Source of the DNA: Tetradesmus obliquus
Lineage: Eukaryota > Chlorophyta > Chlorophyceae > Sphaeropleales > Scenedesmaceae
NCBI GenBank assembly: GCA_030272155.1
Contig: CP126198.1
Span: 372,001-436,000, forward strand
Direction: 5' to 3'
DNA: 64,000 bases
Below, piece after piece: positions 1 through 64,000 of the stretch. The notes beneath the pieces are model-generated. The model was not told the origin of the DNA and ran no database searches. It saw only the letters and a list, made by a program, of their open reading frames with translations. Each line of letters opens with the position of its first letter. Position 1 is the stretch's first letter. The translations under genes were made by a program, and so were the position numbers.

Positions 1-57
1 GCATAGATGTTTCTACTTGTCACCAGCCTGCGGGCGCTCAAAACATAAAACGCTCAC

Positions 58-598
58 CATGGACTGCACCAAGTCGATTTTTGCGTTGACCTCGTCCACG
101 AAGCGAGGCATCTGCCGAAAAGGGAAGCTGTCCAGATCGCGCCGCACCAGCGCGTGCAGCGGCTCAACGGGCGGCTCAAACCAGGGCTGCTGCATCAGTG
201 CTAGCACCAGCCTGGCAGCAGCAGCAGCAGCAGCAGCGTTGCATTTTTTGCATTTTTGCATGGCAATTGAGTGCGATCATGGGTGTGATCCTGTGCAAAT
301 TGTTGTTCTGCTAGCCAGGTAGCCCAGCAGGGAGTAAGAAAGCACAACAGGGACTTTGCAGATCCATTCTGCATACTTGCAGGCAGCGCATACCAGAACA
401 GCTGTGCAACTGCACACTCAGAGTTGTGCAGCAGCACTGCTGTTTGAAACTGTATCAGGCAGTCCACCTTCATCACTAGGTTCATGACACAGAGCTAGGT
501 GAAGGCAACATCAATATGCTGTGTGTGGCGTTGCACAATTTCACCTGATGGGCTCAGCGCGGCCCCGCACAGGGTAGTAGTGCAGCACTGGCACGTTG
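58..598 (-). CDS. Glutathione S-transferase, N-terminal exons (partial)
   Basis: The thioredoxin-fold N-terminal domain of a soluble glutathione S-transferase, which conjugates or reduces substrates with glutathione in the cytosol. Exon 545..598 encodes the stretch ending HYYPVRGRAEPIR, typical of sigma-like GSTs with the catalytic Tyr. Its donor is AG|gtgaaa. Exon 58..211 continues in phase (AG+G gives Arg) with LVLALMQQPWFEPP and reaches the glutathione-site end DLVQSM before donor ATG|gtgagc. A (CTG)n tract precedes its acceptor. The C-terminal helical domain lies beyond the left edge. The true start codon is not resolved: the acceptor at 598 is my choice, because the open frame upstream looks non-coding. 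No exon echoes are visible here. GST family is secure; subclass is inference. Confidence 0.8.
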
Positions 599-1396
599 CT
601 GGTGGCTGGTGTCGCACAAATCAACCAGCACAGCAGGCGGTTAGCAGCCCTGTCCCTGTTGCTCTCGTAGTTAGTGATGCTGGAGGTGATATAAGCAAAA
701 ACTTCACCCAAGTGATGTAGAGCATAGGGCACAAAACTGGTGCCAGCGTGCAATGCACGCTCAGCGTCCAATGCTTGCTGCACCGCAAGGCTTGCGTATT
801 TTACTCAGCAGGTGCAGCGCTGCTTCTACTAGCGCGCCCTGCAGCTACTCACCAGCAGAGAAGGCACCTTCCTGTGCTACCCAGTGCTCCTCTGGTGGGT
901 GTGGCTCAGTCATGCTTGAAAGAGCTCTTCCTGGTACTGGCACAGAGAGTTCACACAGTCTCGAGATAGCACGCAGTACGCAGCCTGTTCGGCACTGGAA
1001 CTTAGAAAAAGCAAATCAGTCGATCGTGTCCTTTACAAGCTTGATGTGCTTGTTGGCTGATCGCACACCTGCAAGGTACTGCCCTTGTCGTCACAAGAGG
1101 CAATCACAGCACTGCTTTAGCGGGCCGTAAGGCGTACAAACAATAACAGTAAAAGGTTTAAAGCGGGTCACTGGCTATCGCACAGCTGGAAGAAGAAGTA
1201 ACAGCCCCAGGGTCTGTGCTTTAGTGATGCGCTCACAAACGAGGCAGTGACGGTGATGGGGCAGCGATCTGGTGATTCTAAAGTGGCAGGGACATTTTAG
1301 CAGCGCGCGACTGTAGTGGGTTGCCCCATCACCCGGGGCTGACAAGTTGTCGATCGACAGAGTTGTTCTGGCAGTTCTAGGCAGAAGCTCGTCGCC
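599..1396. other. No recognisable gene
   Basis: Open frames occur here but none shows family similarity or a convincing splice chain. The stretch probably holds the 5' part of the GST gene on the minus strand and the promoter of the small plus-strand gene starting at 1397. Confidence 0.4.
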
Positions 1397-2419
1397 ATGC
1401 AGCTCGTCAGCAATGCCCTGGCGCAGGAGTGCGCCATGGGTGGGCTGATGATGGCCTACTTCATGTGCGTGGGTTGGCTGGGCAGCAGAGGCACCTGCAG
1501 TGCAGTGCTGCAGCTTGGCAAGCAGCTACTGCAGCTTACAGGCTTAGGCTAAGACAAAAGCATACCTAGTTGCTGTCTGGCACGGCAGAGGGCCTCATCT
1601 TGCCGGCCCAGCCTGCATCTTGCAGCAGCAACAGCGACAACAGTGCTGTAGCAGCAGCACCTGCAGACAGCTGCCTTTGTGTGCGCAGCAGTCTGTGGAT
1701 TTGCAAGCAGCAAACTATGAACAAGGCCAGTGGTACATTTGTTGTATACTTCAGCATAATGCTTCAGCGTTGCTAGTCGAGTTGTGGCAGTGCTGCTGTG
1801 TCCTTACATATCAGCAGAGGTGGTGCTTCACCAGTTGACAATGCGCAGCATGCAGTAGCAAGGAACAGCCACGAGCATGCTACAGCACCGAGCCTTGCAG
1901 TTATGCCAGATAGTGACCAGCATCAAATACTTTGCCGCAGACCTCGCAGCTTGCAGGAGGGGAGCAGCAGCACGCAGCAGCCCACAGTAATTCACCATTC
2001 ACTCTGTGGCCCCGCTTTCCTGCACCCTCCCGTGCTGAGCTGTGCAACATGCCTCTGCCGTCTCACCCTTCTGTACCGCTGCACCGCGCCGCTGCACCAC
2101 GCTCACATCACTCAGGTACTACTACGAGTCCTGGATCCTGCCTGCAGTGTACCGCCAGGAGAAGATGCAGTACAGCTGGAACGCGGCCTTCAAAAAGTAC
2201 CACGACAACATCTGGCAGATGAACCACGCGTACGACAGGGACCTGCGCTACAGCGCGGTCTCGAAGAACCTGATGCTTGAGCACCTGAACCACACCAAGC
2301 CCAAGGATCTGAGTGAGCACGTGCACAAGATGATCATGGCTAACAGGAAGGTGTACGATGCCTTCAACCCAGCCAGCAAGAAGCTGCTGATCTGGCAGGT
2401 GCAGCCCTCCCTGCAGTAA
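1397..2419 (+). CDS. Small conserved-looking protein, function unrecognised
   Basis: Two exons, 1397..1464 and 2116..2398 or 2419, join in phase 2 (AT + G gives Met; donor AT|gtgcgt, acceptor ctcag|G). The product is about 117-123 residues. A short hydrophobic N-terminal stretch (GGLMMAYFM) leads into a basic, aromatic-rich body with motifs such as YYYESWILP, MQYSWNAAFKKYHD and NPASKKLLIWQ. Either the frame stops at 2417-2419 or a donor at 2398 leads to a further exon I could not find. Size and composition suggest a small membrane-associated subunit, for example of a mitochondrial complex, but that is only inference. I do not recognise the family. Confidence 0.5.
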
Positions 2420-2427
2420 ACAGCGAG

Positions 2428-2925
2428 CAGCGCTGGAAGCAGCAGCAGCGCCAGCAGTTGTAGGCGCTCTTGCCATGCGCAGCAGGCAGCACTGGAAGCA
2501 GCAGCAGCAGCAGTTGCAGGCCCTCTTGCCATGCACAGCAGGCAGTGCTGAAAGCAGCAGCAGCAGTTGCAGGCGCTCCCGCCAGGCGCAGCAGGCAGTG
2601 CTGGGAGCAGCAGCAGCAGCTGCGGGCGCTCTTGCTGTGCGCAGCAGGCAGGGCAGGGACCAGCTTGCGCAGCAGCAGGCACAGCCGCAGGCGTCCCTGC
2701 CGCCAGCTGCGGGCAGGGCAGAGGTGGTGAGCTGGAGCAGCAGTGCTAGCAGGTGCAGTTTGAGCACATGGCATGCAGGAGAAACAGCCGCAGCAGCGCT
2801 GCTGCTTCAGCGCGGCGAGCAGCTCAGCATGGGGCGTGCGCTTGATACAAAAGTTTGCAGGAAAGCAGCAGCGGCGTGCGCTGCAGTGCTTGCAGGACAA
2901 CAGCAGCGGCGTGCGCTGCAGTACC
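2428..2925. repeat. CAG-rich minisatellites (about 60-bp and 36-bp units)
   Basis: Roughly four diverged copies of a 58-62 bp unit containing (AGC)n, GCAGGCGCTCTTGCCATG and CAGCAGGCAGTGCTGG lie between about 2428 and 2650. A second unit of 36 bp occurs twice at 2854..2925. All six frames are open over parts of it, which produces spurious ORFs. It lies directly downstream of the small gene's last recognised exon. Confidence 0.75.
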
Positions 2926-4222
2926 GCAAGTATGCACGCGTACTGCAAGTCATGGCAGCAGCTGCAGCAATGCGGCAGGGCTGTTGAACAGCAGCCGCAC
3001 CGCAGGTTGTCGGCCCTGACAGCACTGCAGCAGGCTCTGCTTGGAGTTGTGGTTTAGGCTGTCACAACAGCAGCAGTCGCTGCTGGCTGTTGCTGTGAGT
3101 CTGCATTGGGTAGTTTGTGCTTCAAAGCAGGCATTTGACCTGCGCAAGCTGGTGCTTGCAGGAGGTGACTGCACCTTTGTGTGCAGGCATGTCAGCACAC
3201 CAGTAGCGTTGATGGGGCAGCAGCTGTTAAACGTGTGCCCACATGGTAGCACATGTGAACTGCTTGAATGTGGCAGTTGAGTGCACAGGTGGGGACACCT
3301 GGGCCACTGTGAGCTTAACAATCTGGATAGGTTTTGTAAGGGTTCTGAGTGCGCATCGTGCGCATCCGCTGTGTGTGCAAGTGTCTTGCATGTGGCAGCA
3401 AGATGTGGCTTCTGGCCACTGAGAGCTGGCACGTGTCGAGGGTTTCACAGCATGCATGCTGATGGTAGGTCGCCTACCATGGCGACAGTTGTTGTGAAGT
3501 GTAACAGGCGATTACAAGGGTTGCAACGGCGTGCGCACACCAGTGCTTGCAGGAACACTTGAAGTAGCAACAGCTGTGTATAGGAATGTGATCTTGCGCT
3601 TGCATTGATAGGGTGCCATCGCAGATAGCTGAGCTGAGCTTTGCACAGTCACTGTGCGCACAAATTGTATGCAAAGTCACTCATCCTGCCACCCTGTTGC
3701 CAGGGTACTTGGGTAAACGGAGTGCAGGAAACACTGGCAGCTGCAGGAAAGATCACAAGAGCCATTCACTGCTTGAAACTGCACAACCCTCCTGGTTCAG
3801 CCCAGCCAGTAAGCCAAGTTACAATGCCGATGACCCATCAGTGCTGGAAATGTGTATGAGTGTACACTTTTCAGCGTCCTATGAAACAACAGAAACGAAT
3901 TCAGAAAAGAACCCTACGACGCTGCGAAACCATTGTGCCCAGCCTAGACAGCAGTGCTTGCAGCCGCCAGCCCACTGTACACCACCATTGCACCTGCGCA
4001 CCGTGCATACCAGGCTGGTATGGTGCGGGCGGCCAGCAGCACTTGGCCATGTAATGTGATACAAACAAAACTCTCGACACTGGCAGTGCCCAGTGGCATT
4101 TCAAGTCGTGCCAACTGTACACAACACTCAAAGCCTTCCATACGGTATGGAAGCCACCACAGCTCATGTTCCATCATGAGCACATCAGTAGCCTGCTGCG
4201 GCAAATCGCATTGCCATACCGC
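2926..4222. other. No recognisable gene
   Basis: I see only short, family-less open frames and scattered CAG tracts. The right end probably contains the 3' UTR of the secreted-protein gene on the minus strand. Confidence 0.4.
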
Positions 4223-4227
4223 TTACA
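4223..4227 (-). terminator. Candidate TGTAA poly(A) signal of the secreted-protein gene
   Basis: TGTAA on the minus strand lies about 55 nt past the stop codon at 4281. This pentanucleotide is the usual chlorophyte polyadenylation signal. Confidence 0.45.
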
Positions 4228-4280
4228 TGCACTCAAATGCAACCAACATGTTATCAGGGCCTGGCCAGCCTGTGAGACGT

Positions 4281-4937
4281 CTACAGCGCCATTGCTGCTG
4301 CCATTGAAACTGCAAGCAGTGCCACGTGCAGCGCCATGCTGTGCACCCCAGCAGCACTCTTCCTCTTGCTCATCACTGCTGCCGTGCTTGTGTTGCTGGC
4401 ACTGCTGAAGTCATTGGCCTGGATGGTAGAGGGCACTGGCTTGTCATCCTTGTCAGCAGCAGTAGTGGCTGGCGTCACAATCACCTCTGGCAGGGGCTCT
4501 GGGCTTGCAGGAGCACTGCCCTTGGCGGTGATGGAGCTGTCGCTGTCCAGCTGGGCAGATTCAAACAGGCCACCATATGTACCATCGGTGGGACCATATG
4601 AGCCATATCCTCCAACCATGCTGGATAGGTCCAGGCTAGGCATTGCCACAGGGCCCCCATAAGCGCCTGGCAGTAGTGTGCCTGACTCCCGCTCCATGGT
4701 AGGCAGGCGAGTTGCAACCACCTGGCCATATGGAGTGTCTCCAGTCAGCTGAGATAGAGTGGGGGGCACCACGATGTTCCCTTGTTCGTTTGCCGTTGCT
4801 GTGAGGAGTGCCATCGTCTGGTAGTCCTCGCTGTCGTCATAATCAGCCTGGAGGAGCTGCCTTTGGCCTGCTGCAGCTGCTGCAGAGCTGAGCAGCAACA
4901 CTGAACACAAGCAAGCAAAAAACATTGAAGGCTTCAT
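4281..4937 (-). CDS. Secreted, probably GPI-anchored Ser/Thr/Ala-rich protein
   Basis: A single-exon frame of 218 residues. Residues 1-24 form a signal peptide: MKPS, then the hydrophobic core MFFACLCSVLLL, then small residues ending in an Ala run. The mature part is rich in Ser, Thr, Gly, Pro and acidic residues, with a Gly/Tyr patch around residues 105-120. The last 18 residues are hydrophobic (ALHVALLAVSMAAAMAL) after a basic SKRKS stretch, the layout of a GPI-anchor signal. No enzyme domain is visible. It is probably a cell-wall or surface protein. The absence of introns is unusual beside its intron-rich neighbours. Function is unknown; secretion is well supported, GPI anchoring is inference. 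Confidence 0.65.
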   Translation of the reverse strand: MKPSMFFACLCSVLLLSSAAAAAGQRQLLQADYDDSEDYQTMALLTATANEQGNIVVPPTLSQLTGDTPYGQVVATRLPTMERESGTLLPGAYGGPVAMPSLDLSSMVGGYGSYGPTDGTYGGLFESAQLDSDSSITAKGSAPASPEPLPEVIVTPATTAADKDDKPVPSTIQANDFSSASNTSTAAVMSKRKSAAGVHSMALHVALLAVSMAAAMAL

Positions 4938-5515
4938 CTTGAAGGTCTAGGGCTGAGTTTGGGGGCTGCCGAGGGAGATACAGAAGGAACCGACAGGGCG
5001 GGAACTGCAGCTCTCTCGTGAAATGCAAGTTTATCTCACGTACGACGACCGGTTGGTGTCAAGTGCCTGTTTAAAGCTTTCTGGCAACACCGAGACTTAT
5101 CACCGGAGGATGGCAGAGTGCTCGCGGCAATGATTTGATGCTATCGGCTCCTGAACCTCATGACATGCTTCGCGTGGTTGCCAAGGATTTGATGCAGACG
5201 ACCTAGCAGGCGGAATCATTCAATGTATCTCAGTATTGTAAATGCGCTTGCAACAAAGAACAACAGCCCCAGGCGGCACACTGCGATGGGCTCTCAGAAG
5301 CGTGACTGATTGCTGGTGCACATGCACAGTGACGATCGTCGCAAGCAAGGCTGCAAACAAAGGTGATGCACTGTCACGTTGATGACCGTCCATCAATAGT
5401 TGGCTCCAAGCGTTGTTGCTGCACAATACAAACAGCCTACAGGTGACCAGCCCACTCCAGCCTAGACTTGACAAGCTGTGATCTCAGCCTTGTATTGTGC
5501 GGACCATGGTTTTCC
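4938..5515. other. Intergenic stretch
   Basis: This holds the promoter and 5' UTR of the secreted-protein gene and, presumably, the 3' UTR of IFT38, which ends at 5516. I found no coding or RNA feature. Confidence 0.4.
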
Positions 5516-8500
5516 CTAGAAGCCAGAATCCTCGCTCTCAGGAGGCCCCAATCCGCTGTCATAGCCGTCATCTAGGCCGCTGCCATTGCTGAAGCGGGCA
5601 CCAGCTCCACCTAGGCCTGCTTCCATGACACCTGCGCCATAGCCTGCTGATGCTTCGGAACCGATGCGCGACACCTCGCCGCCATCTGTTGCTGTATCAT
5701 CGTCGATGCTGTCGTCTTCATCATCCCACTGCCCAGCAGTTAGGGAGCCGATCACCTGCGGGCAATGCACAGACGCAGCCAGGCTAAGCAGCTGCTTGTG
5801 TGATGCAGTCAACGAAACAGTGCGATTGCTGAGCAGACAGATAGCTGGCTTCAGTTTGTACAGCAAGACACGAGCTGATAAACGCTGCAATGCGGAAAGG
5901 AATGCTTGATTACTGCTGCGCCAGGCCATTTGCCGCACCTTGCCAGCTGCGCCGCCCTGCTGCTGCTGTTGTTGCTGTTGCTGCTGCTTGAAGGACTGCC
6001 GCTGCTGCAAGCCCCTGCCGCCGCCCGCTGCTCCTCTCATGCCTGCTGTGGCCCCGGCACCTGGCCTTCTTGTGTCGTTCACAAAGCCTGCATCGTCATC
6101 TTCGCTGTCACTGCTGCCACCGCTGTCTGAGCTGCCTGCGGTGGTTCGGCCGCCTAGGCGCGACTCGTCCACTGCTGCCTCGCCGCGCAAGATGCGCAGC
6201 TCCTCCTCCCTGCAAGGAGCCGACACATTGCATTGCACGGGCGGCATGTTCAGCATTGCAATTGATTAGACGGGGCCACCTGTCCATATGGAAATACACA
6301 CCAAGCTGCAGCCCTGCCAGGCATTGACAGGACCCTGCAGCAGACAACTAGCTCCTCCCAGCCCTTAGCAGGAAAAGGGAACCACACCACACATGATGCT
6401 ACTTGACCTGCAGCTGCGGATACCCCACACGCAAGCGCCGTCAGCCGAGGTGCACTCACGCAAGCCGCCGCTGCATCTTGCGCCGCCGCCGTTCTGCTGC
6501 GTCTGCATCTGCCTGCTCTGCCTTGCGGTAGCCCTCCAGCTGCGCCTCCAGGAACTGCAGGTTGCGGAAGCGCTCCAGGTAGTGCAGCCACAGCACCTGC
6601 AGCCAGGCACATGCGGGATGGACCCATGCGCAACATCGCTGTGTTGACATTCACATTGGTTGCATCCAGGCGTGTATAAAGGATAGCGGCAGAACTGCCG
6701 TGTGTCGCACCGCTGCTATGATGCATAATTTGATGGTGGCTATGTGAAAACATGCAGAAGGTATGGCTGCAAGTGTTTGCGCGATTGGCTTGCTGAGACA
6801 AGTGAGCTGCAGCATCAACTGGCCAGCTGCCCATGCGCAACCAGATACTGTCTCGACATGTGCTTGCAAGGACAACACTTGCAAGCGGCAAGGACGCGCT
6901 GAAATCCTCACCCACCTGCAGCTGCCCAGTGAGTGCTTCGTACTCGTCCATGTACGCAGGCCGCACTCCAGCGAGTGTGGCCAGCCGCTTCTCAGCACGC
7001 TCCAGCTCTGATCGCCGCTTGTCAAGCCGCGCTGACAGCTGGGACTCTGCACGTGGGCAAAAGAAGTGCACGAAGAACATCATGTACATGGCACAATGAA
7101 GTAATGTAATAGCTTCTATGTCATGCTTAGCACAAGCGGCGGATAGTTTGCAATGGATAGCTAGCAGTCGCTTGCTGAAGTGATACCCGCTTGTTGTGTT
7201 TACCCGCTGCCATAGCAATCCGTCACTGCACACATGCCATAGCGCACTCTCAAGCAACTGCTGTTGATGAAGTTGTCTTGCTGGCGTGCTGTTGCTGCTG
7301 CTGTAGCTGTATGTTGCTGCTGCCATTGCTTCATTCCTCCAGCCTGTTCGCTTTTACTGCTTGCGCGTCTCATTGCTGTCGCACCTGTGCTAGCCAGCTC
7401 CTGCAGCTTGCCAGTGACTGAGCCCACAGCCTCTGACAGCCCTGATATGGTCTCCTGGATGCCAGCCTCAACCTGCGTACACACGGGAAATAGGGACACT
7501 GCATCTGGCATAAGCACTGATAGCTACCCAGCTATGAACAGCCTCGAGGTGCCTGCGGTCAGCTGCTGCTGTTACTGTTGCAGCCCAAGCGGCAACTGCA
7601 GGCAGTAGGAGGTGCAAACAATTTCAACCCTGGCGCAGCACGTCTGCATGCACTGCCGCTGACCAGATGCTGGCAGGAATGGCAGCTCGCCTGCACTGCC
7701 ACAAGAAGCAAGCTCTCAAACTGAGCCTTGCAATGTCTCACGCACCATGCTTGTGTCATGAGCTGCTGCCAGCGCCCGTAGCCGTGCCTCTCGCAGCTGC
7801 TGCCCTTCTGCAATGAGTCCATCATGTAGCGCAACGCCGCAACGTGCTACCTCTGCAGCCGCTGCTGAGGCTGCTGCTGCATCCAACAGCTTCAGGGCTG
7901 CTGCTGGGTCTGCTGCGTCTGAGGCATCCTGCATAAGCAACACAGCAACGCTGAATGTGTCTTATGCAGTGCGGGTTGATGCCACAAACAGCCAGTTGGG
8001 CCTGCAGCTGATGCAATTGAAGCGCAATGAATGCCCCTGCAGCTTCTGGGTGGTGCTGAATCGTGACTGCCACGCTGCAAACAATGCTGTGTGGTCCTCC
8101 TTCGCGCAGCAGTACGCAGAGCACCCCGCTGCTGTCGCACCTCATCGTTGCTAGCTGCTGTCTGTGTGGCTCTGTGCAGCAACTCTGCAAGTTTCAGCAG
8201 TTCCCGCACTGCTGTGCCATCTGCTGCATACAAGCGTTTCAGGTTGAGCTTCATGCGAGCCTTTGCAAGCATGATCTGCGCGGCTGCTTGCAGGAACTTC
8301 ACACGTTCTGCTTCTGTGCTGATGTCGTCAGACATGCTGCACTCTGGATAAAACCTGCAGGATCACAGCATCAAAGGAGGTTATGAATATGGAAAGCTTT
8401 AAATTGTTTTGCATATTTTGATGATCTGGCATGCATGTTCATGGCAGTGTCCAGCCTGCTCATGCTAGTAAGGCCTGAGGCCTTTGCCGTCGACAACATC

Positions 8501-8889
8501 GCATAGTATGTTGCCAAAACCATGAGCTGCATTAAGCCATCGGAAGCTGCTAAAGCTGCTGAGTTCGCTTGCGTTGCGCACGAGTTCGCTAGGGTGCAGC
8601 AGGCAATCACTGCACCTTTGGATCAGCCAGTGCAAGCAGTCTGCAACCAGCTCAAAGTTTGGGCTCCTGAAGTTGTCCAGAGATATCAGGCGAGGGTATC
8701 CCAGGCTCTTCATCATCTCCGTGAAAGCTGGCATGTGTGCAAACAACAATTGCAGGCGGCAAGCATTGCTGTTGTCAGGCCAGGCACTGTGTTGCAGTGT
8801 GGGACAAGGCAGCTGCACACCGTAGATTTCGCGGGCCTGCAGGGCTAGCACAGTCATATATGCTCACATCTAACCTCCTTGAAGCTCAT
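5516..8889 (-). CDS. IFT38: Intraflagellar transport protein 38 (CLUAP1/qilin)
   Basis: A subunit of the IFT-B peripheral complex, which links to kinesin-II and moves cargo along cilia. Nine exons: 8868..8889, 8616..8727, 8141..8354, 7746..7928, 7385..7472, 6916..7046, 6460..6596, 5939..6209, 5516..5755. All junctions are GT-AG and phase-consistent, giving 465 residues against about 413 in human CLUAP1. The start MSFKEVRSFTEMMKSLGYPR is the family N-terminus, and its first exon is only 22 nt. A calponin-homology-like N-terminal domain is followed by coiled coil (SQLSARLDKRRSELERAEKR, VRPAYMDEYE, YLERFRNLQFLEAQLEG). The acidic tail carries a poly-Gln run near residue 350. Introns are short and carry no exon echoes. 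The gene is divergent from Mg-chelatase H. Confidence 0.94.
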
Positions 8890-9094
8890 GATTGCGCCTG
8901 TCGTGCTAAACTTGGAGTTGGCGGGCAGCGTGACTTGATGCACTGATGGGAAGGCTTGGATGCACTTGGTCAGCGCGTGCTGGTTGCTAAGTTTCAAACG
9001 TGACTAGGATATCGACTGTAAAGTTTATTGCACAGGTCTGGTTTCAGCATCGTTGCTGGACAGTAAATGTTTGACTGCAAGACATAAACACCCC
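8890..9094. promoter_or_regulatory. Shared divergent promoter of IFT38 and Mg-chelatase H
   Basis: Only 205 bp separate the ATG of IFT38 (minus) from the first in-frame ATG of the Mg-chelatase H frame (plus). Both 5' UTRs and core promoters must therefore fit here or overlap. I see no clear TATA box. Confidence 0.55.
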
Positions 9095-12000
9095 ATGCTG
9101 CTTACCCACACAGGGTGCTCCTCAACATCCCACTCCTCACCCGTCAAGAACAGTGTGAATGACGTTGCAGCAGTCGTTGAAGCGAAACCGTACGAGACCG
9201 TTGAAGCACCGAACAACTGCATGCTCCACACCACACAACACAGGCCTGGGCAGCAGCGCCTCTGCGCCCCGATCGCGCATGCGAATGTTCCCAGACCTGT
9301 AAGACATAATGTTGCTGTTGGGCAGCAGGGCACGAGGCCGTCCACCAGGCACCAGGTGCTGGTGAGAGTTGTGCAAGAGCCAGACATCAAGCAGAGCAAT
9401 GCCGAGGCGTTTATCGAGTCGGTCAAGGAGTCTCTGAAGGAGCAGTCTAAAGATGAAGAGGACACGATCATTGCCGCGAGCATCGATGACCTGCAGCAGC
9501 AGGTCTCTGGCATTGAGCAGCAGGTGCGTGCACTCACCCGACATTGAACAAGCACAGCAAGCTTTTGGCGGGGTCGCATCACGTTGAACAGTGTTGTATA
9601 CAGTTAAACAGCATTTGCTGCGGGCAGGCAGCCGTGTATGTTGCCAGTAATGCTGCAGGTTCCACCACGCAGCAGCCCAGCCAGCACCCCATCCTTGTAG
9701 GCACTCAGCTGCATGCGTGCTGGAGGTGCTGACGCCCAATGCATGGGCTGGCTGTGGAGCTTTTTCAACCCTTTTGTTTTCAGCCTGCCAACTATTGCTT
9801 GTACTGCCTTTTCATCGCATCAGCTTGCCAGCCTTCAGCAGGAGATCGATGCGTGTGTCAACTCAGCCTTCAGGAACATCACCGTCACACTGCCAGCAGA
9901 GCCAGCCGCAGCAGCAACTGGCGACGAGCAGCAGCAGCAGCAGACGCACACCTTTGCAGACATCGACGACGCAGCCTTTGCAGCACTCGGCAGGGACAGC
10001 CCGCAGCTGCTGATGGCGCTGCTGGAGGCAGCGCAGGCAGCAGACAAGGCAGCATGGACAGCCTTCCAGGCAGACCTGCAAACCCTAAAACTGAAGCGGC
10101 AGCGGCTTGCAGGACAACTGGCAGATGCAAGGGCCCTGCTAGGTGCAGCGCAGCGCGAGGCTAGTAAGCGCCAGGGCCTAGGGGCAGCGTCCGGCGCTGC
10201 TGCTGCATTTGATGCAGAGACAGCAGGCATGGCGCCTCTGCGCACTACTGGCGCGCCTGTGCGGACTGTTCGTATCGTGCTGGTCTGTGGCTTTGAGTCA
10301 TTTAATGTGGCGCTGTATAACGCAGCAGCAAAGCGGCTGGCAGCGCTGGCGCCGCATATCCAGCTGAAGGTGTTCAGCGACAGGGATATCGCGACGCGGC
10401 GAGAGGCGGTGGCAGCAGCGCTGGCAGGTGCGCGGCTGAGGGCACAGCAGGGGCTCTGCAGCAGCAGCGCAGGGTCTGACGTGCATTGGTGTAGGTTGTG
10501 GTAGGTTGGCGGCTGGCTGGCCAGCGCGTTGGGGCAATGAGGCAGCTGACAGCAAGGAAGCTGAGCAAGCAGTGATGCATGTGCCCTGAACAGCAAGCGC
10601 TTTGTGATGTTGCTCCTTGCGGCGTGTGTGGCTGTGCTGGGTGCTGATGACCGCATGCAGCTGCTAGTACATTGCAGCGCTGTACATTCATGCCGTTGCA
10701 CAGCCAATTGATTCCCTCATTGGTCCAGCGGCGCTGTGCGGTGTACTTCTGCACGCCGTGTACATGCGACAGAATGCTTGAACAATCCTTATTGTCGCCC
10801 TGATGTTCCTGCAGGTGCTGACTGCTTCTTCGGCAGCCTGCTGTTTGATTATGACACAGTGGAGTGGCTGCGGGCGCAGCTCACAAACGTGCCTGTGGTG
10901 CTGGTGTTTGAGAGCGCGCTGGAGCTGATGGGGCAGACGCGCATCGGCAGCTTCACCATGGACCCCTCAGGTGCGCGCAAGCTGCTGCTGCTGCTGCTGC
11001 TGGTGGTGCGCTGTCGACGCCTGTTTCTGGGTGGGACACTGCGCGATTGTTGGCCTGATCGTAGTTGATGAGCCAATCTCGCATTGGCAGCTTCACCATG
11101 GACCCCTCACTTGGGGTCAGGCTGCTTCTGCTGCACTTCCAACACCTGCATCTGGGAGCGGCGCGTGTGATAGACTTGGCTACGTGGAGCATGCGCTCTG
11201 TAAGGGCGTTGCTGCGCTGCCAGCAGCACGCTTGCGGCGGCATGCCTTCTTACATGCGTCTGCTCCGTTACCCCTGCTGATTTGCAGGCAAGTCCAAGGG
11301 CCCACCCCCCGCAGTGAAGAAGGTGCTAGGGCTGTTTGGCAGCGGCCGCGAGGAGGACCGGCTCACGGGCTACCTGTCCTTTCTGAAGATAGGGCCGCAG
11401 CTGCTCAAGTTCATCCCTGGGAAGAAGGCCAAGGACCTCAAGAGCTGGCTGACTGTGTACGGCTACTGGAACCAGGTGCTTGTGGCACAGTGTAGCTTTA
11501 GCTGAAGTGGAAGAGTGGTAAGCATGATCTGGAGTGTGCGCATGCGCGTTCGGCATGTTTTCCTAAAGCATTGCGTCGCATGCTGTTTGGGCAACACTCA
11601 TGAGTGGGGTGCCGCCGGCTGCGCTAGCGCCTGATGTAGATACTCACTTCTGTACTTTTCTTGGGTCGTGGTGATGTGCTGGGTTGCGTCATGTTTCAAA
11701 GTGTGACAACCCTGCTGCATTTTGTTTGCAGGGTGGCCTGGCCAACGTGGTCAGTATGTTCCTGTACCTGGTGGAGCAGCAGCTGGCCCCTGCGGGCCAA
11801 CCTCTGTTGTGTTGTGTTGCTGATACATAAAAGCCTGCTGTATCGTTGTTTGCAGGGCGGCCTGGCCAACGTGGTGAGCATGTTCCTGTACCTTGCAGAG
11901 GAGCAGCTGGCCCCTGCAGGCCAACCGTCTGTCGTGTTGAGTAGATGATACATAAACCCTGCTGCATTGTTCTTTGCAGGGTGGTCCGGCCAATGTGGTC

Positions 12001-12507
12001 AGCATGTTCCTGTACCTGGTGGAGGAGCAGCTGGCCCCTACAGGCCTGCTAGTGCCTGAGGTATCTTGAGTCAATTTTGAGTCTGAGATTTGGTGTGCTG
12101 CTGCCTGCAGGGTGGCCTGGCTAACGTGGTCAGCATGTTCCTGTACCTGGTGGAGCAGCAGCTGGCCCCCGCAGGCCTGCCGCCGCCCCCACCACCCCAG
12201 GAGACGCCTCAGACGGGCTGCCTGCACCCCGCAAAGCCTGGCTACTACTGGAGCGGCCCGGCAGACTACATGGCTTGGTGAGCATAGATTGAGATTTGCA
12301 GCAGCAGCAGCAGCCGCAGCAGGAACATGGTTCAGATTCCAGCAAAAGCTACTAATGGAAAGGTCCGGCAGACTACATGGCATGTGAGAGCAAAACAACA
12401 GGTTTGCGAAGCTTCTGCAACGTGGATGGTACATTGCCGCGTGCTCCTGTAAGATGCACCATCTAACGTCCTTGTGTGTGAGTTAGAGCCGTGCGTTGTG
12501 CTGCTGC

Positions 12508-12544
<37 letters not shown>

Positions 12545-15199
12545 TATGAGCGCGAGGGCCCGCTGCGTGGCACTGACGCGCCGATTGTGGGTGTGCTGCT
12601 GTACCGCAAGCACGTCATCACAGACCAGCCCTACATCCACCAGCTGATCAGGTGAGGGCCCAGCACAGGTTTGAAATCATTTGCTGACAGCATGCTGCAT
12701 CATTTTGTTGCGTGACTGATGCGGCAAGTGACGCGTAGCGCAGCATGCTGCTGGGGTTCAGCAAGTGACGCATTAGCATACTCTCATGTCATACCTCTGC
12801 TTTCGTGATTCCGCCCCGCAGCCAGATGGAGGCGGAGGGCCTGATCCCTGTGCCTGTGTTCATCAACGGCGTTGAGGCGCACACCGTGGTGCGCGACCAG
12901 CTCACCAGCGAGTTTGAGCAGGCGGGCATTGCCTCAGGGCAGCTGGAGCGCGGCAGCCTGAGGAGGGATGCGGTGAAGGTGGACGCGCTGCTGAGCACGA
13001 TCGGCTTCCCCCTGGTTGGCGGGCCTGCAGGTACGGTTTCGCAGTGTTACAGGGTCTCTGTTTGATGCTGATGATGGGGTTGCACTGGGGGATATGCTGT
13101 GTGTTGTTGCCATTCTGATGGGATTGGAGGAGAGGCAATGTTGAGCACCGTGGTGCGCGACCAGCTCACCAGCGAGTTTGAGCAGGCGGGCATTGCGGCA
13201 GGGCAGCTGGAGCTGGGCAGCCTGAGGAGGGATGCAGTGAAGGTGGACGCGCTATTGAGCACGATTGGCTTCCCCCTGGTGGGCGGGCCTGCAGGTGCGG
13301 TTTTGCAGAGGTGAATCACCTCGTACCATGCTGATGGGGTGTGAACTGGCAGGTTGCTGTGTGTTGTTGTCATTTTGATGGGAGGAGGAAAGTGCTTGTG
13401 CAAGAGAACGGTTCAGGTGGGTGAGTCCTGCGCAGAGTCACCACCAGCGCAGTTCCATGCCATTCTTTTGCACGGATGCTGTGGGATGCGGTCAAGGTGG
13501 ATGCGCTGCTGAGCACGGTTGGCTTCCCTCTCATGGGCGGCCCTGCAGGTGCGGTTTTGTTAAGCCTTGACCAGGCACATGGGCTATTCTGTGGGGGCTG
13601 TGTCGCTCTTTGTATGTAGCAAGGCCGCTGAAGCTGCGGCGTTCCTTGAGCTGGTGATGGTCGTCCTTCTGGTGGTCACGACTGGGGACCCCTGCGGATG
13701 ACCATCGCCGCCTCAAGGAACCGCGCTCAGAAGGCAACCTGTATTGTTTTGTACTGCCCTCATTTCTCAGCTGTAGCTCCCTGGCAGCTGTAGCTCCCTG
13801 GCAGGGTGGCTGGTAGGCTGCGGGTCCTGTGCATCAGTTGCATGCACGTGGGCTATGCTGTGTGGGCTGTGTCGCTCTTTGTATGTAGCAAGGCCGCTGA
13901 AGCTGCAGCGTTCCTTGAGCTCGTGATGGTTGTCTTTCTGGTGGTCACGACTCGGCAACCCCCGCAGATGACCATCGCCGCCTCATGGGACCTCGCTCAT
14001 AAGGCAACAAACCTGTACTGATCTGTGTTGTTTATATACTGCCCTCGTTTACAGCTGCAGCTCCCTGGCAGCGTTGCTAAGGCAGGCCATATGGATCCCG
14101 TGCATCGCTTGCAGGCATGTGCGCCACACATCCACCTACTTCATGCGCCGAAGCATCTGATAACAGCGCCCCTAGACTCCTTTGCTACGCGCCTTTTGAA
14201 ATATGTCGCCCGCCTGGGATGGCCGAGCCTGTGTTGGCCACGCACCGAAGCTGTGCGAGTGTGCCAGATCATGTGGCGTCCTAGATGTGTCGGTGCGTGC
14301 CCGGTCTTCTTTGTTATTCTGTTCCGTTACTATGAATGACGTTGTCACCCCTGATTCTGGCCTGCAGGCACCATGGAGGGTGGCCGCAAGGCTGAGGTGG
14401 CTAACGCCATCCTGGGCAGCCAGTGTCAGACGATGTATAAAAAACCTGTTATGACACTGTTAGATAACATCGTTACACTGTCATTTGTGTCCTGCAGGCA
14501 CCTTGGAGGGCGGCCGCCAGGCTGAGGTGGCCAAAGCCATCCTGGGCAGCCTCACTCTTACACCCTTTCAGTTCATGTTGTTAACACATTGTTACTACAT
14601 TGTTATAACACTGTTACATATTGTGCCGTGTCCTGCAGGCACCATGGAGGGTGGCCGCCAGGCTGAGGTGGCCAAGGCCATCCTGGGCAGCCTCACTCCT
14701 TCTATCTTTCATGTCATGGTGTTATGACATTGTTCGGACATTGTTATGGCATTGTTATAACACCGTTACATTTTTGCTGTGTCCTGCAGGCACCATGGAG
14801 GGCGGCCGCCAGGCTGAGGTGGCCAAAGCGATTCTGGGCAGCCTCAACGTGCCATACGTGGTGGCAGCCCCGCTGCTCATCCAGGACCTGGCCAGCTGGG
14901 CTGAGAGTGGCATTCAGGGCCTGCAGGTGAGCGCTGCTGCTGCCGCTGCTGCTGCTGCTGCTGCCTGAGGTTGTGAACTGTCGCTGTTGCTTTTTTGGGT
15001 TGGCAGACGCCCTGCTCATCCAGGACCTGGCCAGCTGGGTAGACAGCGGCATACAGGGCCTGCAGGTGAGGAGGCTGCTGCTGCTGCTGCTGCCTGAGGT
15101 TGTGAACTGTCGGCTGTTGTTTTTTGGGTGGGCGGCCCCGCTGCTCATCCAGGACCTGGCCAGCTGGGCTGACAGCGGCATACAGGGCCTGCAGGTGCG

Positions 15200-15230
<31 letters not shown>

Positions 15231-15382
15231 TCTGCTGCTTCTGCTTTGGGGCCTTTGAGCTGGTGCTGTTGTGCTTCTATGTTCCGGAAGTACGACTATG
15301 TGTTGCAGAAGCCGCATGTGTGTGCGCTTCACAGTGCACCTTCTGCACGACCGCTTCTGGACGGCGTATTCATGCTACTGAC

Positions 15383-15415
<33 letters not shown>

Positions 15416-16444
15416 GCGCAGTCTGTGGTGCTGTACAGCCTGCCCGAGCTTGATGGCGCCATTGACACGTCCCTGCTTTTGACACTGCTAAACACTGCTG
15501 CTGCTGCTGCTGCGCAGTCTGTGGTGCTGTACAGCCTGCCCGAGCTTGATGGCGCCATTGACACCGTGCCGCTGGGTGGCCTGGTGGGTGACGACATCTT
15601 CCTGGTGCCCGAACGCGTGAGCCGGCTCACCAGCCGCATCCACAAGTGAGTCTCAGGGCATAGGGCTTAGGGTTTGGGTCTAAGGTTTAGGTGTTAGGCC
15701 ATCTTTGGTGGTGACGACATCTTCCTGGTGCCTGAGCATGTGAGCCGGCTCATCAGCCGCATCCACAAGTAAGCCTCAGGGTCTAGTCTTAGGGTTGAGG
15801 TTTAGTTAGTAAGGTGTTAGGCCCTTTTTGGTGGGTGACGACATCTTCCTGGTGCCTGAGAGAGTGAGCCGGCTCACCAGCCGCATCCACAAGTGAGTCG
15901 CAGGGTGTTATGTCTTAGGGTTTAGGTCTCAGGATTCAGGTGTTTTTTTCCCTTTTTGGTGGTGATGATATCTTCCTGGTGCCTGAGCGCGTGAGCCGAT
16001 TGACCAGCCGCATCCACAAGTGAGTCTCAGGGCTCAAGTTGTATGGTTTGACTAGTACGATTTCAGGTTGGAACCCTGTGCTCTTGGGCTGTGACGACAT
16101 CTTTCCTGGTGCCTGAGCGTGTAAGCCGGCTCACCAGCCGCATCCACAAGTGAGTCGCAGTGTGTAGATCTCAGGGTCGGAGTTATGAATCCCGTGCTCT
16201 TCTGCTGGTGATGACATCTTGTCGCACCTGCCTGAATGCGTGAGTCGGCTCACCAGCCGCATCCACAAGTGAGTCGCTTTTCTTCCGATGCATCTGTCGA
16301 CTAGCTGGCTGGCTGCTGGTACTGTGCTGTCTTGATTGTTGCTTTCGTATTGGACGGTGATGCCTGTAATGTTAAGAGAATAATAGAGAGGGAGGTTGGA
16401 CTCCTGTGAGCAGGGTTTGCAACGCTGTGATGTGTAGTTGACCG

Positions 16445-16481
<37 letters not shown>

Positions 16482-19400
16482 GGCCCTGCAGGTGGGTGTC
16501 GCTGCGCCGCACGCCTCCCGCTGAGCGGCGGCTAGCAATGATGCTGTACGGCTTCCCTCCAGGCTTTGGCCCTCACAAACTGACGGTTGTACTGCCTCCG
16601 GCTTGTTCCCTGTCCACTGCACTGCACAGCTCGGTGGTACAGGCTCCTCAGTACAGGCTCCTCACTACTATGAGAAATGCATTGCATGTGCTGGGATGGG
16701 CAGCTGATCGTCCGTCTGCCGCTGCCGCCGCTGCTGCTGCTGCTACTGCTGCTGCTGCTGCTGCCGTCCCTGCAGGTGGGTGTCGCTGCGCCGCACGCCT
16801 CCCTCAGAGCGGCGGCTGCCGCTGATGCTGTACGGCTTCCCGCCGGGCGTTGGCGCAACAGGCACTGCAGCGCTGCTCAACGTGCCGCAGTCGCTGGAGA
16901 ACCTGCTGGCATCGCTGCAGGTGCGGGGCACACATGCAGAAGAGTTGTGTTGGGTTGTTTGGTGCTTTGTTTGTCTGCAAGCTCAGGTTGCTGCTCAACG
17001 TGCCACAGTCGCTGGAGAACTTGCTGGCTTCGCTGCAGGTGCGGGGCACACACACACAGAGTAGTCTTGCTGCGCTGTGTACTGCTTTGTTTTTTGCTTG
17101 TGTGCAGGAGCAGGCTCGGGGTGTTGCCCAGCTTCTGCCCCTCCTTCTGTGCATTTTATTGCAGAACTGCTCAGGGATCACTGACCCAACCATGCTTTGC
17201 CACACACTTTTTTTGGGGCGCCACTGCTTCTCACATGCATGATCAACATCACTGCCTTTGGACGTCATTGCGCTCATCTCTGTCTGCGGGAAGCTGGGTA
17301 TGACTTCGGTCTGCAGCCGCAGGGCAGGCAGGTGCTGACGAGGCGTGGGATGCTGCTGCTGCAGCCTGTTCAACACTGCCTTGAAACATTTTTCTTCTAT
17401 GCTTTGCGCTGCTTGCAGGAAGCTGGTTACGACCTGGGCCCTCTGCGAGAAGGCAGGGAGGCACTGGCTGGGCCGGCTTGCTATTGCTGCTGTCTCCTTT
17501 CCATCGCCTGAATTATTATCATCATACTGCCTTTGCTGCTTGCAGGAAGCTGGTTACGACTTGGGCCCGCTGCCTGAAGGCAGGGAGGCGCTGGCAGGCT
17601 TGGGTGAGGCGCTGCTCAAGACGCTCAAGGGCCAGGAGGAGCCGCGCACGGTCAGCAAGGGGGCAGCAGGTGCGCTGCGGGGTGGGGTGGGCGTGAGGAG
17701 GTTTTGTGGATGTGTTGTGCTGTGTGTTGTGCTGGCGAGGCGCTGCTCAAGACGCTGAAGGGCCAGGAGGAGCCGCGCACAGTCAGCAAGGGCGCGGCAG
17801 GTGTGCGCTCCAGGCTGTTGTGTGCGCTGTGCATTGGGGTGTGTGCGGCGCAGGTGTAGAGCAGTGCGACGTCTTTAACCAAGCGGCAGCCAGTGCTGGG
17901 GATTGTTTTCTGGTCACTGGATATATATTACGTTCAGTCAAGGTGGAGCAGCTTTGCACATGAGTTCGCATGTGCTGTGTTGCACAGGTTTCTCAGTAAG
18001 ATACTTCTACGTGCCACAAGATGCTAGCTGCGTCTGCATGATCCACAGCAACATCAGCAACTCGCGCAATCAACGTGCTGCGCCGCGTGCCGCTCCTCCT
18101 CTGCAGCTGCTCCCTGCAGGCATCAAGGCCCTGGGTGGCGGTTCCATGCTTATGTGTGCCATGAAATGCTGGCTGCCGCTATGGCTGAAATGCACAGCAA
18201 CGTCGGCGGCTGCAGCGATGAACCTATTGCATTGCCTGCCTGTTTCTCTCTGCTGCTGCCTGCAGGCATCAAGGCCCTTGGCGGCGGCCCTGCAGCAGCG
18301 TGGGGCGTCTCAGCAGCAGCAGCAGAGATCTCCCCCAGCCAGCTGCGCAGCATGCTGACCTTCCCTGCCACCTGGGGCCCCACTGAGTGGGGCCCTATGC
18401 CTTACCTACCTGATGATGATGTGCTAGTCAAGCGCATGGAGGCTCAGTGGGGCAGTTTGAATGCCTACCGCGGCATCAACAGTACTATGTCAGGGGGTTT
18501 GCTGATCCCAGGGGTGCAGATAGGCAAGCTGTGGGTGGGCATTCAGCCGCTGCTGGGGCTGGAGGGAGATCCGATGCGGCTGCTGTTTGAGCGGGACTTG
18601 ACACCACACCCGCAGTACGCGGCGGCCTACAAATGGCTGCAGCAGGTGGGTCGAGTTGAGGGCTAAGGCATGCATATGTGTATTTTAGGCTAGGAGCAAA
18701 TCTCGGTGGGCCTGCGTGGGAGCTTCCGTGCACATATGTATGCAGAATCAGCTGCGTTCGAGTTGCAGATAGGCAAGGTGTCTAGCTGTGGGTGGGTATT
18801 CAGCCGCTGCTGGGGCTGGAGGGAGATCCGATGCGGCTGCTGTTTGAGCGGGACTTGACACCACACCCGCAGTACGCGGCGGCCTACAAGTGGTTGCAGC
18901 AGGGGAGGCAGGATGAGGCAGCACATCAGCGTGATTGAATGAGTGTATATCTACATGGGTGGGGGCGGGCGTGTGCATGTGGGGCGTGGGTGGGACTATG
19001 TGCTGTGTCCGGGCTGAGGCCCAGCCGGTGCATGCACGAGGATGTACTGTGTGCATGCTGCTGCTGCTGCTTGCTCCACATTCTGCTAGCTGCCTTTGAT
19101 CTGCCGCTACGTCGATGGCAGGGCTACCAGCTACTGTGCCTCTACGTGGCGCACTGCTGACGTGCGCATTGCTGCCTGTTTCTCCACAACGATGCGCAGG
19201 TGTACTGCGCGGACGCGGTGATCCACTTTGGCATGCACGGCACAGTGGAGTGGCTGCCTGGCAGCCCACTGGGCAACACAGGTGCGGCGCGGCAGCTCCA
19301 GCAGGTTCTGTTACGGCTGTTTGGGCTAATGAAAGCGGAATTCCACGCCAACTCTCACAGAGCCCGCGTCATGTGCGGAGCAAAACATGGCAGCGAGCTG

Positions 19401-22400
19401 CGGTATCTGTCATGCGTAGGCGGGTGCATCTTGCTTGCTTTCTTCCACCTCCTCTTGCTTGCTCTGCATGTGCTGCAACCTCTCTGCTGTGGCACCCGCT
19501 GGGCTCCACCAACCACAGTTCACCCCAAACCGCTGCGCTGCTGCTGCATTGTCCTGCAGGCCTGTCCTGGAGTGATGTGCTGCTGGGTGCGCTGCCCAAC
19601 GTGTACCTGTACGCAGCCAACAACCCCAGCGAGAGCATCATCGCAAAGCGGAGGGGCTACGGCACCATCGTGTCACACAACGTGCCGCCATACGGCCGCG
19701 CAGGTGCGCAGTGTGCTGCTGCACGCATGCTTTTGCTTGTGCTGTTATTGTGATGTACGGTCGCACTGGGAGCGCTGGCCTCTGTTGTCTGGCGCCTGGC
19801 TTTGCTGGATGCCAGTGCCTTCAACATCAAGTGAAACCGTACTGCGCAACCTGCGTGACCTGGTGGCTGACGTGATGGGGCGACCCCGGCAGCGTGCCCA
19901 ACGTGAACTGTCTGCTGCATGCTGCTCATTCTGCAGGCCTGTACAAGCAGCTGTCGGTTCTGCGGGATCTGATTGCTGACGTGAGGGAAGACCCCGGCAC
20001 AGTGCACAACCTCAAGGAGGCCTTCACACAACCTGAGTGTCTGCTCACTTTGTTCCGCCATGCAGGCCTGTACAAGCAGCTGTCGATCTTGCGCGACCTG
20101 ATTGCTGATGTGCGGGAAGACCCCGGCACAGTGCACAATCTCAAGGAGGCCATCGCAGGCAATGTGGAGTCCTCGGGGCTGCAGGCGGACTGCCCGCTAC
20201 GGGAGGGCGCTGAGATGAGCGCAGAGGCGGCAGCAGCAGTGGGGGACGAGGTGGGTGGCTGCGCGGGGTGGTTCGGTTTTGTTTATGGCTGCTGTGTGTG
20301 TTGAGGGGAGCCAGCTGTGTTGCCACGTAGGGTGAGGTTGCGCAGCACAGAGCTGCACGTCTGGCAGAAGGATGAGTGATGGTGACTGCGCTGACGTCCG
20401 TCATGGGGTACGTGATGAAGCATTGTGGAGTCCTCGGGGCTGCAGGCGGACTGCCCGCTGCGGGAAGGCATTGAGATGAGCGCGGAGGCGGCAGCAGCAG
20501 TAGGGGATGAGGTGGGTTGGGTGGGCGGGCGGTTGTGTGTCAAATGAAGTTTGTGAGTGTAAGGGAGCCAGCTGTATGACTGGTTGGGTGAGGTTGCGCA
20601 GGGCTGCAGGGCTGCGCGCTTGGCAGAAGCTTCAGCTCGGTGACTGCGGTGATATCAGTTATGCGGTAGATGTTACAGCGACGTGGAGTCCTCGGGGCTG
20701 CAGGCAGACTGCCCGCTGCGCGAAGGCATCGAGATGAGCGCAGAGGCGGCAGCAGCAGTAGGGGTTGAGGTGGGTGGCTGGGCGGCGTGTTGTGTGTTGG
20801 TGGCTGCTGTTTGTTTGGTGGAGCCAGCTTTAAGGCGGGGTTGGTGAGGTGGCGCAGCACGGAGCTGCGCGCTTGGCACAAGCCTGAACGATGGTCACTG
20901 TGGCGACATTCATTATGCCGTAGATGTTGAAGCAATGCGGAGTCATTTGGCCTGCAGGCGGACTGTGCACCCGTTCTGCTTTGTTTGATCCAGGTGCACC
21001 GTGCTGCCTTCAATTGCTTGCAGGAGTTCCTGGCCTGGTGTGAGCGGCTGCACAGCTACCTGCAAACACTCGAAAACCGCCTCTTCAGCAAGGAACTGCA
21101 CGTGCTGGGGGCGCCAAGATTCACATTGTGAATGTGTGATCCCTATGCGCCGTCCTGCTTTCAACGCTTGCAGGAGCCCCTGTCTGATGTGTTGATTGTC
21201 GGTTGAGTGGAGCATGCGCACAGGTGGACATGGGATGACATGATATCTTATGATTTGTGCTGTGCTGCCTTCCAACGCTTGCAGGAGTTCCTGGCCTGGT
21301 GTGAGCGGCTGCACAGCTACCTGCAAACCCTAGAGAACCGCCTCTTCAGCGAGGGACTGCACGTGCTGGGGGCACCCCCAAGCAACAGCCAGATGGCGCA
21401 GTATCTAGGAGCATATTATGGAGACAGCCTGCCCCAGGAGGCGGTTGATGTGCTGGCTGAAGGGAGGGGAGTGGCCGCGGCACGGTCAGCGCTGGAGGCA
21501 GCATGGCAGCAGGTGGGTCCGTGATATTTATTTTATGAAAAATCAGCACTGCTGCCATGGTCAGCAACAGATGTGATGGCTGGGGGTCATGGAATGTGCG
21601 TGGCACAGGCTTTGCTACAGCACTGGAGGCAGCTTTGGTGCCGCGCGGCTGTGAAGCGAACACAGCACTCTCCTGGCTTGCACCACCAACCTTCAATACT
21701 TTCAAATGGATTTGCGCTGCTAAGATTACCAAAAGACTGCTCACATGCATGATTGCTGGTCATTACATCCAACGCCAACGCTGTTCCGTGCTGCCTTTGC
21801 CTCTCCGCTGATTCTGCCATGCAGCCCGCTGCTGTGAGTGCAGCAGCAGGATCAGCAGCAGCTCCCGCCTCGCAGGCAGCCCCAGCAGACCCGCTGCAGC
21901 TGCTGCAGGAGGCAGAGAACATCCGCGGGCTGCTGCTGCGCAACAGGGAGGAGCTTGGGGGCCTGCTGCGGGCGCTGGATGGTGCCTGGGTGCCGCCTGA
22001 GGCTGGGGGGGATTTGCTGAGAGATGGTCCTGGTGTGCTGCCCACAGGTGCGTCAGGATGCATTGTGTGCGTGTGTGAGTGTGTGTATGTAGTGGGCTGC
22101 ATTGTGGTGATGGGCTTACTGTTGGCTGGAGGGGACCTGCTGAGGGACGGCCCTGGCGTGCTGCCCACAGGTGGGTGGGCTTTGGGGTGTAGCTGCTGTT
22201 GCGTTTGGCAGTTTTCACTGATTGTCCCTCTCTGCCGGACGCCATTGTGCAGCCGGGTGTTTTACAGGTTCAAAAGGCAGTTTGCATCGATGGCGGATCG
22301 CCTGATAGCGTGTGAGCTGGGGGGCCTGCTGCGGGCGCTGGATGGGGCTTGGGTGCCGCCTGAGGCTGGGGGTGACCTGCTGAGAGACGGCCCTGGCGTG

Positions 22401-25400
22401 CTGCCCACAGGTGCGTGTCTGGGCTGTGGGGTGTAGCTGCTGGTGCCTTTGGTGTGGCAGACCTCTTCAATATATTTTCTGCGGACGCTGATTAGCCTGG
22501 TCCTTACAATGTCTAAAAAGGCTGTTCTCATCGAGACCAAATGGCTTGTAGCATGTGAGGTTGGGGGCCTGCTGCGGGCGCTGGATGGTGCCTGGGTGCC
22601 GCCTGAGGCTGGAGGGAACCTGCTGAGAGACGGCCCTGGCGTGCTACCCACAGGTGCGTTTGTGTGGGTGGTCGAGTGGGCATTGTGTCAGCTGGCGCGC
22701 ATGGCAGTCTTTTTTTACCGTGGTGATGAGGGGTAGCGCTGGATGGTGCCTGGGTGCCGCCTGAGGCTGGGGGTGACCTGCTGAGAGATGGTCCCGGCGT
22801 GCTGCCCACAGGTGGGAACGACGTGGGGTTTGCGGGTTGTGGGTGGCTGGGGTTGTGGTTGTCTTCACAGCCGTCTGGCATACGTGTGGATTGTTGGGGC
22901 TCAGCAGGCGCCAGTGAGCAGCCAGTGCGTAGCAGTGACGCCGGTTGTGATCTGACGTCGTACAGACTAACACAAAGTTCATGTTTGTGCTGCTGTCGCC
23001 GCAGGCCGCAACATCCACGCGCTGGACCCCTACCGCATGCCCGGCCCAGCAGCAGATGCCGTACAGACTCCGTTCATACGCGCACGAAATACATATGTTG
23101 ACATATAACATCATGTTTGTGCCGCTGTCACCGCAGGCCGCAACATCCACGCCCTCGACCCTTACCGTATGCCCGGCCCGGCAGCAGAGGCGCGCGGCAC
23201 GCAGGCAGCACAAGCCATCCTAGACGCGCACCGCGCCGCAAACGGCGGCGCGTACCCCGAGACTGTTGCGATCAACCTGTGGGGCCTGGATGCGATCAAG
23301 ACGAAGGGCGAGAGCGTGGCCATGGTGCTGCACATGGTGGGGGCGCGGCCCGTGAAGGAGGGCACAGGGCGCATTGCTCGGTGAGTTGGCGTGAAACATA
23401 ACAGCGCCAAGGTTTGTGCAGTAGTAGGGTGCCTTGGTGTGTGCTCAACATGTCCTGTGAAGGAGGGCACTGGGGGGCATCGCAAGGTGAGTTGAGGCGT
23501 CAACACCGCCCGTTGCCATCAATCTGTGGAGATTAGATGCAATCAAGACGAAGGGCGAGAGCGTTGCCATTGTGCTGCACATGGTGGGGGCGCGGCCCGT
23601 GAAGGAGGGCACAGGGCGCATCGCACGGTGAGCTGGCGTTTTATCGGAGTCGGTGGCAGCGCCGGGGGTGTTTGGCTGTAAGCTGCAGCTGATGAGCCTT
23701 TCCTGATGACAGCTGGCGACGCACAGTAGGATGAGCAGCTTTGTATATAAGCGGTGCAACCAGCGACTCATGAGGATTGCGTGTGAGGATTGCGATCAAG
23801 ACGAAGGGCGATAGTGTGGCTATGGTGCTGCACATGGTGGGGGTGCGGCCCGTGAGGGGAGGGCACCGGGTGCATCGCGCGGTGAGCTGGTGTCAGCAGC
23901 GCCAGGGGCCGGGTCGTGGGTTGTAAGGTGTCCGTGTACTCTGCGCAATCATGTGCCGGATGGAACCTGAGCGCAACCACCGTGAGCAGCTGTCAGGCAG
24001 TTCCATGGGCGTGGGCGGTAGGGTGTATGCGCTGAGAGCTCGCACGGGCAGGCAACAGGGAGCTGGGGACGCATAGCTCAATGAGTGTTTGCTGCGCGGT
24101 GCCACCAGGAGCTCTAGAGTACTGCTCTCCATCAGCGCCCTGCTGTGAAACACATGGCACGCGCATGTGCCTTTGCTGCTCACCGACTTGACAGGCTGCA
24201 GGCACGAATTCACACCCACCCGCCACGTGCTGTGCACGCTGCCTCCAGCAGGTATGAGCTCATCCCGCTGTCTGAAATGGGCGGCCGCCCGCGCGTGGAC
24301 TGCCTCTGCAACATGAGCGGCATCTTCCGCGATGCCGTACAGATCGGTCCCTCTTCCATTGTTATTGTGATTGTGTTTCCCTACCGTCTCACCCTTCTTT
24401 CTTGATCCATGTGCACTTTACACGCTGCTTCCCGCAGGTATGAGCTCATCCCGCTGTCGGAAATGGGTGGCCGGCCCCGCGTGGATTGCCTCTGCAACAT
24501 GTCCGGCATCTTCTGGGGTGCCGTACAGAACGTCCCTTCTTCCATTGTTGTTGTGGTTGTGTTTCCCTGCCGTCTCACCTTTCCCTTCTTGCTTCGCATG
24601 CGCTTTACACGCTGCTTCCTGCAGGTACGAGCTGATCCCGCTGTCCGAGATGGGCGGCCGGCCCCGCGTGGATTGCCTCTGCAACATGTCGGGCATCTTC
24701 CGAGACGCCTTCCAGAATGTGGTGGAGCTGCTAGACGATCTGTTTGCTCGAGCAGCAGCAGCAGCAGACGAGCCGGACGAACTCAACTTCATTGCAAAGC
24801 ATTCCCGCGCGCTGCAGCAGCAGGGCGTCACTGCGGGCGCCAGCGCGCGGCTGTTTAGTAATCCCGCGGGGGATTACGGCAGCATGGTGAATGAGCGCGT
24901 GGGGGCGGGCAACTGGGAGAGCAGCGCGGAGCTGGGGGACACCTGGGCGGCACGCAACGCCTTCAGCTACGGTGAGTGTGGGCGGTATCGGTAGCCTTGT
25001 GTCTGTTTTGACGTTGTCTATTCACGCGTGACGGTCGCAGGCAATTGGGAGAGCAGCGCGGAGCTGGGGGACACCTGGGCGGCTCGCAACGCCTTCAGCG
25101 GCGGTGAGCGCGTATCGTGCCCTGAGGGGTAGCATCAGCCTTGTTTGTGTTTGTTGCGGCATTATCCCTTCACACTGAACAGCCATCTGCATTACTCTGA
25201 AGATGTGGCGTGGTGCAACGAAAGGGCTGCTGCATTGCGCCTGGTCGCTACTGCTTGGAACCTCACCCAACACAACCGCTGCTTGCTGTCCTCTCAACTG
25301 CAGGCAAGGGCGGCGAGCGCGGCGTGGCGCAACCGGAGGTGCTGAGCTCGCTGCTCGGCAGTTCCCAAACTGCTGCTGTTTTAGTTCAACACTTGCACAT

Positions 25401-27265
25401 CACTCGCACAACTGCCGCATGCCTGCTGCGCTGCCTGCTGCAGGCAAGGGCGGCGAGCGAGGCGTGGCGCGGCCGGAAGTTTTGTCGTCGCTGCTGGGCA
25501 GCTGTGAGCGCGTGGTGCAGCAGATCGACAGCGTGGAGTACGGGCTCACCGACATTCAGGTGCGTGTGGATTTTGTGAGGCTTCCGTTTGGCAAGATGTG
25601 GACTTTGCTGTGCCTGCGTCGCTTGATGTTGTTTGCGGCAACCCAGGGAACTCGTTGTTAACAGTGCTACCATACAAGCGCGCGTGCATGTGTGCTATGC
25701 GGACTGCATCGGGAGGCCAAACAGCATTCGTCCAAGCCATTTAGCAGAGGGCCTGCCCCTGCCATTGTAAAGTGTGCTAACTGCTGTGTGCCTGTTCACC
25801 TGCTGCTGCTCTTTCATGCTGCACGAGTAATATGCTAACACTCGGTTTGCTTTGTACATGTATGTAACTAAACATAAATGTTGTACTGCCTCCTGCCGCT
25901 GCTGCTGCAGGAATACTATGCCAACACTGGGGCGCTGGTGGCGGCAGCGAAGAATGCGCGCAAGGGCAAGGCGGTGGGCTGCAGGTGCGGCGGTGGGCTG
26001 GCTGCGTGGCTGCTGTTTCCCGCGTGACATGTGGTTGATGCAGCACAGATGCCAGGTGCAGGCGGTATGTGCTGCCTTTCAATGCCATTTGCCTTCGCGT
26101 CATCGCCTTATGTTTGCAGTGATTATGTTTGCAGTGATTTCACTGCACTCCTCCGCCCGCACCTCCCGCCTGCTTCGCTGCCTGATCTCACATGCTTGCA
26201 CCCCCTCTCACTCATTGCTGCTGGTTGTAACATGCAGCATTATTGAGGCGTATGGCAAGCAGGTGCAGCCTAAGGAGCTGGAAGAGGTGCTGCGCCTGGA
26301 GTACCGCAGCAAGCTGCTGAACCCCAAATGGGCGCAGGCCATGGCCAGTCAGGGCAGCGGCGGCGCGTATGAGATCAGCACACGCATGACGGCGCTGCTG
26401 GGGTGGGGTGGCACTGTCGGTTACACAGACAGCTTCACATGGGACCAGGTGAGATTCATGGCATGTTAAGACACATCACGAGAATTTTCCTGGGTTGTGA
26501 CGGAGACTGTGGCAAGTTGCGGCGGGCGCTGCTGGGGTGGGGCGGCACGGTGGGCTACACCGACAGCTTTACGTGGGACCAGGTGAGATACGTTACATGT
26601 ATATGACACAACCTGACAGTTTTTTGCGGGTTACGAGAGAGACTGTGGCAACTTCTGTCGGCGCTGCTGGGGTGGGGCGGCACCGTCGGTTACACAGACA
26701 GCTTCACATGGGACCAGGTGAGATTCATCCATGTTATGTCATGTTATGACAGGTTGTGACAGTGTTTATGGTCCGTTGGCATGTTATGACGGCGCTGGCG
26801 GGGTGGGGTGGCACGGTGCACTGGGCTACACAGACAGCTTCACGTGGGACCAGGTGGGCGCATGAAGGTTGATGATGTGAATGACCAGCGGATTGCATGG
26901 ATTTGCACTAGCAGCGCCTATGTGCCATACACAGCACAGCATCACCTACTGGGACCTTGCTTCCTTGCGCCTCAGCCACGGCTGCCACGCGCTTTACAGA
27001 ACCCGTCCTGTTTCTGTTTTTTATCTATCGCCTCCAACCCTGCCTCGCCTGCCATGTCTGTCGCTTGCAGGCTGCGGACACGTATGTGCTGGACCCTGAG
27101 ATGGCTGCGCAACTGAAGGCCTCCAACCCGCAGGCCTTCCGCAACGTGCTGGGCCGCTGCCTGGAGGCTGCCGGGCGCGGGCTGTGGCAGCCGCAAGAAG
27201 AGCTCATTGCGAAGCTGCGGGCGATGTATGGGGAGATGGACGATGAGCTTGAAGGCATCAAGTGA
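9095..27265 (+). CDS. CHLH: Magnesium chelatase subunit H (BchH/CHLH2-like)
   Basis: The porphyrin-binding subunit that, with the D and I ATPase subunits, inserts Mg2+ into protoporphyrin IX in the chloroplast. Exons: 9095..9523, 9824..10427, 10815..10970, 11288..11475, 12111..12277, 12544..12651, 12822..13030, 14790..14926, 15518..15645, 16776..16920, 17546..17669, 18266..18645, 19200..19281, 19560..19703, 20066..20250, 21285..21512, 21825..22047, 23137..23380, 24625..24971, 25444..25559, 25911..25984, 26238..26448, 27071..27265. All phases agree; product about 1607 residues. Residues 1-290 are an N-terminal extension with coiled coil; the conserved core begins at VRTVRIVLVCGFESFN. The CobN/BchH signature HFGMHGTVEWLPG is near residues 930-945, followed by YAANNPSESIIAKRRGYG. 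Wording is closer to bacterial BchH than to land-plant CHLH, so I infer the algal second form. The start is the only ATG compatible with the 205-bp promoter; the transit peptide is not obvious. Most introns hold echoes. Confidence 0.95.
11074..11109 (+). repeat. Echo of Mg-chelatase H exon 3 end
   Basis: About 36 nt match the end of exon 3 (RIGSFTMDPS). The donor is lost here: the GT position reads CT. Confidence 0.8.
11732..12060 (+). repeat. Three acceptor-side echoes of exon 5
   Basis: Copies begin right after tttgcag at 11732, 11856 and 11980. The true exon follows at 12111, so spacing is 124, 124 and 131 bp. Each repeats GLANVVSMFLYL and about 70 nt of exon (the third reads GPANVV) before running into intron. 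All three AG acceptors are intact. Confidence 0.9.
12348..12382 (+). repeat. Donor-side echo of exon 5
   Basis: Thirty-five nt match the end of exon 5 (GPADYMA) with a canonical donor, at|gtgaga. Confidence 0.75.
12506..12540 (+). repeat. (CTG)n tract at the 3' splice site of exon 6
   Basis: A near-pure CTG tract in the sense direction runs directly into ccag at the exon 6 acceptor. Comparable tracts precede acceptors or acceptor echoes at 15383..15411 and 16447..16479 in this gene. On the minus strand they precede ClpB acceptors, 55115..55159 (about 15 units) and 55336..55396 (about 20 units). Confidence 0.8.
13141..13548 (+). repeat. Two donor-side echoes of exon 7
   Basis: 13141..13294 repeats the last 150 nt of exon 7 (TVVRDQLTSEFEQAG onward) and 13484..13548 repeats the last 65 nt. 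Both end in gcag|gtgcgg. The first reads AAGQLELGS where the exon reads ASGQLERGS. Confidence 0.9.
13575..14010 (+). repeat. 269-bp tandem duplication inside intron 7
   Basis: Two copies offset by about 269 bp (start points 13581 and 13850) share the stretch containing CTGTGTCGCTCTTTGTATG and the following 150 nt. Neither resembles an exon of this gene. Confidence 0.8.
14368..14700 (+). repeat. Three acceptor-side echoes of exon 8
   Basis: Copies start at 14368, 14498 and 14639, each after cctgcag. The full exon is at 14790. About 52 nt encode TMEGGRQAEVAKAILGS with few changes (K for Q in the first, L for M in the second). The intron parts between them are much more diverged. Confidence 0.92.
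15007..15194 (+). repeat. Two donor-side echoes of exon 8
   Basis: Copies ending at 15065 and 15194 repeat LLIQDLASWxDSGIQGLQ with intact donors gtgagg and gtgcgc. The unit is about 130 bp and includes a CTG tract and TGAGGTTGTGAACTGTCG. Confidence 0.92.
15422..15480 (+). repeat. Acceptor-side echo of exon 9
   Basis: After ccgcgcag the first 48 nt of exon 9 (SVVLYSLPELDGAIDT) occur once, 96 bp before the complete exon at 15518. The nucleotide sequence is identical over that stretch. Confidence 0.92.
15704..16268 (+). repeat. Five donor-side echoes of exon 9
   Basis: Copies of the last 60 nt of exon 9 (GDDIFLVPERVSRLTSRIHK) end at 15768, 15892, 16019, 16149 and 16268. Spacing is 123, 124, 127, 130 and 119 bp, counted from the real donor at 15645. 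All five keep a canonical donor (gtaagc or gtgagtc). The fourth and fifth carry indels. The intron part contains degenerate TTTAGGG-like words. Confidence 0.95.
16492..16575 (+). repeat. Acceptor-side echo of exon 10
   Basis: After tggccctgcag the copy encodes WVSLRRTPPAERRLAMMLYG, against PSERRLPLMLYG in the exon at 16776, then diverges. Confidence 0.92.
16988..17038 (+). repeat. Donor-side echo of exon 10
   Basis: Fifty nt encode LLNVPQSLENLLASLQ with only synonymous changes and the same gtgcggggcacac intron start as the real donor at 16920. Confidence 0.92.
17290..17480 (+). repeat. Two acceptor-side echoes of exon 11
   Basis: Copies start at 17290 and 17419; the full exon starts at 17546. 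The first has lost its acceptor (cgg for cag) and is the more diverged (EAGYDFGLQPQG). The second keeps cag and reads EAGYDLGPLREGREAL. Confidence 0.9.
17734..17800 (+). repeat. Donor-side echo of exon 11
   Basis: Sixty-seven nt repeat LLKTLKGQEEPRTVSKGAA with a gtgtgc donor. Changes from the exon are synonymous. Confidence 0.92.
18120..18145 (+). repeat. Acceptor-side echo of exon 12
   Basis: A short copy of IKALGGG after ccctgcag, 146 bp before the real exon start at 18266. Confidence 0.75.
18765..18902 (+). repeat. Donor-side echo of exon 12
   Basis: About 138 nt repeat the end of exon 12 (IQPLLGLEGDPMRLLFERD onward), almost identical. The donor GT has become GG (cagcag|gggagg). Confidence 0.92.
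19838..20035 (+). repeat. Two acceptor-side echoes of exon 15
   Basis: A decayed copy at about 19838..19905 (LRDLVADV then divergent) precedes a good one at 19937. The good copy repeats LYKQLSVLRDLIADVREDPG after ctgcag, 129 bp before the real exon at 20066. Confidence 0.88.
20422..20975 (+). repeat. Two to three donor-side echoes of exon 15
   Basis: Copies end at 20511 and 20769, spaced 261 and 258 bp from the real donor at 20250. Each repeats ESSGLQADCPLREG to the exon end and the intact donor gtgggt. A decayed fragment lies near 20940..20970. Confidence 0.9.
21024..21195 (+). repeat. Acceptor-side echoes of exon 16
   Basis: 21024..21118 repeats EFLAWCERLHSYLQTLENRL after gcttgcag. A second remnant at 21174 keeps only the acceptor and GAG. 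The complete exon is at 21285. Confidence 0.9.
22124..22811 (+). repeat. Four donor-side echoes of exon 17
   Basis: Copies of the end of exon 17 (LLRALDGAWVPPEAGG, LLRDGPGVLPTG) end at 22170, 22410, 22653 and 22811; the real donor is at 22047. Donors are all intact (gtgggt, gtgcgt, gtgcgt, gtggga). By hand count the copies differ from the exon at about 27 synonymous and 2 non-synonymous codon positions. Confidence 0.95.
23005..23068 (+). repeat. Acceptor-side echo of exon 18
   Basis: After gccgcag the copy reads RNIHALDPYRMPGPAA, identical in protein to the exon at 23137. It lies 132 bp upstream of it. Confidence 0.92.
23452..23881 (+). repeat. Three donor-side echoes of exon 18
   Basis: Copies end at 23486, 23627 and 23881; the real donor is at 23380. 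The second is the longest, repeating INLWRLDAIKTKGESVA and VARPVKEGTG-like sequence. All keep the gtgag donor. The first has an indel. Confidence 0.92.
24252..24530 (+). repeat. Two acceptor-side echoes of exon 19
   Basis: Copies start at 24252 and 24438; the full exon starts at 24625, so spacing is 186 and 187 bp. About 85 nt encode YELIPLSEMGGRPRVDCLC with only synonymous changes there. They diverge after SGIF. Confidence 0.94.
25041..25103 (+). repeat. Echo of exon 19 end with both splice sites, in frame
   Basis: Sixty-three nt repeat NWESSAELGDTWAARNAFS. This copy has both an acceptor (cggtcgcag) and a donor (gtgagc), enters and leaves in phase 1, and is 21 codons long. Its inclusion in mRNA would keep the frame. 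Confidence 0.85.
25304..25365 (+). repeat. Acceptor-side echo of exon 20
   Basis: After actgcag the copy encodes KGGERGVAQPEVLSSLLGS; the exon at 25444 has R for Q. Spacing is 140 bp. Confidence 0.92.
26523..26853 (+). repeat. Three donor-side echoes of exon 22
   Basis: Copies end at 26582, 26717 and 26853; the real donor is at 26448 (spacing 134, 135, 136 bp). The first two repeat ALLGWGGTVGYTDSFTWDQ unchanged. The third has a 3-nt insertion after ACGGTG and an A for L change. All donors are intact. Confidence 0.94.
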
Positions 27266-27295
27266 TGCGGCTGATTGATGGGTGATCTCTGCTTG

Positions 27296-27386
27296 GTGGG
27301 GCTGTGGCAGCCGCAGGAGCAGCTGATTGAGATGCTGCGCTCTATGTACGGGGAGATGGACTATGAGTTGGAGGGTGTAAAGTGAT
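27296..27386 (+). repeat. Echo of the last exon including the stop codon
   Basis: About 90 nt after the true stop repeat GLWQPQEQLIEMLRSMYGEMD, then the stop and adjacent 3' UTR (TGATGCAG against TGATGCGG). No splice site is involved. Confidence 0.92.
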
Positions 27387-27682
27387 GCAGTTTGATGCAT
27401 GCTTGCGGTGCTGGAGTGGGGTCCATCTGGTGTGTAATGCGTTCAAATGTTGCAGTTCAGGAATGGCTGAAGTGCTGTGTTGCTGGTTGCCATATGGATG
27501 GCGAGCTTTAGGGCGTGCATTGATGCAGCGCATTGGTTGCTGGGGTGCCACTTTTGTCGTGACAGTCCTGCAGCGGCTGCTGGTGCGGTGGTGTTGCAGT
27601 TGCTGAGCTCGTGTAGGGCTGCTGCTGATGCTTAGCGCTTTCCAGATGCTGATTGTTGATGCAGGGCATGCATGTCTTCTGC

Positions 27683-27704
27683 GGGGGGGGGGGGGGGGGG
27701 GGGG
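27683..27704 (+). repeat. Homopolymer of 22 G
   Basis: An uninterrupted G run downstream of the Mg-chelatase H stop codon. Its true length in the genome may differ because sequencing through it is unreliable. Confidence 0.9.
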
Positions 27705-28950
27705 AGTGTTTTTTGCAGGAGTGAGCAATAACGCTGCTGTTCACGGCAGCAACCGGAGTTCGGTATCAGCGCAAGAGTGCGACGCTGCATAGCAGCGTGC
27801 GGTTTATCACTTACGGCTGTTTCTGCGGCCGCGTAGGACAGCATGTCTTGCTTGCTCACAAGGTGCTTGTTGAGTTGAGTTGGTGTTGAGTTGAGTTGTT
27901 TTCCAGCTGTGGCGCGCTCAGTGAGGTGGCTGCGGCTGCAGTGAGCATGTCAGCACTGCTCGACAGGTCTTAGATCGACCTGTTGTTCGGCCGCTGTGTG
28001 CAGTAATGTTATGTGCTGCCTTCTGAGAGCAGACCATTGCTTTCCGATGCAGCTGCCACCAGCAGTCTGCTTAGTATGCAGCGTGGCAGAATTGGTGCCA
28101 GGAGTTTGCTGAGAGCCCAAAACAGGGCTTCATGTCCGGTGGCGTTACTGCGTATGGACGGGGTAGTATTCCTGCAGGCGGGCAGCGTGTTTGTGTGCAA
28201 ATTGCATGTTTAGCTTCATTACAGCATGCGGCAAAATGTTGCAATTGCTTCAGGCGTTTGTGGCTGATGTGATGTTAGTTCTGCAGGTGTGGGGCGTTGC
28301 GCGCCTAGCTGCCACACCATGTCTGGTGTAGGATGTGCAACTGCGTCACCTTTTCTGGCTTCCCTTGCAGGAGCAACATGCTGTGTGTTGTCTGTCATGC
28401 AATTTGTCTGCTAGGACAAATATGTTGCAGCATGCAGGCTGAGTGTTGTCTGCCATGCATTGTGCCTGCTAGGATGAATTGTCGCAGCATTGCTTTGCAC
28501 GCCCCGCCGCAGCACCTCAGGCTATTGCTCTGCAATGATGAGCAAGGAGCCTTACAGTGCCGCAGGTGCATGGCCATTTGGCAATGGGCGGGCAACTCCT
28601 GCAGCAGTGTTTGTCCTGTTGTGCGTTGCAAGCGTGCACCTAAAGCTTCGGGACTCGGCTCAACTGTTGCCACCTGCTGGTCAACATGTCAGTCAGCTGT
28701 CGACGGAGAGTTTGCGTTGACCAAAGCGTGCTGTGTTTGACATCAGGAGCTATACTAGGACTTGCACATGCAACCGCAAGTGCACATTCCAGTTTGATTG
28801 TACCTATGCGTTGGGGGATGACATTGCACGGTAGCACCCGCTTCACCATGCGCCCTGTCCATGTCGTTTATCATGTCCATGTTGCCCATCCTGTTGCCAT
28901 CATGATCAGGGATGGGTATGTAGACAGGATGTCACAGCAGCGGCCCTGAG

Positions 28951-31710
28951 GCTGCAGGATAGTGCACGGGTCGATCTGATCAGCATTGCTATCCGCCTGT
29001 CCGTTGCGCTTGCAGCCTGGGTAATGTGCTGTGGCGCTCTGTGGCGTTATAGAGCAGCAGCAGCAGCAGCAGCAGGATGAGAACCACATGTTGATTGTCC
29101 AAACCGTCGAAAGCAAGACATTCACCTGGCAACACTTTACAGGGCATGGCAGTGCTAGTCCACCTAGCGTGCCTCCACAGATGCCACCGCAACAGGGGAC
29201 ATGGGGAGCAACCCTGCTAATCAACACACCTGGCAACACAATCAACTCAACTCTTTTGGCCGAACCAGCTCATGCCCATGCCGCTCAGAGCTGTGCAAGC
29301 TAGAGTGCACACCACCTGGCAACACACAACCGGCAACGACCAGGATGCCGCTCTTTGAACTGAGTCTGTCTGGCTGGGGTAGCGAAACCAGTCATCAGTA
29401 AGAGCCATGCATTGCTGCACAACCTCGAGATGCACACACAGGCACACACACATGCAGACATGCACAGCTGTAGCAGCAGGGTATGCAACACTGCAATATT
29501 GCTGACTTAGCACACTGCCTCGTGTAGCAGTGACCCATAACCACAGCCGGCCCATGGCATATCCTAGCTGCATTGCATTCTCTCCTAAGAAGCATTCAAA
29601 TGTTCAAATGTTCAAAGCACTGCTGCAGATGATATGCCGTAATCACACTTTTTTTCCCTCGTCAACATGGACCCTGTTTCCTGCTGCCAGTGTGTCAATC
29701 TGGCACAACTTCACCAAACTACGCAAGACGCACAAGGCGCAGAACCCTACACTGTTTCATACCTGTGCTGGCGGCCTCGGTGCTACACAACCATATCACA
29801 GCTACTGCACCTACAATCAATGCACTGCCTACACCCTAACTACTCAACACCCTACAATACAGCACAGCTGGATGGCTTACAATGAAACCACAGCAGCTTG
29901 CAGCTCAGCACACACAATGACACAGGATCCTGCTGCAGCTAACTCTTTCGCCCCAATGGCGGGCTGAGCCCACGCAAAGCACATCAAAGCACGAAAGGCA
30001 CATGACAGGCTAGCCGTTGCCCAAGGAAGAAACACCAGGAAAAACACCTTACCCCAACCTGCTGCTACACACATCCTGTACATGCAGAAACAAGCCAACT
30101 GAGCGACGCAGCACACTCCATTCCCAACCATCACACAGCGCGTTCCTGTTATCAATCGCCTTGTGCTGCAAAGTGCCCGCAAGTTGAACGGAGCAGGCAA
30201 GAAGCACACTGCATCATTGACACCACTGGACAGCCCACAAGGACCTGACTGCCGCTTGGGCTCTGCCTGCAGTAAGTCATTGGTGAGGCCGGTGCTGCCC
30301 TGCCCATCAAACATCATGTGATGCAGAAACATTCCCAAAGCAGCATGCACACAAGACCACTTTGCATGCAGCATGAGCAGCAGACCTGCACCACATGCTG
30401 TGGATGCGCGGTCACATGCGTGTCACTTTGGTCTTGATGCAACGGCACCCTCAACCAAACAGCAAAGTGGCTGGCAGGATGCACAGCGCGGTGTGATGTC
30501 ACTGCACAACTTAGCAATCATTGCCTATAATCAATGCAGACGCCGCCGGATCCAAGCATCGGCAATCTCAAACACCGTAGGATGTTTGCGTCACAACAGC
30601 TGCTTGTGGCAGTCACAGTCACATTCGTGACAGTCGCAGTCTCAAACAAATGCAAACTTTGCTGTTATTGCCGAGTAGCCTGCCACAAGCACAAAATCCG
30701 ATTCAGCGGTTTGTTTGGTGAAGACAAGCAACTCGTTGCACTCACCGCAGCCGTCTCGAAGTGCTGCACAGTCATAATCAACATGCTGGAAAGGACCAAC
30801 CACCACGGGTTGCTGCCAAAGCTGAGCTGGCCGCAGTATAGCCAGGCGGCGGCTCAATACAGGTTCCACAGCGGCGCTCAAGGCCCTCACATCATACTGC
30901 AACACAGGTCGATGGAAACGCCATCGTCACATGTAAGCGTCTCATGCACACCTGCATGCCCCAGAGCATCAAGCAATCAGCAAATAGCGTCCCACCTGCA
31001 CTCCCCGTGCTTGCAACTCACCCACTGTAACACATGCCCTGAAAACCAACACACATCCATCACTTGGCCGGCTAGCATGCGCTTGCACAACACATATCCA
31101 GGCCGTCTGCAAAGCTGATGCAAACCATCTGCAAAGTAACTAGACACAAAATGTCAACCAAATGAAAGCATTTTGCCATGCCGCGCTGCGTCTTTGCCTG
31201 TGCCAAGCTGCATGACCTGGAAGAAAAGTGATTTTGATGGGGAAAGCACGTCTTAAACCTCCCTTGCTTTGCGTGTCAGTCAAAGTGGAAGCTCAAGGAC
31301 CATGCAAAGCACTGCTGATGCCTACATGGTCACAGCCACAGCTGCGCATGTAGGCATCAGTGACACAACCCAGCAATGTCACCCAAGTGTGATATGTTGC
31401 AGCACATGCCCAGAGACAGGCATGCACTTCATAGGGCAACACGCCCACAGGTGTACATACGCGTTGGCCAGGCAAATTGCCAAACGCATGCACACCCATG
31501 CACAGATTTGCATTCTTCATGCTAGACTGTCCATCTTTGCACATTCAAAGGGACTCGCGCACATGTGCACACATGCATTCACGCATGCATTGACAACATT
31601 CACGCCTGAACAAGCGCACAAATCCATGCAGCAGCGACACGTACGTGCAAGATCACGCACACGCACACACACACTGATCTGTCGCAACCAACAACCTGGC
31701 AATCAACAAC
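28951..31710. other. Gene-poor stretch, C/A-rich on the plus strand
   Basis: No recognisable gene. From about 29.1 kb the plus strand turns C/A-rich, as it is over the minus-strand genes ClpB and the 59-64 kb gene. I infer the 3' UTR or 3' introns of the minus-strand gene that has its stop at 31711, converging on Mg-chelatase H. A (CAG)6 tract lies at about 29052..29073. Confidence 0.35.
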
Positions 31711-32215
31711 CTAAATCAACGCTTCTGCCGCGCGCCGGTGCAGCGCGCGCGCCAGAGCCTCCCAGATGCCACCACCGCCAGCAGCAGTGCCACCGCTGCC
31801 GCCCTTGCCCTCCATCTGCATCCGGGCAAGCATCTCAAGCACCTGGTTCTGCTGTGCCACCACGTCCTTGAGGGTGCCACCCTGTTGCTGCAGCTGCGCA
31901 ACAATATCCATGAGGGTCTGGCCCTGCACCTGCAGCTGATCCTGCTGCTGCTCCACTGTGCGCTGCGTGCGCTGCTGCTGCTTAAAGCTAGCCTCTAAAA
32001 GCAGCGCCAGCTTCTCCAACCCGCCTGCAGCGTTGCCGTCCTTAAACAGCCTGCACATGGCGTGGATCTCACTGTCCGTGTCTAGCTCCTGCTGCTGCCA
32101 GTGCTGTGCTGAGCCCCCGCTCCCACCAGCGTTGCTGCCACCAGCAGCACCGCCGCCAGCCGCCGCCGCAGCAGCAGCAGGTGTGCCAGCGGCCGCAGGG
32201 GCAGAAGCAGGTGTG

Positions 32216-32271
<56 letters not shown>

Positions 32272-33587
32272 GTTAGCAGCAGCGCCTGCTGCTGCCTTCT
32301 TGCTGTGCTAGCTGCAGCGCTGCAGCTGCTCTCGTGCTTGCTGCAGGTTGTCAGAGAACTGCTTGACCTCTGCCTGCGCCTGCTGCAGACAGGAGCGGGC
32401 GCTGAGTTGCGCAGGGCGGTCCCGCCTCGCCTTGGCCTCAGACACAGCTGCCTCCCAGTGCGCTCTCCTCTGCTCTGTATCGCGCAGCACCGCTGCCAGC
32501 CGAGCCATAACTGCTGGTGGTGGGGGCGCGCCTACATCTTCTGTGCCATCATCGCCCTCTGCGGCGCCTGCTGCGTCTGCTGCTGCCCCGCTGCCCCTGG
32601 CCACCTCGCCGCCTGCCTCTGCTGCCGCCCTGCCGCCGCGCGCTGCTGCAGCGTCGGCAGCAGCAGCGTCACCAGCAGCAGTGTCAATGTCCATCTGCTC
32701 ACACCCGGTGTCCTTGTTGCCATCAGGCTTGCCGTCTGCTGCTGCGCCAAGACGCAGCAGCTGGTCTGCAGCTGCGCCTGTGTCTATGCTAGAGGCAGCG
32801 TCGTCGGCAGCTGCTGGAGGGCTGCTGCGGGTCATCTGCTCAAACAGCTGCTTCATAGCCTGCAGCATGCTGCTGTCCTTGCCACCGCTGCCAGGTGTAG
32901 CTGGATCTGCAGCTGGCTGTGCATCACCGCCGCCTGCCTTGTTGATGCGGCTTGTGTCACGCTGACCTGCCTTGCTGCTGGTGCCTGCGCCGGCATCACC
33001 CTGGCCTGGCACGCTGATGGGGTCCTCGTCTGCCGCGGCCTCTGCAACATGCAGGCAAACAGACTCAGCTCAAACCCAGAGCTACATGATGTGATGCAGG
33101 CGAGGCTAAACAGTTGCAGGCACGGCTGTCAACACTAGCATGCTGTTGTCATCCACCCTTGAACTTTCCTGCTTAGGCCTAGCTATACGAGTCAGATGCG
33201 GGTGGAATCAGGGTGGAATCAGGCGTAGTGTGGACACTGTCAAGCCCTGCAGTTGCATGTATTGACTGTGCTGCTCAGTGCCTGTAGGTACTGCCTGTCC
33301 CGTACCTTGCCGCGGCGTCTTGGGCCTGCTGCTGTTGCTGCCGGGCCCCTTTTTTCCAGCAGCTGCCCTAGCCTTAACTACTGTACAGAAGTCCTCAACG
33401 GCAGCGCTGCCGTCTGCCTCGGCTTGATCTTCGCTTTGATTTGGCGCCATGGCCTGCACGACCACTTCCAGCGCATCCACGTAGTCGGTCGCCAGCGTGG
33501 CGTCGTCATCACTGATCACGCGGCTCAGGTTCTTCCAGAGAGGCTGCCATGGCACGGCCAGCTTCAGCCCAGCCCGAACTCCCCAGC
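31711..33587 (-). CDS. Unrecognised coiled-coil, poly-Ala protein with an in-frame TAG
   Basis: Exon 33306..33587 (VPWQPLWKNLSRVISDDDATL, then acidic) joins in phase (G + AG gives Glu) to a second exon beginning at 33041. The second exon reads through Ala/Gly/Asp-rich sequence and a coiled coil (EQRRAHWEAAVSEAKAR) to a TAG at 32308..32310. The same frame then reopens at once: HSKKAAAG, a poly-Ala run, GTPASAPAAAGTP, and a Gln-rich coiled coil (VEQQQDQLQVQGQTLMD), ending at TAA/TAG-type stop 31711..31713. A 60-nt intron (GAG|gtcaag to gctag|CAC) would remove the TAG without shifting frame but has an unusual donor. The N-terminal exon was not found. I do not recognise the family. Confidence 0.5.
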
Positions 33588-35029
33588 CTGCAGCTGCTTT
33601 CGTCCGCAGCACTCCATCACTGCTTAAAAAGGCTGCCTTTGAAAAGCTTTACAGCCGTTTTCAGAGCCTCACTGCTTGTTTTACGATCAGGAAACTTCAT
33701 CTCAACACGAGCACTCGTCTACTGCGCTGATTGCATGCAACTGGAGCTTTTTAATAGCGTTGCATATGTTCAAGCTTTTCGTGTAATGTTGTGCACGCGG
33801 AATTGCCCTAAAGCAACCCTCACGCACCCTCACGTCATCCCAAGTTGTCACACGCACTGTCACATAGGTGGCGAGTGGTATTCCCGCCAAAGAAAACAAT
33901 GTGCATTTGCCATTGAGGAGCCTGCTCAACGTCAATGGCTTAGCCCTCTGTTGTTTCTAGGTTGCTGGGCGAAATCCGTGCAGTAATGCGCAATGTCACC
34001 TGGCCCTGCCCGCGAAGTGATCTGTGCTGCTCTGCTGTCTCGGCCATCATGGCACATGGCATGCCGTGCTCCTGTTAATTGCTGAATAAGCAGCCAATGC
34101 CAATTTCTTGTCCCGCTGTTTCATTATGCACATATCAGCTTGCAGCAGTATATCCTTAGTGGTCAGCCTGAGCACGGTGCAACACATCTGTCACAGTGTA
34201 AGGCCCTGGGCCCGGCCTGTGCACAGACAGTCACTAGCGGGCGTCTTTGTATCAGCAGCCAGCAAGGCAAGATCTTGTCACAGAGCACTGCATCTTGCTA
34301 TGCCTTCTCTCTCCAGTGACGGTGCCTGGGATAGCTATTGTCAATGCTGCCCATATGGCAGCGCTCATCACATGCCACCAATCAGAGCACCAGGAGGCCC
34401 TGATGGGTCCGTTCTGCTGCAGCAATCCTTGAAATGTGTGCAACTGCTGAAGCTGGTCACCAGGACCATGTCACGGTGTTTCAAAACAACCATCATCAAT
34501 GCTAGTGGTTCTTTCCTGTATGCGTAGGCAGCTGCTGCCTGCCTGGCGCTCCGCATGATGCCGTGGATAAATTGCTTGGCGCTACCTGCTTGCTCACTAA
34601 GTGCCTGGCCTGCAGCATCACACACTCACATCTGCAACTAGCGATCTGTGTTGAGACACTACAGCAGATGTTCATGAACAAAACTGCAGCGGGGATTGGG
34701 TCTTCAGGGCAAGTGGGTGTTACATTTGCTGCATTGGCTTTGCAGCCACATGTCGTACAGCTGCAACCCCTCACAGCCCAGCCCGCCGCAGATGCGCAAG
34801 TCACACTGTGGCACAAGCCAGCACTCTCCTTTGTGACGGCAGGTCATCTGCAGTATGATATTGTACACATCATACAGCAAGCACACCTCATGCGGCAGCC
34901 GTGGTACCACGAAGAAACAGCACTATTTTTATCACAGCTCTGGCGCCGCGGCTTTAATCCTCAGCTTCAGCACAGGAGGCAGGCCATGATGCCCTGTAAG
35001 GGCGGTGCAGATGCGCATCAAGCCCCATG
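33588..35029. other. No recognisable gene
   Basis: This probably contains the missing 5' exon(s) and promoter of the 31.7-33.6 kb gene and the 3' UTR of the sulfurase-like gene. A TGTAA on the minus strand at 34720..34724 is a possible poly(A) signal of the latter. Confidence 0.35.
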
Positions 35030-35086
35030 TCACTGCGCCAACGCCACGGCTGCCTTCAGCTTCATGGCATGCTCGGCAACATCCAT
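35030..35086 (-). repeat. Echo of the sulfurase-like gene's C-terminus with stop
   Basis: Fifty-seven nt just past the true stop encode MDVAEHAMKLKAAVALAQ and a stop, against MDDAEHAVKLRAAVALAQ in the last exon. No splice site is involved. Confidence 0.92.
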
Positions 35087-35103
35087 TTGAGGAAACCGTG
35101 CTG

Positions 35104-36033
35104 TCACTGCGCCAGCGCCACGGCTGCCCGCAGCTTCACGGCGTGCTCCGCATCGTCCATCACGCGCACCAGCTTCACCCCAGCAGCCAGCTCCCGCTGA
35201 TATACCTCAAAATCAGCAAAGGTGCCAGCCAGCAGCCGCACCTGCAGCGAACAGCCACGCAGCACATGCCCAGCACACTCAGCAGGGTTACGGTGGCAGG
35301 ACGGCAGGCTAGCAGCCGCTGCACAATTAGCCGAGCAAAGGTGCCAGTCAGCAGGCGCACCTGCAACATAGACACAGACAGCGAAAGCAAGCATCACACA
35401 CTGAGCCATGATCTGATAGCCAAAATTGACAGCAGATGTAGGCAGCTGCTGCGGGAGGCAGGCAGCTAGCATGTATACACTGCTGCTGCCACATCACATG
35501 CATCCGACAGCAACAGCACTGCGCTGCTAGCTAGCTGCTATAGCAGGCTTCACCCACCAGTGCGTAGCAGTCTTCAAAGGTGCTGTACGCGCCCAGGCTG
35601 ACCCGCACACTGCCCAGCGGCAGCGGCACTGCCTCCAGCTGCGGCTCTCCATCCTGCTGCTGCTGCTGCTGCTCCCCAGCCAGCCTCACAACGGCTTCAG
35701 GGCTGCTGCTGCTGCAGCCACTGTTGCAGCCTTGGGGCCTCATCACCACCAGGATCGGGCCCTTGTGGGACTTGGCAGCACGCTCACGCTCCTGCATGGG
35801 AAGGCACAGCCATGCAACATGTGTATAAACACACAAAGGAGAGCATGCAAGTCAGCCGTGATGCTTGTCAAGCCATGATTGCTTGCGCGCTCGCTGGCCT
35901 CGCTGCCGCATGCTGTATGCAAGCTATGCTAGCAGCCATCGCTCCGCAGCTGCTGCTGCATGCAGCAAGTAGTGCGCTGATGGCAGTGCCGGCTCAGCCC
36001 CGCCGCTGTAGTACCAGCACTCCAGCGGCAGCT

Positions 36034-36071
<38 letters not shown>

Positions 36072-39000
36072 CTCTCACCTGCTGTGGTGTTATGCCCAGG
36101 TTGGCCATGCACCTGCCCGGGTTGCAGTTGCAGCCGCTCCTCAGGTGCAGCCCTGCAGCACTGGCGGCAGCCTCCACCAGCGAGCCAGGCACCCTGTCAC
36201 CCTCCGGGGTCAGCACCTGCAGCAGACAGATATCCAGGCATCAGCAGTAGCAGCCCAGATGGTGGCAATGCCGCGGCCCAAGGTGCCTTGCTCAACAGCT
36301 GCCATTTGGCTATGCCAGCGTGAGCATTGAACACACTCCAGCATGGCTGTGACAGAAAGCCAGTAAGAAACGCCTGGTCCAGGTCCAACTGTGCATGTTG
36401 TTGGCAAAAACATCATGTTACATCGTCGTATCTGATAAGTCCAGTGTCTCACCTGGAACTGGAAGATGCCCCCTTGCTGCCGGGGGCCCTCAGCATGGCG
36501 CCCAAACAGCCGCACCAGCGGCTGCCCGTTGCTGTGGCGCAGCTGCAGCAGCTGGCTGTAGGTCCACTGGCGCAGCGACTCCACGTGTGCGCTGATGGCC
36601 TGCAACGGCAAGCAGGCGCATTAACTGTTACAATAGATGTCACAATACTAGGATCAGTTGGGATTGGGATTTGTCAGCAGCATCACCCAGCCCAGCGCCA
36701 GCCCAGCCCAGCGCAGCTTGACTTCAATCAAGTTGCCACCCACCTGCATGTTTTTCAGTGCCACCAGTTGTGCAAAGCCATGCTTGAGGCTGGCAATGTT
36801 GAGGAAGCCCAGGGTGCCGCACGAACAGCATAGCACTGCAAAGCACAGCCTGCATCATACAAAACTTGCCGCTCACCCGCATGCCTCCCAGCGCTGCCAG
36901 CTGCGCAAATCCATGCTTCAAGCAGGCAATGTTGAGAAAGCCCAGGGTGCCATCCTCGTAGCCTGCCGGGGCAGGTGACAGCACGTGCCAGGCATCTTCT
37001 GCGGTGCAGTACGAGACGCTGCCGCCCCCAAAGTACACCTGGAAGAAGCAGCAGCAGGATTGCGCGTCAGCGTGATAGCGGAGGCCGCCAGACGTGGCGC
37101 TTGCAGACAGCTTGCAGAGTTCTGTCCTGGCCTAGCAGCGTCTGACAAGACGCAGGGGCAGGGCAACAGCGATGCCTGCTGCGCGGTGCTGCCTTTCACC
37201 ATTTGTCATTTTGCATAGTGTGCTGCATGCATGTCCTCACCTTTCTCAGCCGCTGCGCTGCCTGCTTGCGCACCAGCAACGCCCCGAGGCCAGAGGGGTA
37301 GCCAAACAGCTTGTAGAAGCTGACTGTGAGGAAGTCAGGCTGCACTGCAGCCATGTCCAGCACATGTGTTGCTGCATAGGCGGCTGCATCCAGCAGTACA
37401 AAGTACTGATTGTGCGCATCAGACTTGGCATGCACCTGCGCAGCACAGCCAGTACAAGGTGATGCGAGACAGCAGGGACGGGGTAAGGAAGGGGCAGCAT
37501 TGAGTGTGCACAAGAGCAGTGCACAGCATGACTAAAGGGCTGATGAGAGAGTCACTTGGTCACAGCGTGTGGGCAGCATGCTGTGTATGTAGGCATGCAC
37601 CAGAAATGTGTACGTAGGCATGCACCAGAAATGTGTATGTAGGCATGCACCAGAAATGTGTATGTAGGCATGCACCAGAAATGTGTATGTAGGCATGCAC
37701 CAGAAATGTGTATGTAGGCATGCACCAGAAATGTGTATGTAGGCATGCACCAGAATTGTGTATGTAGGCATGCACCAGAAATGTGTATGTAGGCATGCAC
37801 CAGAAATGCGGCACACAATGTGTGCTGCACCTGCTGTTCTGCAACACTTGGTTTTGTGTTGCTCAGGGTTGGCCCCTGGCTGCTGCCACTGATGCAATGC
37901 TGCTGCCACGTTGCATGGCCTGATTGCGTCTACACCTCATGCGCCTCACCTGCTTCACCCACTCCTGGGGGTACAGCCTGCCCTCATAGTTGTCCTTGGC
38001 AGGCCACGCCACCAGGTGGCATGTGCTGGCGCTGCTGCTGCTGTCGCTGCCGCTGCTGCTGTCGCTGTCGCTGCCGCTACTGCTGTCGCTGCTGCTGGAA
38101 TGTTGGTCCTGCTCGTGCCCTGGCGCAGTAACCTGCATGTCGAGAGCGCTGCGTGCAGCAGCGAGCAGGTCCTGCTGCGTCTCTGCAGCTCCATCACCAA
38201 GATCACTGCCACTTCTGTTGCTGCTGCTGCTGCTGCTGAGTGCTGGTGTTGCAGGCTGCTGCGGCTCCAATGAACTGGCTGTTCCTGCAAGCCCATGGCT
38301 CCTGCTGGTCCTCACAGCGCTGCAGTCAGCCCTGACAGGCAGGGCCTCAGGCGCTGCACCTACTAGCTCACCGCAGCAGCTGCTGCGCCTGCTGGGTGCC
38401 TCAGGGACAGCGCAGCCTGGCGTTGCCAGCCATGCATCCATCTGCTCGCTAGTTACGCAGTGCAGCTGCGCACCAGCCTGCTTGGCATATGCACCAATAC
38501 CCAACAAACTCTTGTGGTTTGCTTGTGTATAGATGAAGTGGCTGCGGTGTGCTGGTGCTGCTGCTGCTGGAGCCTGCTGCTGGGTTGGCACTGTGCTAGT
38601 GTGGCCGCAGCTGCTGCAGCTGCCTGCTGCTGCTGGTGTGCCGCTCCATGGGAAGAACTCTCCAACCATCTTCAGCCCTTCTGTTGCACCCCTGCGTGCA
38701 CAGCAGTTACGGACTTGCCACAAGTCTGGTGTACATGCAGCGACTGCAGCGACCTGAATGTGACACTCTGCAGCAGTTGCTCGGCTGGCAGCAGCGGCAC
38801 ATGCGCATCAGCATAGCAGTCAGCGCCGTGCCTCACTTGGTAAAAATGACATGGTACTCCTCAGCGCTGGCGTTGAAATGCGCCAGCACCAGCGCCCTTG
38901 CAGCAGCTACCTCCTGCGTGGCGCGTGTGCTGCTGGGGTTGTTGCTGTGGGGGTTGCCCAGGCCTGTGGTAGTCAGCTCCTGAAAAGCGGCAGCTAGCTG

Positions 39001-39722
39001 CGAGGTGGTGAACTGGCCGGCACCTGCAGCAGAGCAGCAGTGGCACACATCAGCATGACAGGAGTCATAGTCACTCTGTTACACACTCCATGACCATTGA
39101 TTGACACATCTAATGCACAGTGTGTGTCTCAATGTGAGCTGCACACACTGCACATGCTGTGGGGTGTCGTGCCTGGTGTGGGAGTGGCAGTTCGTCCCCT
39201 TGCCCCTTCGCCCCTTTTTGTGCGGCAGGTTGGCTTTGATGAGCAAATTATGCTGCGGGTGCACGCGTGCAGTTCCTGCAAGCTTGAGCTACCACAGGCA
39301 AACATGCAGCGCCACGAGCCCCAGCAATTTCAAAAAGAATGTGCCGCAGCAGTTGGCCTGCAGCAAGTAACAATCTGCAAGTCCTATGCATTAGAAGCAG
39401 ACAAGCCTTGCTTGCTTCTATGCTCTTCCATGCTTATATAAGAGAAGGACAAGGACATGCCTGGTAGCCTGCAGGAACAGCAGCAGCGCTCACCTGTGTA
39501 GTCAAGGTAGTGCTGACCAGGCCCAAAGCGCGCCCCAACCTCTGCCCACCAGTGCTGCTCCAGCCAGCCCTGGTAGCCATAGCTGCTGCTCAACTCGGAG
39601 TTGAGGAAGGCAGCTTTGGCTTGTTGAAGGTCGCTGAGCGCTGCGGGTGCTGCTGGTTGTACTGCAGCAGCGCTGAGCGGGTTTGACTTGCTCATGTTGC
39701 TGCACAGCGACGAGCTGCTCAT
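35104..39722 (-). CDS. Molybdenum-cofactor-sulfurase-like PLP enzyme (class V aminotransferase fold)
   Basis: A cysteine-desulfurase-fold protein of the MOCOS/ABA3 type; family members transfer sulfur from cysteine to the molybdenum cofactor. Exons 39494..39722, 38837..39023, 37950..38691, 37241..37435, 36877..37038, 36453..36599, 36079..36216, 35558..35791, 35104..35241; all phases fit; 723 residues. Family marks: YLDYTGAGQFTTSQ at the N-terminus, GNPHSNNPSS, GATEGLKMVGEFFPW, the PLP-lysine motif SFYKLFGYPSGLGALL near residue 428, and SGCNCNPGRC near residues 583-590 at the catalytic-cysteine position. A Ser/Gly-rich insert of about 150 residues interrupts exon 3. The frame stops without a MOSC domain, so it corresponds to the N-terminal half of MOCOS only. 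ATG 39722 (or 39695) lies a few bases from a LINE, so the promoter may be displaced. Substrate is inference. Confidence 0.88.
35318..35360 (-). repeat. Acceptor-side echo of sulfurase-like exon 9
   Basis: After ttgcag the copy encodes VRLLTGTFA before diverging; the real exon (VRLLAGTFADF) starts at 35241, 119 bp further on. Confidence 0.85.
36744..36820 (-). repeat. Donor-side echo of sulfurase-like exon 5
   Basis: The copy reads GTLGFLNIASLKHGFAQLVA with donor gtgggt; the exon ending at 36877 reads GTLGFLNIACLKHGFAQLAA. Confidence 0.88.
37585..37812. repeat. 25-bp minisatellite in sulfurase-like intron 3
   Basis: About nine near-identical copies of a 25-bp unit (TGTATGTAGGCATGCACCAG plus AAA/ATG). 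Because 25 is not a multiple of three, all minus frames stay open and give spurious repetitive ORFs. Confidence 0.95.
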
Positions 39723-39726
39723 GTTG

Positions 39727-41418
39727 TCGTGGTGTGAAGCAAGGCGATCCACTATCGCCTCTGCTGTTTGGCATATTCATCGATCGAGTGGAGCAATGGC
39801 TAGCCGACCGCTGTGGTGCGTGTGGCACGGCTCTGGGCAGCAGAATGGTGAGACTGCTGCTGTATGCTGATGACCTGGTGCTGCTAGCAGAAACAGCCGG
39901 CAAACTACAGCAGCTGCTGGATGCCCTGCAATCATTTTGTAGCGAGTATGACATGCAGGTTAATGTGGGCAAGACAGAAGTAGTTGTGTTTGACAGGAAG
40001 CGCTACAGCGGTGCAGCAGTGTGGCAGTACCAGGGGCAGCAGGTTCCGGTGTCACAGCAGTTCAGGTACTTGGGCGTCCAGTTCCATTCCACTCAGGGTG
40101 TGTTTGTTTGCACTGATGCTCTGGCTGCAGCTGGTAGTAGAGCGATGTGGGCTATGCTGGCCAGATGCAAGGAGCATGGCATTCGCAGTTTGTCAATGCA
40201 GGTGCAGCTGTTCAACTCTCTTGTGTCTCCAATTCTGTGCTACTGTTCCGAAGTGTGGGGTCCAGCCCTGCTGAGCCAGGCGGGCTCGGGTGCTGCTTTG
40301 GTCAGCAAGTTGCAGAACAATGTCATCAGCAGGGTGCAGTTCACGTTTCTGCGTACACTTGCAGGACGCGTCCGCAAGTCCACTGCTCGCTTGCTTCTGT
40401 CAAGAGAATTTGGGGCCCAGCCTTTGGTCAGTTTGTGGCTTCGTGCGGCAGTGAGCATGTGGAATAGGGTTGTGGATATGGATGCGTCCTCCCTTTTGGT
40501 CTGTGCTATGCGTGACAACTTACGGCTGTCCACTGTTTCCAGCAGCGGCGCAGTGTGGTGCACACAGTTGCGACGTGTACTTGAATATGTGCATGCCCAC
40601 TCACAGCAGCTGGGAGATGCCGTGCAAAGGCTGCAAAACTTCCAGTCTCTGGATCTGAAAACCATAGCGCGTGCTTTTGATGGCGTCTTGTATCAGCAGT
40701 GGCAGGGGTGCCCTGTCAACCCGCGTGATGCTGCTAGTGGTCATGGTGTCTACAGTACTTATGAGCGGTGGTTTGCGGCATGCTCTTCTGCTGACATGCT
40801 GTCTGTGAGCCCAGCTTTATGGTGCCCAGATTATGTCTCTCAAACTGCTGGGATCAACAGAGAGCATCTGGGGTCCTTGACCCGTTTCCGTTTGGGTGCT
40901 CATGATTTACGTGTCTGCAGTGGCAGGTGGCAGCGACCACCTGTGCCGCGAAGTGACAGGGTGTGCCTACGCCCTGGCTGCCAGTCTGAGGTTGTTGAGG
41001 ATGAGTTTCATATGGTCTTTGAGTGCCCTTTCTATGCACCAGCCCGCGAGCGATTTGCTATGTTGTTCGAACCCTTCGGGGACTCGTCACAGACATGGGC
41101 TACTATTGCTGGTTGTCACCCAGCAGGCGATGACATGATCACTTTTATGAAGCAGGCACCTGCTTTGGTGGCCGCTTTTGTGCACTGCTGCTATCTGATG
41201 CGGTGTCACCCGGACACTGATCCTGAGGTCCTTCTGTCCTCTCAGGCTATTGCTCAAGCTATTGATGATGCTGATGAGTTTTTTTCTGCGTTGTCGTCTG
41301 ACGGTTTGGACGATGATGAGTTGTTCTTCGATGTTTCCTCCCCCTATGAGCCTCTCGTTGGCTCCTGACTGGGGTTCCCACTCCTCGTTGAGTGGAGCAT
41401 GTAATGTAATGTAATGTA
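39727..41418 (+). mobile_element. 5'-truncated LINE (non-LTR retrotransposon)
   Basis: A LINE 3' fragment of about 1.7 kb. The coding part begins abruptly inside the reverse transcriptase at GVKQGDPLSPLLF, so the endonuclease and N-terminal RT are missing, the usual result of incomplete target-primed reverse transcription. The 3' UTR is only about 30 nt and ends in a (TGTAA)n tail at 41399..41418, which embeds the algal poly(A) signal. The hexamer ATGTTG occurs at both edges (39721..39726 and 41418..41423) and may be a short target-site duplication. Confidence 0.85.
39731..41368 (+). CDS. LINE reverse transcriptase, C-terminal fragment
   Basis: About 545 codons, uninterrupted. It carries the RT core from GVKQGDPLSPLLFGIFIDR through the catalytic YADD box (RLLLYADDLVLLAE) and the thumb region (MQVNVGKTEVVVF, FRYLGVQF). 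The C-terminus has a Cys/His cluster (CLRPGCQSEVVEDEFHMVFECP) as in L1/I-like LINE ORF2 proteins. The frame continues upstream to 39683, but that part is antisense to the neighbouring gene's first exon. The intact frame suggests a fairly recent insertion. Not autonomous, because the 5' half is missing. Confidence 0.92.
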   Translation, partial: GVKQGDPLSPLLFGIFIDRVEQWLADRCGACGTALGSRMVRLLLYADDLVLLAETAGKLQQLLDALQSFCSEYDMQVNVGKTEVVVFDRKRYSGAAVWQYQGQQVPVSQQFRYLGVQFHSTQGVFVCTDALAAAGSRAMWAMLARCKEHGIRSLSMQVQLFNSLVSPILCYCSEVWGPALLSQAGSGAALVSKLQNNVISRVQFTFLRTLAGRVRKSTARLLLSREFGAQPLVSLWLRAAVSMWNRVVDMDASSLLVCAMRDNLRLSTVSSSGAVWCTQLRRVLEYVHAHSQQLGDAVQRLQNFQSLDLKTIARAFDGVLYQQWQGCPVNPRDAASGHGVYSTYERWFAACSSADMLSVSPALWCPDYVSQTAGINREHLGSLTRFRLGAHDLRVCSGRWQRPPVPRSDRVCLRPGCQSEVVEDEFHMVFECPFYAPARERFAMLFEPFGDSSQTWATIAGCHPAGDDMITFMKQAPALVAAFVHCCYLMRCHPDTDPEVLLSSQAIAQAIDDADEFFSALSSDGLDDDELFFDVSSPYEPLVGS

Positions 41419-43902
41419 TGTTGGCTTGGGCCTTTCGCGTTTGGAACGATATACTGCGCGAATGTCAAGTTTGTGGGTGCAAATGTGTTGCTGTGGGTCG
41501 CTGTTGCACGTGATGACTGTAGTAGTGCTTGCACTGCTGGATGCTGAGCTGTATCATCCAAGGATGTGCTGCCAAGTCAGCACATCGATAGCTGCCGAGC
41601 TTTCATGGTCTGATGCAACACCTTTACTTTCCTTCGCTGCTCGCACCTTGCCAGCAGGCTTTGGCGCTCTTAGCTCGTTGCAGGCGTTTACTCAACAACC
41701 AGGCTGGACAGAAAGTGCCATTCTACGGACGCAAGCAAGACGGTAGGTGACAAAGAAACCCACCAATTACGACTTCAAGTGGCTGTGACAGACGTTGCAC
41801 GGGCTATAAGGAGCACGGCCCTACGTGCAAGTACACACTGACTGAGCTGCGTATCCGTCCAACGCCAGTGAACAGAACTAGGTGCTATGTGCGGCCAGTA
41901 TGAACATTTCAAAATAGTTGTTTGTGCTGTCAATGTCTTGAGTGTGCCAGCGTTGGTGCCAGATAGTCAGGTCGCGGTTGAGCAGGTTATGCCTTCTAAG
42001 ACAACAAACAGGCGCTGCCGCGCATATGATCGTATGGCTAAAAGTGATGCTAGTCTAAGGAACCGATGAACAGCCACTTAGTGGGCTAGTCGCGTGACCT
42101 TGTCATGGAACGGCAGTTGCGTTTGGAACGCTGCCGTGACATCTGAAAAGTCTGTCAGCTGCGTGCATCTGCGTTAAGGTCACATGAAGAAGAGAGCATC
42201 AAGCTGCCAGGCACGTGCTATTCGATCACACGTCGTTGATTTAGTTGCGCGGGTGAGCTGCATATCCAGGGGCCACTGTGCTGCACACCTTGCAGCAGTT
42301 TGTTGTTGTTGATCTTGCCGCCTTTCAGACGGCTTGATGGTCATCACCATCGTATCACCGGCAAATATGGATCAACAAATGGCTGCGTCGTGTCAGTGGC
42401 CCCTGCATCTGGTTGTTGGTGTTCCTGCAGCTTGCCAAATAGACTTACGATCGCCATGTGCATGTGCAAGCAGTATAAGGAATTGCATGGAAGACAATAC
42501 ATTCTGCAAAAGCTTGCACATATCTAGAAGGGCCCCCCAGAGGCACCTTGGCTGCTTCAACTTCAGGTTTGCTGGTGTGCTTCTCCTGCTCGATCGAGCT
42601 CTAGTCTTGTTCTAGTTTTACCTGCATTTAAAAGAAAACCTGGGCAGTGCCCGTCCCAAGCAATGCTCCACACACACCACACAGTGCCGTGTGCGCACAG
42701 AACACCACATATAGGAAGACGTGTGGTTGCACAAACCTGCTGCTGCACGAACACGTCCACAATGCTGCAACCCCGCCGACCTCCCTGCAGCGCATGCTCT
42801 GCTACAAATGCCGAACAGCTGCAAGTCGCCACTCTGGCGGCTGCAATGCAGTCAACTGAGCATATGCATGACCATCCCGCTTTACTATGCACAGCGCAGC
42901 AATCCAACGTAACCTGCCTGCAGGCTGCAGCCGCAGCAAGCCACAGGAGCCTGCCAGCAGCGATAACGACATCATTAGGCGACGTAGCAATCAGCAAGCC
43001 GATAGTCGATGCAACAACCTGTCTGGGTCAGCACACTGCCGTGACATCACGCAATCAAACTGGTCGTGCCCAGCACCCAGATGTGATAAGCAACACCTCG
43101 CAGTGGCAGCAGTAGTACGCTGTCATGGCGCTCTCGCGTGCTCGCCGCAGCCGCTGCATAATGCCAGCACCACACCACACCACCATGCATGATGATGCCC
43201 CCATGTTCTGTGCACTGCACCCGTGCACGGTGCATCATGACGACAAATTCCAGGGCAGTTGGGACTGCCTGCCACGTGACAAGCATGCCCTCCACACGTG
43301 CACAACATCAGCGTGACCCGATCAGTAGCAGAGCATGACAACCAAAGATGCGCAGCATGCCTTCAACGACATAGGCATGTGTATGGATACGTCAACGGAA
43401 GCATGTGTGCTTCAACTGGGACATGAATGCATCGTAACAGCAGCATGTCAGCAGCAGCACAGGTTCTGCATGTTCAAGTACACAGCCCTGCTGCATCGTG
43501 CTGCCAGCAAGCCTCGCTGTCAAACACACACGCGGACAACCGCGGCAAGCCGCCAAACATGAACCCCCCAAATAATGCCTGCAAGTCAGCATGAGTACTG
43601 CATGAGACACGTACACAAGAACACCAATCGTGCAGCTGCATAGCCCACCGCAGTGGCCACCGTAGTAAAAAGCTGCGGTCGCAGGACGATGGAACTGCTG
43701 TGGTGCAAAACTTGCTGCTGCGTGCAATCTTGCAGCCACAGCAGCGTCATCAGCACAAGCAGGCGGGGAGACCGGCGCAGTTGCCACATTTAGACGCCTG
43801 CCTCCCCGCCCACACAAGCCTCGGATGAATTTGGCCGGTACATCGACAACAGCTACAGCGCATCAACGTAACAATAACATCAATAACATCACATTCCCGG
43901 GC
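41419..43902. other. Between the LINE and the ClpB stop codon
   Basis: No recognisable gene. The part next to the LINE (41419 to about 41700) is the likely original promoter side of the sulfurase-like gene. From about 42.6 kb the plus strand is C/A-rich, which I read as a long ClpB 3' UTR on the minus strand. Confidence 0.35.
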
Positions 43903-44444
43903 TTAGCGGCTGCCTGCCATCGCGTAGCCGTCTCCTGCAAACACGTTCATGTCCACCTTAGGCCCTTTGCTGAACACCAGCCCACCATCATGGCCTGCAT
44001 CCACCAGCACAGTGTCCTCCTCTTCAAACTCGCCCCGCAGCATGGCTTTTGCCAGCCCTGTTTCCAGCTCGCGCTGCACCGCGCGCTTGACCGGCCGCGC
44101 TCCATACACGGGGTCGTAGCCCTGGCGGGCCAGGTAGTCGACGGCGCTCTCGCGCAGCTCCAGCTTCATCTTCTTGTCCCGCAGCCGCTCCGCAACGCGC
44201 TTGACCTGCAAGCAAACATTGGCGTTTAGGCGTGAGTAAGGCGGCAAAGCAAGGCATGTGGGTAAAGGACGAGCTGGTGTGTGCAGCTCTAGCTTCATCT
44301 TCTTGTCACGCAGCCGCAGCAGAATGGCATGCAGCGCTTGGATTTATGCAGAGACATGTGCATGGCGTTGTGTGAGACACAGGCGCAGCTGCACAGTTGC
44401 ACATGCAGTGCACACCACGCCTTTAAGCCTGACGATAGCACCCC

Positions 44445-44489
<45 letters not shown>

Positions 44490-47400
44490 GCCAGACAGCA
44501 AACCCTGCAGCACACACCTGCAGCCGCACGATGGCCTTAATCGCTCCTGCTGCAGCGGGTCAAACATGATTCGTCATGTAAAGCAGTCTCGCTACAAAAA
44601 AACAACCAATGGTCAAACGCAGCGCACCTGCAGCTTGACGATGGCCTTGATCTGCTCCTGCTCCAACGGGTCAAACATGACAACTCAAAGCACCATGCCG
44701 CAAGCCACATGCATGAAAGCTTCCATACCCGTAGCTTGATGATGGTCCTGATCTGGTCCTGCTCCAGCAGATGATAAACCCAAACAGAACATTACGAAAC
44801 CTCAAGGATATACTATCACAGCGCACCTGCAGCTTGACGATGCCTTGATCTGCTCCTGCTCCAGCGGGTCAAACATGATGACTGCTAGAAAAGCAGCCAC
44901 ACGATGCAAAAGCCAAACCGATACTCAAACGCAGCGCACCTGCAGCTTGACGATGGCCTTGATCTGCTCCTGCTCCAGCGGGTCAAACATGATGAACTCG
45001 TCAATCCTGTTGATGAACTCCGGCCTGAAGTGGCTGCGCACAGCCATCATCACACTCTCACGCGCCGCAATCTTGTCCTCCAGCGCCTCCAGCACGCCTG
45101 CGCTGCCCAGGTTGCTGGTCATGATGATGATGGTGTTCTTGAAAGACACCACGCGGCCCTGGCTGTCAGTCACGCGCCCATCGTCCAGCACCTGCACGGC
45201 AGCAAACAAATGGCAGGTGAAAAATAGCGTCAGCGCTTGCCGCAGGCTGCGCCCCTGGCAGTCAGTCACGCGCCCGTCGTCCAGCACCTGCACAACGACC
45301 GCAATAAGAGAGAGAGCACAAGCACAATCAGCGGTTGCGATATGCAGCACTGCAATTTACTTGTACAGCATGCCCAGGCTGTCGGCTGCGCATGCTGTCG
45401 TCCAGCAGCTGTGCGTCAAACAAGCGGCTGGTTAATAGGCAGCCCACATGCTCGGTTCATTGCAGCATTGTCACACAGGCACAGGCATAACATGCCGATT
45501 TAGTGCCAGACAAACAAGCATGATGGCACACGAGCAGCATAGCATGCAGCCACGCACACACACACCTGCAGCAGCACGTTGGAACATGTTTGGGTTCGCA
45601 TTCTCAACTTCATAATCAGTACAGCAGCATAAAGCGGCCACAGCAAGCAAACACAGCAGCAGAACTCTACCACCCACCTGCAGCAGCACGTTGAACACGT
45701 CTGCATGCGCCTTCTCCACCTCGTCAAACTGGATGACAGCATACGGCCGTCACAACAAGCAAGCAAACACAGCAGCAAAACCCCTGTCACCCACCTGCAG
45801 CAGCACGTTGAAGACGTCTGCATGCGCCTTCTCCACCTCATCAAACAGGATCACAGCATAAGGCCGCCGCCGCACTGCCTCTGTAAGCTGGCCTCCCTCG
45901 TCATATCCCACGTAGCCTGGCGGCGCACCGATGAGCCTGCTGACGCTGTGCTTCTCCATGTACTCCGACATGTCGATGCGCACCTGGTGTCAGATCAAGT
46001 ACAAAGAACAGGGACAGATGAGAGGCGGGTAAGGGGCAGTGGATAGTAGAGACAGATGCAATGAGCCGGCTGACGCTGTGCTTCTCCATGTACTTGGGCA
46101 CGTCCATGCGCACCTGCAGCACAACATCATTTGCAGTGGCGGGCAGTTGAGCACAGCGGCAGAGGGACAAGGAAAAGGGTAGCTATTTGCAGTTTGCCGC
46201 GCGACGGCACAACCTGACGCGGTGCTGCGATATGAGTGATGTTGATGGCTGCTAGCCGGTTTGACACCCGTTAGATAAGCAGAGTCCTGCGCTGCCAACG
46301 CTGCATGGTTGCATACGTCAGCCTGTCTATTTAAAGCATACATGAGCAAGATAACAACAACCTGTTCCACTGCAGTAGGCATTTAAATGCAACGCCCACA
46401 GTCGCCCTCACCATTGCATCTTCTGTGTTGAACAGGAAGCTGGCCAGTGCCTTGGCCAGCTCTGTCTTGCCCACACCCGTGGGGCCCAGGAACATGAAGG
46501 AGGCAATGGGGCGGCTGGGGTCAGACAGACCAGCCCTGCAGGTCCAGCAGCAGCGGATGACATCAGATGATTGTCAGGGGTGTGTCTGAGCCTCAATCGT
46601 GTGTTGTGCAGCAAGGCAAGATAATGGTCGCAGACACCAGGGATTGTACGGCAACCAGCTCTCCATGGTTCACTTTGTGGGTGGACGCAGGCTGTGCAGG
46701 ACTGCACGAGCCAGCAGCTGCACTGCGCCGCAGCAGCCCTTCACACCACATGCCCAGCACCCAACACACATCCACTCACAGCTCCGTCCCCTGCCGCATG
46801 CTGCATCCTCAAAGCACAGCAATGCTTGACCATTAAAGACATCGATCACACGAACTGCAGCTGCGTCGCGCACCTGGAGCGCTGGATGGCGTCTGCTACT
46901 GCCTCTACAGCGCCGTTCTGGCCCACCACCTGCCACAGCAAACAATCCCTGCCACAACAAAACGCCAACAACAACAAAAACAAACAACCACCCGCAGCAC
47001 TTTCCGCAGTACTGTCCTGCAAGCTCATGTTGTGTTCAAACTGCTCTTCTTACTCACCTGGAGCGCTGGATGGCGTCCGCCACCGCCTCCACCGCATCAC
47101 CCTGGCCCACCACGCGCCGCAGCAATCCTGCCACATCTATGTACCAGAGCATCACCGCACGCCGCACTGCTGGGCTCACCTGGAGCGCTGGATGGCGTCC
47201 GCCACTGCCTCCACTGCATCACCCTGCCCCACCACGCGCCACAGCAACCCCTGTCACACCTACATACCAGTACTTTAAAGTAATCAAACACCGCCGCACT
47301 GCTGGGCTCACCTGGAGCGCTGGATGGCGTCCGCCACTGCTTCGACAGCGTCGCCCTGACCAACTCTCCCCTGCCTAACGGTTCAAGCACAATGCAGCAG

Positions 47401-50400
47401 CACTGCCTGACAGACCCAAGTAAAACACCGCCGCACTGCCGAGTGCCCTCTCACCTGCTGCGTTGGATGGCGTCCGCCACCGCCTCCACAGCGTCGCCCT
47501 GCCCCACCAGCGCCACAGCAACTCCTGTCACATCTACATACCAATACTTTAGACTATCACCACACGCCGCACTGCTTAGTGTCCTGACCTGCTGCGTTGG
47601 ATGGCGTCCGCCACCGCCTCCACAGCGTCGCCCTGCCCCACCAGCGCCACAGCAACTCCTGTCACATCTACATACCAATACTTTAGACTATCACCACACG
47701 CCGCACTGCTTAGTGTCCTGACCTGCTGCGCTGGATGGCGTCTGCCACTGCCTCCACAGCGTCGCCCTGGCCCACCACGCGCCACAGCAACTCCTACCAC
47801 ATCTACACACCAGTACTTTGACGTAATCAACGTCCGCCGCACTGCCGGGCTCACCTGCTGCGTTGGATGGCGTCCGCCACTGCCTCCACCGCATCACCCT
47901 GGCCCACTCTTCCCTGCCTAATTTCTCAAGCACGAACCAGCAGCACTGCCTGACAGACCCAAGTCAAACACCGCCGCACTGCTGAGTGCCCTCTCACCTG
48001 CTGCGCTGGATGGCGTCTGCCACTGCCTCGACTGCATCACCCTGGCCCACCACGCGCCACAGAAATCATGCCACACACCAGTACTTTACAGTATCGCCAT
48101 ACGCCGCACTGCTTGTGTCCTCACCTGGAGCGCTGGATGGCGTCCGCCACTGCTTCGACAGCGTCGCCCTGCCCCACCACGCGCCTGTGCAGCTCGTCAT
48201 CAAGGTGCAGCAGCTTCTCACGCTCACTGGCCACCAGCTTGGACACAGGGATGCCTGCAGCAGCAGCAGCAGCAGCAGCAGCAGCGGCAGTGGCAGCAGC
48301 AGCAGCAGCATGTCAGCCTTACTGGCCACCAGCTGAAACACAGGGATGCCTGCAGGAGGGATGAAGGCAGAGCAGGTTTGTCTGTCGACCCATGCACATG
48401 TGGTGACTTTGAAGGACATCAAGTTTGTGAGCTGAAAGAAATGCAGAGACGTCTCAGATAAAGAGCACGCAGCAAGCAGCAGGGCGATGCTTGTGTTGGG
48501 CATGCATTGCTGGTCAATCCACGGTCAACCCCCACACAGCCACACACCCGTCCACTTGGAGAAGATCTCCGCGATGTCCTCCTCAGTGACCTCCTCATCA
48601 CTGGTCAACTACAGTTAAACCACACGCGGTCAAACCACACATAACAACGCACCCGTATTTAGGTAATCAATCATTGCTGCAAGGCTTGAACTCTTGCCTA
48701 AATTGGTCGCGCCTGTGACCAGAATGAGACCACGTGAACTTTCTGCAATTTTTGCTAAAATGGGAGGCACCAATTGGTAATGATCTCCGCGATGTCCTTC
48801 TCAGTGACCTCCTCGTCCCTTGTCCCTTGTCAACCACAGTCAAACCACACAGAATAACGCACCTGTCTACTTGGAGATGATCTCCGAGATATCTTCCTCA
48901 GTGACCTCCTCCTTGAGCATGCGCTGGCCACACCACTGATAAATTCAACAGTCAAGAAAACGCGATCAACACAGGGTCAGAAGGCAACTCGCGCAGTCAA
49001 AACTACCCGCGGTCAAACCACCCAAGTCACGATAAGACGCAGTCAAACTCGTAAGCAAACGCACCTGTCCACTTGGAGATGATCTCCGCGATGTCCTCCT
49101 CAGTGACCTCCTCCTTGAGCATGCGCTGGCCGCCTGCCTGCGCCCCAAGTGCTGCCTCAGCTGCCTTGAGCTGCTTCTGCAGCTCCATCAGCGTGCCATA
49201 CTTGAGCTCAGCAGCCCTGCAGGACAGGCAGTTTTGTTTTGTTTGGTTCTGGAATCAAAAAGAAAAGCCACTGGGTATGACATTGTGCTCAGCAAAAGAG
49301 TGCGGTTCTCATTCTCAGCCCTTCTATGTTGTGCGTTAACATTGACACAGCTGAGCCAGCCCCAGCAGCACCACACACAGCAGCCGCGCGACACGGCATG
49401 CAGGCAGCATCATATCCGCCAACCGCACCTGCGGTCGTAGTCGCGCTCCGCCTGCTGCACCTCCAGGTTACACGACAGCACGACATAGCATGACGAAAAA
49501 CAAAAGACGTGATGAACCAGAAGACCTGCCCACCTGTTGAGGTCATAGTCCCTCTCCGCCTGCTGCACCTCCAGGTTGACCCGCTCAATCTCCTCCTTGA
49601 TGTCCTGCAGCCGGCCCATCTCGTCCTTCTCAACGCGCCACTGCTGCGTGATCTGCTGCTGCTCGCCCTTCAGCTTCCCAAGCTCGCTGTCAAGCGCCGC
49701 CAGCCGTGCAGCAGCAGCGCGGTCGCTGGGCGCAGCCTGCAGCACACATGCGAATGCAGATCAATGTGAGCAGCACATGTACGAGACAAGCTGCAAAGCC
49801 AACCGCGAGTGAGCCAGCTTGCGCAGAATGTGGGACAGACACACCAACACACGCAATGGCATTCGGCTCCCAGGCAAGCCTTCTGCAAGGGACAGCTGCT
49901 CCATCTCCAGCTGTGCCGAGACTTGCTTCAACAATGTCAAGCTGTATTTAAAGGCACATGATAGCTGCGAAAAACAAAGAAACATTGCGCCGCACCTTCT
50001 GCAGGCTGAGCCGCTCCATCTCCAGCTGCAGCACCTTGCGGTCCATCTTGTCCCACGCTGTCTAATGCAGCACAAACCAGCCGCACTAAACCACAACACA
50101 CAAGTTTAAGCCGCACCTTCTGCAGGGACAGCCGCTCCATCTCCAGCTGCAACCATACTTGAAAAGAGCATGTCCCACGCTGCACTAAGCAGTGCAATAC
50201 AGCAGCGCTACAACAAAGGAGAGTGATCGTGCCGCACCTTCTGCAGTGACAGCCGCTCCATCTCCAGCTGCAGCACCTTGCGGTCCACCCTCGTCCCACG
50301 CTATTTTAAGCAGCACAAACCAGCAGCGCTGAACCAGAACAAACAACAGATCAAGCCGCACCTTCTGCAGCGACAGCCGCTCCATTTCCAGCTGCAGCAC

Positions 50401-53400
50401 CTTGCGGTCCATCTCATCCAGTGCCTCTGGCTTGCTGGTGATCTCCATCTTGAGCTTGGCAGCGGCCTCGTCAATCAAGTCAATGGCCTTGTCGGGCAGG
50501 AACCTGCAAAGCAGAGCATAAAGCATAAGGCGCAGCAGCGACGGTCAGAGTCAGGCTTGCTGGTGATCTCAATATTGAGCTTGGCCGCGGCCTCATCCAT
50601 CAGATAAATGGCCTTGTCAGGCAGGAACCTGCAAGCAAGAAGGCATGAGGCGCAGCAGGGTAGATAGTAAGAGTTGGGTTGTGAGGTGATCTCCATCTTG
50701 AGCTTAGCAGCGGCCTCGTCAGTGGGGTCGATGGCCCTGTCGGGCAGGAACCTGCGAACCTCCATGAGCATTCATAACAACACTGCTGACGGCAAGCTAC
50801 GGCATGTCAGCAGGGGCGATGTCACTTGTTGTGCCCTTGTTGCACGCAGCGCACCTGTCAGCCAGGTATCTGTCGCTGAGCACTGCTGCCTCCACAAGGG
50901 CGCTGTCGCTGATGCGCACGCCGTGGTGCACCTCGTAGCGTTCCCGCAGGCCGCGCAGGATGGACACCGTCTGAGCCACAGTCGGCTGGTCAACGTACAC
51001 CTGCAGCCCGGTCAAAGCAGCAGGCAGCATACAGTACATTGTCAAAATTGTCTTTGAACAACAATTACTTCTACAAGCAAACCGAGATATCACAGCCAGC
51101 CGATTCAACCAGAGGGAAAGCTGTCTTGCACGCCAGCTGTTATCGTTTGAATATTGTTACATCTGTCTTGCTTCTGTTACTTTTCAAAAAATAACGCACC
51201 TGCTGGAAGCGCCGCTCCAGCGCGGGGTCCTTCTCGATGTACTTCCTGTATTCGTCCAGCGTGGTGGCACCGATGCAGCGCAGCTCGCCACGCGCCAGCT
51301 GAGGCTTCAGCAGGTTGCCTGAAAGCAGCAGAATGAAGAATAGCAGCACAACCGGCAGCAGCCAGAGCTAGTCAGTCAGCAGTTGACCACACAAGTGCAC
51401 TTCCACAGCGCCAGCCAAGGCTTCAGCAAGTTGACTGTGATGAAAAAGCAGCAGCAGTGCACCACGCAGCAGCCAGGGGCACACCCATCAGCTAGCAGAC
51501 CAGGTGTTGTGCCCCCTAACCCCTGAAAAGGTAGCAAATATGAGCTCATAACTCTAGCGCTATTTCAACAGGGACACGTCTCGTTGCAAGGATACGTAAC
51601 ACGCTGCACATGAAGCACTCAACTAGCAGTCAACAAGTGAACTTTGACCCATACCTCTGAGGCACCCGAATAACAACATTCGAGCAAGCCCTTATGCAAA
51701 ACCAAGGCTGTTGTACCGTACAACCACCTTACAATAATCTGCACATGTACCAACGACAATGGCGCGCACTTGGCACACTGCAGCAGCACATGATGCACCG
51801 AATGCATTGACATAAGCGGCAGCACCACCCACCAACACCAGCGCAGCACGCTGCACTGCAAAACACTACGCTGCCCACCTGCGTCCATGGCTCCTCCCGT
51901 GGCCCCCGCGCCCACCACTGTGTGGATCTCGTCAATGAACAGCACGATCTTGCCGTTGCTGTCAGACACCTCCTTCAGCACAGCCTGCAGAGGCAGCAGC
52001 AGCAGCAGCAGCAGGCAGGAGAAGTAGTGAGTCACACACCTGTCAATGAACGCAACACATGCAAACATTCTTGCCGTCGCTGTTAGACACCTCCTTCAGC
52101 ACAGCCTGCACAGCAGCACCAGCAGCATGTTGAGCAAGCAGCAGGTAAGCTAGAGGGAGGCAGGCCCTGCGCATGCGTTTCAATGCCGCCGCATCACAAC
52201 AAAGCAAGGCAGCATATGCACATGTCTGGAACAGCAAACATGGAACGGCAGCAGCAGTTCTACAGGCAAAACAGTTGCAACTCCAAATCCTAGACCCACC
52301 TTGAGCCTGTCCTCAAACTGTCCGCGGCACTTGGCCCCGGCAATGCCCCCGTGTCAACTGCCATCAGCTGCCGGCCCCTCTGAACGCCAATCAATTCAAA
52401 ACATTCAAGACATTCAAACCCTAAACCATAAACGTCTGAGACACTCGCAACCCACCTTGAGCCTGTCCTCAAACTCTCCGCGGTACTTGGCGCCAGCAAT
52501 GAGTGCCCCCATGTCCAGAGCCATCAGCTGCCGGCCCTGCAGCGCCTCAGGCACATCACCAGCCACAATGCGCTGCGCCAGGCCCTCCGCAACGGCAGTC
52601 TTGCCCACACCTGTTGTCGACAAAGAGTGACACAGCAGCACAGCAGGAGAAGAATCAGCGTATGCTCACAACAGCCACGATGCGATGGGCCAGGCCCTCA
52701 GCAACAGCCGTCTTGCCCACACCTGTTGATAACAAAGAGTGACACAGCAGCACAGCAGGAGAAGAGTCAGTGCATGCACACAGCAGCCACAATGCGCTGC
52801 GCCAGGCCCTCCGCAACGGCAGTCTTGCCCACACCCGTTGGACATATAGTTAAACAGCAGCACAGCAGGAGTGGAGTCAGCACCAGCATAATGGCTGTGC
52901 GCTGCGCATGCGGCTTGACAGCATCACAATGGCTGGCCGTACCTCAGGCACGCCACCAGTCGCAGCATCAGCAGCCTTGCACAAACCAGCGCATAGCACC
53001 TCAGTTGTGGGCAAAAGACATGGCATATATACAGAGGCAACTCCAGCACCCACTGTGTCCCTATGCATCCAACTGCCCCAAGCCCACCCACCTGGCTCGC
53101 CAATCAGCACTGGGTTGTTCCTGGTGCGCCTGCTCAGGATCTGGATGCAGCGCCTGATCTCATCAATGTGCCCGAATACGGAATCCAGCTTACCCTCGCA
53201 CACACACTAACCAGCATGCTTCATAGGTTTCCTCCCAACTGAACGCACCCTGCGCACCGCATCTCAACGGTTGGCACACCCAACACCCTGACCTAAAACC
53301 CCGCTGCCGCTGCCGCAGCATCCGCTGCACGCGGGTTGCCTACCTGGCTCTCCAATCAGCACTGGGTTGTTCTTGGTGCGCCTGCTCAGGATCTGGATGC

Positions 53401-55113
53401 AGCGCTGGATCTCATCAATGCGCCTGATGTCATCATCCAGGTTACCCTCGCACACGCACTAAGCGGCATGCTTCATAGGGTTCCTCCCAACTAAACGCAA
53501 CCTGTGCACCGCATCTAAACAGTGGGCAAACCCGACACCTGAAACTAAACAACCGTTGCCGCTGCCGCAGCATCCGCTGCACGCGGGTTGCCTACCTGGC
53601 TCGCCAATCAGCACCGGGTTGTTCTTGGTGCGCCTGCTCAGGATCTGGATGCAGCGCCTGATCTCATCATCCCTGCCAATCACAGGGTCGAGCTTGCCCT
53701 CCCGCGCTGCTGCTGTCAGGTCGCGCGCATACTTTGACAGCGCCTCGTACTTGCCCTCTGGGTCCTGGTCGACAACCTTGTTGGCGCCGCGGATCTGCAG
53801 AAGCAGCAGCAGCAGCAGCAGCACCAGCAGCAAGTGATTCAGTTGTCAGGGATCAACGCACAGAGCGCTCAATTGCAAGTGGGGTTGGGTCTGTAGCACA
53901 GCAACAGCAGGCACCGAGGTGCACAGGCAGAGGTTGAGCGTAAACGTATCATATGTTCTGATAGCCAGCACACAGCACCCAACTCCTTGACGGCTGCCTC
54001 CAGCTTCTTCACTGTGACCCCTTCAGCCCTGAACAGCGCCTCTACAAAGCCCACATCATCCGCCAGCGCCAGGTGCTCCAAGACCCCCCAAGTAACAATG
54101 TAAACCCACCGCTTTTACGGCTGCCTCCAGCTTATTGCCGGTTGCCACCTCTGCTGTGACATGCAAAATAAACTGAGGCAGGTGCAGCCACCCAGCCACC
54201 CACCTCCTTCACCGCCGCCTCCAGCTTCTTGACCGTCAGTCCTTCAGCCTTGAACAGCGCCTCCCCGAAGCGCACATCATCGGCCAGCGCCAGCACCAGG
54301 TGCTCCCAAGACCCCCCAAGAAATAACACGAACCAAACTCTTTCATGGCCGCCTGCAACTGCTTGCCGTTTTACCCCTCTGATTTTACATGCTGACAGCA
54401 CTAGGAAAATCAGCCGCCACCCAGCCACCGCCACCCACCTCCTTCACCGCCGCCTCCAGCTTCTTCACTGTGAGCCCCTCAGCCTTGAAAAGCGCCTCCC
54501 CAAAGCGCACATCATCTGCCAGCGCCAGCACCAGGTGCTCCACGCTCACAAAGGTGTCGCCCATCTTGGCCTTGATGCCCATGGCGCTGTTCACAACACC
54601 CTCCAGGTTGCGGCCTAAAACCTGCAGCAGCAGCAGCAGCAGCAGCAGCGGCGCAGTTAGCCTTAATGCCCATGGCGCTGTTCACAACACCCTGCAGGTT
54701 GCGGCCCAGCACCTGCGGTACATCAATTCATCGTGCGGTACAGCAATTCACGATTTGTTGGCAATCACAGCTTCACGGTTTGTTGGCAATCACAGCTTCC
54801 TACAAAGAGCACTTTCACAATGAGCACAGTGAGTCTAGGTGCCCGTTGCGCTGAGTCACCATGCTCGTTGACTTGCGCTGCCTGGCACCCCTACAACCAT
54901 CTTGCCTACTCCCCTGCCCTCGCCTCACACACCCCGCCACCACGCGCACCTGCTGCGCAGTGTCGCCAGACACGCGCGGCTGCCTCCTGATGAAGGCATC
55001 TGTCTTGTCCAGCAGCCGTGTGGGGTCGCTGCCTGCCTTGCTGATGATGCGCCTTGCCAGCCCATTGGGCTGCTCCAGCAGCGCCTTGAGCAGGTGCTCA
55101 CTCTCCACAATCT

Positions 55114-55162
<49 letters not shown>

Positions 55163-55335
55163 GTTGGTTCGGAGTCAGGCTGTTAGGGATGCTCCAGCAG
55201 CGCCTTGAGCAGGTGCTCGCTCTCCACGATCTATAACAGCAGCAGCAGCAGCAGCGGCAGCAGCGGCAGCAGCACGTTGGTTTCAGAGTCAGCTGTTGGG
55301 CTGCTCCAGCAGCACGTGCTAACTCTCCACGATCT

Positions 55336-55398
<63 letters not shown>

Positions 55399-56725
55399 GC
55401 ACTGTCTGTCAGGTGATGCTTACCAACACCCTTTCACAGTAGGCATTTCTTGCTGACTGCCAACCAACAAACGGAAAGGCGTGGGGCGCGTAGATCACTG
55501 CCTCTCGCTCTGACAAAGGCTGCATGCCAGGTTCGGGCTGGGAACTCACAGCTGCTGATCTACTGCAGCGGCCTGCGTGCCCTCGTGCTCCACTGCTGTT
55601 TGACTTGTGCTCTACACTCGTACAGTAGGGAGCTTGTGCCAATGTTGGCACTGTGCGCAGGGCCTGCAGGGTGCTGCAGTCACAACACTGCTGCCGATGC
55701 TGAGCGCCCCCTTCCTGCTGACACTCATATGCCAGCCAGTCGATACCACACAGCTGTGAGGCTGCACACATGCCCGTGGCAATGCCTGCCAACACAACCA
55801 AGCAGCCAGCCAGCCGAACCTGCTGCTGGTACCCGCTGGCAATCTCCAGCGCTGCCACCACAAAGCAGCATTGTTCTACTACTGCTGCACATGCACAAGT
55901 TCAACAGCCAGACATCCCTGCAGCCAGCCAGCCAGCCGAACCTGCTGCTGGTACCCGCTCGCGATCTCCAGCGCTGCCACCACAAAGCAGCATTGTTCTA
56001 CTACTGCTGCACATGCATACTGCTGCACATGCACAAGTACAAAAGCCAGACATTCCTGCAGCCAGCCGAACCTGCTGCTGGTACCCGCTCGCGATCTCCA
56101 GCGCTGCCACCACAAAGCAGCATTGTTCTACTACTGCTGCACATGCATACTGCTGCACATGCACAAGTACAAAAGCCAGACATTCCTGCAGCCAGCCGCA
56201 CCTGCTGCTGGTACTCGGTTGCGATCTCCAGCGCTGCCACCACAAAGCAGCATCGTTTTACTACTGCTGCACATGCACAGGCCTAACAGCCAGACATTCC
56301 TGCAGCCAGCCAGCCGCACCTGCTGCTGGTACTCGGTTGCGATCTCCTGCGCTGCCACCACCGCCTGCCATGCCTTCTCAGTGCTCATGCAAAGCTTCTC
56401 ATGCACAAGCTCACTGGGCATCCACTGCAGATAGTGTAAGCCATGCAGCCACACACACGCGCACCTGCTGCTGGTACTCGGTCGCAATATCCGGCGCAGC
56501 CACCACTGCCTGCCACGCCTTTTCGGTGAACTCCTGCTGCGTGATGCGCTTGCCGCCGCTGCCGTTGCCTGCTGCTCCTGCTGCTGCGCGCGTGATGATG
56601 CTGCGGCGCTGCACGCTGCATGACGCACGGGGGAATACAGCAGGGTGTTCAGTGTGAGGTTTTGAGGTGGTGAGAGAGCCAGAGGGGGAGGGGTGAAGTG
56701 AGCAAAGGTACAGACACGCATGCAT
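43903..56725 (-). CDS. CLPB3: Plastid ClpB-type AAA+ disaggregase (Hsp100)
   Basis: A hexameric unfoldase that extracts polypeptides from aggregates with Hsp70, here probably in the chloroplast stroma. Exons 56465..56725, 54950..55111, 54439..54621, 53596..53794, 52456..52610, 51879..51984, 51200..51318, 50855..51000, 50362..50503, 49534..49736, 49065..49216, 48125..48254, 46412..46535, 45795..45983, 44940..45191, 43903..44205; phases agree throughout; about 941 residues. Residues 1-60 look like a transit peptide (Ser/Thr/Arg-rich, then TRAAAG). [11 protein letters not shown] opens the N-domain. NBD1 has Walker A GEPGVGKT across exons 4/5 and Walker [12 protein letters not shown]. The middle coiled coil spans exons 9-11. 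NBD2 has [14 protein letters not shown] and [24 protein letters not shown] marks the C-terminal domain. Nearly every intron holds echoes. Plastid assignment follows the transit-like N-terminus. Confidence 0.95.
44280..44322 (-). repeat. Echo of ClpB exon 16 start region
   Basis: The copy encodes [10 protein letters not shown], matching the start of the last exon, without a recognisable acceptor of its own. Confidence 0.8.
44518..44882 (-). repeat. Four donor-side echoes of ClpB exon 15
   Basis: Copies of [17 protein letters not shown] end at 44827, about 44730, 44628 and 44518; the real donor is at 44940. Spacing is 97-113 bp. Donors are gtgcgc, gtatgg, gtgcgc and gtgtgt. The first copy has a 1-nt deletion and the second and fourth carry substitutions. 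Confidence 0.92.
45240..45287 (-). repeat. Acceptor-side echo of ClpB exon 15
   Basis: After tgtgcag the copy reads [13 protein letters not shown] (exon: TDSQGR), 96 bp before the real exon at 45191. A further remnant (LLDDS) lies near 45382..45410. Confidence 0.9.
45566..45752 (-). repeat. Two donor-side echoes of ClpB exon 14
   Basis: The copy ending at 45678 reads [19 protein letters not shown] with donor gtgggt. The one ending at 45566 is strongly decayed but keeps gtgtgt. Spacing is 117 and 112 bp. Confidence 0.88.
46056..46113 (-). repeat. Acceptor-side echo of ClpB exon 14
   Basis: After gctgcag the copy reads [18 protein letters not shown] against [18 protein letters not shown] in the exon at 45983. 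Confidence 0.92.
46874..48057 (-). repeat. Nine-fold donor-side echo array of ClpB exon 12
   Basis: Copies of [16 protein letters not shown] end at 47998, 47855, 47723, 47589, 47455, 47312, 47180, 47058 and 46874. The real donor is at 48125 and spacing is mostly 122-143 bp. All nine have a GT donor. Eight keep the 16-residue segment unchanged in protein while differing at many third positions. Several use AGC where the exon has TCC for Ser. The last copy reads GQNGAVEAV. Confidence 0.96.
48308..48349 (-). repeat. Acceptor-side echo of ClpB exon 12
   Basis: After cctgcag the copy reads [10 protein letters not shown] against [10 protein letters not shown] in the exon at 48254. Confidence 0.88.
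48546..48935 (-). repeat. Three donor-side echoes of ClpB exon 11
   Basis: Copies of [17 protein letters not shown]: one ends at 48863 with donor gtgcgt, a second near 48770..48822 has lost its donor, and a third ends near 48549 with gtgtgt. The real donor is at 49065. Confidence 0.9.
49429..49470 (-). repeat. Donor-side echo of ClpB exon 10
   Basis: The copy encodes [12 protein letters not shown] with donor gtgcgg; the real exon end is at 49534. Confidence 0.9.
49875..50292 (-). repeat. Four donor-side echoes of ClpB exon 9
   Basis: Copies of [12 protein letters not shown] end at 50238, 50117, 49996 and about 49875; spacing from the real donor at 50362 is 124, 121, 121 and 121 bp. The first three keep gtgcgg. 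The last reads gcttgc. Confidence 0.93.
50548..50751 (-). repeat. Two acceptor-side echoes of ClpB exon 9
   Basis: Copies start at 50751 ([19 protein letters not shown]) and 50628 ([19 protein letters not shown]), 123 and 125 bp apart before the real exon at 50503. They carry several amino-acid changes, more than most arrays. Acceptors are intact. Confidence 0.94.
51413..51436 (-). repeat. Remnant acceptor-side echo of ClpB exon 7
   Basis: About 20 nt after atcacag match NLLKP of exon 7, which starts at 51318. Confidence 0.6.
51437..51878. other. ClpB intron 6, no feature seen
   Basis: The rest of this intron, on the exon 6 side, shows no exon echo or other recognisable element. Confidence 0.5.
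52064..52105 (-). repeat. Acceptor-side echo of ClpB exon 6
   Basis: After tgtgcag the copy encodes [13 protein letters not shown] against [13 protein letters not shown] in the exon at 51984. Confidence 0.9.
52300..52378 (-). repeat. Donor-side echo of ClpB exon 5
   Basis: About 79 nt related to the end of exon 5 ([11 protein letters not shown], then an indel shifts the frame) with donor gtgggt. Confidence 0.85.
52672..52834 (-). repeat. Two acceptor-side echoes of ClpB exon 5
   Basis: Copies start at 52722 and 52834, exactly 112 and 224 bp before the real exon at 52610. The farther copy is identical to the exon over about 50 nt, yet its acceptor AG has become GG. The nearer keeps AG and has five synonymous and one non-synonymous change. 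Confidence 0.94.
53092..53452 (-). repeat. Two donor-side echoes of ClpB exon 4
   Basis: Copies end at 53344 and 53092, each 252 bp from the previous donor (real: 53596). They repeat [20 protein letters not shown] to the donor (gtaggc and gtgggt). Upstream of IDEI both have diverged. Confidence 0.94.
53984..54305 (-). repeat. Donor-side echoes of ClpB exon 3
   Basis: The copy ending at 54204 repeats [19 protein letters not shown] to the end unchanged in protein, with donor gtgggt. The copy ending near 53984 has changes and a weakened donor. Small remnants lie near 54115..54140 and 54343..54365. Confidence 0.92.
54656..54712 (-). repeat. Acceptor-side echo of ClpB exon 3
   Basis: After ccgcag the copy reads [18 protein letters not shown] against [18 protein letters not shown] in the exon at 54621. 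Confidence 0.93.
55190..55332 (-). repeat. Two acceptor-side echoes of ClpB exon 2
   Basis: Copies start at 55230 ([13 protein letters not shown], acceptor tag) and 55332 (IVES, then an in-frame TAG, so it cannot be translated). Each follows a long CAG/CTG tract, as does the real exon at 55111. Confidence 0.92.
55336..55396 (-). repeat. (CTG)20 tract at an echo acceptor of ClpB
   Basis: An uninterrupted trinucleotide run, CTG on the sense strand, ending in the acceptor of the outer exon 2 echo. Confidence 0.95.
55820..56380 (-). repeat. Five donor-side echoes of ClpB exon 1
   Basis: Copies ending at 56320, 56202, 56072, 55942 and 55820 (real donor 56465; spacing 118-145 bp) repeat [14 protein letters not shown] or EIASGYQQQ. 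All have GT donors (two gtgcgg, three gttcgg). Three inner copies are almost identical in their intron part too. Confidence 0.94.
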
Positions 56726-57900
56726 GCAAGTATGACCCAGTGACTTGTGTGTAAGCTAGGGTTGATGCCAGCATGGGGTGACCTTGTTGTGCATGCTGCA
56801 ACAGCAGCCTGTAGCTGTGTCGATGCTTGAGCTGCTCACAGCCTGCAGCCTCAACCCTGCTGCTGTTGCTGTCGCTGATGACTTGTGCTGCTTTATACAG
56901 ACAACACGCACGTGCTTTTGCTTCTTCTACATATAAACGCTGACCAGATGATTCTGCAAAACTGCTGCGGTGCGCTGTATGCTGCCAATGTATGGTGCAT
57001 GAATACAACTGCATGCATGCTGCCACACGGTGCAGCTTGCTGTTGCACAAGAGGTAGCATGGGCAACTGCAGCAGAGATGTCCGTGACTATCTGCTGCTA
57101 CACAGGTTATGCAGAGATGTTGTTTCGATGCAAAGCTACAAGAACGCATAGCTCTGCCCTAATGTGATGCCTCGCCATGTACAGTGCCACTGACCTGTGC
57201 TGTAGCGGGGAGGCAGCAAACGGCAGGGACCCCAAACTGGGCCACCGAGTGCTGCCTGCGAGCCCTGCTGATGCTTGTGCATGGCTCATGCATGCAATGG
57301 GCTTCGCAGAGGCGAGGTGTGCCCTGATCGGGGCCACTGCTGCTTTCTTTGCTGCATGTGGCCTGCCTGCTGCCTGCAGGCTGCTGCGATGCTGCAGCTG
57401 CATGAATAAACTAATATTGTTGTCACGGATAGGTGTGTGGGTGGTATCGTTGGCAACGGGTGTGCTGCACGTAGAGAACGCCCTGCTGCTCGATCGGAAG
57501 AGAAGGCTGGTGGTCTGAGCTAAAGCTGGCAATTGGTCTGAAACTAGAGCTAGAATAGACTTAGAAGTCAATGGGCTTGCAACGATGGCAGAGATATCGG
57601 CATGCATATGTTTCGTTTCAGTCAAGCGTGTGTGTCTGTAGCAACCTCGCGGCTTGGAGACGTCGATATCTACTGGTATGTGTTGGTTGTTTGTAACATC
57701 GTCCAGCTGGCTACAAAACTCCGGACGTCTCCAGGCAGTTCCGGTAGCTTCTGGGCTCTCTTGGCGAATTGATCGCAGGGAGGCAAAAAATGGTGGTAGA
57801 ATTGCTTCATTGTAGCTGTATGCAGAGTTGCAGCAGCTGCATGACACTGATGCGGCATCCCACGATCCATAATCCTATCTTTCCGTGACGGATGCTCTCC
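56726..57900. other. ClpB upstream region
   Basis: No recognisable gene. This should contain the ClpB promoter on the minus strand. An AT-rich ATATAAAC at 56931..56938 (plus-strand reading) is the only TATA-like word I noticed. I could not identify heat-shock elements with confidence. Confidence 0.35.
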
Positions 57901-59465
57901 TCACATGACACTTTGTGACGCTGCAGGCCTTAGATACAAGTCCAAAACTACCTTATCATCCTGGAACAAAACAATTGCGCCATGCAGGCCAGAAGCACGT
58001 AGCTGGCGCTGCATACTCCATTGCCACCCATGGGTGTACGTCAGTGGCCACTGACCGTACACAGAGAAGCCGCCTTCATCCCATAAGGCGAACAAGAACA
58101 CACCTTATCTCAAACAAAAAAAGGTCCTGCACAAACTTGAGCAAGTTCCAACACAACAAGAGGTTATTGTGGCCGTGTCAGGGCTGTACAGCATGCAGCA
58201 TGCCAGCAACACCCACTGGTGCCACTGTACACCACGCCTTTCAGTGAGACTGTTAGCTGGCAGCAGCAGTTGCAGCATCCAACATGGCAGCGGCAACTGA
58301 CATATCTGCATGTTATCCATCTGCACAGAAGATCCGGCAAACTGACGGTGGCCACCAAGCAGAGAGCAAAACATCATCGATTTCAAGGCAACAAGAAGAA
58401 AAGGCTGATAGCTGCTCTGCACCTGAGCTACCCTCAGAGGCATGCTGCAGGCAGTAAGTTGCTGCACAAACGAGCCATGCCTGCAGCAGCATAGAGCAGG
58501 ACCACCACCAGAAAGAACTCCACATGCAGCACCACTAGGCGCATTCCTGGTAGAACAGAAGTGCGTCGCTGTGGAACCCAAGCTGTGTGCATCAAGTTAT
58601 GCACAGCAGAACAGTAAGCACTGGGGCACCCTGCATGATTAGGGTTCAAGAACTGGTACATCCACCCGCTAAACCTAGATCATCGTGGTTGGGAGGACTT
58701 GCTGGTATTGCACAATTGACAAGGTCCCGCCACGCACAGTACTTTGCACAGCCTCAACAGCCAATACACCCCACATGTCCAAACACATATATGCCGGCGT
58801 CAAGGTAAGCGTCAGCAGCACTGTCAGTTGCAGCGGACGCCCTTGATACACAAACCACCAGCTGGCAAAAGCCACAGGTAACATGAAAAGTTAAGGGAGT
58901 GCATCAGCAATGCTACCTGCAAGCAGCTGCAGCAGCGCCTAGGGCAAGCTCTGGGTCGCTGCCACAGCCTGCATTGGTTGGTGTTTCGAGCCAATGCTTC
59001 ATGTTCAGAACCATGTACTACACTGCTTGTATGCATTAGTGTACGCATTAGCCACCTGATCCCAACTCTATCAGCACCACTGGCGGTCCCTGCTAGCACC
59101 CCATTGCGTGTGCCAGCCACAATCAATAGTGCCCTGCTGATACAGCGCAGCTGTAACCAGTGCTGCGGTTTTCCAGGCAACAGCAGATACTAGTGAGGAA
59201 GGCCCTCCAATGGCACGTTCAAGCCACCTCATCAAAGCAAGCAAGCGTTGAAATCAAGCGTACAGTCCTCGTCAGGACGAATCAACACTCAGCACCAGCA
59301 CCGCACTCGCACCACTTTGCATGAGGCACCCTTTCAAAGGCTTCGCTCAGCCGCAGCCACTGCAACAGCAATCTAAACATGTGCACAGTGCTTGCCACTC
59401 ATGTCTTGAAGCGCAGCGCAGCCATAATAAATCCCGCAGCACAGCCACTGTGAAAGCCGCAGCCT
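57901..59465 (-). other. Probable 3' UTR of the 59-64 kb gene
   Basis: C/A-rich on the plus strand and without a recognisable coding region. I read it as the transcribed 3' part of the minus-strand gene that stops at 59466. Confidence 0.35.
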
Positions 59466-62400
59466 TCAGCGCAGGTTGGCAGCATCCTTGCCGCCGCCTG
59501 CCCTCAGCGGCTTCACTGACCTAGTGCGCCTTGGCGCAGGCTTGGCCACTGCTGCTGCTGGCTGCTGCTGCTGCTGCTGCTGCTCAGCCACAGCTCCTGC
59601 AGCACCCTCCTGCTGCTGCTGCTGCTGCTCCTCGCCATCGCTGGTAATCATTGCCAAGCTACCCAAACCACCACCAGCAGCAGCAGCAGCAGCAGCGCCG
59701 CCGCCCGAGCTGCTGATACCGACAGCTGCCCTGTTGTCTATGTCTGCCCCGGCCAGCGGCAGCGGTGACACACGCCGTATGGGGATGGGTGAGGCGCGGG
59801 CAAGGTCCCGCGTGGTGGGCGAGTTGCGGCTGAGGTTGGGCAGGGGGTTGCTTGCTGGCGCTGCTGACGGCACACTCGAAGCGCTTGGCAGGGCGCCTGC
59901 AGCAAAGAGGATTGCATAACATCAGCAGGCGGGTCAGAGGCGTGCACCGGTAAGCACCGGTAAGCAAAGCACACTAGCCATCACACACTGCTGCGGAAAG
60001 GGTGCTAAGGCAGCGGCTGCTGCTGCTGACGGCAGGCTGGAGGCACCTGGCAGGGCGCCTGCAGCAGGAGGAGATCACAGCAGGTCAGAGGGTACAGAGT
60101 GAAGCTTGATCAGACCATTGACAAAGCATGATAGTAAGCACGCAGATATCGAGCAAGTGCTGTGACGGCGTGTCAGCGAGGCACATCAACTGGGCTAAGC
60201 AGTGCTGCCAAACACATTCAAGCTGGAGGCGCCCGGCAGGGCTCCTGCGGAGGGTACAGAACATGTCGATGAGCCGTGGGCACCGTTGAACGGAGGGCAG
60301 AGAAATGCATGATGAACATCCACAGAGCTGCAGGAAGGGGTGCTGGGAGGTGCCAACGCCAGCAGTCTGGCAAAGCACAGGCAGAGAACCTACAGCCACA
60401 CCTACAGGCAGCGCAGCCACACACACAGCCCTGCGCAGCACCATTTGCACCCGTTGCACATTTGCACACTTGCACAGCTAGCCTCACCTCCTCCTGCAGT
60501 GGCACTGCCCCTGGAGCCAGGCAGCGGCTCGATCACCGCAGGCTTGATCAGACCATTGACAAACACTGGGCAGTATCAAGCACGAAGACAACAAACAAGC
60601 GCTGCAAACACCGTGTCCACAAGCCGCAGCATCAGCCAACAGAACGCCGCTAACCAGGCAGGACCAGGCGCATTTACTTTGCCGAGCAGGGCTGCCAACA
60701 CGTCCTGGGTTGCACACTTGCTCAAACGTTGCTCAAGAATTACCTGTTCCTGCAGTGGCACTGCCCCTGGAGCCAGGCAGAGGCTCCATCACTGCATCAG
60801 CAGCAGCAGCAGTGGCCAGCGTGCGCCGCAGGAACGGGTTGGCACTGCCCTGAGAGGCCAGTGAGGTAGCCCTCGCTGCTGCTGCTGCTGCTGCCGTTTT
60901 TGCTGCGCCTTTGCTTGCGCCGCTGCTGAGGCGCAGCAGGGGGTTGGCAGCTGCCACTCCCTCCCTTCGTGGGCCGCCGTTCTGCAACTCCTGCTGCTGC
61001 TGCTGCTGCTGAGGTACACCAGCTGGCCGTGAAGCCGCACTGCCTGGAGCAGCACCTGCTGCTGCCTCAGGCATGCGCATCAAGTTGTTTGTGTTGCCTG
61101 CTGCCGTGATGGCTGCTGCTGCTGTGCCTGCTGCCATCGCTGCCTCTTCTGCTGCTGAGGGGCAGACCAGAATCACTGCTCCCTCTGGGCCTGCTGTGAT
61201 GGTCACTGGCAGCGGCTCGCGCGGCAGGCCAGCTGCAACAGCAGAGTACAGCACAGCAGCACAGGTTGGTGTGTCAAACAGGGTACTGAGAGGCACAATC
61301 ACTGTTGTCGTCACGAGACAAGCTCAGCACCGCCCACAGCAAGGGCAGCGCGCTCCAATATGACCAGGGCGATATCAAATTCAAAAACGTAACACAGATC
61401 TCACATGGCGCGTGTGCCAGGTCATCATCACTCACCACCTCCCCCAGCCACGGCAGGATGCTTTCAATTCCAGACATTTATAGATATCATCAAAGATCTC
61501 ACCTGGCGCGTGTGCCAGGTCGTCCTCGCTCAGCACCTCCCACAGCCACGGCAGGATGCTCTGGTGCGTGTGGCGCCCAGCACTGACCATCCAGCGCGCC
61601 ACCTCAGCAGCAACTGGGTCAGACACCGTCATGCCATCAGCCACCTTGACCTGCAGCAGCAGCAGCAGCAATGTGGTTACGGAGCATGATTGCACTGTGC
61701 CGCCTTCTGGACTGCAGCTGGGGACCCAGCTACCGGGTAAAAGTTGCGCATTACTACCAGAATGCTGAGTGTTCTCTGCAGCAGCGCCCAGCACAAAAAG
61801 GGTTCATGAAACATGATCAGATGCGGCAGCGCCCAGCACAAAATGGGTCTATGAAAGTGATTAACTGCGGCACAGCACAAGCCAGCACCCCCCGCACCTG
61901 AATGCTGCCCTGCAGCAGCATGACGTGGCTCTCCTGCGCATTGCTACCAGACTGAATGCATTGCAGCAGTGCCCAGGGCAAAGTGACAGGATCAACCTGG
62001 TGCTACTTACAAATGGAGACGCAAAGCACACTCCAGCACAGCACTCTCAGCAACCCCCGCACCTGAATGCTGCCCTGCAGCAGCATCACATGGCTCCCAG
62101 CAGGTTCAAGTATCATCCAATTGTCCGCACATAATAATGACGCTTAGTATCAAAGTGCCCCCCCCCCCCCCCCCCCCGCACCTGTATGCTGCCCTGCAGC
62201 AGCACCACGTGGCTCCCCAGCAGGGTCAAGTATCATCAGATTGTCCGCACATTTCAATCACGCTTACTCTCAACGTGCCCCCCCCTCCGCACCTGTATGC
62301 TGCCCTGCAGCAGCATCACATGGCTCTCCTGCGCCACAGCACAGCCCGCAGGCAGCACCAGCAGCTCGCTCTTCACCAGCTGCTGCTTCAGGTGGCTCCG

Positions 62401-63861
62401 CAGCGCAGCAAGGTGGCCCCGCACCCACGCCGCACGCTGCTGCCGGCTGGCACGTTTGTGGCGCGCACCGCCAGGCCTGCGGCAGGCAAAGAAAGGAACA
62501 GACAACAGCAGACATGAGAATGCAAGACACATCGTACACGGCCGGCTTGTATGCAAGCTGCTGCCGGCTAGCGCGCTTGGGGCGCGCCGCGCCAGGCCTG
62601 CGGCAGGCACAGGAAAAGGCAGCAAGGGCAGCAGGCATGAGCATGCAACAAGCACCCCACTCGCCCCACTTGTGGCGCGCGGCACCTTGCCTGCGGCAGG
62701 CACGCACAGACATTGAGTGTAGCAGGCATGAGAACACCTGCCGTCGCTGCGTGCGTGCGGTGGTGCCTTGCTGGTTTCTGGCTGCTGTGCATAATGACAC
62801 GTGTAACATGTTATTAACATAACCGACGCACCTGCCGTCGCCGCGCACATGCAGTGGTGCCAGGCGTGCCAGCGCCTGGCTGGTCCCTGGCTGCTGCAAA
62901 GAACACGTGACGAAATGACAAAATGACAAACTGACGCACCTGCCGTCGCCGCGCACATGCAGTGGTGCCAGGCGTGCCAGTGCCTGGCTGGTCTCCAGCT
63001 CCACCTGCGGCTGCAGCCGCTCCAGCAGGAACAGGCCTGGCAGGTGGTGGCAGCAGCAGCAACAGCAGCAGCAGCATCAGTGTGGCATCTTGGTGAGAAG
63101 AAGTCAAAACATTTGCAAGCAGAGGATGCCATGAGACAGCTCCGCCTGTGGCTGCAGCCGCTCTAGCAGGAACAGGCCTGGGGGGTGGCAGCAGCAGCAG
63201 GGGCAGCAGCAGCAGCAGCAGCAGTGCAGTCCACATACAGGAGAGGGATTTAGAGCATGGGAGGACAGAAGATGACGCAGCAAGAGTTACACCTGCGGCT
63301 GCGGCCACTCCAGCAGGGCGAGTAGTGGATGTTGCCGGCTTGTCGTGACGGCGAGAAAGCAAGTAACAGGACGCATTTCTACTAGACTAGCTGTGACAGC
63401 ATGTCTTGAATGAGCATGCACAGGCTTTCTCACCTCCCAGGCGGTGCATGTCCAGCTCCAGCTGCTGGTAGCTGGCGTCACCGGCAGCAGCAGCAGCGGA
63501 CAGCTGGCGCAGGCCTTTGGCGCTGAAGCAGAACAGCACGGGGCCCTTGCCCAGCGCGTTGCCCTGCAGTGATAAACACAGCAGCAGCAGAAGCAGCAGC
63601 GCGAGGGCACATTCAGGCTGACGCAGAGATACACGGCAAGCGTGCCCAAGCCAAGCAGTAAGGCATTGCCACCACGGTGTACCTGTCCACGCAAAAGGTT
63701 TGCAGCATGAAGTCGCCTCACATCCGATGGTGTGATGCTAAACCGATGCAAACGGGACGGACTAATGAGTTACACACGTAAGCCGGCCCACCTGCGCCAC
63801 TGTGTCTGTCGTCCATGGCAGCTCTTCCCCTGTGAGCGCACTGTTGTACAGGTTGAACACG
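59466..63861 (-). CDS. Unrecognised multi-exon protein, C-terminal part
   Basis: Exons 63792..63861, 63434..63563, 62940..63036, 62293..62476, 61503..61650, 60744..61232 and 59466..59896 chain in consistent phase; the 5' part lies beyond the right edge. The visible part is about 515 residues. It starts VFNLYNSALTGEELPW and GNALGKGPVLFCFSAKGLRQL, then LFLLERLQPQVELETSQAL. Next comes a stretch with a faint cyclic-nucleotide-binding-like look (LLVLPAGCAVAQ, VMLLQGSIQVKVADG). The tail of about 300 residues is Ala/Gln/Ser-rich with the paired motif NPLLRLS/NPFLRRT. I do not recognise the family; the cyclic-nucleotide resemblance is weak. Introns carry echoes of the same type as in ClpB and Mg-chelatase H. 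Confidence 0.6.
60015..60244 (-). repeat. Two acceptor-side echoes of the last exon (59-64 kb gene)
   Basis: Copies start at 60058 and 60244 and read ALPGASSLPSA and ALPGASSL, against ALPSASSVPSA in the exon at 59896. Acceptors are gcag and cgcag. Confidence 0.85.
60488..60540 (-). repeat. Donor-side echo of the penultimate exon
   Basis: The copy reads IEPLPGSRGSATAG with donor gtgagg; the exon ending at 60744 reads MEPLPGSRGSATAG. Confidence 0.9.
61405..61476 (-). repeat. Donor-side echo of exon 61503..61650
   Basis: The copy reads SILPWLGEVVSDDDLAHAP with donor gtgaga; the exon reads SILPWLWEVLSEDDLAHAP. Confidence 0.92.
61898..62215 (-). repeat. Three donor-side echoes of exon 62293..62476
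   Basis: Copies of HVMLLQGSIQ end at 62181, 62063 and 61898 with intact gtgcgg donors. Each donor is followed by a G run, which has expanded to 19 G (plus-strand C at 62158..62176) after the 62181 donor. Confidence 0.92.
62158..62176. repeat. Homopolymer of 19 C (G run on the sense strand)
   Basis: It begins a few nt after an echo donor (gtgc). Length is uncertain for sequencing reasons. Confidence 0.85.
62570..62690 (-). repeat. Two acceptor-side echoes of exon 62293..62476
   Basis: Copies start at 62597 and 62690, each after cctgccgcag, and match the first 30-40 nt of the exon at 62476 (GARHKRAS-related) before diverging. Confidence 0.85.
62738..62890 (-). repeat. Two donor-side echoes of exon 62940..63036
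   Basis: The copy ending at 62831 repeats QALARLAPLHVRGDG with donor gtgcgt. The one ending at 62738 is shorter and decayed, with donor gtgttc. Confidence 0.9.
63130..63320 (-). repeat. Acceptor-side echoes of exon 62940..63036
   Basis: The copy starting at 63177 encodes LFLLERLQPQAEL with a synonymous CTG to CTA change. A remnant with LLEWPQPQ lies at about 63292..63320. Confidence 0.85.
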
Positions 63862-63912
63862 CTGCCCCATGATTCACAATGCATGCAATGCAAACGAACC
63901 GAACCCCAGCCC

Positions 63913-63985
63913 ACCTGCGCCACAGCGTCTGTGGTCCCTGGTGAGTGCGCTGTACAGGTTCAACACGCCGCCGGCCCCAATGCAC
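63913..63985 (-). repeat. Decayed echo of exon 63792..63861
   Basis: Near the right edge a frameshifted copy of LYNSALTGE to the exon end keeps a gtgggc donor. Confidence 0.7.
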
Positions 63986-64000
63986 AATGCATTGCATGCA

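Follow-up and report, generated by a model that had tools for sequence, protein, structure and literature searches.

The 64-kb stretch of the Tetradesmus obliquus genome analyzed here (the window) contains the gene of magnesium chelatase subunit H (ChlH), modeled with 22 exons, the gene of ClpB, modeled with 16 exons, and a third gene which is cut by the window end (Table 1). The ChlH model does not differ from the deposited protein OEZ86_014043 at any amino acid of the modeled part and shows 19 differences to OEZ85_013777. An Rfam search at gathering threshold gave no match.

Arrays of partial exon copies

A self-BLASTN search of the whole window, with simple repeats masked and E<=1e-6, revealed 117 direct and no inverted pairs, every pair being less than 2 kb apart. 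Furthermore, the exons were used as queries against the sequence (E<=1e-3). Since copies are here detected via their exon-side similarity, strongly decayed ones are missed; this detection caps the divergence seen and is blind to codon position. In ChlH, 44 partial exon copies were found, comprising 27 copies of exon ends (tails), 16 of exon starts (heads) and one near-tail. They sit in the flanking introns or just past the stop codon, and 15 of the 21 introns have at least one. A preliminary description, which had counted at least 35 copies in most introns of this gene, thus holds. ClpB harbors 46 copies, spread over 14 of its 15 introns.

Within both genes, all 60 tail copies lie downstream and all 27 head copies upstream of their own exon. 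Tail copies terminate at the 5' splice site, with the exception of one array at the stop codon, and head copies begin right after the 3' splice site. All 87 edge-reaching copies, including this one array, therefore begin or end at the exon edge, as the preliminary description had stated: donor-side copies carry the exon end and the 5' splice site, acceptor-side copies the 3' splice site and the exon start. Among the 93 non-self plus-strand matches of the exon search, three lie in the correct flanking intron short of the exon edge and three are weak matches elsewhere; on the minus strand five matches were obtained, all of them weak.

Table 1. Modeled genes and arrays of partial exon copies; positions refer to the window.
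Feature	Position	Strand	Remark
ChlH, 22 exons modeled	9842..27265	+	annotated protein begins further upstream
ChlH exon 2, 1 tail copy	11063..11109	+	donor dinucleotide lost
ChlH exon 4, 3 head copies	11732..12049	+	
ChlH exon 4, 1 tail copy	12348..12384	+	
ChlH exon 6, 2 tail copies	13146..13548	+	
ChlH exon 7, 3 head copies	14368..14695	+	
ChlH exon 7, 2 tail copies	15001..15194	+	
ChlH exon 8, 1 head copy	15422..15468	+	100% identical
ChlH exon 8, 5 tail copies	15706..16268	+	
ChlH exon 9, 1 head copy	16492..16570	+	
ChlH exon 9, 1 tail copy	16990..17038	+	
ChlH exon 10, 2 head copies	17290..17471	+	
ChlH exon 10, 1 tail copy	17734..17800	+	
ChlH exon 11, 1 tail copy	18764..18902	+	
ChlH exon 14, 1 head copy	19937..20028	+	
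ChlH exon 14, 2 tail and 1 near-tail copies	20420..20965	+	
ChlH exon 15, 1 head copy	21024..21115	+	
ChlH exon 16, 4 tail copies	22124..22811	+	some taken as exons in OEZ86_014043
ChlH exon 17, 1 head copy	23005..23059	+	
ChlH exon 17, 2 tail copies	23512..23881	+	
ChlH exon 18, 2 head copies	24252..24533	+	
ChlH exon 18, 1 tail copy	25037..25099	+	
ChlH exon 19, 1 head copy	25304..25361	+	
ChlH exon 21, 3 tail copies	26525..26853	+	
ChlH last exon's end with stop codon, 1 copy past stop	27299..27385	+	same geometry, no splice site
ClpB, 16 exons modeled	44024..56615	-	matches OEZ86_014046; modeled 3' end approximate
ClpB exon 16, 1 near-head copy	44283..44317	-	
ClpB exon 15, 4 tail copies	44518..44881	-	
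ClpB exon 15, 1 head copy	45249..45287	-	
ClpB exon 14, 2 tail copies	45566..45749	-	
ClpB exon 14, 1 head copy	46061..46113	-	
ClpB exon 12, 9 tail copies	46874..48058	-	longest array; exon parts identical in two
ClpB exon 12, 1 head copy	48318..48349	-	
ClpB exon 11, 3 tail copies	48550..48929	-	
ClpB exon 10, 1 tail copy	49430..49469	-	
ClpB exon 9, 4 tail copies	49880..50287	-	
ClpB exon 9, 2 head copies	50551..50751	-	
ClpB exon 7, 1 head copy	51403..51433	-	
ClpB exon 6, 1 head copy	52069..52105	-	
ClpB exon 5, 1 tail copy	52300..52377	-	
ClpB exon 5, 2 head copies	52669..52834	-	
ClpB exon 4, 2 tail copies	53092..53417	-	
ClpB exon 3, 2 tail copies	53983..54306	-	
ClpB exon 3, 1 near-head copy	54657..54706	-	
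ClpB exon 2, 2 head copies	55186..55333	-	
ClpB exon 1 as modeled, 5 tail copies	55820..56383	-	
Third gene, 6 exons outlined, cut by window end	59466..63563	-	arrays present

Self-BLASTN, spacing and a repeat finder agree on direct head-to-tail copies at regular spacing, i.e., tandem-repeat arrays. The distance between neighbors is 95-158 bp in 67 and 184-284 bp in 20 of the 87 copies, the three frames being evenly represented. The duplicated segments span the exon-intron boundary, and the intron sides of the copies are alignable in part. In their exon part, the copies show about 11% difference to the exon; their intron part is more diverged and has indels as well. The placement follows from tandem duplications of about 125 or 250 bp across exon ends, since in such a duplication the additional copy inevitably comes to lie toward the intron. 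It also follows that, of all copies, the outermost alone is attached to the full exon; this earlier statement is correct as geometry, but it is not a separate rule. Head and tail copies overlap in none of the 13 exons bearing both (shuffle P 0.008), which may reflect only the unit size. That arrays are enriched at exon ends is partly a visibility effect, because intron-only copies decay faster.

Without the arrays, the mean intron length drops from 621 to 290 bp in ChlH and from 666 to 265 bp in ClpB. These values are near the range of four other algae, for which Table 1 of PMC5966456 gives mean introns of 230-302 bp, compared to 462 bp in T. obliquus. Separately, intron 6 of ChlH harbors an intron-only duplication (13572-14072).

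The preliminary description had placed the arrays in ChlH (11074..27386). They are present there but not limited to it, since they also occur in ClpB (44.3-56.4k, minus strand) and in the third gene (59.5-63.6k, minus strand). The latter has six tail copies downstream and three head copies upstream, with GT or AG in all, and two more internal copies, each on the matching side. A search of further parts of the genome, along the lines proposed earlier, revealed the same arrays on other contigs, where 20 of 20 copies in three selected genes obey the same placement rule. These genes were chosen for repeated profile segments, which three other places (C1, C5, C9) did not have. As exon queries, 17 of the 24 profile matches in these genes were used, those left out including four that are themselves copies and two with several stops; for five of these queries no copy was obtained, and three of the 17 contained one stop.

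Splice-site and coding constraint

The strongest feature of the arrays, absent from the preliminary description, is the constraint on the copies themselves. At the donor site, the bases at +1 and +2 are each kept in 54 of 59 copies and +5 in 56 of 59, in comparison to 24-34 of 59 at +6 to +12. At the acceptor site, 27, 25, and 26 of 27 copies keep the bases at -1, -2, and -3, respectively. A drop of identity at the shared GTNNG motif (31/59) did not clearly separate from control motifs (43/99, 24/57, 15/52, and 13/40).

On the coding side, the dN/dS between copies is 0.22 (95% 0.16-0.29, 22 arrays) compared to a simulated neutral value of 0.80, worst case 0.42. Between exon and copy, where dN is 0.056, the ratio amounts to 0.17 for all copies. 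When each of 42 arrays is represented by its most distant copy, it is 0.22 (0.16-0.29); the floor in the simulations lies at about 0.41. For neutral evolution, these simulations let 5% of amino-acid changes be accepted in the real exon, had G and C mutate at a 1.3-fold rate, and gave transitions a weight of 2.5. The three near-edge copies were excluded from all constraint counts, and the stop-codon array also from the donor-position and intron/fourfold counts. Ordered by rank from the exon, the ratio is 0.14, 0.23, 0.14, and 0.18, so constraint is not weaker with distance. Neutral pseudogene fragments should lack coding constraint, and the observed 0.17-0.22 lies below the simulated 0.40-0.80.

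Mutation bias as the cause of the codon pattern is ruled out by wrong-frame controls, which yielded dN/dS values of 1.5-2.2, those between copies being 1.5-1.7; moreover, fourfold sites are not clearly above introns. Where intron parts align, the mismatch in introns resembles that at fourfold sites (exon-copy 0.20 and 0.22, copy-copy 0.19 and 0.29, respectively), with positions 1 and 2 at 0.037 exon-copy and 0.047 copy-copy. Silent divergence being about equal to intron divergence, an exon-limited, cDNA-like conversion is ruled out as well. Pairs with unalignable intron sides display a weaker contrast in the same direction (positions 1 and 2 at 0.068 and 0.096 compared to 0.22 and 0.28 at fourfold sites).

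Coding-like divergence and conserved splice-site bases together form a well-supported signature of selection, which suggests that the seemingly unused copies are retained as spare parts and are not debris. An in-frame stop is present in 9 of 87 copies read without alignment, and a length divisible by three is seen for just 1 of the 12 indels located in aligned exon parts; the copies are therefore less protected than real exons. The codon bias was seen again in the three genes on other contigs. When arrays from arbitrary genome stretches were subjected to a crude test of phase, no coding signal emerged overall (37 pairs, z 1.1, a value reached in 646 of 4000 null runs); the densest three of these stretches had z 2.4 (60/4000) and the remaining ones z -0.7. 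In the same test, ClpB reached z 1.7 and ChlH z 6.1.

Proposed maintenance of the copies

How could sequence outside the mRNA acquire such a signature? Tandem duplication of a segment that reaches from within an exon into the adjoining intron, or beyond the stop codon, and measures about 95-160 or 185-285 bp, places an additional incomplete exon end toward the intron and leaves the mRNA unchanged. Repeated duplication builds the arrays and about doubles the intron length. Unequal recombination or gene conversion in the array would occasionally swap a copy into the working exon end, and because of such transfers a damaged copy would be costly. It would represent a small heritable liability, and in a large population second-order selection would keep the copies functional. 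The copies would then serve as spare exon ends swapped in the DNA itself, not as alternative exons chosen by splicing. This combination of boundary-crossing duplication and second-order selection through exchange with the working exon is inferred here tentatively, with a little less than even confidence. It requires a large population as well as an array rearrangement slow enough for a silent divergence of 0.3-0.4, and it makes no particular prediction of a constraint independent of distance. Conflicting site patterns, as expected from exchange, were searched for in a weak test, in which 5 of the 10 arrays with at least four copies had site pairs; four of these five showed conflict (P 0.010-0.142, from a simulation of the conflict arrays only) and one did not.

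Alternatively, the copies might be borrowed alleles, acquired when deeply diverged lineages or hybridizing relatives recombined unequally. They would have been real exon ends elsewhere, idle only briefly, and no selection on them as copies would be needed. Coding-like divergence, intact splice sites and an intron divergence equal to the silent divergence are likewise predicted. However, many source lineages would be needed, considering the exon-copy dN in comparison to a strain difference of 19 per about 1458 residues between the two annotated ChlH proteins, and many separate imports would be required for arrays in which as many as nine copies have diverged from one another. We regard this origin as unlikely.

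Use at the RNA level, in which some transcripts would take up copies through splicing of a minor, non-canonical or regulated kind and translation would account for their conservation, is a doubtful explanation too. It would fit the codon constraint and the retained splice-site consensus, and the deposited protein OEZ86_014043 does include intron-16 copies as exons. On the contrary, OEZ85_013777 is without this insert, and the ClpB protein P0121 lacks copies as well. At the inner ends of the copies, AG is present at 4 of 60 tail starts (background 0.061) and GT at 1 of 27 head ends (background 0.077). Read-through is closed in 77 of 87 copies, and the constraint is similar at all three frame offsets. 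With inner ends free of splice signals above background and read-through blocked, canonical splicing should not use the copies. Cassette exons and read-through translation are thereby ruled out.

Neutral debris, i.e., ordinary boundary-crossing duplications which persist as the mRNA is unchanged, would fully account for the placement and is in line with the stops and frame-shifting indels of some copies and with the missing overall signal in arbitrary genome stretches. Nevertheless, unconstrained copies would show neither a dN/dS of about half the simulated neutral floor nor the splice-site footprint, nor a codon bias recurring in three other genes, which makes this reading improbable. An assembly artefact, with haplotypes or reads wrongly joined in tandem, is hardly credible although the DNA was read from one assembly only: this assembly has 17 contigs for 104.7 Mb, the copies are diverged from the exon on both sides, the same pattern occurs in unrelated genes, and at 3 of 7 strain-differing sites the copies have the residue of OEZ85. 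Indirect support also comes from the age of the copies, which appear to predate the divergence of the two annotated strains.

Relation to known systems and implications

Introners derive from a single element whose copies occur in many genes. The arrays resemble the introners and intron invasion of Micromonas as a lineage-specific intron change in a green alga; in contrast, each array copies its own exon only. Dispersed repeats and introner dispersal are ruled out, since no repeat pair at least 2 kb apart was found within the window or inside any of 19 ten-kb genome stretches, each searched within itself. In tandem exon duplication and mutually exclusive exons, the copies have both splice sites. 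Local direct coding copies with splice signals are a common trait, but here partial exon copies have one splice site each, not acceptor and donor, and are thus not duplicated exons. In pseudogene-to-gene conversion, second-order selection could likewise act on a silent copy that exchanges sequence with its functional counterpart; this involves whole pseudogenes, whereas here dozens of sub-exon pieces lie in the gene's own introns.

The closest case is the RdRp gene of potato, for which PMC4974935 describes intron gain via tandem duplication across an intron-exon boundary. A segment made up of the intron 3' end and the 5' portion of the exon that follows, with its own acceptor signals, is present there in tandem as well. 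This single duplication resulted in a new intron supported by RNA reads and a longer transcript, in contrast to the many duplications per gene on both exon sides observed here, with copies outside the modeled proteins. The same paper refers to the gain of introns through exonic tandem duplications that contain AGGT (Rogers; Hellsten et al.). There too, splice sites are supplied by tandem duplication inside a gene, but what is duplicated is a piece within the exon, and the outcome is a new intron. This mechanism, which the preliminary description had mentioned, does not fit: they sit at existing introns, and the duplicated junctions lack AG and GT above background. No description of such exon-end arrays was found in a full-text literature search, most subscription papers lying outside its scope.

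For annotators, the deposited ChlH protein OEZ86_014043, which takes copies as exons, serves as a warning. The arrays offer a simple mechanism of intron growth in one lineage and represent an unusual test of splice-site choice among near-identical decoys, as well as of whether selection can protect sequence not expressed as protein. Possibly, though with more reserve than for the mechanism itself, Tetradesmus carries heritable libraries of spare exon ends in introns through much of its genome, selected to remain coding- and splice-competent although canonical splicing offers no route to their translation, and exchanged with the working exon by recombination. If true, this would mean protein-level selection on sequence outside the mRNA.

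Copy placement and intron growth

The DNA sequence is taken from one assembly (104.7 Mb in 17 contigs) of Tetradesmus obliquus, a member of the Chlorophyceae, Sphaeropleales, and the window corresponds to 372001-436000 of contig C8. Here, gene models were built and compared against annotated proteins. For magnesium chelatase subunit H (ChlH), the modelled protein displays 0 differences across the modelled part to OEZ86_014043 and 19 to OEZ85_013777, the annotated proteins of two strains. OEZ86_014043 departs from the model only in additional upstream sequence and in an insert taking some intron-16 copies as exons, which is absent from OEZ85_013777. The ClpB model is a 100% match to OEZ86_014046.

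Features of the window and a second ChlH-like gene of the same assembly
Feature	Position	Strand	Remarks
ATP-synthase subunit ASA5 frame	2039-2416	+	
Direct pair	2420-2693		only pair in first 10.9 kb (self-comparison)
Cluap1-like gene	6253-8863	-	
ChlH	9842-27265	+	22 exons
Intron-only element, ChlH intron 6	13572-14072	+	tandem pair, folding as long hairpin
Hairpin, ChlH intron 6	13600-13740		-71.5 kcal/mol, z -5.1
Runs in intron parts of ChlH exon 8 copies	15650-15960	+	resembling telomere repeat TTTAGGG
Minisatellite	37582-37808		25-bp unit, 9 copies, 98% matches; within or close to class-V aminotransferase-like gene
Open frame between ChlH and ClpB	39677-41368	+	563 aa; reverse-transcriptase domain (RVT_1, E 1.6e-19)
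ClpB	44024-56615	-	16 exons
Third gene	59466-63563	-	truncated by window end
Second ChlH-like gene	C4:7709345-7714825		more compact; surrounding 10-kb stretch (L009) with single near direct pair

A self-comparison of the window revealed 117 direct pairs, every one less than 2 kb apart, and no inverted pairs. Searching each ChlH and ClpB exon against its own gene yielded 60 tail copies (an extra exon end with 5' splice site), all downstream of their own exon, and 27 head copies (an extra exon start with 3' splice site), all upstream. Three extra copies lie in the right flanking intron short of the exon edge; the leftovers are 3 weak matches elsewhere and 5 on the opposite strand. Including the near-edge copies, the two genes harbor 90 copies in 44 arrays, with at least one copy in 15 of the 21 introns of ChlH and 14 of the 15 of ClpB. 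One ChlH array spans the stop codon rather than a splice site. In the third gene, the 6 tails are on the downstream side and the 3 heads on the upstream side, and each bears GT or AG. The single direct pair in the first 10.9 kb, the region of the Cluap1-like gene and ASA5, indicates that array density is strongly unequal among genes.

Exactly this placement results when the segment duplicated in tandem has one exonic and one intronic end. The preliminary description had stated that only the outermost copy is joined to the full exon. This pattern is expected, since such a duplication would run across the exon end, and it is thus a consequence and no separate rule. Edge-reaching arrays number 42 and intron-only arrays 1 (read from the self-comparison), against about 55% edge crossing expected under random placement (binomial for 41/42, 4e-10), an enrichment that is partly a matter of visibility due to the faster decay of intron-only copies. 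Counting the 16 splice-site windows with a detectable intron side, which are partly dependent, and the one intron-only array gives 16/17 (P 0.0005). This intron-only element, with its hairpin, resembles either a miRNA precursor or a small inverted-repeat element, and it had no match in Rfam.

The spacing of neighboring copies falls into two ranges, 95-158 (67/87) and 184-284 (20/87), and is even across the three frames. Introns average 621 bp in ChlH and 666 bp in ClpB; after removal of the arrays, these means decrease to 290 and 265 bp, which is near the 230-302 bp that Table 1 of PMC5966456 lists for four other algae, next to 462 bp for T. obliquus. The exon parts of two ClpB copies are identical, indicating that array growth is recent in places.

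In a full-text literature search, no account of such exon-end arrays was found. The nearest case is the potato RdRp gene, where one boundary-crossing duplication turned into a spliced intron (PMC4974935).

Local direct repeats (offset 90-300) are present in 15 of 18 readable 10-kb stretches selected across the genome, a 19th being all N, and in 3/3 additional stretches; these counts are of local repeats, not each thereby an exon-end copy. Pooled, the readable stretches contain 163 near, 0 distant and 8 inverted pairs. A tRNA-synthetase domain search revealed repeated profile segments at adjacent places in 3/6 gene places. The genes at these three places, which are on C10, C13 and C15, carry 20 copies: 11 tail-side ones located downstream and 9 head-side ones located upstream, with 0 in the opposite placement.

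Coding constraint on the copies

Idle copies are expected to drift equally across codon positions, which is not the case here. Differences at positions 1, 2 and 3 amount to 0.080, 0.075 and 0.243 between copies and to 0.071, 0.042 and 0.192 between exon and copy. The pairwise copy-copy dN/dS is 0.22 (95% 0.16-0.29, 22 arrays); simulations gave 0.80 with both copies neutral. The worst-case simulation, in which the real exon had accumulated half of the divergence, gave 0.42. Between exon and copy, dN/dS is 0.17 for all copies and 0.22 (0.16-0.29) for the farthest copy only (42 arrays), with a simulated floor of about 0.41. Wrong-frame ratios are 1.5-2.2.

In pairs with alignable intron, mismatch in the intron, at fourfold sites and at positions 1+2 is 0.20, 0.22 and 0.037 for exon-copy and 0.19, 0.29 and 0.047 for copy-copy comparisons. 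Silent sites therefore change at about the intron rate, while amino-acid-changing sites are slow. The other pairs show 0.068 vs 0.22 and 0.096 vs 0.28 at positions 1+2 vs fourfold sites. Aligned copy codons contain 4 in-frame stops over 87 copies, against 0.17-0.28 per copy in the neutral simulation; counted without alignment, 9/87 copies have one. The aligned exon parts contain 12 indels, of which one has a length divisible by three. For copy-private substitutions, an estimate of 0.42 (0.30-0.55) was obtained, which includes exon-lineage changes in three-copy arrays, vs 0.07 for real exons, and this constraint is weaker than in real exons.

Nearly all of this codon analysis concerns ChlH and ClpB; the small replication in the genes on C10, C13 and C15, selected for showing repeats, gave mismatches of 0.067, 0.048 and 0.167 at positions 1, 2 and 3.

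Splice sites of the copies

GT is present in 52/60 copy donors (1 of the 60 belonging to the stop-codon array) and AG in 25/27 copy acceptors. Donor bases equal those of the real site in 54/59 at +1, 54/59 at +2 and 56/59 at +5, and the match drops to 24-34/59 from +6 to +12; position +5 belongs to the donor consensus usual here, real donors having a pairwise identity of 0.94. Acceptor bases agree in 27/27, 25/27 and 26/27 at -1, -2 and -3. Ahead of the acceptors of ChlH exons 5, 8 and 9 and ClpB exons 2, 3 and 12, (CTG)n runs ending in CAG are found, at which the CUG repeat seems to act as pyrimidine tract.

Each copy has one splice site, and its inner end carries AG in 4/60 tails or GT in 1/27 heads, not above background. 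Read-through from exon to copy is stopped in 77/87, and constraint is alike at the three frame offsets (0.14, 0.17, 0.20). Due to this, canonical splicing, as predicted from the sequence, should not put copy codons in-frame into protein.

Explanations for the constraint

Second-order selection is the favoured explanation. Here, similar sequences within an array would recombine, and occasionally a copy would turn into the working exon end, so that haplotypes carrying broken copies would bear a cost. Ten arrays have at least four copies; 5 of them have testable site pairs, and conflicting patterns appear in 4 of the 5, with 15/36 pairs in ClpB exon 12. The remaining array has 0/6. Simulations without recombination, for the four conflicting arrays only, gave P 0.010, 0.142, 0.072 and 0.043; this agrees with exchange, though not strongly.

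The strongest rival holds that unequal recombination imported the copies as fragments of deeply diverged alleles; this likewise accounts for the coding-like divergence but requires sources deeper than the two strains. At 7 strain-differing ChlH positions inside copied regions, the copies carry the OEZ85 residue in 3, the OEZ86 residue in 3 and another in 1, as expected if the copies are older than the strain split. Use of the copies at the RNA level is conceivable as well.
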